A DNA stretch of 40,326 nucleotides from contig JAFGMI010000015.1 in the NCBI GenBank assembly GCA_016927595.1, positions 1-40,326 on the forward strand. Reading direction: 5' to 3'. Below the pieces are notes generated by a model. The model made no database searches. It saw nothing but the letters and a program-made list of their open reading frames with translations, and was not told the origin of the DNA. Shown one piece after another: positions 1-40,326 of the stretch (the first letter of the stretch is position 1; every line of letters starts with the position of its first letter). Both the position numbers and the translations under genes were made by a program. The stretch comes from Melioribacteraceae bacterium (GTDB taxonomy: Bacteria > Bacteroidota > Ignavibacteria > Ignavibacteriales > Melioribacteraceae).

Positions 1-1149
1 ATAGATACTTCACAAGTAACAACAATGTTCAACAGTATAGTATTCGGTCTTGATCAGAATGAAGCTACTCAGTTTAATGTGTATGAGATGCAGGTTGACA
101 TTGGCGATCCTATAATTGTGCCCGATAAACCATTCAATGATTTCTATGTTGGCGATTGGGCATTCCTTGGCGGAAAAAAAGGCAGCTGGACACTAACACC
201 AGGCAGTCTAGACGGGAATGTAACAATAGGCGGTAGTGGTGCTGCTGGCGGATGGTCTGCAATCCGTGGAGGATTTGACGATAATGTATCACCGGCTTCA
301 GATAAAGCCTTAGCTGTTACAGGTAAACTTAAACTAACAGGCGGCGGTTTTGAAGACTGGAGCTCATTACGATTCGGTATATTCTACACTGATAGCGCCG
401 GAACAATCGATTCAACCAACTGGGAATGGAATGGAACTGAAAACGGCAATTACGGTTACCTGTTCCTGCCTCACAGTGGTAATAATGATATTCCGACATG
501 GAATGATACACCGGGTACTGTTGGTGCAATAGTAGGTACCAGCTGGATCAGTACAAATGGTGCAGGAACTATTGTTCTTAGTGCTGGGACACAAACTCCT
601 GCAGGAGCTGTCGGCGGCGCAGGTGAGTATGATTTCGGTATATGGGTAATCAAGAAATCAGACGGTTCGCAGGAAGTTCGCTACAGACTGACAAACGGTA
701 GCGGATACATGTTCCAGGGAACTGTTGTAGAAGAGAACCCTGTTGCAACTACATTTAATTCTCTTAACATTGCACTGAACAGCAGTACTGCTACAAGTAT
801 GGACCTGATTGACGTTCATGTAGATCAGATTGCACTGGATGATGTCCCGACTGGTATCAAGTCTGACGAAAAATCCGGTGTACCTACTCAATACGCACTG
901 GATCAGAATTATCCTAACCCGTTCAACCCGTCAACAACTATCGAGTTTGCTCTGCCGAAGAGCGGTGATGTAAATCTCGTGGTTTATGATATTCTCGGAA
1001 GGGTAGTAACTAAATTAGTATCCGGTACATTAAATGCAGGTTATTACAAGGTTAATTTCGACGCTTCAAATCTCGCCTCAGGTATTTACTTCTATTCAAT
1101 TACCGCTGGCGATTTCCAGAGCGTTAAGAAATTAATGCTGCTTAAATAG
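1..1149 (+). CDS. T9SS type A sorting-domain protein, 5' end missing
   Basis: The reading frame is open from base 1 and no ribosome binding site precedes the first ATG at 25, so the gene is cut by the window start; 382 codons remain. The last ~85 residues form a T9SS type A sorting domain: a NYPNPFNPSTT block, then VVYDILGRVV, then a C-terminal KKLMLLK. Such domains direct a protein through the type IX system to the cell surface. The middle is rich in Gly, Ser, Thr and aromatic residues, for example LRFGIFYTDSAG, and looks like beta-sandwich structure, but I do not recognise a catalytic family. It ends at a strong terminator, so it belongs to an upstream unit. A role in binding or degrading the same glycan is only suggested by its neighbours. 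Confidence 0.85.
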   Translation: MDTSQVTTMFNSIVFGLDQNEATQFNVYEMQVDIGDPIIVPDKPFNDFYVGDWAFLGGKKGSWTLTPGSLDGNVTIGGSGAAGGWSAIRGGFDDNVSPASDKALAVTGKLKLTGGGFEDWSSLRFGIFYTDSAGTIDSTNWEWNGTENGNYGYLFLPHSGNNDIPTWNDTPGTVGAIVGTSWISTNGAGTIVLSAGTQTPAGAVGGAGEYDFGIWVIKKSDGSQEVRYRLTNGSGYMFQGTVVEENPVATTFNSLNIALNSSTATSMDLIDVHVDQIALDDVPTGIKSDEKSGVPTQYALDQNYPNPFNPSTTIEFALPKSGDVNLVVYDILGRVVTKLVSGTLNAGYYKVNFDASNLASGIYFYSITAGDFQSVKKLMLLK

Positions 1150-1204
1150 TACCGTTGTTCTGAAACTTTTTGAATTATCAGAATACGATTTTGATAGGTT
1201 TAGT

Positions 1205-1228
1205 CTTTGATCGCGAAATCGATTAAAG
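1205..1228 (+). other. small hairpin between gene end and terminator
   Basis: CTTTGATCG (1205-1213) and CGATTAAAG (1220-1228) can form a 9-bp stem with one G-T wobble and a 6-base loop. It lies just upstream of the main terminator. It could protect the 3' end of the mRNA or be a chance palindrome; there is no T tract of its own. Confidence 0.35.
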
Positions 1229-1261
1229 AAAAAGTTAGCTGAGTAAGTTAGTTTTCAGCAA

Positions 1262-1291
1262 AACCTGCCCGGCAAGCCGGGCAGGTTTTTT
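1262..1291 (+). terminator. rho-independent terminator after the first gene
   Basis: AACCTGCCCGGC (1262-1273) and GCCGGGCAGGTT (1276-1287) are perfect inverted repeats separated by only AA, so the innermost pairs must open to make a loop. A T run follows, to 1291. The GC-rich stem stands out in an AT-rich region. It separates the first gene from the GH2 gene at 1403. Confidence 0.9.
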
Positions 1292-1402
1292 ATAAAGTGT
1301 TCTGAGATGTGTAACTGAAAAATCATTATAATTTTATTTGTATAAATCTTCCAGGCATATACTGCTGTTTTTGTCTTTTGTTTCATATAATTTTTTAAAG
1401 TA

Positions 1403-4189
1403 ATGAAATTTCCTTTAAAGCTTTTTGGTATTAACATTACCTTCGGTGCTGCTGCTGGAAAAGTATTTTTATTATCTGTTCTTCCGGTTGTTTTTTTTTC
1501 TGCCTGGCATTGCAAACAATTCTCATCAAATGAAAATTATAGTTTTATTCGTGATAGAATTTCAATCAACGATAACTGGCGTTTTTACAAATATGATACA
1601 ATGGAATTGCCGGATAACTTAATTTATGATGTACGTCCGCAGGTAGAAGAAAACTGGACATTCGGTGAGGCTGATGATAAACCCACTAAAGTTGAAGATA
1701 TTGAACCGGAACAACAAGTACTTAAACCATGGATTTTACAAACAGGAAATGATTTTATTAAAGATCCTGATAAACGTTATGAACGCCCGGAAGGCAACCC
1801 CGGAAATGAATTTCCATTTGTTCAAATAGGATTTGATGACAGCGATTGGCAATCTGTAAATTTACCGCACGACTGGGCAATAAACGGTCCTTTTTCTGAG
1901 GGACCCGATCCGGAAGTTGGCGGCGGAATGGGTCGTTTGCCAAGTCCCGGTGTAGCCTGGTACAGAAAAAAACTTGACATCCCTGAATCTGACGCAGGTA
2001 AAAAAATATTTCTCGATGTAGATGGTGCGATGTCGTATGCTATGGTCTGGCTCAATGGAAGCCTCGTTGGAGGCTGGCCCTATGGTTATTCGTCATGGCG
2101 TATCGACCTTACACCATACATCAGACCAGGCGGTCAGAATCAGCTTGCAATCCGTATGGATAATCCCAATTATTCATCCCGCTGGTATCCTGGTGGCGGG
2201 ATTTACAGGAACGTTTGGCTGGTAAAAACTAATCCCGTTCACGTAGGTCATTGGGGCACATTTATTACTACTGAAGAGGTATCGGAAAATTCTGCTAAGA
2301 TAAATATTGAAGTCACAATAGATAATGATTCAGAAAATGATGTTGCTGTTTTGGCAGTTGCACAAATATTTGAACTGGATTCTGAAGGGCAAAAAGCCGG
2401 TAAAGTGATTGCAGAGTTTGAACCGATTAATGCAAAGATCAAAACAAAGGAGAAAACTAAAGTTGAGGGTTCAGTAATTCTCGAAAATCCGAAATTATGG
2501 GGACCCCCGCCGACGCAGGTTCCTAATCGTTATGTAGCCATAACAACAATTTATCAGGATGAAAAACAAATCGATCAGTACGAAACTCCTTTCGGAATTC
2601 GTTCGCTTCAATTTGATCCGAATGCAGGTGTATATGTAAATGATGAGTTGGTCAAATTACAAGGCGTAAATATGCATCACGACCTTGGATCTTTGGGCGC
2701 TGCGTTCAATATGCGCGCCGCAGAACGACAACTCGAAATACTGAGAGAGATGGGTTGTAATGGAATCAGGACGGCACATAATCCGCCGGCTCCTGAGTTG
2801 TTGGAATTGACTGATAAGATGGGATTTCTGGTGATGGATGAAGCATTCGATGTCTGGGAAAGCAAGAAAACCCCGCATGACTATCATCTTATTTTCCCGG
2901 AGTGGCATGAACAGGATTTGCGTTCACTTATTCGCAGAGACAGGAATTGTCCGTCGGTTATTATATGGAGCTTCGGAAACGAAGTTGGTGAACAATATAC
3001 GGGTGAGGACGGGGCGTCTCTTGCCAAACATCTGAATGACATATGCAAAAATGAAGATCCAACCCGCCCTACTACCTGCGCAATGAACTGGGCTAAACCT
3101 TCGATGCCGTTTCCTGAATCAATGGATGTGATAAGTCTTAATTACCAGGGTCAGGGTATAAGGCAGGATCCGATGTTCGAAGGTACAAATCGTATACGAA
3201 CCAAACCGATGTATCCTGAATTTCATAAACGGTTTCCGGATAAAGTTGTGCTTAGCAGTGAAACTGCATCTGCTTTCAGCAGCAGGGGAATATATCTTTT
3301 TCCTGTCGTCGATAAGATAAGTGATGTAGTCCGCGACGGAAGAGGCGGCGATTCAAAGATTCAGCAGGTCAGTTCTTACGAGCTTCACGCAGTTGATTTC
3401 GGCTCTTCGGCTGATAAGGTGTTTAAATCAATTGAAATGAATCCTTACGTAGCCGGCGAGTTCGTTTGGACCGGTTGGGATTATCTGGGTGAACCCACTC
3501 CATATTACGGGGCAAGAAGTTCTTACTGCGGAATAATAGATCTTGCAGGTTTCAGGAAAGACCGCTTCTATCTGTACCAGGCACATTGGCGACCAGATTT
3601 TCCTATGGCGCATATATTACCCCACTGGAACTGGCAGGAAAGAACCGGAGAAATTACACCTGTGCATGTATTTACTTCGGGCGATGAAGCAGAGTTGTTT
3701 CTGAACGGTGAGTCACTCGGTAGAAAGAAAAAAGAAAAATCCGGTTACCGCCTGCGATGGGACGATGTGAAATATGAAGAAGGTGAATTAAAAGTTATTG
3801 CTTATAAAAACGGGAAAATATGGGCTGAAGATATTGTAAAGACAACGGGCAAGCCAGCCGGATTGGAATTATCCCCGGATCGAACAGAGATAAATGCCGA
3901 TGGCAGGGATTTATCTTTTATAACTCTAAAGGTAATTGACCTGAATGGATTTACCGTACCGACAGCAACCAATAAAATACAATTTGAGATAGAGGGACCG
4001 GGTGAAATAGTAGCTACAGATAACGGTGATCCGACAGATTTTGTTGAGTTTGATTCGCATTATAGAAAAGCATTTGGTGGATTGGCTCTGGTAACTGTGC
4101 GTTCGGTTAAAGACAATCGAGGAACAATTATTATCAAAGCAAATTCAGAGGGACTCAGAAAAGTAAAAGCAGTCGTTATAAGTAAATAA
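1403..4189 (+). CDS. GH2 family beta-galactosidase-like glycoside hydrolase
   Basis: 928 residues, a normal size for a GH2 enzyme with extra C-terminal domains. In order I see an N-terminal hydrophobic export segment (~20-35), a jelly-roll sugar-binding domain (~50-280, with NLPHDW and WYRKKL), an Ig-like domain, and a TIM barrel from ~400. IRTAHNPP, the acid/base Glu527 in SFGNEVGEQ and the nucleophile Glu620 in LSSETAS are intact. A DUF4982-like segment (~740-800) and a C-terminal Ig-like domain follow. The family is retaining; beta-galactosidase is most likely, but beta-glucuronidase or exo-activity on other beta-linked sugars is possible. Cys37 after the hydrophobic stretch is not in a good lipobox, so whether it is a lipoprotein is open. 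No clear Shine-Dalgarno precedes the ATG. The regulator starts 4 bp after the stop, so the two are probably cotranscribed. Confidence 0.93.
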   Translation: MKFPLKLFGINITFGAAAGKVFLLSVLPVVFFSAWHCKQFSSNENYSFIRDRISINDNWRFYKYDTMELPDNLIYDVRPQVEENWTFGEADDKPTKVEDIEPEQQVLKPWILQTGNDFIKDPDKRYERPEGNPGNEFPFVQIGFDDSDWQSVNLPHDWAINGPFSEGPDPEVGGGMGRLPSPGVAWYRKKLDIPESDAGKKIFLDVDGAMSYAMVWLNGSLVGGWPYGYSSWRIDLTPYIRPGGQNQLAIRMDNPNYSSRWYPGGGIYRNVWLVKTNPVHVGHWGTFITTEEVSENSAKINIEVTIDNDSENDVAVLAVAQIFELDSEGQKAGKVIAEFEPINAKIKTKEKTKVEGSVILENPKLWGPPPTQVPNRYVAITTIYQDEKQIDQYETPFGIRSLQFDPNAGVYVNDELVKLQGVNMHHDLGSLGAAFNMRAAERQLEILREMGCNGIRTAHNPPAPELLELTDKMGFLVMDEAFDVWESKKTPHDYHLIFPEWHEQDLRSLIRRDRNCPSVIIWSFGNEVGEQYTGEDGASLAKHLNDICKNEDPTRPTTCAMNWAKPSMPFPESMDVISLNYQGQGIRQDPMFEGTNRIRTKPMYPEFHKRFPDKVVLSSETASAFSSRGIYLFPVVDKISDVVRDGRGGDSKIQQVSSYELHAVDFGSSADKVFKSIEMNPYVAGEFVWTGWDYLGEPTPYYGARSSYCGIIDLAGFRKDRFYLYQAHWRPDFPMAHILPHWNWQERTGEITPVHVFTSGDEAELFLNGESLGRKKKEKSGYRLRWDDVKYEEGELKVIAYKNGKIWAEDIVKTTGKPAGLELSPDRTEINADGRDLSFITLKVIDLNGFTVPTATNKIQFEIEGPGEIVATDNGDPTDFVEFDSHYRKAFGGLALVTVRSVKDNRGTIIIKANSEGLRKVKAVVISK

Positions 4190-4193
4190 TGAT

Positions 4194-5333
4194 ATGAAAA
4201 AAATAATTCTTCTGTTAGAAACGTCACGCGCGTTCGGAAGACAATTAATTATTGGCATTGCGAAATATTCAAGGCTTAACGGTCCCTGGTCGTTTTATAA
4301 GGAACCGACTGATTTAAAATCTTCAGTTCCGCACCTTACGAGCTGGAAGCCTGACGGAATAATAATGCGTGATTCATTGATAACGAAGGAATTACTTAAA
4401 TTAAAAATTCCTACAATACTGGCTATACATCATTCCAAGTATCCCAGGGATTTACCCGTTATAAAAACAGACTCATACGCTATTGCAAAAATGGCTAGCG
4501 AACATCTTCTGGAAAAGGGGTTGAAGAATTTTGCTTTCTTCGGATCTGACAGATATGAATGGTCTAATGAACGCAAATTTTTTTTCCTGAATTTTATTAA
4601 TGATGCAGGTTTTAATGCCTCAGTTTATCTTCCTCCTAAAAAAGTAAAAAAAAATGACTGGGAAAAAGAGCAGCGGCACGTGAGTGAGTGGGTAAAGGAT
4701 CTTCCCAAACCCGTAGGGATATTTGCATGTAACGATGACAGGGGGCAGCATATACTGGAAGTCTGCAAACTCCTTAACTTAAGAGTACCGGAGGATGTTT
4801 CAGTAATCGGTGTTGATAATGATCCGATGATCTGCGAAATTGGAGACCCACCTCTAACGAGCATCGCACTTAATGTTGAGTCCGCCGGATATGAAGCTGC
4901 AAAATTAATGGATGAAATGATTAAGAATAAAAAAATAAGCGGCGAGCATATTCTGGTTTCACCAAGTCATGTTATTCAGCGGCAGTCTTCGGATGTACTT
5001 GCAGTGAATGATCCAAAAGTTTCACAGGCAATTTCTTATATAAAAAAAAATGCAAAGAATAAAATTCTTGTTAAAGATGTTGTGGAACACACCAACGTCA
5101 GCAGAAGAACACTCGAGCGAAAATTTAAGCAATCTATCCGAAGGTCCATTTACGGCGAGATAAGACGGGTACGCATCGAAATGATCTCCCAGATGCTTGT
5201 TGAAACTGATTTATCTATCTCACAAATTTCTTCTTATTTTAACTTCACCGATGTGGAGCATATATCCAGGTATTTTAAAATTGAAAAAGGCATAGGACTT
5301 AGGGAGTTTCGTAAGCTTAATCAGCCAAAATGA
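4194..5333 (+). CDS. XylR-like transcriptional regulator (PBP sensor + AraC HTH)
   Basis: 379 residues. Residues 1 to ~268 resemble the LacI/periplasmic-binding fold of sugar sensors (start MKKIILLLETSRAFGRQ, then PVGIFACNDDRGQ and VSVIGVDNDPMICE, typical ligand-pocket and hinge motifs). Residues ~270-379 are an AraC-type double helix-turn-helix (VSRRTLERKFK and ISQISSYFNFTDVEHISRYFK). This is the layout of E. coli XylR, which binds D-xylose and activates transcription. The ligand here is unknown; xylose or another released pentose fits the neighbouring enzymes. It follows the GH2 gene by 4 bp and precedes the TonB-dependent receptor, so it is the likely local regulator. It lacks the N-terminal DNA-binding helix of true LacI proteins. 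Confidence 0.92.
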   Translation: MKKIILLLETSRAFGRQLIIGIAKYSRLNGPWSFYKEPTDLKSSVPHLTSWKPDGIIMRDSLITKELLKLKIPTILAIHHSKYPRDLPVIKTDSYAIAKMASEHLLEKGLKNFAFFGSDRYEWSNERKFFFLNFINDAGFNASVYLPPKKVKKNDWEKEQRHVSEWVKDLPKPVGIFACNDDRGQHILEVCKLLNLRVPEDVSVIGVDNDPMICEIGDPPLTSIALNVESAGYEAAKLMDEMIKNKKISGEHILVSPSHVIQRQSSDVLAVNDPKVSQAISYIKKNAKNKILVKDVVEHTNVSRRTLERKFKQSIRRSIYGEIRRVRIEMISQMLVETDLSISQISSYFNFTDVEHISRYFKIEKGIGLREFRKLNQPK

Positions 5334-5650
5334 TGATTAAAATGTCGTAATATGGTTAATAATTGTATATAAGTGGCTGTTATTTATAATGATTCGTTTT
5401 TATTTTTTTTAGCGTATATTATTCTATGATTTCTTGCTTTAATTTAACTATTCCGGGGCGAAGTAAAATATTTTAATTATTATCATCTGTAATGTTTGCA
5501 TTAGATTGTTCGATTTATTGAAACGATTCAGAACTGATTGAATAGATTTAACATAATTTAAAACAAATAATTCGTTGAGTCACTATAGTCTACTATCATC
5601 ATTAAAAACAGGTTTGGTTTTTATCAAAAGAACCTAGGAGGAAGAAGAAA
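5334..5650 (+). promoter_or_regulatory. 317-bp leader upstream of the TonB-dependent receptor
   Basis: No gene is seen in this very AT-rich stretch. It is the natural place for the receptor's promoter and for regulator binding. An AGGAGG ribosome binding site at 5636-5641 sets the receptor start. A perfect 8-base palindrome ACTATAGT lies at 5582-5589, and GATTCA, GATTGA and GATTTA are spaced through 5525-5550. I cannot name a promoter with confidence. Confidence 0.4.
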
Positions 5651-8600
5651 ATGCATTCAGATATTTACTGCTTAAGAAAAAAAATAGTAATTTTTTTAAA
5701 CTTATTATTCTTTCTCGCTCTTCAGACGATCACATTTGCTCAATCAGGCTCGATGAGAGGGACAGTACTCGACATTACAACAGAGGACCCTTTATTCGGA
5801 GCTAACATAATAATCCAGGGAACAAGTCTGGGTGCTGCAACAAATTTCGACGGGAACTATGTTATCAGAAATATACCGGTGGGACAATATACAATAACTG
5901 TCTCTTACATAGGATATGGGAAAGTTACAACAGAGGTTACCATTTCAGAAAACAGAACTTTGGAGCAGAATTTTAATCTCCAGTCCATCACTATTGAGGG
6001 AGAAGCTGTAGTAGTAACCGCTCAGGCTCTAGGACAGAAGCAGGCAATAAACCAGCAGCTTTCATCTAATACAATTACAAACGTTGTTTCTTCCGAAAAG
6101 ATAAGAGAATTACCGGACGCCGATGCTGCAACCGCATTAAGCCGTTTGCCAGGGCTTTCGCTAATGAATGGCGACCAGGTAGTTATAAGAGGTGTTCAGG
6201 CAAAGCAGAATCTTGTTCTTGTGAACGGTATTCAGCTCCCGTCAACGGACGTAAATACCCGTGCTACTAATCTGGGATTTATATCGGCAAACATGCTCGC
6301 TGGTATTGAAGTTGTTAAAGTACTCACTCCTGATATGGATGCAAATGCTATCGGAGGAATAGTTAATTTAAGATTGCGTGAAGCTCCTTCCGGATTTCAT
6401 TTCGATGTACTTTCACAGGGAAGTTTAAACTACCAGGATAGAACCCTGGGTAACTACAGGTTCTGGGCTAGTGCGAGTCAGAGGTTCTTAGATGACAAAC
6501 TGGGTGTGTTCCTTCAGGGAAATGCAGATCGTTTTGACGGCGGCGGTGACAGAACTTCAGCTGCTTATGAAAGATACGAGCCGTTGCCCTACGGTGAGGC
6601 TCCGTATCGTATGAACAATTTTACATTGAACGATCAGCAGAATATAACCTCAACATACGGCGGTAGTTTATTGTTGGATTATAAACTCCCTGACGGCAAA
6701 ATAATGCTGCAGAATACTATTTCAGAAGGTGTTAATGATTTGGCAACACACAATACTCAATTGGATCTTCAGAACAACAGAGTTATATATTCATTAAACA
6801 GGGACAAATATGACAGAACATTAATTGCCAACGCGCTTCAGATGGAATATAATTTCGGCGATATTAAAGGAGAATTAATTTTATCCCATTCGGCTAGTGA
6901 TCGTAACACAGATATTCGGTACGGCGACCCGGGAGATAATACAAATTTTTCGAATGCTGCAGGTGCTCCTTTCGGTTATGATGACGACGGTAATAAAATT
7001 TCCTACGCGAATTTAAGAAATAATATTACGCCATCAGAAGTATTAGATATTGAAATTGACGAGGAAGACTATAAAGGTGCTGATATTTCTGACTGGGCGG
7101 TGATCCGCGAGGTGGCTTTTAAACAGCATATATATAATGCTCAGCTCGATTTTTCAATACCGTTCTCATTTTCGAAGGACTTTACATCAATATTTAAAGT
7201 CGGCGGAAAATTTAAACGAACTACCCGTGAAAATGATCTGAATCGATGGTATAAAAGGACCGGCGATGAGGATTTCTATGCCAATGTCAGAAACTTTATC
7301 CCGGGTAAAATCCTGACTAATCAGAATCAGCTTCTCTTTACTGATATTCAGAATACCGATTATGACAGAGGACAATATTACCTGAATGAAACTTATGATT
7401 TCAAATATGCATTTGATATCGACAGACTGGACGATTTTTATACTCAAGCCCGATCCGGCTGGGGTCAGGCGGTTCATAAGGACGGAACATTGACAGAAGA
7501 TTTTAGCGGATCTGAAATGTTTTCAGGGGCTTACCTGATGGGTACTTTCAACATCGGTCCCAGAATTTCTTTAATACTCGGTGGACGGTATGAACACTAT
7601 AATATGGATTATACTGCAACCAATTTTTATGTAACTCATCCTGTTGACGGTAACGGCAGAGAATTGGATACCTTGAACAGTGTTAACCGGGATGATGATA
7701 CATTCTTCCCCAATGTTCAGCTTCGTTATAAATTTACAGACTGGTCAGATATAAGGGTAGCCTACACCCAGACAATTTCACGTCCCGATTACCAGGCTAT
7801 TCTTCCTAATACTTATTTTTCTCCGGGTTTGACCAACCGGGCAGGAAATCCAAAATTAAAACCTGCGATTTCAACAAACCTTGACGTTTACCTTTCATTT
7901 TATAACAATGAAATAGGTTTATTTACTGTTGGTGGATTCTATAAAGAAATCCAGGATGTATTTTATCAGACACCTATATTTTACCGGAACCTGTCGTATT
8001 TTAACGTTTCATTCCCGGATTCGGCATTCTGGAGATCGCAGGTTACTTCGTCCAGTCCGAATGGAATCACACCACCTGCTCCTTCTGACCGCGTAACAAC
8101 TTATATAAATAACCCTGATCCGGCAAAAATAAAAGGTTTGGAAATTGACTGGCAAACTAACTTCTGGTACTTACCGGAGCCTTTGAATTCACTGGTTTTT
8201 AATATAAACTATACAAGAGTCTGGTCCGAAATGGATTATCAGCAACTAAGAAATGAGGTAATACGCGAACAATATATCGATCCGGTTACGGGCAGAATAA
8301 AATTCAGGGAAACTTACTTAACCACTGATACCGTACGGACTGCCAGACTGCTCAACCAGGGAAACGATATTTTAAATATTGCTCTCGGTGTTGATTATAA
8401 AGGATTCTCAGGACGTATTTCGTTCAATATGCAGGGAAATGTAATCTATTCTGTCGGAGTACGACCTGAAGATGATCAGTTTACCGGAAATATTTATAAA
8501 TGGGATTTTACTCTGAAACAGGAATTACCATGGGAAGGATTAAGTGTGTCTCTTAGTGGAATAAATATTTTCCACAATGCTACGAAAACTTATAGGAAAT

Positions 8601-8695
8601 TCCGCAGAGTTGTTGACGGTCCTATTTCCGATCATGAATTATCGACCGCATATTATCCGAGAATATTCGAACTGAATTTAAGATATATGTTATAA
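5651..8695 (+). CDS. TonB-dependent outer-membrane receptor
   Basis: 1014 residues. A signal peptide (to about residue 31, ending TITFAQ) is followed by a carboxypeptidase-D-like regulatory domain (~35-115, with GTVLDITTEDPLFGANI and FDGNYVIRNIPVGQY). Next come a plug (~140-250: LPDADAATALSRLPGL, VVIRGVQAKQNLVLVNG and ANAIGGIVNLRLR) and a long 22-strand-type barrel rich in alternating aromatic residues. The plug motifs resemble the TonB receptor subfamily seen for oligosaccharide uptake in Xanthomonas/Caulobacter as much as classic SusC. It should import oligosaccharides using TonB energy. The start is well supported by AGGAGG 9 bp upstream. It ends LRYML rather than in a C-terminal aromatic residue. 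No SusD gene is next to it; a T9SS beta-helix protein follows 113 bp later. Confidence 0.95.
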   Translation: MHSDIYCLRKKIVIFLNLLFFLALQTITFAQSGSMRGTVLDITTEDPLFGANIIIQGTSLGAATNFDGNYVIRNIPVGQYTITVSYIGYGKVTTEVTISENRTLEQNFNLQSITIEGEAVVVTAQALGQKQAINQQLSSNTITNVVSSEKIRELPDADAATALSRLPGLSLMNGDQVVIRGVQAKQNLVLVNGIQLPSTDVNTRATNLGFISANMLAGIEVVKVLTPDMDANAIGGIVNLRLREAPSGFHFDVLSQGSLNYQDRTLGNYRFWASASQRFLDDKLGVFLQGNADRFDGGGDRTSAAYERYEPLPYGEAPYRMNNFTLNDQQNITSTYGGSLLLDYKLPDGKIMLQNTISEGVNDLATHNTQLDLQNNRVIYSLNRDKYDRTLIANALQMEYNFGDIKGELILSHSASDRNTDIRYGDPGDNTNFSNAAGAPFGYDDDGNKISYANLRNNITPSEVLDIEIDEEDYKGADISDWAVIREVAFKQHIYNAQLDFSIPFSFSKDFTSIFKVGGKFKRTTRENDLNRWYKRTGDEDFYANVRNFIPGKILTNQNQLLFTDIQNTDYDRGQYYLNETYDFKYAFDIDRLDDFYTQARSGWGQAVHKDGTLTEDFSGSEMFSGAYLMGTFNIGPRISLILGGRYEHYNMDYTATNFYVTHPVDGNGRELDTLNSVNRDDDTFFPNVQLRYKFTDWSDIRVAYTQTISRPDYQAILPNTYFSPGLTNRAGNPKLKPAISTNLDVYLSFYNNEIGLFTVGGFYKEIQDVFYQTPIFYRNLSYFNVSFPDSAFWRSQVTSSSPNGITPPAPSDRVTTYINNPDPAKIKGLEIDWQTNFWYLPEPLNSLVFNINYTRVWSEMDYQQLRNEVIREQYIDPVTGRIKFRETYLTTDTVRTARLLNQGNDILNIALGVDYKGFSGRISFNMQGNVIYSVGVRPEDDQFTGNIYKWDFTLKQELPWEGLSVSLSGINIFHNATKTYRKFRRVVDGPISDHELSTAYYPRIFELNLRYML

Positions 8696-8740
8696 TGACA
8701 TCAACTATTTTATTTAATAATATAGGAGAATTATTCTTGA

Positions 8741-8750
8741 TAATAACCAG
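8741..8750 (+). promoter_or_regulatory. 10-mer shared by the leaders of the two beta-helix genes
   Basis: TAATAACCAG occurs here, 59 bp upstream of the beta-helix start at 8809, and again at 22008-22017, just upstream of its paralog. It may be a shared regulatory element or inherited from duplication. The sequence is AT-rich and short, so chance is possible. Confidence 0.25.
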
Positions 8751-8808
8751 ATCATTAAAGGGTTCACTTTAACTAAAAGTATTACAATTTAATTTAAGGA
8801 GATTTAAC

Positions 8809-10569
8809 ATGAGAAAAATTTTATTACCTTTTTTACTCCTTTTACTTATACCATTGTCAGCTTCATTTGCCCAGGGATTAATGGATTATGTTAAAGAGGT
8901 AAAAGGCGATACCCTTGTTGTTAAAGATTATGTTGATATGAATTTCCAGGCTAACTCTATTAATAGCGTTATTCTGGAAGATGCAAACGCACCTGCAGGA
9001 CGCGTTTATGAACTACAGGTTAACGGATGGTATCCCCAGTCTGCTGGCGTTACTACACCTTCGGACAGACCTGTTGTAATTGCCGGTGCTGATGATGATA
9101 TTCTGGTCAACAGAGAAGCAGCACCGCCTATTATTTCCGGTTATTCGGATGAAGGCGGATCCAGCCCCGGCGGTATTACCTGGGGGAACGATCTGACCGT
9201 GAAAAACTCCAGTGTTATATGCGGTGCCCCTGATGGTTCATACGGCTGGGCATTTTTCGGTTCCGGCGCTGCTGACAGAAAGGTTGTTTTTGAAAATAAT
9301 ATGATGGAACATAACTGGTGGGTATTTATTCAATCAAACGCACATTCAGGGAACAGTTTCTGGTTTAAGGATAATTATTTTGTAAATATGAGCGGACGTG
9401 CCTGCAGACGTAACGGCGGTGTATATGATAATGTTGATAATAATACAGATACCATGTATATCGAAAACAATACGCATGTTATGGCTCAGGGCTACATTTA
9501 CAAATTCAGGAACTACCCGATCAGTTTCATCTACATTAATCATAACACATTTATTAATTGTGCAAGTGTTGTTCTTGAAACCCAGGGAGTTCAGAGTAAT
9601 AACATCATAACAAACAACATTTTTGTTAACAGCAATATACAGCCATTCAGACCCAATATGACTGAAGATCTTTCCGAGCAGGCTATCGATGGACAACCGC
9701 AAGGTCTGATTGATGTTGCCGTATTGCCTGCAAGCATGGACCAGGTTGACAGAAAGTGGCTGGTTGAAGCGAATGTTGCCTACTGGGATCCACAAGTATC
9801 CGATTTGGGTACTGAAGCAAATACATTGGCAATTAATGGTTTTACTACCTGGGTAAACCAGTCAATGAAAATGAATGAAAGAACCAAAGCTTTGTTCGAT
9901 GATGATACGAACTATCCATACCTTACCGAGGGTAAATGGTACGACCAATTGCCGAGTTTTACGGATCCGCAAGATCTGTTAACTGATCAGGTCGAAGTAT
10001 TAAAAGAATTCTGCCTCGGGACTATCGATACTACAAGTACAAACGTAATGCCTTACTGGAGAGTATCAAGCGTAGGTGATGAAAACTTCGTTTATTCAGA
10101 CTGGCCGATTCCTGTTGATCTTTCATACAGCGATGCTGAATTACTGACCGGCGGAACCGATGGTTTACCGGTTGGAGACCTGAACTGGTTCCCGTCGGAA
10201 AAAGCTACGTTTAATGCCAATAAAGCAGAATATTATGCAGCACTGGTAGATGCATGGGAAAACGGACATACTGTAACCGCAGTTGAAGAATTAGGCGGCT
10301 TGCCTACAGAATTTGAATTATCGCAAAACTATCCTAATCCGTTCAACCCGACAACTACTATAAACTTTTCACTCCCCGAAGCATCAAATATCAGTCTGAA
10401 AGTTTATAATGCATTGGGTCAGGAAGTTGCTACTCTTGTTAACGGTTTTAGAACTGCGCAAAGTTATGAAGTTTCATTCGATGCTTCACATCTTGCAAGT
10501 GGTGTCTATGTGTATACATTGCAGGGCGATAATTACAGCCTTTCAAAGAAAATGATACTAATGAAATAG
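8809..10569 (+). CDS. secreted beta-helix-like protein with T9SS sorting domain, copy 1
   Basis: 586 residues. A clear signal peptide (ends SASFAQ) is followed by a mature start LMDYVKEVKGDTLVVKDYVDM. The centre (~100-290) has Asn-rich repeating strands such as FKDNYFVNM, MYIENNTHVMAQG, YINHNTFINCA and ITNNIFVN, the look of a right-handed parallel beta-helix as in pectate-lyase-like proteins. A PVGDLNWFP motif precedes the C-terminal T9SS type A domain (NYPNPFNPTTT to SKKMILMK). I cannot point to catalytic residues, so it may be a lyase, a glycoside hydrolase or a surface glycan-binding protein. AAGGAG precedes the ATG. It follows the TonB-dependent receptor and ends at a terminator, so the two probably form one unit. 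A full-length paralog starts at 22028. Confidence 0.85.
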   Translation: MRKILLPFLLLLLIPLSASFAQGLMDYVKEVKGDTLVVKDYVDMNFQANSINSVILEDANAPAGRVYELQVNGWYPQSAGVTTPSDRPVVIAGADDDILVNREAAPPIISGYSDEGGSSPGGITWGNDLTVKNSSVICGAPDGSYGWAFFGSGAADRKVVFENNMMEHNWWVFIQSNAHSGNSFWFKDNYFVNMSGRACRRNGGVYDNVDNNTDTMYIENNTHVMAQGYIYKFRNYPISFIYINHNTFINCASVVLETQGVQSNNIITNNIFVNSNIQPFRPNMTEDLSEQAIDGQPQGLIDVAVLPASMDQVDRKWLVEANVAYWDPQVSDLGTEANTLAINGFTTWVNQSMKMNERTKALFDDDTNYPYLTEGKWYDQLPSFTDPQDLLTDQVEVLKEFCLGTIDTTSTNVMPYWRVSSVGDENFVYSDWPIPVDLSYSDAELLTGGTDGLPVGDLNWFPSEKATFNANKAEYYAALVDAWENGHTVTAVEELGGLPTEFELSQNYPNPFNPTTTINFSLPEASNISLKVYNALGQEVATLVNGFRTAQSYEVSFDASHLASGVYVYTLQGDNYSLSKKMILMK

Positions 10570-10592
10570 TTAGATTTCATTTTTGTGATATT

Positions 10593-10624
10593 AAAACCCC
10601 GACAGTTATTTTGCCGGGGTTTTG
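10593..10624 (+). terminator. rho-independent terminator after beta-helix copy 1
   Basis: AAAACCCCG (10593-10601) pairs with CGGGGTTTT (10615-10623) around a 13-base loop, and the 3' arm ends in a T run. It closes the receptor/beta-helix unit before the unrelated gene at 10767. Confidence 0.85.
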
Positions 10625-10766
10625 TTTATATACGTGAATAAAATGATTACCTTAAAATTATCGCATTTATATTTAAAGTCGAAAAATATAAATTGTCTAT
10701 CAGGATTGAATAGCATAGAATTTTGCGAATCAGTAAAATAATTATCTTATCTGCAGGAGAAATCAG

Positions 10767-12512
10767 ATGAACATACCCAGATTTCAGGTTCTGTTATTTG
10801 CATTATTAGTTTTATTTATCAGCAGCGGATGCGAATCCGGTAAATTTCCGGATAGCAATATTGTAGCCAGGTATGATAACAACTACTACGTTACGGTTGA
10901 CGAGTTGAACAAATATGTTCAGGAATGGCTTTACTATAAAAAATTTCTCGATAGATCGGATGTTTATAATAATGCTTTAAACGATATGCTCGTCAATCAA
11001 TTTAAACGAATGGATTTTTTTGAAAAAGGATTGGATAAGGATACAAATCTGGTGCAAAAAATAAACCGTGTAATAAACGAAGAACTGGTTGCCGAATATT
11101 TTGAATCTCAGTATCTGGGTAAATATGCCAATGAAGAGTATGCTAAAAAGGCATACGGAATTATGAACAGAGAAGTTGTTTACCAATTAATTGCTTTAAA
11201 TAAACCGGAAAACAGTTCTCAACAGCAGCTTGATTCGCTTAAAGAAAAAGCCCTGGCAATTAAAGCGGAAATAGATAACGGTGCGGATTTTAGTTCTTTA
11301 GTACAGATGTATTCTCAGAACAAAACTTCTTTAATGAATAGTGGTTATATGCCTCCGATTGATTGGAAGCAGAGCATTTCAAATCCGGTGGTTGGTGTGA
11401 TTTTCGATCTTAACAAAAATGATGTCCGCGTTCTGAACGCGATTAATGCGTTCTTAATCGTAAAGATTGCTGATATAAATGAAATTCATGTCGAACCGTA
11501 TGATTTGATTAAAGATAAAATTATATCGGACCTTAAAACAGCATATGCTAATACTAGCCTTGATGAATATGAAAAAGACAAGAAAGCACTGATAGATGAA
11601 AATAGTCTGAAATGGAATGAAGAAGCTTTAAAACAGATTGTAAAATGGTCAAAGGTTCGGAATTTTTATTCAGGAGAATACAGGGATACTTTTGCAGATG
11701 CTATTGAAAAAGGAGAGAATAAAATTATATTAACTTATAATGGCGGTATCCTTGATTACAGAGAACTATTAAGATTATTGAACAATATTTTAATATTGGC
11801 AGAATCTGAAAATATAGATGATAATGATATTAAAAAGTATATTCTTGAAGCGATACGTACCGATCTTATTGTGAAAAAAGCAGATTCGCTTGATCTAAAA
11901 AAGAATATATTTAATGCTTTCACGACTAATTCAACACTGAGGAATCAGATAGTGTACCTGTACAATCAAGCTGAGGTTGAAGCGAAAATTCCTGCAGCAA
12001 CTGATGAAGCACTGCAAAGATTTTTTAAGGCAAATGAAAGTACTATGTACTATCAGCTGGAGAAAAGAAATATATTCGTGATGGTCTTTCCTTCAAAAAC
12101 TGATGCTGAAAAAGTATCTGCAGAAATTAATAACGGGACATCTTTTGAAGATGTTACTGGTAAGTATCTTGTCAAAACTTATATAAAAGAGCGTGACGGT
12201 GAAATTAAATCCTATCTCAGCAATGAAGAACCAACATTCGGCGAATTAGCATTCGAAATGGATGAAAGTGAAGTTTCAGGTCCTATAGAATTTAAGGATG
12301 AAAATGATAAGACTAAATACGCCATAATAAAATGTTACCATATCCGCCAGGAGAAACAGCTGACATTTAATGAAGTGAAAGACTCAATAAAAGAAGATTT
12401 TAGTAACTACCACAGAAAAATAATAGAAAAGGAAGTGGAAGATAAATTAAAAAGTAAATATCATCCGGAAATAAATGACGAAGTTTTAGCAAAGATTATA
12501 TCTCCTCAGTAA
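10767..12512 (+). CDS. parvulin-type peptidyl-prolyl isomerase lipoprotein
   Basis: 581 residues. The N-terminal signal ends in the lipobox SSGC with Cys22, so it should be lipid-anchored outside the inner membrane. Two parvulin-like stretches can be seen: ~135-240 (VVYQLIALNKP, then IDNGADFSSLVQMYSQN and SGYMPPIDW) and ~425-517 (IFVMVFPSKTDAEKVSAEINNG, then GEIKSYLSNEEP). Helical regions between and after them fit a SurA/PrsA-like chaperone. The role would be folding of exported or outer-membrane proteins; no specific client is shown. AGGAGA precedes the ATG. It has its own leader after a terminator, so it starts a new unit, followed at 129 bp by the SGNH protein. The second PPIase domain is the weaker match. 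Confidence 0.82.
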   Translation: MNIPRFQVLLFALLVLFISSGCESGKFPDSNIVARYDNNYYVTVDELNKYVQEWLYYKKFLDRSDVYNNALNDMLVNQFKRMDFFEKGLDKDTNLVQKINRVINEELVAEYFESQYLGKYANEEYAKKAYGIMNREVVYQLIALNKPENSSQQQLDSLKEKALAIKAEIDNGADFSSLVQMYSQNKTSLMNSGYMPPIDWKQSISNPVVGVIFDLNKNDVRVLNAINAFLIVKIADINEIHVEPYDLIKDKIISDLKTAYANTSLDEYEKDKKALIDENSLKWNEEALKQIVKWSKVRNFYSGEYRDTFADAIEKGENKIILTYNGGILDYRELLRLLNNILILAESENIDDNDIKKYILEAIRTDLIVKKADSLDLKKNIFNAFTTNSTLRNQIVYLYNQAEVEAKIPAATDEALQRFFKANESTMYYQLEKRNIFVMVFPSKTDAEKVSAEINNGTSFEDVTGKYLVKTYIKERDGEIKSYLSNEEPTFGELAFEMDESEVSGPIEFKDENDKTKYAIIKCYHIRQEKQLTFNEVKDSIKEDFSNYHRKIIEKEVEDKLKSKYHPEINDEVLAKIISPQ

Positions 12513-12552
12513 AAGCAAAATATTAGTATTCTGTCTGAATTTCTTTTTTGTT

Positions 12553-12573
12553 CCTGCTCATGAAACATGCAGG
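12553..12573 (+). other. short hairpin between lipoprotein and SGNH genes
   Basis: CCTGC (12553-12557) pairs with GCAGG (12569-12573), and ATG with CAT inside, leaving a two-base bulge and an AAA loop. T- and A-rich stretches flank it, but no good T tract follows on the + strand, so it is a weak terminator at best. Confidence 0.3.
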
Positions 12574-12641
12574 TTAAAAAATTCATATAGGAAAAACTCA
12601 GAATAATCTTTCTGTAATTGTTAATCATTCAGAGATGTATT

Positions 12642-14585
12642 TTGAAAATTACAAATGAAAAAAAGAAACAGATAGTAGCCGATAAAGATCAGCTATCCGT
12701 AAATCAAATTTCCCAAAAATACAATATACCGCTCGTTGAAATAAAAAAAATTATTAATGCCTCAGAAAAAAAAACACCGAAATGGTTTTATACAGTATTG
12801 ATATTATTTCCTATTCTTTTTTTAGTCGGACTGGAAACCTTTTTAAGTTCTATTGATTATGGATATAACTTAGACCAATGGGTTGATGCGGGGCAGGGGA
12901 AATATATAATAAATCCTGAGATCGGAAGGAGATATTTTACCAGCGGAGATTTTAATCCTAATACGATTGAAGACGTCTTCGACCAGCGTAAGTCAGCTAA
13001 TTCTTTCAGAGTCTTTGTGTTGGGCGGAAGCAGTGCACAAGGATTTCCGTTTAATCCTATGGGATCGTTTTCCCGATATATCCGGAAGAGACTTGAATTG
13101 GTTTACCCGGCGACTAAAACCGAGGTTATAAATATAAGTATGACTGCGGTGAATTCTTACACTATACTTGATTTATTACCGGGCGTACTGGAGCAGGAAC
13201 CCGATGTGATTTTAATTTATGCGGGACATAATGAATACTATGGAGCGTTGGGTGTAGGTTCGATGGAATCTTATGGTTCATCACGCTTCCTGGTTAAATT
13301 AGTGTTATTCCTGAATAAATTTAAAACAACTCAATTAGTACGCAACTCAATTAAGTGGGCTTCTTCATTATTCGCAGCTGAAAATAATAAGCATTCCGGT
13401 ACGCTGATGTCGAGAATGGCGAAGGATAAATATATAATATTAAATACAGAGGAGTTTAATGCAGGGGTTCGACAATTTAAGGAAAACCTAAAGGATATTT
13501 TAGGTTTGATCAAAGGTAAGGAGGTACCTGTAATATTGGGAAGGCTGGTAAGCAATTTAAAAGATCAGAAACCTTTTGTCTCAGTCGGAACGCCTGGTTA
13601 CAGGACAGCAGAGGAAGTATATGAAGAAGCCAAATATGAGTTTGAGAATAATAATTTTTCAAAAGCAGATTCTCTGTTCAGACAGGCTAAGGAACTTGAT
13701 GCACTAAGGTTCAGGGCACCCGAAAAAATCAATAGTATTATTGATGAACTTGGGAAAGAGTCCGGCACAGCAATTGTCCCCATCGACTCAATATTTAATT
13801 CCGCAAGCCCTTGTAAAATTGTAGGGGATAACCTGATTGCAGACCATCTGCATCCGAACGTAGAGGGGTACCAACTTATTGGTAAAGCATTTTACGAGCG
13901 AATGGAGAAACTGGGATATCTTCCCCGGACGGAGAAGCCGGCAATACCGCTTGACGAGCAGGATAGCCTGACTCGTGTCAATTTTGTATTTACCAAACTC
14001 GATTCCGTTATGGGTGCTTATTTTGTTGACTTATTAAAGTCAGATTACCCGTATAAAAAAGAGAAAGCAGCAATATCAAAATTTCAGCAAAGAGATTTTG
14101 TCAAATTATTTAAGCCGGATAATTTTATTGATTCGCTGGCTATGATTAGAATAGAAAATAAAATATCATGGGTTGATGCTCATTTGATTGCTGCAACATA
14201 TTATTTGAGAAGAGACGATATAAAAGAGTATTTAAATTATATGAATGTATTAATATACCAGTATCCAGGTCTGAAAGATCTTGATGGCGCTCTTAAATAT
14301 TTTTACGAGCAAAAGAAAATAAACCTGGCAGATTATACACCGAAAAGAAATGGGATTATGGCGTTGTATATCGGAAATTTCGACAATGCAATCAGACATT
14401 TGACCCAGGCTTATAATTCAAATCCTGAGGATCCGTCACTACTGTATAATCTCTCGTTAGCTTATACTGGAAAGAATGACTTTGATAGTGCTCTTTCATT
14501 AATTAATAAATGCTTAATAGCTGATCCGGATTATCCGGATGCGGAAAATTTAAAACAACGGATATTAAAAGAAGTGGATAATTGA
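12642..14585 (+). CDS. membrane-anchored SGNH hydrolase with HTH-like N-terminus and TPR tail
   Basis: The frame is open from a TTG at 12618, but I prefer the TTG at 12642 (protein start KITNEKKKQ), which has a weak AGAG site upstream; this gives 647 residues. Residues ~15-40 (LSVNQISQKYNIPLVEIKKII) look like a helix-turn-helix. One transmembrane helix follows (~47-65). The SGNH domain has GGSSAQG with Ser130 as likely nucleophile, YAGHNEYYG as the block III Gly/Asn region, and DHLHPN with Asp401 and His404. The C-terminal ~100 residues contain TPR repeats (IRHLTQAYNSNPEDPSLLYNLSLAYTGKNDFDSAL). SGNH enzymes are esterases, lipases or O-acyl transferases; the substrate here is unknown. The domain order places the HTH in the cytoplasm and the enzyme outside. 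Confidence 0.83.
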   Translation: MKITNEKKKQIVADKDQLSVNQISQKYNIPLVEIKKIINASEKKTPKWFYTVLILFPILFLVGLETFLSSIDYGYNLDQWVDAGQGKYIINPEIGRRYFTSGDFNPNTIEDVFDQRKSANSFRVFVLGGSSAQGFPFNPMGSFSRYIRKRLELVYPATKTEVINISMTAVNSYTILDLLPGVLEQEPDVILIYAGHNEYYGALGVGSMESYGSSRFLVKLVLFLNKFKTTQLVRNSIKWASSLFAAENNKHSGTLMSRMAKDKYIILNTEEFNAGVRQFKENLKDILGLIKGKEVPVILGRLVSNLKDQKPFVSVGTPGYRTAEEVYEEAKYEFENNNFSKADSLFRQAKELDALRFRAPEKINSIIDELGKESGTAIVPIDSIFNSASPCKIVGDNLIADHLHPNVEGYQLIGKAFYERMEKLGYLPRTEKPAIPLDEQDSLTRVNFVFTKLDSVMGAYFVDLLKSDYPYKKEKAAISKFQQRDFVKLFKPDNFIDSLAMIRIENKISWVDAHLIAATYYLRRDDIKEYLNYMNVLIYQYPGLKDLDGALKYFYEQKKINLADYTPKRNGIMALYIGNFDNAIRHLTQAYNSNPEDPSLLYNLSLAYTGKNDFDSALSLINKCLIADPDYPDAENLKQRILKEVDN

Positions 14586-14665
14586 TTCTGTATCTTAAAA
14601 TATTGCATGTGATTTTGCAGATATTTCATACCGATATATTTTATTAAAATAGCTCAACTTTAATT

Positions 14666-17002
14666 ATGCATAATAAAAAAATAGTATATCTGAATGTTGC
14701 TGTAGTGTCTGTTTCGGTAGTATGTTTTGAAATTATTTCGACACGTATCTCCTCTGTTATTTTTGTAAGCAATTTTGCCTTTATAATATTATCACTTGCC
14801 ATACTTGGTCTCGGCTGCGGAGCAGTTTATTCCTATTACAGGATTCCTGCAGATAAATCAAATGCCACAATTCAATTTTTATCTAAATCGCTTATATCAT
14901 TAGCACTGTCATATTTAGTTTTTATAATTTTGATTACCGGTCTGGAATTTGCAGCAAATCCTTTTATCTATTTCTTTTTGCTTTTTATTCCGTTTTTTAC
15001 TGCAGGTGTATTTTATTCGTTGGTATTCAGGATCTACTCCGCGCTCAGTTTTAAAATATATGCTGCTGACCTCATTGGGGCTGCTATAGGATCAGTCGGA
15101 TCGATAATATTATTAAGTTTTTCGGGTGCTGCAAACGCTGTATTATTATTGACTGTTTTTATTCTTGCTCTTTTTATTTTATTAAAAAAGGATGCTATAA
15201 AAAAATCGATTCAGATTATATCTTATTCCATTCTCGCGATGTTGGTTCTTTTTATTTCATCTAATGGCGACCGGAGTCTACTGGGCAAAATTCCTATCGG
15301 ACAATATCCGGAAAAAGATTTCTACCATGTATACGAAAATGTAAGCACTGAATCAGAAATTATTGAGAGCAGGTGGAGCGTTTACGGCAGATCGGATTTA
15401 GTTGAATACAGTCACCAGAATGTTGTAAAACAACTTTTTATTGATGGCGCTGCCGGTACTCAAATGTACAGCTTCAATGGCAGTTTAACTGATCCCGGGG
15501 AATTGCTGCTTAATTTATTGTACAGGAATTCGAGTGCAGTACCATTCCTGTATCTTAATGAGAGTCAGAAGAACAGGATGCTGGTGATAGGTCCCGGAGG
15601 AGGAAAGGAGGTGTTGACCGGATTACTTGCAGGAGTGGATAATATAACCGGAGTTGAAGTAAATCCTGACTTTGTTGAAATCGTTAAAGATTACAAAAAT
15701 TATAATGGTGGTATTTATACGGAGTTTCCGAATATTAAAATTGTAATCGATGAAGGGAGACACTATGCAAAAAAATCTGAGGACAAATATGATATTATCC
15801 AGATGGTGCTTCCCTCTACCGAGCAAATTCAAAATATAGATAATATAGCTGCCAACGAAAATTTTCTCCTTACCGTTGAGGCTCTGAAAGATTATTTGAA
15901 TATTCTTACAAACGAAGGGCAACTGATTTTAACGCTGCACAATGACTGGGAAATAAGCAGATTGATAACTACCGCTTTTTCAGCGTTCGAAGAACTTGGG
16001 ATTCAGCCAAAAGAAACGGTAAAGCATCTTATGATTTACGAATCAGATTATGCACCGACAATCATAATTAAGAGAAAAAAATTTTCGGAATATGAACTGT
16101 TCACTGTCAGAAATTCACTTGAATCTTTACCAAGCGGCTTCCCGAAGGCAACATTTTATCCGGATCTGTCGAATAATACGAGTTCCAGAATAAATAATAT
16201 GCTTTCAGCAATTGCTGACGGTAAAACTACAGTTGATGAGATTATTGAAAAGGATGAGTATAATTTAAAACCGTGCCGCGATGACAGTCCTTATTTCTAC
16301 AATATAAACAGAGGAATACCTGGATATATTCTCTACTTATTTTTGGCTGTGGCGGGAATGAATATTGCGTTAATATTTTACCCGCTGGCACAAATAAAAA
16401 GGAAGATTGCTAAAACCGAATTTATGATGGTCATTAACCCACTTATTATTTTTTGTGCAATCGGTTTGGGATTTATGATAATAGAAATTTCAATTTTTCA
16501 AAAGCTGATACTGTTCATCGGTTCGCCGACGATCGCACTTTCAATACTTCTCGGCTCGATTTTAATCGGTATGGGAATTGGTAGTATGCTTGGCAAAGAA
16601 TTTATTAAAGAGAATGTAATCAAAAGAATTTATTCGGCAGGTTTGGCTATAATTTTGGTCGGAATAATGATATTTTTCATTTATCCGTTTTTACTTGAAT
16701 ATTTTATCACACTTAACCTGTTCTACAAAATAATTATCTGCTTATTATTGATGATGCCGCTGGGAGCTTTCGCGGGCATTCCTTTTCCCTCAGCAATTCA
16801 ATTGTTGAGAGAATCTGATCTGAATACGTACATTCCATGGATGTACGGATTAAACGGTACATTTTCGGTACTCGGATCAGTTTCTGCAGTTGTAATATCA
16901 TTAGTTTATGGATTTAAAATTGCTTTTTTTTTCGGATTAAGTATTTACCTGGTTCTTTCTGTTTATCTGTTTCTCAAAAGTAAAGAAAATACAGCGAATT
17001 AA
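14666..17002 (+). CDS. polytopic membrane protein with spermidine-synthase-like domain
   Basis: 778 residues: about seven N-terminal transmembrane helices (~5-200), a soluble SAM-binding-fold domain (~200-540), then about six more helices (~545-775). The SAM-type glycine motif is GPGGGKE (Gly309-Gly313), followed by ITGVEVNPDFVEIV. In true spermidine synthases the next strand carries a catalytic Asp after the YDVI motif; here it reads YDIIQMVLPST, with no Asp in that place, so aminopropyl transfer is doubtful. This belongs to the large, mostly uncharacterised group of membrane-fused spermidine-synthase-like proteins. It follows the SGNH gene by 80 bp and may form a unit with it and the parvulin lipoprotein. 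No clear Shine-Dalgarno is present. Confidence 0.8.
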   Translation: MHNKKIVYLNVAVVSVSVVCFEIISTRISSVIFVSNFAFIILSLAILGLGCGAVYSYYRIPADKSNATIQFLSKSLISLALSYLVFIILITGLEFAANPFIYFFLLFIPFFTAGVFYSLVFRIYSALSFKIYAADLIGAAIGSVGSIILLSFSGAANAVLLLTVFILALFILLKKDAIKKSIQIISYSILAMLVLFISSNGDRSLLGKIPIGQYPEKDFYHVYENVSTESEIIESRWSVYGRSDLVEYSHQNVVKQLFIDGAAGTQMYSFNGSLTDPGELLLNLLYRNSSAVPFLYLNESQKNRMLVIGPGGGKEVLTGLLAGVDNITGVEVNPDFVEIVKDYKNYNGGIYTEFPNIKIVIDEGRHYAKKSEDKYDIIQMVLPSTEQIQNIDNIAANENFLLTVEALKDYLNILTNEGQLILTLHNDWEISRLITTAFSAFEELGIQPKETVKHLMIYESDYAPTIIIKRKKFSEYELFTVRNSLESLPSGFPKATFYPDLSNNTSSRINNMLSAIADGKTTVDEIIEKDEYNLKPCRDDSPYFYNINRGIPGYILYLFLAVAGMNIALIFYPLAQIKRKIAKTEFMMVINPLIIFCAIGLGFMIIEISIFQKLILFIGSPTIALSILLGSILIGMGIGSMLGKEFIKENVIKRIYSAGLAIILVGIMIFFIYPFLLEYFITLNLFYKIIICLLLMMPLGAFAGIPFPSAIQLLRESDLNTYIPWMYGLNGTFSVLGSVSAVVISLVYGFKIAFFFGLSIYLVLSVYLFLKSKENTAN

Positions 17003-17484
17003 ACGGATAAGATATTTTTAATCCAGTACGACTTAATTACGATTTATGAAGAGTATTTTATTGAAAATGTTAATCCGGGAGTTGATTGTTCTGATTGAAT
17101 ATATTGTTAATGCAAGACGGGGTACATGACGCAAAGAGGTTAAATAGTTTTGTAAAGTGGCTTCTATTTTACCTTTTACATTATTATCATTAAATATAGC
17201 AGCATAATGTATAACTCGATTTAATTTCCAGCTTTTCATGAATCATATTTTTTAAAATATTCTCTTAGATAAGAATAAACAAGAAATTTTGTGTCTCTTC
17301 CATGATACAAATAACTAAATATTATTTTGAAATACTAAAGAGCTTCTCTTTCTCAGATATCATCAATGATTAATCAAAGTAACTTTCTTTCAATCGGACC
17401 GCAGGGGGAAATTCTGTTCTTTATATCATTTCGGATTGATAAATAATAAATGAATCAATTTTCACATAGCAATTATATATTAAA
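17003..17484. other. 482-bp intergenic region before the GH127 gene
   Basis: No convincing gene. A minus-strand frame at 17033-17239 (68 codons, start MKSWKLNRVIHYAAI) matches nothing I recognise and has no ribosome binding site I trust; it could be a decayed gene. The rest is AT-rich, except a short G-run near 17401-17409, and probably holds the promoter of the long hydrolase run. I see no terminator with a T tract after the membrane protein. Confidence 0.5.
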
Positions 17485-19425
17485 ATGAAAAGAATAATTC
17501 TGTTCTTATCTGCTTTATTACTACTCAGCTGCTCACGCGGGGAAACTGATTTACCCGATTATCCGATATCACCGGTTAGCATTCGTAATGTCAGTATCAG
17601 CGATAATTTCTGGCTGCCGAAAATTAAGTTAGTACAGGACACAACTATTCGCTATGCATTTGATAAATGCGAAGAGGAAGGGCGCATGCAGAACTTCCTC
17701 GTTGCCGGAGGGAAGAAAGCGGGAGCTTATAAAGGCAAAATGCCGTTCGATGACACCGATCTTTACAAGATCATTGAAGGAGCTTCTTATTCACTTGTTA
17801 GTCAGCCCAATCCGGAATTGGATGCCTACATTGATTCGATGATAACAATAATAAAAACCGGTCAGGAACCGGACGGTTATTTGACAACCTGGTTTACGAT
17901 AGACAAAGAAAAACCTCCAGCATGGTGGGTTAAACCATCAAGCAGAAGGTGGGAACAGGTTGTTTCCAGTCATGAATTGTATAACAGCGGTCACATGTTC
18001 GAAGCTGCTGCCGCACACTATTGGGCTACCGGGAAAAGGAGCTTCCTTGATATTGCTATTAAAAATGCTGATCTGCTCGCTGAAAATTTCAATCCTGGTA
18101 AATTAAGCACACCGCCAGGACACCAGATTGTAGAAACAGGATTAATTAAACTATACCATATAACCCATAATAAAAAGTATCTTGATCTGGCAAAGTTTTT
18201 TCTCGATGTACGCGGTGATTCAACTTCGCATGAATTATACGGTGCGTATAGTCAGGATCATATGCCGGTTACCGAACAGACCGAAGCAGTTGGTCATGCA
18301 GTAAGAGCATTGTATATGTACGCAGGAATGACAGACATAGCAGCTGTATGCCATGATAAGGATTATCTTGATGCAGTAAATAAAATCTGGGAGAACACTT
18401 TTCACAGGAAAATGTACATAACCGGCGGACTTGGTTCAAGGCATGAAGGTGAATCTTTCGGAGATGATTATGAACTCCCCAACCTAACCGCGTATAATGA
18501 AACGTGCGCCTCAATCGGGAGTGTGTATTGGAACCATAAATTATTTATGCTGACAGGCGATTCGAAATACTATGACATCATCGAAAAAACATTGTATAAT
18601 GGGTTGATATCTGGCATTTCACTTGACGGTAAAAAGTTTTTCTATCCGAATCCGACAGAATCGGATGGAAATTATAAGTTTAATCAGGGAGCATGTACAA
18701 GAAAATCCTGGTTTGACTGTTCATGCTGCCCTACCAATTTAATTCGGTTTATTCCGTCTATACCCGGCTTAATTTATGCGTCGCATAAAGACAGCCTGTA
18801 TGTGAATCTCTTCATGTCGAATACTGCCCGGGTAACAGTGGATGGAGAAGAGCTGGAATTAATTCAGAAAACTGAATACCCCTGGAATGGTAAAATTAAT
18901 TTTACTGTTAATCCGGGTAATGAAAAAAGTTTCACACTGAAAATCCGTATTCCGGGATGGGCGGTTAACGAAGCCGTTCCAGGCGATTTGTATTTCTTCC
19001 TCAGAGGAATAAAAAAGGAAATATCATTAACCGTTAACGGTGGAGTGAAAACGATAAATTTAAATAAAGGGTATGCTGAAATTACGAGAGTTTGGGAAAA
19101 AGGTGATGAAGTTGAACTCACATTACCTTTGATCGTGAGGGAAATTATAGCTAATGAAAAAGTTAAGGACGATATCAATAAAGTTGCATTTCAGTATGGA
19201 CCTTTAGTCTATTGTGGAGAGGAAGTCGATAATAGTCACCTTTCAGAAATATCTATTCCTGATGATGTAAAGCTTTCACTGGAAAAGGGATTAGTGCTGA
19301 CAGAGAAGGTTAATTCAATTGTAGGTGAATATAACGACACAAAATTTACATTGATACCGTATCATCTCTGGTCGAACAGAGGAGTCGGTAAAATGAAAGT
19401 CTGGTTCCCAAGAAGTAAGAGATAA
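17485..19425 (+). CDS. GH127 beta-L-arabinofuranosidase lipoprotein
   Basis: 646 residues, usual for GH127 (formerly DUF1680). The signal ends LLLLSC with Cys16, a good lipobox. The family's unusual catalytic centre is complete: Glu339 and Cys341 in NETCASIGS, and Cys414-Cys415 in CSCCPTN, corresponding to the zinc-bound Glu338, Cys340, Cys417 nucleophile and Cys418 of Bifidobacterium HypBA1. Glu323 in HEGESFG corresponds to its acid/base Glu322. GH127 enzymes remove beta-L-arabinofuranose from hydroxyproline-linked arabino-oligosaccharides and some pectic side chains. The start lacks a clear Shine-Dalgarno but the lipoprotein signal supports it. GH95 follows 50 bp later. Confidence 0.93.
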   Translation: MKRIILFLSALLLLSCSRGETDLPDYPISPVSIRNVSISDNFWLPKIKLVQDTTIRYAFDKCEEEGRMQNFLVAGGKKAGAYKGKMPFDDTDLYKIIEGASYSLVSQPNPELDAYIDSMITIIKTGQEPDGYLTTWFTIDKEKPPAWWVKPSSRRWEQVVSSHELYNSGHMFEAAAAHYWATGKRSFLDIAIKNADLLAENFNPGKLSTPPGHQIVETGLIKLYHITHNKKYLDLAKFFLDVRGDSTSHELYGAYSQDHMPVTEQTEAVGHAVRALYMYAGMTDIAAVCHDKDYLDAVNKIWENTFHRKMYITGGLGSRHEGESFGDDYELPNLTAYNETCASIGSVYWNHKLFMLTGDSKYYDIIEKTLYNGLISGISLDGKKFFYPNPTESDGNYKFNQGACTRKSWFDCSCCPTNLIRFIPSIPGLIYASHKDSLYVNLFMSNTARVTVDGEELELIQKTEYPWNGKINFTVNPGNEKSFTLKIRIPGWAVNEAVPGDLYFFLRGIKKEISLTVNGGVKTINLNKGYAEITRVWEKGDEVELTLPLIVREIIANEKVKDDINKVAFQYGPLVYCGEEVDNSHLSEISIPDDVKLSLEKGLVLTEKVNSIVGEYNDTKFTLIPYHLWSNRGVGKMKVWFPRSKR

Positions 19426-19475
19426 ACAGCATGGAAAATTAACATCAAAACAAAGTTTAAAGTCACAAAACAGTA

Positions 19476-21938
19476 ATGAATAGAATTTTACTTTTTATAT
19501 TATTTGTTTCAGGCTCTACAAATGCGTTGTCTCAAACGGACAGCTTTTTAAAATTATGGTACCAACATCCTGCAGAGGAATGGATAGAAGCATTACCGGT
19601 TGGTAACGGTCGTTTGGGAGCCATGGTTTTTGGAAATCCATCCGAAGAAATAATTCAACTTAACGAAAGCACTATATGGGGTGGTCAGCCGCACCGAAAC
19701 GATAATCCCGATGCCAGGGAAGAATTACCGGTTGTGCGAAAGTTGATTTCTGATGGTAATTATACTGAAGCTCAAAATATCGTAAATCGGAAATTTGTGA
19801 GCCGCAATTCACAGGGAATGCCTTATCAGACTGCTGGTTATCTCAGACTTGCATTTCCCGGTCACGAAAATTTCAGGAATTATTACCGGGAACTGAATCT
19901 GGAAAATGCAGTAATAACAACACAATATGAAGTTGGTGATATTAAATTTAAACGGGAAATTTTCGCTTCATTTCCGGAGCAGCTGATTGTTGTCCGGATT
20001 ACAGCAAGTAAGTTAGGTAGCATCAGCTTCACACCCTCGATGAATCATCCTGCTAAAGTAAACATTACAAACGTTGGTAAAGATAAACTTGTAATGTCCG
20101 GTGTAACTACTGATTGCGACTCAATAAAAGGAGCAGTAAGATTTCAGGTACATGTAAAAGTTTTTGCTGAAGGAAGCTTAATAACTTCATCCGACAACAG
20201 CATCAAGGTAAGCAATGCTGATTCTGCGATTATCCATATATCCATAGCAACAAGTTTTAAGAATTACAATGATATCAGTGCAGATGCTGCTGAGATAGCA
20301 AATACTTACCTTCAGAATGCTGTTCGGAAAAAATACGATGAATTATTAAGCAACCATATTTTAGATTACCAAAAATATTTTAATAGAGTTAGTCTGGATT
20401 TGGGCAAGACTGATTTAGCTGAAAACCCTACCGATGTCCGGATAGATCAATTCAAGTACGGGAATGATCCGCAGTTGATAGCTTTATGTTTTCAGTTTGG
20501 TCGATATCTGTTAATCTCTTCCTCACGACCAGGCGGGCAGCCTGCAAATCTTCAGGGGATATGGAACGACCAGCTTTATCCACCGTGGGACAGCAAATAT
20601 ACTGTAAATATTAATATGGAAATGAACTATTGGTTATCCGAAATCACCAACCTCCGTGAAATGAATGAACCGTTGATCCAGATGCTGCGTGAATTATCGC
20701 AGACCGGGAAACAGACGGCAAAAGATATGTACAATGCTGAAGGATGGGTACTGCACCACAATACAGATTTATGGCGGATTAATGGTCCGGTCGACGGGGC
20801 TTTCTGGGGTATGTGGCCTATGGGCAGCGCCTGGCTATGTCAGCATTTGTGGGAAAAATATGAATACAGCGGTGATAAGCAATATCTCAAATCAGTGTAC
20901 CCAATTATGAAGAGTGCTGTTGAGTTTTATCTGAACTTTTTAATTGAAGAGCCGCAGAATAACTGGCTGATTGTATCCCCGTCTCTGTCACCTGAGAATG
21001 CACCTTCGAATCATCCGGAATCTTCCATATCAGCAGGCACTACTATTGACAACCAACTGCTCTTCGATCTTTTTAATAAGACTATATCTGCCGCTCAGAT
21101 TCTGGAGGATAATGAACAGTTTATATTAAATATAAAGAAGGCACTGGACCGATTGCCACCGATGCAGATTGGACGCTGGGGACAACTTCAGGAATGGCTT
21201 CATGACTGGGATAATCCCGATGATCATCACAGGCATGTTTCACATCTTTATGGACTATATCCGAGTAATCAGATTTCACCATTTCATTCACCGGAATTGT
21301 TTTCTGCTGCAAGAACATCACTTATAGCACGTGGTGACAAATCAACCGGGTGGTCGATGGGATGGAAAATAAACCTGTGGGCGCGCCTTCTCGACGGAAA
21401 CCGTGCTCTTAAATTAATAACCGACCAGTTAACTCCTTCCATTCAGCCCGATGGTAGTCAGCAAGGAGGTACTTACCCCAATATGTTTGATGCACATCCG
21501 CCTTTCCAGATAGACGGAAATTTTGGTTTCACCGCAGGAGTTGCTGAAATGCTCATTCAGTGTCACGATGGATATATATTTTTACTTCCCGCTTTGCCCG
21601 AAAGCTGGAAAGACGGTAATGTGAGGGGTATTCGGCTACGCGGTGGCTTTGAGATCGAAAAGATGGTATGGAAGAAAGGTAAGATTCAGGAATTAGTTGT
21701 AATATCAAATCTGGGAGGTAACTGCAGGATTCGTTCGTATGCCGAACTGATATCGGAAATATATGGTAGTCTTAAATCGGCTGAAGGGGAAAATAAAAAT
21801 CCTTTTTATGATACACCTGATATAAAACAACCATTAATTACTAATAAGGCAACACTAAATAAAATTGAGTTAAAAAAAACTTTTTTATATGACATAGAAA
21901 CTAAACCCGGGAGGAAATACGTCCTCTCAGGAATTTAA
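19476..21938 (+). CDS. GH95 alpha-L-fucosidase / alpha-L-galactosidase
   Basis: 820 residues. A signal peptide (ends TNALSQ) precedes the GH95 N-terminal motif ALPVGNGRLGAMVFG and LNESTIWGG. The inverting catalytic set is present: Asn378 and Asn380 in VNINMEMNYW, Glu507 in SPSLSPENAP and Asp680 in QIDGNFGFT, matching Asn421, Asn423, Glu566 and Asp766 of Bifidobacterium AfcA. The (alpha/alpha)6 barrel is full length. Characterised members remove alpha-1,2-L-fucose from glycans including fucosylated xyloglucan, and some act on alpha-L-galactose. Linkage preference cannot be read from sequence. It has no lipobox and no T9SS tail, so it is probably periplasmic. It sits between GH127 and the second beta-helix protein. 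Confidence 0.94.
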   Translation: MNRILLFILFVSGSTNALSQTDSFLKLWYQHPAEEWIEALPVGNGRLGAMVFGNPSEEIIQLNESTIWGGQPHRNDNPDAREELPVVRKLISDGNYTEAQNIVNRKFVSRNSQGMPYQTAGYLRLAFPGHENFRNYYRELNLENAVITTQYEVGDIKFKREIFASFPEQLIVVRITASKLGSISFTPSMNHPAKVNITNVGKDKLVMSGVTTDCDSIKGAVRFQVHVKVFAEGSLITSSDNSIKVSNADSAIIHISIATSFKNYNDISADAAEIANTYLQNAVRKKYDELLSNHILDYQKYFNRVSLDLGKTDLAENPTDVRIDQFKYGNDPQLIALCFQFGRYLLISSSRPGGQPANLQGIWNDQLYPPWDSKYTVNINMEMNYWLSEITNLREMNEPLIQMLRELSQTGKQTAKDMYNAEGWVLHHNTDLWRINGPVDGAFWGMWPMGSAWLCQHLWEKYEYSGDKQYLKSVYPIMKSAVEFYLNFLIEEPQNNWLIVSPSLSPENAPSNHPESSISAGTTIDNQLLFDLFNKTISAAQILEDNEQFILNIKKALDRLPPMQIGRWGQLQEWLHDWDNPDDHHRHVSHLYGLYPSNQISPFHSPELFSAARTSLIARGDKSTGWSMGWKINLWARLLDGNRALKLITDQLTPSIQPDGSQQGGTYPNMFDAHPPFQIDGNFGFTAGVAEMLIQCHDGYIFLLPALPESWKDGNVRGIRLRGGFEIEKMVWKKGKIQELVVISNLGGNCRIRSYAELISEIYGSLKSAEGENKNPFYDTPDIKQPLITNKATLNKIELKKTFLYDIETKPGRKYVLSGI

Positions 21939-21978
21939 TACAAATGCATAACAGTTTAATTTGCACGTAACGAGGGAT

Positions 21979-22028
21979 TGTTATTCAATTGTCAATAACC
22001 ACTGTTTTAATAACCAGGGAGGTTATTA
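21979..22028 (+). promoter_or_regulatory. RNA stem overlapping the ribosome binding site of beta-helix copy 2
   Basis: TAATAACC (22008-22015) pairs perfectly with GGTTATTA (22021-22028) around an AGGGA loop. The stem covers the end of the Shine-Dalgarno AGGGAGG (22016-22022) and the A of the ATG at 22028. An upstream GTTATT (21979-21984) and AATAACC (21994-22000) offer alternative partners, so two exclusive folds can be drawn. This could regulate translation, but the AT-rich stems are weak. Confidence 0.35.
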
Positions 22029-23854
22029 TGAAAAAGGTAATTATACTTTTCACAGTGTTGACTATTTGGATACCGTTTTTTTCAATCTTTCCTCAATCAC
22101 TAAGTGATTATGTTAAGGAAGTAAAAGGTGATACTCTTGTGATTAAAGATTATTACGATATGAATAGTCAACCGAACTCTTTGCATTACGCACTTCTTCT
22201 GGACTCTGCAGACGTTCCAGCCGGACGGGTCTATGAACTACAGGCGGGAGGTCTTTACTCTTTCAGCAACGTTAGCCCAATCAGCTCTTCGAAACACCCT
22301 ACAGTCATAGTCGGATCAGATCCTACTATGGTAGTGAACAATAAAAACACCTTGTCGTCACCACCCTTAATATGCACAGATAATTCTTCATTGGGGTGGG
22401 CTACCGGCATTGATGCAGCCGGTGATCTGACCATCAAAAACTGTGAACTTGTAAGTACTGCAGATGATGGCAGAATAGGGATAAAATTTACGCTTACAAA
22501 TAATTCAGACCTTCATTTAACGTATGATAACTGCCTGTTTGAACATTGTGCACACTGGTTTGTTTTTATACGTGATGATTCGAATCAGAATGTCACTTTC
22601 AGAAATTGTTTCTTTGTAAATATGAACGGTCAGCCGTGCAGGCGTGATGGAGGCGTATTCATTTCTTTTCATGAACAGGACACGCTTCTTGTTGAAAACT
22701 GCACCCATATTATGGCGCAGGGTCATATGTATAAATTCATGATTTATCCTGATAACCAGTTGCCATGGTATCCTCATGATTATCAGTTCAAGAGAATAAT
22801 ATTCAATCATAATACTTTCATTAACTGTGCCGGGCTCGTTTTTATGAATCCCGGATACCAAAGCAGCGTAAGTCTTACCAATAACATATTTGTGAATTGT
22901 AATGTTCAGTCATTTGGTGGTATAAATGAGTATGATGTCTACGAACAGGATCCGGATGGGCTCCCTATGGGTCTGGTTAATGTATATCCTGATAGTGTGA
23001 TTGTTGCAAACAATACTCCGAGGAAATTCTTATGTCAGAATAATCTTGTTTACTGGGATCCTACGCTGGCTGATACGGATTCAATTTTAAATGCCAGAGC
23101 GGTTAATGACGTAACTGACTGGCAATCTCAAATGATTATTATGAACACAAGAACTGATAGTATGTTTAAACATATAGGGCGATTCGATGCGGAGCCATAT
23201 TCATATCTGGTTACGGATTCCTGGAAAAACAAATTACCTGATTTTACTGATCCGCAGGATCTGTTCACAACACAGCTTGCAAATCTGAAAACTTTTGCTC
23301 TTGGAACAGTGGACTTAAATAGTGTGGATAAATTATCGGACTGGCGATTGGTAAATAACGATCCGGACAGGTACGCTGAGCCGGACTGGCCAATTCCTGT
23401 TGATCTTTCCTATAGTGATGATGATCTGTTAACTGCTGGTTATGGAGGTTTTCCTATAGGCGATCTAAACTGGTTTCCCGCGAAAAAAGCAGATTGGTAT
23501 GCTCAGAGAATCTATGAATATGATATTATTAATAATGCACTAAATGCCGGCAGATTTGTAACAGAGGTTAATGATCAGGAGAGTATTATTGCAGAATTCC
23601 AATTACAGCAGAACTACCCGAATCCATTTAACCCGGGAACTATTATAAGTTTCACAATTCCTGAAGCCGGTTTTGTATCGCTGAAAGTATACAACATACT
23701 GGGTCAGGAAGTAGCTGCACTTATCGATGATTTTATTTATTCTAAAACTAACCAAATTAAATTTGACGGCAGCGACCTGGCAAGCGGTGTTTACGTTGCA
23801 AGACTTTCTGCAGGAAATTTTGATAAATCTATTAAACTGATATTAATTAAATAA
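22028..23854 (+). CDS. secreted beta-helix-like protein with T9SS sorting domain, copy 2
   Basis: I choose ATG 22028 because AGGGAGG lies just upstream and the protein then begins with a signal peptide (MKKVIILFTV to IFPQ); an in-frame start at 21989 would add 13 unlikely residues. 608 residues. It is a paralog of the protein at 8809: both share SDYVKEVKGDTLV / MDYVKEVKGDTLV, PAGRVYELQ, a CRR(D/N)GGV motif, the Asn-rich beta-helix rungs (MAQGHMYKF, FNHNTFINCA, LTNNIFVNC), WPIPVDLSYSD, and IGDLNWFP before the sorting domain (NYPNPFNPGT to IKLILIK). No catalytic residues are recognised. Here it lies between GH95 and the DUF362-like gene, so the pair likely serves one glycan system in two roles or with two specificities. 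Confidence 0.85.
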   Translation: MKKVIILFTVLTIWIPFFSIFPQSLSDYVKEVKGDTLVIKDYYDMNSQPNSLHYALLLDSADVPAGRVYELQAGGLYSFSNVSPISSSKHPTVIVGSDPTMVVNNKNTLSSPPLICTDNSSLGWATGIDAAGDLTIKNCELVSTADDGRIGIKFTLTNNSDLHLTYDNCLFEHCAHWFVFIRDDSNQNVTFRNCFFVNMNGQPCRRDGGVFISFHEQDTLLVENCTHIMAQGHMYKFMIYPDNQLPWYPHDYQFKRIIFNHNTFINCAGLVFMNPGYQSSVSLTNNIFVNCNVQSFGGINEYDVYEQDPDGLPMGLVNVYPDSVIVANNTPRKFLCQNNLVYWDPTLADTDSILNARAVNDVTDWQSQMIIMNTRTDSMFKHIGRFDAEPYSYLVTDSWKNKLPDFTDPQDLFTTQLANLKTFALGTVDLNSVDKLSDWRLVNNDPDRYAEPDWPIPVDLSYSDDDLLTAGYGGFPIGDLNWFPAKKADWYAQRIYEYDIINNALNAGRFVTEVNDQESIIAEFQLQQNYPNPFNPGTIISFTIPEAGFVSLKVYNILGQEVAALIDDFIYSKTNQIKFDGSDLASGVYVARLSAGNFDKSIKLILIK

Positions 23855-24027
23855 ACTTTTGAAACGACTGTTTTATTATGATTGGCAACTGATGTTATAT
23901 ATTAAAATTGATTTGAAAAATCATAAAATGGAATTTTATGAGTAACAAAGAATTTTCATTAGTCAATCATAAAAAAACATTAAATTAAATTGATAGTTTA
24001 CACCGATCTGAAATAAAAGGAGCCGCA

Positions 24028-26091
24028 ATGAATGCGTTGATTCAGAAATTTGTTAAAGTTTGTCCGAAGTCAGGGAAAATCAGAAAAATTGTTGTACCCG
24101 AAGGTTATTACAAATTACTTTTCCCGTTTGTCGGTTTAGCAGCATTAATATGGATATTGATACGTGTTGTTCCGAGACCGAGCAGGGCAGCATATCCGTG
24201 CATGAAAGTAGCAACGCCGCTTGCCTCCAGTTTTATTATATGGCTGGTAGGACTGGCAGCATCGGTGAAATCATTCACAAAAATGAAAGCCGCATATTTA
24301 AATTCGGGATACATTAAAGCTTCTTTATTTCTCTTATCAGGAATAATATTTGGTCTAATGGCATTCAGTCAAATCGGGACCGAATCGGTTGCCGACTCCA
24401 GAAATAAATCTGCTTACGTTCAAGCTGATCCGGAACCGAACCAGCCGATGGGACAGGCTGTCGGAATATTTCCCGGAAGAGTTGTCTGGGTTCATAATCC
24501 CGATGCAACAAATGAAAACTGTGACCCGATGGAAGAGGGTAATTCGTATTTCGAACCTGAAAACAGCAACCAGGAAGTAATTGATGATATGCTTTCACAA
24601 GCAATCAAGAAATTAACCGGTACAACCTCGGATCTGGAAGCGTGGGATGCAATCTTCAGGTTTCACAATAATGCCAGAGGTAAAGGAGAAGTTGCATACC
24701 AACCAGGAGAAAAGGTATTCATTAAAATGAATGCAACCAGCGGCTGGAGCGGTAACTACAATGATAATGATTTATCGAAAGTCTACAAATCATGGTGGGG
24801 AGGAGTAAACAGATACTACGGACTCTCAGAAACATCGCCAGCTTTTATCTTAGCTGTATTACGTCAGTTAGTCTATAATGTAAATGTCGCTCAGGAAGAT
24901 ATCTATATAGGCGATCCGATGAAATTTATATATAAACATATCTACGAGTATTTGCATGCTGAATTTCCCGACGTACACTATCTGGATCATACCGGGCACA
25001 CGAGGATAGGCAGAGAACTGGCTGAAAAAGGTACGACTCCTTTAATAAAATATTCTGACAGGGGCAGTGTTCTGGTGAGAGATGGAAATCCTGTATACGA
25101 AGATAAATTATACAAAATTTATGAGGAGATGGAGTACATGCTTAACCTCCCTCAGATGAAAGGACACGTAAGAGCAGGTGTTACAATGTTTGCAAAAAAT
25201 CATTTTGGTTCGCATATAAGAGATGGAGCTAACCATCTGCATAACGGTCTTATGGAACCAGGTGAAACCGGTTTAACCACCAGACCCGGATACGGGTTAT
25301 ACAGAGTGCAGGTTGATATTATGGGTCATGAAATACTTGGCAGAAAAAATCTTGTTTATTTAATGGAAGCTTTATGGAGTACAGATCACGAATTAAATCC
25401 TCCGGCTAAATGGCAGATGTCCCCATTTAACAACGACTGGACCTCGTCTGTTTTTGCCTCCTTCGATCCTGTTGCTATTGAATCAGTTGGATACGATTTT
25501 GTCAGATCGGAATTTACTAAGGACAGATATCCGTCGAGTTACGAGGATGTTGTTGATGTAATTCAGCTTGAAGGTGTATGTGATTATCTGCGGCAGGCAG
25601 CTGATTCTGCAAACTGGGCTGAAGGTATCGTATATGATCCTGAAGATGATGGAACGAATATTTTCAGTCTTGGCGTGCATGAACACTGGAATAATCCGGT
25701 TGATAAAGAATATTCACGCAACCTGGGTACCGGAGACGGGATTGAGTTGATAAAAATAGAAAACGCAACCGACGTTAGTAGTGATGAAGAACTAATCACG
25801 AAAGACTTTAAACTAAACCAGAATTATCCTAATCCTTTTAATCCGTCAACGACAATATCATTTAGTCTGGATATTAGTGCTGAAGTCAAACTGGTTGTTT
25901 ACGACGCACTCGGAAAATTTGTTAAAGTACTTAAAGATGAAAAGCTGCCTGCAGGATACCACAGCGTTTCATGGGATGGAACAAATTATTCTGGCACGCC
26001 CGTTGTCAGCGGCAGATACATTTACAGAATTACAGTTAATTCAGATAATAAAATTTATTCACAATCCAGAAAAATGACATTGGTAAAATAA
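24028..26091 (+). CDS. DUF362-like protein with three N-terminal TM segments and T9SS tail
   Basis: 687 residues with AAAGGAG just before the ATG. Hydrophobic segments lie at ~29-48, 62-80 and 98-113, the last ending MAFSQ like a late signal peptide. The main domain (~130-590) resembles DUF362 proteins (VFIKMNATSGW, then HVRAGVTMFAKNHFGSHIRDGANHLHN and WSTDHELNPPAKW, SFDPVAIESVGYDFVR). The C-terminal ~80 residues are a T9SS type A domain (NYPNPFNPSTT, VVYDALGKFV, SRKMTLVK), including the VVSGRYIYRI variant. DUF362 has no settled activity; some members carry iron-sulfur clusters, but no CxxC cluster is seen here. Membrane-like N-terminus plus T9SS tail is an odd combination. The propeller gene starts 1 bp after its stop. 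Confidence 0.75.
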   Translation: MNALIQKFVKVCPKSGKIRKIVVPEGYYKLLFPFVGLAALIWILIRVVPRPSRAAYPCMKVATPLASSFIIWLVGLAASVKSFTKMKAAYLNSGYIKASLFLLSGIIFGLMAFSQIGTESVADSRNKSAYVQADPEPNQPMGQAVGIFPGRVVWVHNPDATNENCDPMEEGNSYFEPENSNQEVIDDMLSQAIKKLTGTTSDLEAWDAIFRFHNNARGKGEVAYQPGEKVFIKMNATSGWSGNYNDNDLSKVYKSWWGGVNRYYGLSETSPAFILAVLRQLVYNVNVAQEDIYIGDPMKFIYKHIYEYLHAEFPDVHYLDHTGHTRIGRELAEKGTTPLIKYSDRGSVLVRDGNPVYEDKLYKIYEEMEYMLNLPQMKGHVRAGVTMFAKNHFGSHIRDGANHLHNGLMEPGETGLTTRPGYGLYRVQVDIMGHEILGRKNLVYLMEALWSTDHELNPPAKWQMSPFNNDWTSSVFASFDPVAIESVGYDFVRSEFTKDRYPSSYEDVVDVIQLEGVCDYLRQAADSANWAEGIVYDPEDDGTNIFSLGVHEHWNNPVDKEYSRNLGTGDGIELIKIENATDVSSDEELITKDFKLNQNYPNPFNPSTTISFSLDISAEVKLVVYDALGKFVKVLKDEKLPAGYHSVSWDGTNYSGTPVVSGRYIYRITVNSDNKIYSQSRKMTLVK

Positions 26092-26092
26092 T

Positions 26093-27412
26093 ATGAAAAG
26101 AATAATATTAACAATCGGACTGCTGATCTCCTTAAATGTAAATGCTCAAACCTGGAAATCGTTTACTACGGATAATAGTAATCTGCCTGATAACATGGTC
26201 AGATCAATTGCTATAGGTAGTGACAATGCTGTTTGGTTTGCGACTGAGAGCGGTTTAGCTTCCTTTAAAAATAATGTATGGGAAGTATATACAACGGAGA
26301 ACGGATTGAGCAGCAATAAAATTAATTATGTTTCATTTCTCCCGTTTAATTCCGATAGTCTTTGGATCGGTACAGATAATGGAGCGGCAATTCTGACAAC
26401 CGACTCGGACGATATTTCTTATACCCGGTTCATCAACAGGGAGAACGATGAAATTATTTCAGATACCGTTACTGCTGCTGAACTTGATGGTTTATCGGGT
26501 AATTGGATTGGTACCGATAAAGGATTATCGGTAATTACTGAATCAGGTATCTACAATTTTACCGAGGAAAACGGACTGGAGAATGGAGAGGTTAGTTCGT
26601 TAAAAACTCTGCCTGATAACTGGGTACATGTCGGGACTGCAGGCGGCGGCGTAAGCAGGCTGAAATACAATGGGGTTGATGCAGTCACATCTGCATCAAG
26701 GATAATTACAACCTGGAGCGGACTGGCATCTGATTCGGTTCTTACCATTTATGTTACGGATGATACGCTGCGATGGTACGGCACGACTCAGGGTGTTTCT
26801 ACACATCATGGTGAAAACACAAAGGATATAAATAATTGGTGGATATATAATACTTATACAAGTGATATTATCGATAACTATGTCAGAGCTATCGTGCGCG
26901 ATAAAAACGGTAATATGTGGTTCGGTACAAAAAAAGGCTTATCGAAATTGTCGTCTGATAAGTCAACATGGCAGTCTTATACGGAAGACGACGGGCTTGT
27001 CGGCAACAATGTATTTGATATAAAAGTTGACATGCATAACAATCTATGGATCGCTACTGATGAAGGAGTATCGATGTTTTCTGAATCAGCAACATCCGTT
27101 AATAGTAACGAAGTTGAAGACTATAAGATTCGATTAACAAATTATCCCAATCCGTTTAATCCATCAACTACGATTGAGTATATAGTATCAAATAGTTTGC
27201 AATCCCGGTTTTCAAATCTCGGATTGGTAGCGGTTGAGTTAATTGTATTCGATATACTGGGTCACAAGGTCGAAACACTTGTAAACTCTCAGCACTTACC
27301 TGGTATATACAGAATCAGTTGGAATGCAGTCGGGCAAAGCAGCGGTATATATTTCTGCAAATTAAAAGCAGGTGATTATACTCTTATCCGTAAAATGCTT
27401 GTGCTAAAATGA
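26093..27412 (+). CDS. secreted beta-propeller (Reg_prop) protein with T9SS sorting domain
   Basis: 439 residues with a signal peptide ending NVNAQ. Repeats of the two-component-regulator propeller type run from ~25 to 340: AIGSDNAVWFATESGLASF, LWIGTDNGAAIL, NWIGTDKGLSVI, MWFGTKKGLSKL and LWIATDEGVSMF. In Bacteroides these repeats form the periplasmic sugar sensor of hybrid two-component systems; here no transmembrane or kinase part follows. The C-terminus is a T9SS type A domain (NYPNPFNPSTT to IRKMLVLK), with about nine extra residues (SNSLQSRFSNLG region) between its first two strands. It abuts the DUF362-like gene, so translational coupling is likely. A secreted glycan-binding propeller is a reasonable guess. 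Confidence 0.85.
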   Translation: MKRIILTIGLLISLNVNAQTWKSFTTDNSNLPDNMVRSIAIGSDNAVWFATESGLASFKNNVWEVYTTENGLSSNKINYVSFLPFNSDSLWIGTDNGAAILTTDSDDISYTRFINRENDEIISDTVTAAELDGLSGNWIGTDKGLSVITESGIYNFTEENGLENGEVSSLKTLPDNWVHVGTAGGGVSRLKYNGVDAVTSASRIITTWSGLASDSVLTIYVTDDTLRWYGTTQGVSTHHGENTKDINNWWIYNTYTSDIIDNYVRAIVRDKNGNMWFGTKKGLSKLSSDKSTWQSYTEDDGLVGNNVFDIKVDMHNNLWIATDEGVSMFSESATSVNSNEVEDYKIRLTNYPNPFNPSTTIEYIVSNSLQSRFSNLGLVAVELIVFDILGHKVETLVNSQHLPGIYRISWNAVGQSSGIYFCKLKAGDYTLIRKMLVLK

Positions 27413-27498
27413 TGTTCATTCTTTATTCAGCTTAGATTCATCGGATGTTCATTTGAAAACAGGCAAAATTATTGTGACCGATATCTCCGGGAGACAAT

Positions 27499-28695
27499 AT
27501 GAGACATAATTCAGTTTTATTTCACTTTTTAATTTATACCTTTTCATTTTTTACTTTAATCAACACTCAGAATGTCTGTCAGTCAATACTGGATCCCGAT
27601 GCAGAAGTTGAAGAAATTGCAACCGGTATCGAACAGCCCGAGGGACCGGTCTGGAAAGATGGATCAGGTTTATTGTTCTCGGATATAAAAGGCAATAAAA
27701 TATATAAATGGACGGAAGAGAATGGTAAACAAATTTTTTTAGATCCATCCGACAGCACAAACGGATTAACTTACGATTCCGAAGGACGCCTGATCGCTGG
27801 ACAAATGGGGCTAAGAAGAATAGTACGTTTTGAAGATGACGGCTCACAAACATCGCTTGCAGATAAGTATGAAGGCAAAAGATTTAATAGTCCGAACGAT
27901 TTAATCGTTAAATCCGACGGATCGGTTTTTTTCACTGATCCGGATTTTAATATACCGGGCGGGCAGAAAAACAAGGAACTCTCCTTCAATGGTATTTACA
28001 GAATCAGTACTGAAGGTAATGTTCAGTTACTTGCAACACTGACACTGCCTAACGGGATATGCTTTTCACCCGATGAAAAAAAACTATATGTAAACGATTC
28101 ACAGGCGCATAAAATATATGTGTGGGATGTTACTGATGATTCGACAATAACCAATAAAAAACTGCTTTATACTATCCCGGTATGGGGATATGCAGATGGA
28201 ATGAAAACAGATAAAGACGGAAATATTTACTGTACATGCTCATCGGCAGTGTGGGTGATTTCATCCTCCGGGGAGTTGATCGGAAAAATTGATTTACCTT
28301 CGAACGTTTCAGCATCCAATTGTGCCTGGGGAGGGACGGACAGTAAAACATTATTTATTACGGCAGGGAACGCAGTTTATAAAATAAGACCACTCATAAC
28401 TGGAGTCGATAAGCGAAATTCGATTCAGCCTGAAAAATTAAAACTGTTTCAGAATTATCCTAACCCGTTTAATCCCTCCACAATACTGAATTTCTATTTA
28501 CCATCACGGAGTTTTATCATACTGGAAGTTTATAACATAACCGGCGAAAAAATAGACACTATATTAAATGGGATACTTCAGAAGGGTAGTCACGAGATTC
28601 ATTGGTCTGCCCGAAATCTCGCCAGCGGCATATATATTTATTCTATACAATCAGGAAAATTTTTTGATTCTAAAAAGATGATGCTGAGAAAATAA
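27499..28695 (+). CDS. SMP-30/gluconolactonase-family protein with T9SS sorting domain
   Basis: 398 residues; GGGAGA precedes the ATG and a hydrophobic export signal covers ~5-25. The six-bladed propeller keeps the metal-site residues of SMP-30 lactonases: Glu48 (QPEGPVW), Asn133 (SPNDL), Asn185 (LPNGICFSPD) and Asp233 (YADGM). Family members hydrolyse sugar lactones such as gluconolactone or L-arabinonolactone with a divalent metal. A T9SS type A domain follows (NYPNPFNPSTI to SKKMMLRK). Being secreted, it would act on extracellular lactones or esters rather than in the cytosolic oxidative pathway. GH43 starts 57 bp downstream. Confidence 0.88.
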   Translation: MRHNSVLFHFLIYTFSFFTLINTQNVCQSILDPDAEVEEIATGIEQPEGPVWKDGSGLLFSDIKGNKIYKWTEENGKQIFLDPSDSTNGLTYDSEGRLIAGQMGLRRIVRFEDDGSQTSLADKYEGKRFNSPNDLIVKSDGSVFFTDPDFNIPGGQKNKELSFNGIYRISTEGNVQLLATLTLPNGICFSPDEKKLYVNDSQAHKIYVWDVTDDSTITNKKLLYTIPVWGYADGMKTDKDGNIYCTCSSAVWVISSSGELIGKIDLPSNVSASNCAWGGTDSKTLFITAGNAVYKIRPLITGVDKRNSIQPEKLKLFQNYPNPFNPSTILNFYLPSRSFIILEVYNITGEKIDTILNGILQKGSHEIHWSARNLASGIYIYSIQSGKFFDSKKMMLRK

Positions 28696-28752
28696 TACAG
28701 GTATCAGACAGTTGTTAACTTAATCTATATTGTGAATACACGGAGTTGTTTC

Positions 28753-30102
28753 ATGACGAACAGTAGCCGTTACAGGTTTATTATTCTGATTTTCGTTTCA
28801 GCTTTCGCAAATATAATGATCGCACAGAATCCAATAATTACAGATCAGTTTACCGCCGATCCATCAGCGAGGGTTTTCGGTGAAAAAGTATATCTCTATC
28901 CTTCACACGATATACTCGCAAATGAAGAACGCGGCAGGATCGGCTGGTTCTGTATGGAAGACTATCATGTTTTCTCGTCTGATAATCTAACCGACTGGAT
29001 TGATCATGGTGTGATTGTTAGTCAGTATAATGTTCCCTGGGTTAATTCAGCATCCTACAGCATGTGGGCACCGGATTGTATTTATAGAAATGGTAAGTAT
29101 TATTTTTATTTTCCGGCAAGAGCGAAAGACGCCGAACCAAGAAAGGGATTCAGAGTCGGAGTGGCGGTATCGGATGAACCTTACGGTCCTTTCAAACCGG
29201 AATCTGAACCGATAAAAGGTGTCTTCGGTATCGATCCGAATGTATTTATTGATGAAGACAAACAGGCTTACCTTTACTGGTCTGCAGGAAAGATATTCGT
29301 GGCAAAGCTTAAGGAAAATATGGTTGAACTTGATTCAGAACCAATGTTGATAGAAAACCTTCCCTCTGAAGGACTCATAGAAGGTCCGTACCTTTTTAAA
29401 CGGAATGGGATCTATTATCTGACATATCCCCACGTTGAGAATGAAACAGAAAGACTGGAATATGCTGTTGCCGATAATCCGATGGGTCCGTTTGAAGTTA
29501 CTGGTGTTATCATGGATGAATCTCCGTCAGGTTGCTGGACGAATCATCAATCAATAATTGAGTACAACAACCAATGGTATATATTCTATCATGATAATGA
29601 CCTGTCTCCTGATTTTGATAAAAACAGATCAATTAAAATCGACAGCTTATTCTTTCACGAAGATGGTACAATCAAAAAAGTAATACCGTCACTGCGTGGA
29701 GTCGGTGTAACGGATGCTTCCCGGAAAATTCAAATAGACAGGTATAGTAATATAAGAGATGAGGGAACATCGGTTGAATTTCTGGATGCTATGGATACGT
29801 TCGGAGGTTGGAAGGTAATACTTGAGGATGAAAACTCGTGGGTAAAATACAACAGTGTGGATTTCGGTGCAGGTAATTTCAATTCAGTGCATGTAAAAGC
29901 CTTATCGTCTGAAGGGGGAATTATACAACTACATCTGAATGATGTTAGTAGTCCTGTGATCAGTGAAATAAAAATCCCGGCAGGAAACGATTGGGAAATA
30001 ATTAATACAATCGTTCCCGGACTGAAATCAGGTACACATAACCTGATTGTATCGTTAAAGACTGGTAGTCGTATCGAAATAGACTGGATTAATTTTAATT
30101 AA
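28753..30102 (+). CDS. GH43 glycoside hydrolase with C-terminal CBM6-like domain
   Basis: The frame opens at a GTG at 28732, but ATG 28753 with CGGAG seven bases upstream is the better start and gives a signal peptide (ends IMIAQ); 449 residues. The five-bladed GH43 triad is present: Asp36 (TADPSARV) as base, Asp161 (GIDPNVFID) as pKa modulator and Glu210 (LIEGPYLFKRNG) as acid. Residues ~325-449 look like a CBM6 beta-sandwich (WVKYNSVDFGAGNF, then IDWINFN at the end). GH43 enzymes are inverting beta-xylosidases or alpha-L-arabinofuranosidases; the CBM6 arrangement is common in arabinoxylan-acting forms. A second GH43 follows 23 bp later. Confidence 0.92.
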   Translation: MTNSSRYRFIILIFVSAFANIMIAQNPIITDQFTADPSARVFGEKVYLYPSHDILANEERGRIGWFCMEDYHVFSSDNLTDWIDHGVIVSQYNVPWVNSASYSMWAPDCIYRNGKYYFYFPARAKDAEPRKGFRVGVAVSDEPYGPFKPESEPIKGVFGIDPNVFIDEDKQAYLYWSAGKIFVAKLKENMVELDSEPMLIENLPSEGLIEGPYLFKRNGIYYLTYPHVENETERLEYAVADNPMGPFEVTGVIMDESPSGCWTNHQSIIEYNNQWYIFYHDNDLSPDFDKNRSIKIDSLFFHEDGTIKKVIPSLRGVGVTDASRKIQIDRYSNIRDEGTSVEFLDAMDTFGGWKVILEDENSWVKYNSVDFGAGNFNSVHVKALSSEGGIIQLHLNDVSSPVISEIKIPAGNDWEIINTIVPGLKSGTHNLIVSLKTGSRIEIDWINFN

Positions 30103-30125
30103 ATAACAATCAATAATAGTATTAA

Positions 30126-31256
30126 ATGAATATACTAATGAATTCTATTGCGATAACAATATTTTATTTATTCGTATTGCTTTCTGTATGTCCTGCTCAG
30201 GTGAATGAAAAACAGGAAGAGACTACAGGTATAAATGTATTCAGATATACAAATCCTGTCACCAGAGACGCTTCAATTGCTCTGCGGGATCACTGCATTA
30301 TTAAAGTAGGGAATAAATGGTACTGTACCGGTACGTCGATGCCGGTGTGGACTGGGTTTAATCCTGGTGTAAGGCTATTGGTCTCTGATGATCTGTTAGA
30401 TTGGAAGATGCATTCATGGTTAATCGACGCAAGCAAGTTGCCGCCTGATTGTCCTTACAACGGTCGATTCTGGGCTCCGGAAATTCATTTCATACAAAAT
30501 AAATACTGGCTGACCGTCAACAGTGGAAAGGTTACGGAAAAAGACCCCAAAGGAATGGAGACTCACAGCATATGGTTATTCTCATCGGATAATGTTACAG
30601 GTCCTTTTGAGCTTGTGAATGGTCCGTTAACCCCGCAATATAATAATGATGCAACTTTATTCGAAGACGAGGATGGGCAGACTTATCTATACTGCAGCGG
30701 CAACGGTCTGTTCCAGGCAAAAATTGATCTATCCACCGGTAAACTTGTTGGAGGTATTCAAAAGTTTCTTGATAAGAGGTCGCCTGGCAATCCTGATTGG
30801 ACGGTTGGCGGTATTGAAGGTCCTTTTGTTGTGAAAAGAGACGGAATCTATTTTATGTTTTTTTCATCCTGGACACGCGGTTACGAAGTTGGCTTACTCA
30901 AATCATTAAACCCGCTTGGACCTTGGGAGTTTGCATCGCGCGAACCCATTTTTGGCACACGAAAAAAGGGATATCGTCGGGAGCTTGCGGTTACCGGCGG
31001 TTATGCAGATCTGAAATTCCAGGACAGCGAAGACCCATACTGTGAAACCGGGCATAACGCTTTATTCGAAGGACCGGACGGTAAGTTGTGGAGTTCTTGT
31101 CATTATATTATGTATGAGAAACGACCTTATCCGTACTGCCAAACTTTCGAATCATGGGAGTTAACTCCTCAAATGGGCATTGAACCAGTATACTATAGAG
31201 ATGGAATGTTTTATATCGATGGTCCGACCTGGACAGAACAAGTAATTGAGTATTGA
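30126..31256 (+). CDS. GH43-like glycoside hydrolase, single domain
   Basis: 376 residues with a signal peptide (ends VCPAQ); an internal ATG five codons in is also possible. The likely triad is Asp55 (LRDHCIIKVGNKWYCTG), aligned with the usual ADPS block but reading DHC in place of DPS, then Asp175 (NNDATLFEDEDG) and Glu231 (GGIEGPFVVKRDG). WAPEIHF is the usual GH43 core. It has no CBM and no T9SS tail, so it is probably periplasmic. Compared with its neighbour it is a different subfamily, most likely another arabinofuranosidase, xylosidase or galactosidase activity. No Shine-Dalgarno is evident; it probably relies on the upstream gene for translation. Confidence 0.88.
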   Translation: MNILMNSIAITIFYLFVLLSVCPAQVNEKQEETTGINVFRYTNPVTRDASIALRDHCIIKVGNKWYCTGTSMPVWTGFNPGVRLLVSDDLLDWKMHSWLIDASKLPPDCPYNGRFWAPEIHFIQNKYWLTVNSGKVTEKDPKGMETHSIWLFSSDNVTGPFELVNGPLTPQYNNDATLFEDEDGQTYLYCSGNGLFQAKIDLSTGKLVGGIQKFLDKRSPGNPDWTVGGIEGPFVVKRDGIYFMFFSSWTRGYEVGLLKSLNPLGPWEFASREPIFGTRKKGYRRELAVTGGYADLKFQDSEDPYCETGHNALFEGPDGKLWSSCHYIMYEKRPYPYCQTFESWELTPQMGIEPVYYRDGMFYIDGPTWTEQVIEY

Positions 31257-31289
31257 GATAAACCGGATAAGTTTTGAATACTAACTTAA

Positions 31290-32459
<1,170 letters not shown>

Positions 32460-32506
32460 AGTAGCATTATCAGAAAAATTATTAATCTCTTTTTTCGGGA
32501 AATACT

Positions 32507-35275
32507 ATGAAAATTAAAAAAACAGAACCAATAGCTGTTGTGTTATTGTTAATACTTTTCATTTCTTCTTTCCTTTCAGCTCAGCCAGTATCGATAAATG
32601 CCGGCAGTAATCAGATAATCAACTGGGAGAAGACCAAATCCGCTCAACTTGCCGGAAGCATTTCCTCTGATGATGTTTCTGTTAAGTGGTCCTGTTTGCA
32701 GAATTCTGATGTTATTTTTAAAGATGCTTCTCATCCCGCAACGCAGGTTACATTTCCGCGACCGGGTTATTATCTGTTAACTCTATCCGCCAAAGACCTG
32801 AGCAGTAATGTGATTATTAATGTTTTCAAGCCAGATTCATATAAAGAAAGACTGGCTGATTTAATTAGTTTAATGACGATTGATGAAAAGATCAAACAGC
32901 TGACAAACGAATCGGACTCGATTCCAAGACTGGGAATTGCCAAATATAATTATTGGAGTGAAGCATTGCATGGCGTGTTAATCAGCGGTGCAACATCATT
33001 CCCGCAGGCTGTTGCACTTGGTGCTACGTGGGATACAGACCTCGTATATCGTGTAAGCAATGCTATATCCGATGAAGCACGTATTTTTAATATGACAACG
33101 GGTAAAGGATTAACTTACTGGAGTCCTACAATTAACATTGCACGTGACCCGCGCTGGGGAAGAAATGAGGAGTCCTACAGTGAAGATCCTTATCTTCTAT
33201 CGAAGATGGGTGTCGCATTTATTAAAGGTATGCAGGGCAGTGATCCATATTATTTAAAAACAGTTGCAACACCAAAGCATTTCATTGCCAACAATGAAGA
33301 AGAACGCAGGCATACCGGGTCCTCTGATGTAGATATGCGCAGTTTGTATGAATATTACCTGCCGGCTTTTCATAGTGCAATAGTAGAAGGAAAAGCTTAC
33401 TCTATAATGGGTGCATATAATGAATTAAACCATGTGCCGAGCAATGCGAACACTTTTTTAATGACGGATCTTTTAAGACGTGAATGGGACTTTGAAGGAT
33501 ATGTTGTCTCGGACTGCGGCGCGATTTTCGATATGTTGTATGGGCATCATTTCTTTAAGACAGGTGCTGAAGCAGTTGCCCGAAGCATTCTTGCCGGATG
33601 CGACCTTAACTGCGGATCCGCATACCGTGAATATCTGCAGGATGCTCTTGATGAAGGATTACTTGATGAAAATGACCTTGACCGTGCATTGGAAAGAGTT
33701 CTTTCTGCCAGGTTCAGACTGGGTGAGTTTGATCCGCCGGAAGTTGTGCCTTACACTTCAATTCCTCAGGAAAAACTTAACAGTGAAGAGCATCGTAAAC
33801 TGGCTCTTGAAGCGGCTCAAAAATCAATCGTGCTCCTGAAGAATAATGGTTTACTACCTTTAGATAAGGACAAAATAAAATCGATAGCTGTTATCGGACC
33901 GAACGCTGCGAATGCAGAATTAGGTATTTACAGCGGTTTCCCAAATGCTAAGGTTAGTCCGCTTGAAGGCATAAAGGAGAAAGCTGCTGTACTCGGTATT
34001 AAAGTAGATTATACTTTGGGGAGTGATTTAGGCGGAGGATTGCTCAGACCGATTGAAGCACAATATTTTACTAAAGTTGAAGGAACGGAAATAACCGGGA
34101 TGAGAGGTGAGTATTTTAATAATATGAATTTATCAGATAAACCTGTAGCTACGAGAATCGATTCGATGATAGATTTTTCTTTCGGCAGCAAATCACCTGC
34201 ACCGGGAGTTTCTGAGGATCAGTTTTCCGTAAGATGGAGGGGAAGCATAATTCCGCCGGATACCATCTATCATCTCGGTACATCTAATGACGACGGTTCC
34301 CGCCTTTTTTTAGATGGTAAATTATTGATCGATGATTGGACTGAACATGGTGAAAAACCTGTCGGAGCAGATGTAAAACTGATACCGGGCAATGAGTATC
34401 AGATTGAATTTCATCATTTCGATAACAGGTTAGGTGCTTCAGCAAGATTAACCTGGGATCTTGGTCAGAAAGATTTCAGTAAAGCTAAAGTGGTTGCTGC
34501 AAGAAATGATGTTGTAATTCTTGTTCTTGGAATTACTCCAGGTTTATCCCAGGAAGAACTGGATCGTACCGAAATCGAGTTGCCTCAGGTTCAGAGAGAT
34601 TTGATTACTGAAGTCGCTTCAGTAAATCCTAATATTATTATTGTACTTGTAAACGGTGGTCCCTTAGCTCTTGCCGGATGTGAAGCCAAAGCAAATGCAA
34701 TAGTTGAGATGTGGTATTCCGGTGAGCTTGGCGGTAAAGCGATTGCTGATGTTCTGTTCGGTGATGTTAATCCCGGAGGAAAACTTCCCGAAACATTTTA
34801 TGCTTCAACTGAACAGCTTCCTCCTTTTGCGGATTATGATATAATTAATAATCCCCGTACATACATGTATTTCGAACAGCCGGTGTTATATCCTTTTGGG
34901 CATGGACTCTCTTATACGCGGTTTGAGTACAGTAATCTCAAACTCAATACTGACAGAATCAAAGCCGATGGCGAAATTGAAATTCAGTTTGAAATCAAAA
35001 ACACAGGAAATCTGAAAGGCGATGAAGTTGCTCAGATATATGCACATGCCTTCGACGCATCGGTAAAAGTCCCTGTCAATCAGCTCAAGCGTTTTAAAAG
35101 AATTACTCTGTTGCCCGGGGAAGAGAAGAATCTTACTTTCAAAATTCCTGCATCAGAATTATCGTTTTATGATATACAGACAAATGACTTCAAAACTGAA
35201 TTCGGTAAATGGGAAATACAAATCGGAAGTTCATCGAAAGATATCCGATTGCAGAAGACAATTTTAATTGAATAA
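32507..35275 (+). CDS. GH3 beta-xylosidase-type glycoside hydrolase with PA14 domain
   Basis: 922 residues with a signal peptide (ends SFLSAQ). A PKD/Ig-like domain spans ~25-105. The GH3 barrel starts near 110 and has NYWSEALHGV, LTYWSPTINIARDPRWGR, TPKHFIANNEEERRH and the nucleophile Asp336 in VVSDCGAI. The alpha/beta sandwich (~435 on) is interrupted by a PA14 domain (~530-650), and a fibronectin-III-like domain ends the protein (~825-922). EALHGV and SPTINIARDPRWGR are typical of the beta-xylosidase/alpha-L-arabinofuranosidase branch of GH3; beta-glucosidase cannot be excluded. PA14 inserts shape substrate length preference in some GH3 enzymes. Located between the esterase and GH51, it would release xylose from short oligosaccharides. 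Confidence 0.93.
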   Translation: MKIKKTEPIAVVLLLILFISSFLSAQPVSINAGSNQIINWEKTKSAQLAGSISSDDVSVKWSCLQNSDVIFKDASHPATQVTFPRPGYYLLTLSAKDLSSNVIINVFKPDSYKERLADLISLMTIDEKIKQLTNESDSIPRLGIAKYNYWSEALHGVLISGATSFPQAVALGATWDTDLVYRVSNAISDEARIFNMTTGKGLTYWSPTINIARDPRWGRNEESYSEDPYLLSKMGVAFIKGMQGSDPYYLKTVATPKHFIANNEEERRHTGSSDVDMRSLYEYYLPAFHSAIVEGKAYSIMGAYNELNHVPSNANTFLMTDLLRREWDFEGYVVSDCGAIFDMLYGHHFFKTGAEAVARSILAGCDLNCGSAYREYLQDALDEGLLDENDLDRALERVLSARFRLGEFDPPEVVPYTSIPQEKLNSEEHRKLALEAAQKSIVLLKNNGLLPLDKDKIKSIAVIGPNAANAELGIYSGFPNAKVSPLEGIKEKAAVLGIKVDYTLGSDLGGGLLRPIEAQYFTKVEGTEITGMRGEYFNNMNLSDKPVATRIDSMIDFSFGSKSPAPGVSEDQFSVRWRGSIIPPDTIYHLGTSNDDGSRLFLDGKLLIDDWTEHGEKPVGADVKLIPGNEYQIEFHHFDNRLGASARLTWDLGQKDFSKAKVVAARNDVVILVLGITPGLSQEELDRTEIELPQVQRDLITEVASVNPNIIIVLVNGGPLALAGCEAKANAIVEMWYSGELGGKAIADVLFGDVNPGGKLPETFYASTEQLPPFADYDIINNPRTYMYFEQPVLYPFGHGLSYTRFEYSNLKLNTDRIKADGEIEIQFEIKNTGNLKGDEVAQIYAHAFDASVKVPVNQLKRFKRITLLPGEEKNLTFKIPASELSFYDIQTNDFKTEFGKWEIQIGSSSKDIRLQKTILIE

Positions 35276-35380
35276 TAATTGATTTAATTGCTCAGATAAA
35301 AATAGAATTGCCTCTGTATGTTTTCGGATAAATAGTGAAGATAGTAGAGAGCTTTATAAACATGATAAGGTAGAAGAATT

Positions 35381-36913
35381 ATGAAAAAATTACTTATCAC
35401 TTTGTTAGTTGTTCTTTCTTTTTGCCTGAATGCACAGAATGCGGTAATAAAAATTGACGTCGACAGAATTATCGGTGAAATTGATCCCAGGATTTACGGC
35501 GTTTTTATGGAACCCATATCCTTCAGCGGCAGGAGAATGGGACTGCCCGACACTGTCAGATTCAACACACTATACGGAAATTTATATGACCCTTCCTCTC
35601 CGCTTGCTGACGAGAACGGTTTCAGAAAGGACTATATTGATGCGATGAAAGAGCTTAAAATAACCAACATGCGCTGGCCCGGCGGTAACTTCGTTATGGG
35701 ATATAACTGGCAGGATGGCATTGGTCCTAAGGAGAAGCGTCCCACACGCATCAACCTTGCCTGGGGCGGAACGGATAATAATCATGTCGGTACTGATGAA
35801 TGGATCGCATTAAACAAAGCCATAGGCAGTGAAAATGTTATCTGTGTAAATCTCGGTCTTAGTTCGATTATGGAGGCAGTTTACTGGGTTGAGTACTGTA
35901 ACTATAAAAAGGGGACTTACTATTCGGATTTACGCGCGGAGAACGGACATCCGGAACCCTATGGTATCAAAATATGGGATCTGGGAAATGAAGTTGATGG
36001 TTATCCATGGGAACTGGGTTATAAGAATGCCGATGATTATGTTAAAATCGCGAGAGAAGCTGCAAAAGCTATGAAGGCTGTAGATAATTCAATTAGTCTT
36101 GTTGCATCAGGATCCTCATGGTACGAGGAAACCGGCAAATGGATTGAGTGGAATAAAAAAGTCCTTGCCGGGCTTGGAGATAAAATAGATTATATATCAA
36201 TTCACCGTTACTGGGAAAGAGCGGATGATTACTACACTTTTATGGGTCAGAGCGCGATGGATTTTGAGGAGAAAATTATTATTCCAGCTGCACAGATCAA
36301 TACAATCAGAACAATGAAGAACTTTAAAAATCCTATTCATATTTCTTTTGATGAGTGGGGAGTTTTCGGATGGAACTTTTTATCGGTTCTGCCGATTGCA
36401 CAATGTTTGAATTCTTTCGTGCGTCACGCAGATGCAGTTAAAATGACAAACTTTACATTGATGACATCATTATTAAGTGCTGACAGGGAAAAGGGGACTT
36501 ATAAAAGTCCTTTGTTTTATATTTTTAAATCATTTTCTACAAATTGTCTTGGAAACTCGCTTGATACTTATGTAGCGTGTGATACGTTTAATACACAAAA
36601 ATTTAAAGGTATCCGGTTTCTTGATGTTACTTCTGTTTATAATGAGCAATCAGATGCAGTTTATATAAATGTTGTAAACCGGCACAAGGAGAAAATAATT
36701 ACTTCGGACATAATTAGTAGTTCAGGTACATTTGCCGGAACTGCTGAAGTTAGTTTGATCAATGTTGAATCGCTCGATGAACCGTTTTCCTATGACAATA
36801 AAGAATACTATAAGCCTGTAGTTAAGGAGATTAAAGTTGACGGGGATAAGTTTACATGCTCTTTTCCGGCCCATTCTTTTACACAGATTAAAGTTCAGGT
36901 AAAAAATAAGTAG
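35381..36913 (+). CDS. GH51 alpha-L-arabinofuranosidase
   Basis: 510 residues, normal for GH51, with a short signal peptide (ends FCLNAQ). The clan-A catalytic pair is intact: acid/base Glu204 in IWDLGNEVDG and nucleophile Glu325 in ISFDEWGVFGWN. MRWPGGNFVMGYNW and GTDEW are further family motifs, and the C-terminal beta-sandwich (~410-510) is complete. The enzyme releases terminal alpha-L-arabinofuranose from arabinoxylan, arabinan and arabinogalactan. The export signal is notable because many bacterial GH51 enzymes are cytosolic. Neighbours are GH3 (105 bp upstream) and a CBM9-like protein (40 bp downstream). Confidence 0.95.
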   Translation: MKKLLITLLVVLSFCLNAQNAVIKIDVDRIIGEIDPRIYGVFMEPISFSGRRMGLPDTVRFNTLYGNLYDPSSPLADENGFRKDYIDAMKELKITNMRWPGGNFVMGYNWQDGIGPKEKRPTRINLAWGGTDNNHVGTDEWIALNKAIGSENVICVNLGLSSIMEAVYWVEYCNYKKGTYYSDLRAENGHPEPYGIKIWDLGNEVDGYPWELGYKNADDYVKIAREAAKAMKAVDNSISLVASGSSWYEETGKWIEWNKKVLAGLGDKIDYISIHRYWERADDYYTFMGQSAMDFEEKIIIPAAQINTIRTMKNFKNPIHISFDEWGVFGWNFLSVLPIAQCLNSFVRHADAVKMTNFTLMTSLLSADREKGTYKSPLFYIFKSFSTNCLGNSLDTYVACDTFNTQKFKGIRFLDVTSVYNEQSDAVYINVVNRHKEKIITSDIISSSGTFAGTAEVSLINVESLDEPFSYDNKEYYKPVVKEIKVDGDKFTCSFPAHSFTQIKVQVKNK

Positions 36914-36953
36914 CTAGTAATATATACTCATTCTGAAAATAGAGGCGAATCAA

Positions 36954-38093
36954 TTGAGAATATTTTTCTCAGGAATTTTATTTATTGTATCAATGAGTTT
37001 AGTTTCAGTATTAGCATATGCTCAAACAGAAACTGTTCAGGATGATTCTTTATTGGTTTCACATACATTTGCATTACCGGTAATCGACGGTATTGGTGAC
37101 GATTCCTGCTGGCGGGCTGCAAAGTGGCAGTCTATTGGTAAAGTCTGGATTCCGTTTAACGGCTCCGTTGCCGAAAGCGATTATACCGGCAGATATAAAG
37201 TTATCTGGTCTTCAGAATCAAACTTGTTATACTTTTTAATAGATATTTATGATGATGTATTTGTTGATGGATATGTGCCATCCCGATACGGCGGCAGTTA
37301 CAAATATGATATCACCGAAGTATTTATTGATGAAAATCATTCGGGCGGAGAACACCGTTATGACGGATCAACGACAGATGCAGAAAATGCTTTCGCATAT
37401 CATATGTATACCGATTACCCTGTTGACGGCGAAGTTAATGCACAACCTTATATCGAAGATATGAAAGGAACTCAAACAAATTCAACCTGGGTTGATCACG
37501 CCTCGCATTTCCCGGAATTTGTGCTGCGAAAAGACGGCAATACTGCCGTACGAGAATTTTCATTGATTGTTTATAACAATACTTATACTGAAGAAAACAA
37601 GGACGCCGCTATAGCTGATTTATATACCGGCAAGGAAATGGGTTTATCCGTGGCTTACTGCGATAATGATCATCCCGAAAAAAATCCTGTAGAGCGAGAT
37701 AATATGTTCGGCTCGGTTGATGAACCGTATCCAGGAAATTTGCATTGGATAAACGCAGATTATTTCGGCACAGTTGAGTTAGCTGGTGAATTAAGTACCG
37801 GAATTAATTACTCAAACACACATCCGGTTAAATATGAACTGCATCAGAATTTTCCCAATCCTTTTAATCCTACTACCAGTATAGGGTATCAAATATCAAG
37901 ATATGAGACGGTAACTCTAAAAGTGTATGATGTTCTCGGACGGGAAATAGAGGTTTTAGTGAATGAGAAAAAATCTCCTGGAGTTTATAAAGTTCAATTT
38001 GACGGAAGTGCGTTAGCGAGCGGTGTCTACTGTTATAAACTCCAAACAGAAAGTGAATTTATTGAAATTAAAAAATTCATATTGCTGAAATAG
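36954..38093 (+). CDS. CBM9-like carbohydrate-binding protein with T9SS sorting domain
   Basis: 379 residues from a TTG start at 36954, supported by AGAGGCG upstream and by the signal peptide that follows (ends LAYAQ). Residues ~40-275 resemble a CBM9/DOMON-type beta-sandwich: LPVIDGIGDDSCWRAAKWQ, YKVIWSSESNLLYFLIDIYD, and DITEVFIDENHSGGEHRYDG. CBM9 modules bind reducing ends of xylan and other beta-glycans. A T9SS type A domain closes the protein (NFPNPFNPTTS, LKVYDVLGREIEV, IKKFILLK). No catalytic domain is present, so it probably acts as a surface glycan-binding protein, a possible functional substitute for SusD/SusE-type proteins. Confidence 0.85.
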   Translation: MRIFFSGILFIVSMSLVSVLAYAQTETVQDDSLLVSHTFALPVIDGIGDDSCWRAAKWQSIGKVWIPFNGSVAESDYTGRYKVIWSSESNLLYFLIDIYDDVFVDGYVPSRYGGSYKYDITEVFIDENHSGGEHRYDGSTTDAENAFAYHMYTDYPVDGEVNAQPYIEDMKGTQTNSTWVDHASHFPEFVLRKDGNTAVREFSLIVYNNTYTEENKDAAIADLYTGKEMGLSVAYCDNDHPEKNPVERDNMFGSVDEPYPGNLHWINADYFGTVELAGELSTGINYSNTHPVKYELHQNFPNPFNPTTSIGYQISRYETVTLKVYDVLGREIEVLVNEKKSPGVYKVQFDGSALASGVYCYKLQTESEFIEIKKFILLK

Positions 38094-38121
38094 TTAAACC
38101 ATTCCGGTAGGCTTGTTCATA

Positions 38122-38159
38122 AAGATAGTAATCGAGGGCTGAATAATCGACTTTATCTT
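38122..38159 (+). other. imperfect hairpin upstream of aldo-keto reductase gene
   Basis: AAGATA (38122-38127) and TATCTT (38154-38159) flank a second inverted pair, TCGA (38132-38135) and TCGA (38147-38150), around an 11-base loop. No T tract follows, so it is not a convincing terminator. It lies in the 191-bp gap that separates the hydrolase run from the oxidoreductases and could be a regulatory structure or chance. Confidence 0.25.
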
Positions 38160-38284
38160 GTATCCGGAGAATTAAAGTAGTTCTATTATTTTATATTAGT
38201 TTTTAAGAGCGGTACCCAAGTAAAAAATTCTTGCTAAGTATTAAAAATAAATTTTTAGTGTAAAACATCCTTTAAGTAAAACTA

Positions 38285-39274
38285 ATGTATACACACCTAG
38301 TCCCAAAACGTATATTAAATAAAGGCGATGAAATTCCGTGCATAGGATTTGGAACTTTCGGCTCAGATTCAGTTCCTCCGGCATCAGTTGCCGAGGCGGT
38401 TAAGAAAGCTATTTATGCCGGTTACAGACATCTTGACTGTGCCTCAGTTTATGGTAACGAAAAAAATATTGGGTACGTTCTAAAAGAGTTGTTTGAAAGT
38501 GGGTTTCTGGAACGTAAAGATTTGTGGATCACTTCAAAGGTTTGGAATGATATGCATGACTACGTCGAGGAATCATGCAGGCAATCGTTAGCCGATCTTC
38601 AAATAGATTATCTCGATCTCTATCTTGTGCATTGGCCCTTTCCGAATTATCATCCGCCTGAATGCGATGTTACTGCACGAAGCCCTAATGCAAAGCCATT
38701 CATTCATGAAAATTATATAAAAACCTGGCGCCAGATGGAAAGATTAGTTGACAACGGTCTGGTAAAAAATATCGGTACGTCAAACATGACTATTCCTAAA
38801 TTAAACCTGTTATTGAAGGATGCAAAAATAAAACCCGCTTGTAATGAAATGGAATTGCATCCTCATTTCCAACAACCGGAATTGTTCAAGTTTTGTTTAA
38901 AGAATAATATACAACCGATTGCTTATTGCCCCCTCGGTTCGCCGGGACGCCCTGAACGCGACAGAACCCCGGATGACACTGTTGACCTTGAAGATGAAGT
39001 ATTAATATCAATTGCAGAACGATTAAAAATCACACCAGCCGAAGTTGCTCTTAAATGGGCGATTCAACGAGGACAAATTCCAATTCCCTTTTCAATCAAT
39101 CACTTTCTTGAAAATCTATTTGCTGCAACTAGTTTTGATCTAACAGCAAAAGACATGATTGATATTTCGAAAATAGATAAGAATTGCAGATTAATAAAAG
39201 GACAAGTATTTCTTTGGAAAGAAAACCAAAGCTGGGAGGATTTGTGGGATTTAAATGGCGAAATTGTTTCATAA
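38285..39274 (+). CDS. aldo-keto reductase
   Basis: 329 residues without an export signal, so cytosolic. The catalytic tetrad of the family is present: Asp51 and Tyr56 (HLDCASVYGNE), Lys85 (WITSKVWND) and His116 (YLVHWPF). The NADP(H)-binding C-terminal region is present but reads FSINHFLENL where many members have PKS. Family members reduce sugar aldehydes (aldose/xylose reductases) or keto sugars. Given the arabinose- and xylose-releasing enzymes upstream and the polyol-type dehydrogenase 30 bp downstream, an aldose reductase is plausible; 2,5-diketogluconate-type or general carbonyl reduction are alternatives. The 191-bp gap before it may hold its own promoter. Confidence 0.9.
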   Translation: MYTHLVPKRILNKGDEIPCIGFGTFGSDSVPPASVAEAVKKAIYAGYRHLDCASVYGNEKNIGYVLKELFESGFLERKDLWITSKVWNDMHDYVEESCRQSLADLQIDYLDLYLVHWPFPNYHPPECDVTARSPNAKPFIHENYIKTWRQMERLVDNGLVKNIGTSNMTIPKLNLLLKDAKIKPACNEMELHPHFQQPELFKFCLKNNIQPIAYCPLGSPGRPERDRTPDDTVDLEDEVLISIAERLKITPAEVALKWAIQRGQIPIPFSINHFLENLFAATSFDLTAKDMIDISKIDKNCRLIKGQVFLWKENQSWEDLWDLNGEIVS

Positions 39275-39304
39275 TAATAAACATTTGTTATAAAGGTAAA
39301 AATA

Positions 39305-40326
39305 ATGGAAAAAATGATCGGTGCGGTCTTACCGGGAAATAGTACTGTTGAGTTGAAAGAATTTGATATTCCGGTTCCTAAGCATGGTGAAGTTTTGATC
39401 AAGATGAAGTCATCTACTATATGCGGTTCAGATATACGGTGCATATACCATGAGCATTTAGGTAAAGGCCCTGAGGGATATCTGCCGGGAATGATTGCTG
39501 GACATGAACCATCAGGTCAAATTGTTGAAACAGGTCCCGGATGTAGAAGATTCAAAAAAGATGATCGTGTAATTGTCTATCATATTTCCGGCTGCGGTGT
39601 ATGTAACGACTGCAGGCGGGGATATATGATATCATGCACTAGCGAGCACAGAAGAGCTTACGGCTGGCAGCGTGACGGCGGTATGGCAGAATATTTACTC
39701 GCCGAAGAGAAAGACCTTGTTTATTTACCCAAGGAATTGAGCTACTCCGACGGCGCCCAGGTCGCATGTGGTTTCGGAACTGTTTATGAAGGTCTTGAAA
39801 AGATCGGTATCAGTGGTAATGATGATGTGTTAATAACCGGTTTGGGTCCGATCGGTCTTGCTTCAGCTATGCTGAGTAAAGCAATGGGTGCACAAAAAGT
39901 TTATGGAATTGAAGTAATTGATGAAAGAATATCCATTGCAAAAAATACCGGTTTATTTGATGAAGTGATTAAAGCCGGTGAAGATAATGTTGAACAAATC
40001 CGCGATTTAACCAGTGGCTATGGGGTTGAAAAATCAATTGATTGTTCCGCAAATAATAAAGCACGTCTTACTTGTATACAAGCTGTTCGTAAATGGGGTA
40101 AAATTGTCTTCCTTGGTGAAGGCGGTACCTGCGAGTTTCAGCCGTCAAGGGATATTATTCATGATCAGAAAACAATTTACGGATCGTGGGTAACAAATAT
40201 TTGGCGTATGGAAGAACTTGTTGAACGATTGGTTCGGTGGAATATTAAACCGGAATCATTAATTACCCATAGATTCAAGCTGGCTGATGTCGGCAGCGCG
40301 TATTCACTTGCGGCAAGCGGGAAATG
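39305..40326 (+). CDS. zinc-dependent alcohol/polyol dehydrogenase, 3' end missing
   Basis: The frame starts at ATG 39305 (TAAAGGT upstream) and is still open at the window end; 340 codons are seen of a family usually ~340-360. Medium-chain dehydrogenase motifs: catalytic zinc ligand Cys40 in ICGSD and the GHEPSG block, a structural-zinc cluster CGVCNDCRRGYMISC, and the NAD-binding GLGPIGLA (Gly179-Gly184). Relatives include sorbitol/L-iditol, xylitol and aldonate dehydrogenases. The substrate is not readable from sequence. It is 30 bp behind the aldo-keto reductase, so the two are likely cotranscribed and may act in sequence on a sugar and its alcohol or acid. Confidence 0.9.
   Translation, partial: MEKMIGAVLPGNSTVELKEFDIPVPKHGEVLIKMKSSTICGSDIRCIYHEHLGKGPEGYLPGMIAGHEPSGQIVETGPGCRRFKKDDRVIVYHISGCGVCNDCRRGYMISCTSEHRRAYGWQRDGGMAEYLLAEEKDLVYLPKELSYSDGAQVACGFGTVYEGLEKIGISGNDDVLITGLGPIGLASAMLSKAMGAQKVYGIEVIDERISIAKNTGLFDEVIKAGEDNVEQIRDLTSGYGVEKSIDCSANNKARLTCIQAVRKWGKIVFLGEGGTCEFQPSRDIIHDQKTIYGSWVTNIWRMEELVERLVRWNIKPESLITHRFKLADVGSAYSLAASGK

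Follow-up and report, generated by a model that had tools for sequence, protein, structure and literature searches.

Glycan uptake loci of the Bacteroidota are usually recognized by a SusC/SusD gene pair, in which a TonB-dependent receptor with a CarboxypepD_reg-like N-terminus is encoded, within a glycan-degradation locus, next to the gene of its extracellular partner. BtuG, a receptor partner in the import of vitamin B12, folds as a beta-propeller. As outlined in the available text on the BtuBG system, this lipoprotein is dedicated to a TonB receptor that is not of the SusC type and forms an extracellular lid over it (PMC10404256), which shows that partners other than SusD are able to cap receptors. 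The accessible account of the CUT loci of Xanthomonas and Caulobacter describes sugar-importing receptors found together with a regulator and degrading enzymes and no SusD, and the Xanthomonas receptors operate without that protein (PMC1790865). A further point of comparison is the xylan locus of Rhodothermus marinus (Rmar_1068-1073), in which, in the available part of the report, Rmar_1071 carries a sorting domain but is listed as a 'hypothetical protein', and which additionally contains a SusCD pair (Rmar_1077/1078; PMC6987092).

Here we analyzed a stretch of 40,326 nucleotides from a Melioribacteraceae bacterium (contig JAFGMI010000015.1; hereafter the window), in which a two-gene unit pairs a TonB-dependent receptor with a secreted protein that we call BHX. 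The receptor, already claimed by a sequence-only reading of this DNA, is present at 5651-8695 (forward strand, as are all features below) and has 1014 residues comprising an N-terminal CarboxypepD_reg-like domain (CarbopepD_reg_2 in Pfam), a plug (PF07715) and a barrel (PF00593). An NCBIfam scan places it in the TIGR01782 (Xanthomonas-Caulobacter) class at 333.5 bits, above the curated cut-off of 310; going by the name of the model, this is presumably the class of the SusD-free sugar receptors of Xanthomonas and, broadly, of the CUT receptors. The SusC model TIGR04056 (OMP_RagA_SusC) gives 59.7 bits against a cut-off of 368.25, and on the N-terminal part alone; the receptor is not a SusC lacking its SusD, which corrects the sequence-only reading. 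A degraded SusCD locus is rejected, since the receptor fails the SusC model and four Pfam models detect no SusD in the genome.

The partner gene (8809-10569, 586 aa) follows the receptor ORF after 113 bases and encodes a secreted protein with a predicted right-handed beta-helix, a conserved C-terminal motif (DWPIPVDLSYS...GLPVGDLNWFP) and a T9SS tail. Its N-terminus is a hydrophobic, signal-like stretch, and since Cys does not occur before residue 41 there is no lipobox. The tail is a type A sorting domain (residues 508-586; 10330-10566), matched by TIGR04183 over residues 508-583 at 48.3 bits against a cut-off of 23; cargo of this type can be anchored or released, and the surface retention by the T9SS assumed in the sequence-only reading is a possibility. 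SprA is encoded in the genome (SprA_N, 184.7 bits), and a T9SS tail is found on 91 of the 95 receptor-following BHX genes in the loci examined. Together with an Asn content of 9.2% over residues 23-500, these features bear out the earlier description of an Asn-rich secreted protein with a T9SS tail directly after the receptor. The predicted structure is a right-handed beta-helix with a mean pLDDT of 55.9, and Foldseek found no PDB structure similar to this model at E<=0.001. PF13229 matches 8 of 20 BHX members at E<=1, the window protein itself being without a match. The beta-helix fold is predicted with modest confidence, from this weak model and from relatives that match PF13229.

The unit is closed by an intrinsic terminator-like hairpin at 10592-10624, which ends in a T-rich stretch; the RNA of 10580-10632 has a minimum free energy of -17 kcal/mol, equaled by 0 of 200 shuffles (z -4.24). 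It agrees with the terminator noted after BHX in the sequence-only reading, and is missing from the output of a simple terminator scanner probably because of its long loop. Directly upstream of the pair lies an XylR-like regulator (4194-5333; PBP1_XylR N-terminal domain, Peripla_BP_3 and AraC-type HTH), preceded in the same locus by a GalB-type GH2 beta-galactosidase (1403-4189). Downstream is a PPIC-type peptidyl-prolyl isomerase with a lipoprotein-like N-terminus (10767-12512), and a gene of this type comes next after BHX in all seven testable loci of the window subtype. Elsewhere, a spermidine-synthase-like neighbor has no Pfam match in locus L045 and is below the cut-off in L051. Further glycan-degrading genes lie at 28732-36913, namely two GH43 genes (one with CBM6), an esterase, a GH3 with PA14 and an arabinofuranosidase with Alpha-L-AF_C. 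The window also contains a second BHX homolog, overlooked in the sequence-only reading (22028-23854; 44% identity, PF13229 match, T9SS tail), which sits beside a GH95 gene and has no adjoining receptor. Of the components of a CUT locus, a regulator and degrading enzymes are present; Pfam scans of 21 ORFs of the window showed no sugar transporter, although the locus may continue past the window. A T9SS-tailed beta-helix partner gene, by contrast, is not described for CUT loci in the accessible account (PMC1790865).

No SusD was detected among the same 21 ORFs by Pfam (the last ORF, 39305-40324, was left out of the scan), so that the absence of a SusD-like lipoprotein claimed for the window holds for these ORFs. 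A SusD gene outside the window can also be set aside, as PF07980, PF14322, PF12771 and PF12741 have no match anywhere in the genome, which measures 3.85 Mb and is 99.8% complete. Uptake by the pair without SusD, as had been proposed, is consistent with this genome but does not extend to a general rule: PF07980 is absent from 20 of the 39 genomes with BHX and SusD is matched in the other 19. There is no PF07980 match in 17 of 20 BHX genomes of the window's own class and a match in 16 of 19 outside it.

The BHX profile matches 39 of 296 genomes sampled from the window's phylum, and the receptor-BHX pair is also found on a Caldithrix contig. Taking the best BHX matches of each genome (up to five), 88 of 95 testable genes immediately follow a TonB receptor gene; rare adjacency, which would have spoken against the sequence-only proposal, is not what is observed. 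This count starts from 100 listed matches, of which three are second halves of listed genes (G008:C1:2837982, G196:C174:15977 and G019:C27:40588), leaving 97; a second half of a linked gene (G074:C6:257816) and a gene at a contig end (G116:C20:99918) were then removed. Six BHX genes stand outside it (the second pairs in L153 and L154, and those of L180, L181, L241 and L244). A contig scan with the tail-including alignment A1 returned 80 loci, mostly as tail-only matches, from which L062-L064 are usable pairs and L065 and L105 are partial matches only. Seven of the 95 genes have no adjoining receptor, and three of these lie in a locus holding a complete pair.

Viewed from the receptor, BHX adjoins 65 of 79 TIGR01782 receptors in BHX genomes, these being the 78 listed in the 39 genomes (best three or fewer each) plus G000:C51, with the receptors of G070 and G120 excluded as belonging to genomes without a BHX match. 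In the window's genome, three of the four TIGR01782 receptors above the cut-off adjoin BHX and the fourth is at a contig end. No BHX lies beside 11 of the 79, among them G014:C31, whose score with the receptor profile (934 bits) resembles those of the BHX clade; this profile was built from paired receptors, and its clean split at 650 bits is in part a product of that construction, with one exception known. The BHX profile gave no match in the same-genus genome G059.

The two genes of a pair are co-directional and adjacent, separated by a median of 68.5 bases (range -10 to 362) over 92 pairs. Tree distances of receptor and BHX in these pairs correlate at 0.849 against a permutation maximum of 0.08 (2000 permutations), and when partners were shuffled only within 21 genomes, 0 of 2000 permutations reached the observed correlation. 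Chance neighborhood is ruled out by the adjacency counts and the tree agreement. Receptor and BHX evolve as one co-inherited unit, and matching trees would arise equally from tight linkage alone.

In the loci examined, the pair is often found among glycan-degrading genes. Within the window subtype, a T9SS GH10 xylanase is directly upstream in four of eight loci, the others having an XylR-like regulator, an aldose epimerase, an SSF transporter and a protein without a Pfam match. Where checked, the longer BHX subtype has mannan-type genes close by: GH130 and GlcNAc_2-epimerase-type genes occur in the three loci checked (L057, L058 and L142). CBM35 is above the Pfam cut-off in six of eight long-type proteins scanned, the exceptions being those of L060 and L142. 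ROK regulators adjoin the receptor in 14 of 73 cases. The BHX subtypes seem to track the glycan (xylan, mannan).

A xylan locus of this kind may already be on record. Locus L056, one of the four GH10 loci of the window subtype, lies in genome G008, which by its gene order is probably the same species as R. marinus. It shares the order given in the available part of the R. marinus report: GH43/CBM6, T9SS GH10 xylanase with CBM4, receptor, T9SS 'hypothetical' and a next 'hypothetical', with Rmar_1071 at the BHX position and the last gene a PPIase in L056 (PMC6987092). That part of the report assigns no function to Rmar_1071 and does not connect it with a general receptor-partner pairing. The nearest SusD in G008 is 13.5 kb from BHX.

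We give a probability of roughly 55% to the reading that receptor and BHX, inherited together, serve glycan uptake as a pair, with BHX as the putative glycan binder for the receptor. If BHX were instead a surface or released enzyme (a beta-helix lyase, hydrolase or epimerase) trimming the glycan, linkage would follow because the product must fit the importer, and some other TIGR01782 receptors do adjoin genes for secreted enzymes such as phytases. The predicted fold is typical of polysaccharide lyases and hydrolases, which are mainly the nearest solved folds: VIA comparison of the model gives Z values of up to 21.7 to beta-helix enzymes, the best being a PL6 alginate lyase, followed by more PL6 enzymes, tailspike depolymerases and pectate lyases. 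Several residues are also conserved, with D214, H245, D58 and D457 found in 82-91% of 92 BHX sequences, and E219, H245, R315 and D457 in at least 94% of the 31 closest members. Beta-helix lyases, however, employ a Lys or Arg as base, and no Lys or Arg position is conserved in more than 57% of the 92 members. In two-helix PL6 enzymes the second helix is the non-catalytic one, and it is there, from residue 425 upward, that the best PL6 matches fall. There is furthermore no convincing Pfam enzyme family (no match to residues 1-504 of the window protein even at E<=10, and E>=0.03 for single members), NCBIfam models match BHX only as T9SS cargo on the tail and include no enzyme family, and several loci already hold separate degrading enzymes (GH10, GH43, GH130). 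On balance we regard an enzymatic BHX, which if freely released would contradict the sequence-only proposal, as a serious but less likely reading.

More doubtful still is an independent adhesin or glycan-binding scaffold that holds the cell on its substrate; it would be inherited with the receptor because the two serve the same glycan, with neither contact nor delivery between them. The pneumococcal surface adhesin PfbA is among the nearest folds (VIA Z 17.1), the CBM35 of some members would suit such a role, and BHX copies without a receptor of their own exist (at 22028 in the window, and as tandem copies in G191). Against this, the 92 pairs hold one BHX per receptor, close by, and the trees match even among paralogs of the same genome, which seems to be more than a shared substrate would require; T9SS GH10 enzymes, in comparison, adjoin the receptor in only four of eight loci of the window subtype.

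In the favored glycan-uptake pair, BHX would pass the outer membrane through the T9SS, for which SprA is present, adopt its right-handed beta-helix and bind the target glycan, xylan or xylo-oligosaccharides for the window subtype. At the cell surface it would then deliver the glycan to the receptor, as the SusD lipoprotein does for SusC, and the receptor would import the oligosaccharide using TonB energy. The capture pair proposed from the sequence is partly supported: adjacency, a genome in which no SusD was found and a strong glycan context bear it out, but the receptor is no SusC and absence of SusD does not hold for the pair as a rule. The arrangement resembles SusCD in its receptor N-terminus, adjacent partner gene and locus, and differs in that BHX is no lipoprotein, has no SusD domain, carries a T9SS tail on a predicted beta-helix and accompanies a receptor outside the SusC model. 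BtuG, as far as the available text describes it, is a lipoprotein serving a vitamin ligand, whereas BHX is T9SS cargo of glycan loci with a predicted beta-helix, paired with its receptor by co-inheritance.

The new part is the T9SS helix partner, SusD-free sugar receptors being already known; titles and abstracts returned by searches of PMC yielded no description of the receptor-BHX pair, the nearest being the partly available R. marinus report (PMC6987092). We tentatively suggest, as a proposal somewhat short of even odds, that BHX founds a third class of dedicated TonB-receptor partners after the SusD and BtuG lipoproteins, one delivered by the T9SS, and that clades of TIGR01782 receptors may differ in the solenoid or propeller fold taken up for this same task: the beta-helix in the present pair, leucine-rich repeats in loci L178 and L179, and a beta-propeller in L234. 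Such a system would take up glycan without SusD and, in the class of the window, mostly stand in for it. Uptake loci gain a new sequence marker in the pair, and the R. marinus xylan locus, which apparently contains one, provides a testable model. If the pair does the job of SusCD, loci without SusD in Ignavibacteria and related classes would have been missed or misread, and the role of the T9SS would extend from enzyme delivery to nutrient import.

The genome that carries the window (3.85 Mb, 99.8% complete; the window is its contig C19) encodes a TonB-dependent receptor of 1014 aa (5651-8695) and, after a gap of 113 bases, a secreted protein of 586 aa (8809-10569), referred to with its homologues as BHX. 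At 333.5 bits the receptor exceeds the cut-off (310) of TIGR01782, the model for the Xanthomonas-Caulobacter class, and its match to the SusC model is weak (59.7 bits vs a cut-off of 368). The N-terminus of BHX is signal-like and contains no lipobox cysteine, and its C-terminus is a T9SS tail of type A; a Pfam search with residues 1-504 returned no match. With a strong hairpin 3' of BHX (10592-10624, z -4.24), the arrangement described in the sequence-only reading, a receptor, then a T9SS-tailed secreted protein, then a terminator-like hairpin, is present in full.

To assess whether homologues of the two genes are neighbors elsewhere, a BHX profile (A4) was built from 20 BHX proteins with their tails removed; at E<=1e-10 it has matches in 39 of the 296 genomes searched in the phylum. 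Up to five candidates were scored per genome, giving 100 matches, 3 of which are second halves of genes already counted. Among the 97 left, 59 lie immediately downstream of an already listed TIGR01782 receptor; the other 38, judged on locus DNA, comprise 29 with a receptor directly upstream, 7 without, 1 at a contig end and 1 second half of a linked gene. Adjacency thus recurs elsewhere in the phylum, with 88 of 95 testable BHX genes directly behind a receptor among the matches listed. Seven genes depart from this pattern: the other BHX gene of the window, two copies in tandem in G191 that lie close to a complete pair, two genes without a T9SS tail (G255:C21 and G116:C2), G224:C4, and a weak match (G074:C11). 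Homologues with neither a receptor neighbor nor a T9SS tail (L148:6932-8404 and L150:7357-8907) possibly represent another use of the same helix. At L146, a receptor broken into two reading frames (15519-18661) lies upstream of an intact BHX, and the locus holds two more BHX copies.

Counting from the receptor side, the 39 BHX genomes gave 79 TIGR01782 receptors above cut-off (78 from the phylum-wide listing, which takes at most three candidates per genome, plus G000:C51 of the window's own genome). BHX adjoins 65 of these listed receptors; 11 have no BHX, 2 are at contig ends, and 1 precedes another receptor that does have BHX. One receptor without BHX (G014:C31) scores 934 bits with a profile built from paired receptors, like BHX-clade receptors, and is a real counterexample to the pairing. 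The window's genome has BHX at three of its four receptors above the cut-off, the fourth being at a contig end, and the pair is present too on one Caldithrix contig and two Ignavibacteriota contigs (L062, L063, L064). In the loci compared, BHX follows 95 of 126 receptors, with a T9SS tail on 91 of these 95 BHX proteins.

In 92 pairs, drawn from 41 genomes or contigs, the tree distances of receptor and BHX are correlated (Pearson 0.849, Spearman 0.64), and the highest value over 2000 permutations of partners was 0.08. When shuffling was restricted to within genomes (21 genomes with at least two pairs), 0 of 2000 reached the observed value (maximum 0.45). Cluster agreement of the two trees gave an adjusted Rand index of 0.87 at ten clusters and 0.55 at six. 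Tight linkage without receptor-BHX contact would also yield matching trees.

That the pair occurs without SusD holds for the window's own genome, in which no SusD was found by PF07980, PF14322, PF12771 or PF12741, but not as a general rule, since PF07980 has a match in 19 of the 39 BHX genomes and none in 20. The pair is mostly without SusD in the window's class (17 of 20 BHX genomes without a PF07980 match, the window's genome counted) vs 3 of 19 in the rest of the phylum; absence of SusD is thus the rule only near the window, and elsewhere both kinds occur side by side. The smallest SusD-BHX distance among positions compared is 6.7 kb (G179). The window's genome also encodes SprA of the T9SS and a SusC-like receptor (G000:C38:41950-44667) at 375.6 bits, just above the TIGR04056 cut-off, which it reaches only when neighboring matches in its frame are summed.

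The pairs are sited in glycan loci. Immediately upstream of the window receptor lies a regulator of the AraC type whose N-terminal domain is XylR-like, and other window genes encode GH2, GH127, GH95, two GH43, an esterase, GH3 and an arabinofuranosidase. The second BHX homologue (22028-23854, 44% identical, no receptor beside it) has the GH95 gene on one side and a DUF362 gene on the other. More T9SS-tailed proteins of the window (24028-28695 and 36954-38093) include DUF362 with FlgD_ig, a regulator-type propeller, an SGL/gluconolactonase-like protein and CBM9. Among eight loci of the window's subtype, a T9SS GH10 xylanase is directly upstream of the receptor in four (L051, L052, L053, L056); besides the window's regulator, the upstream neighbor is an aldose 1-epimerase (L045), an SSF transporter (L055) or a protein without a Pfam match (L049). 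The order at L056 (GH43/CBM6, GH10 with two CBM4, receptor, BHX, PPIase) matches Rmar_1068-1072 of the xylan locus of R. marinus (PMC6987092); there Rmar_1071, at the BHX position, is listed as hypothetical and bears a sorting domain, and a SusCD pair lies further down. In 7 of 7 testable subtype loci (L049 ends earlier) the gene behind BHX encodes a PPIC-type prolyl isomerase, which may help in folding or assembling the pair; the copies at L045, L051, L052, L053, L055 and L056 are 25-54% identical to that of the window (10767-12512). Further downstream (12618-17002) the window encodes a GDSL/TPR protein and a protein that weakly resembles spermidine synthases; L045:1381-5665 has the same order, its second protein being similar at the N-terminus, and L051:2587-4926 has only the latter type, without the GDSL/TPR protein. 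The long BHX type (about 850 aa) has CBM35 above cut-off in 6 of 8 scanned, though not at L142. Genes for GH130 and GlcNAc_2-epimerase-type proteins lie nearby in 3 of 3 loci checked (L057, L058, L142), and GH94 at L042 of the window's genome; this gene content points to beta-mannan or cello-oligosaccharides. Neighbors of pairs are otherwise varied, with ROK regulators on the receptor side in 14 of 73 and SSF transporters behind BHX in 8 of 76.

A conserved, co-inherited receptor-BHX pair is established, and three roles for BHX were weighed. By analogy with SusCD and BtuBG, in which an extracellular partner caps the receptor (PMC10404256), BHX is most likely a glycan-binding partner of the receptor (probability roughly 0.55). 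A structure model, made from five sequences, is of modest confidence (mean pLDDT 55.9, pTM 0.61) and predicts short strands in beta-helix rhythm at model residues 45-260 (protein residues 66-281). PF13229 is matched by 8 of 20 BHX members at E<=1. Foldseek with the model found nothing at E<=0.001; a polysaccharide lyase, an iota-carrageenase and tail domains of T9SS cargo are among its best rows, all weaker than this. VIA-align placed the model closest to a PL6 alginate lyase (Z 21.7, on the second helix of that enzyme), with Z 14-19 for further PL6 enzymes, pectate lyases, phage depolymerases and PfbA, an adhesin. Over 92 members, conservation is highest at Asn ladders, glycines and aromatic residues and at D214, H245, D58 and D457, with no Lys or Arg conserved above 57%. 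Among the 31 closest members, E219, H245, R315 and D457 are retained in at least 94%, so BHX may have an active site. That BHX is itself an enzyme is the second, less likely choice, and an independent adhesin, ranked third, is improbable.

BHX may belong to a wider theme of secreted partners behind TIGR01782-class receptors, as suggested by a scan of ten hand-picked genes next behind such receptors without BHX. Three are T9SS-tailed, two leucine-rich-repeat proteins (L178:3290-5608, L179:10350-12641) and a beta-propeller (L234:6599-7909), and are possible further partner types; the other seven are two phytases, two purple-acid-type phosphatases, a sulfatase, a tyrosine phosphatase and an FGE/BNR protein. 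Since sugar receptors without SusD are already described (PMC1790865), what is new is the T9SS-tailed, probably helical partner and not a SusD-free sugar receptor.
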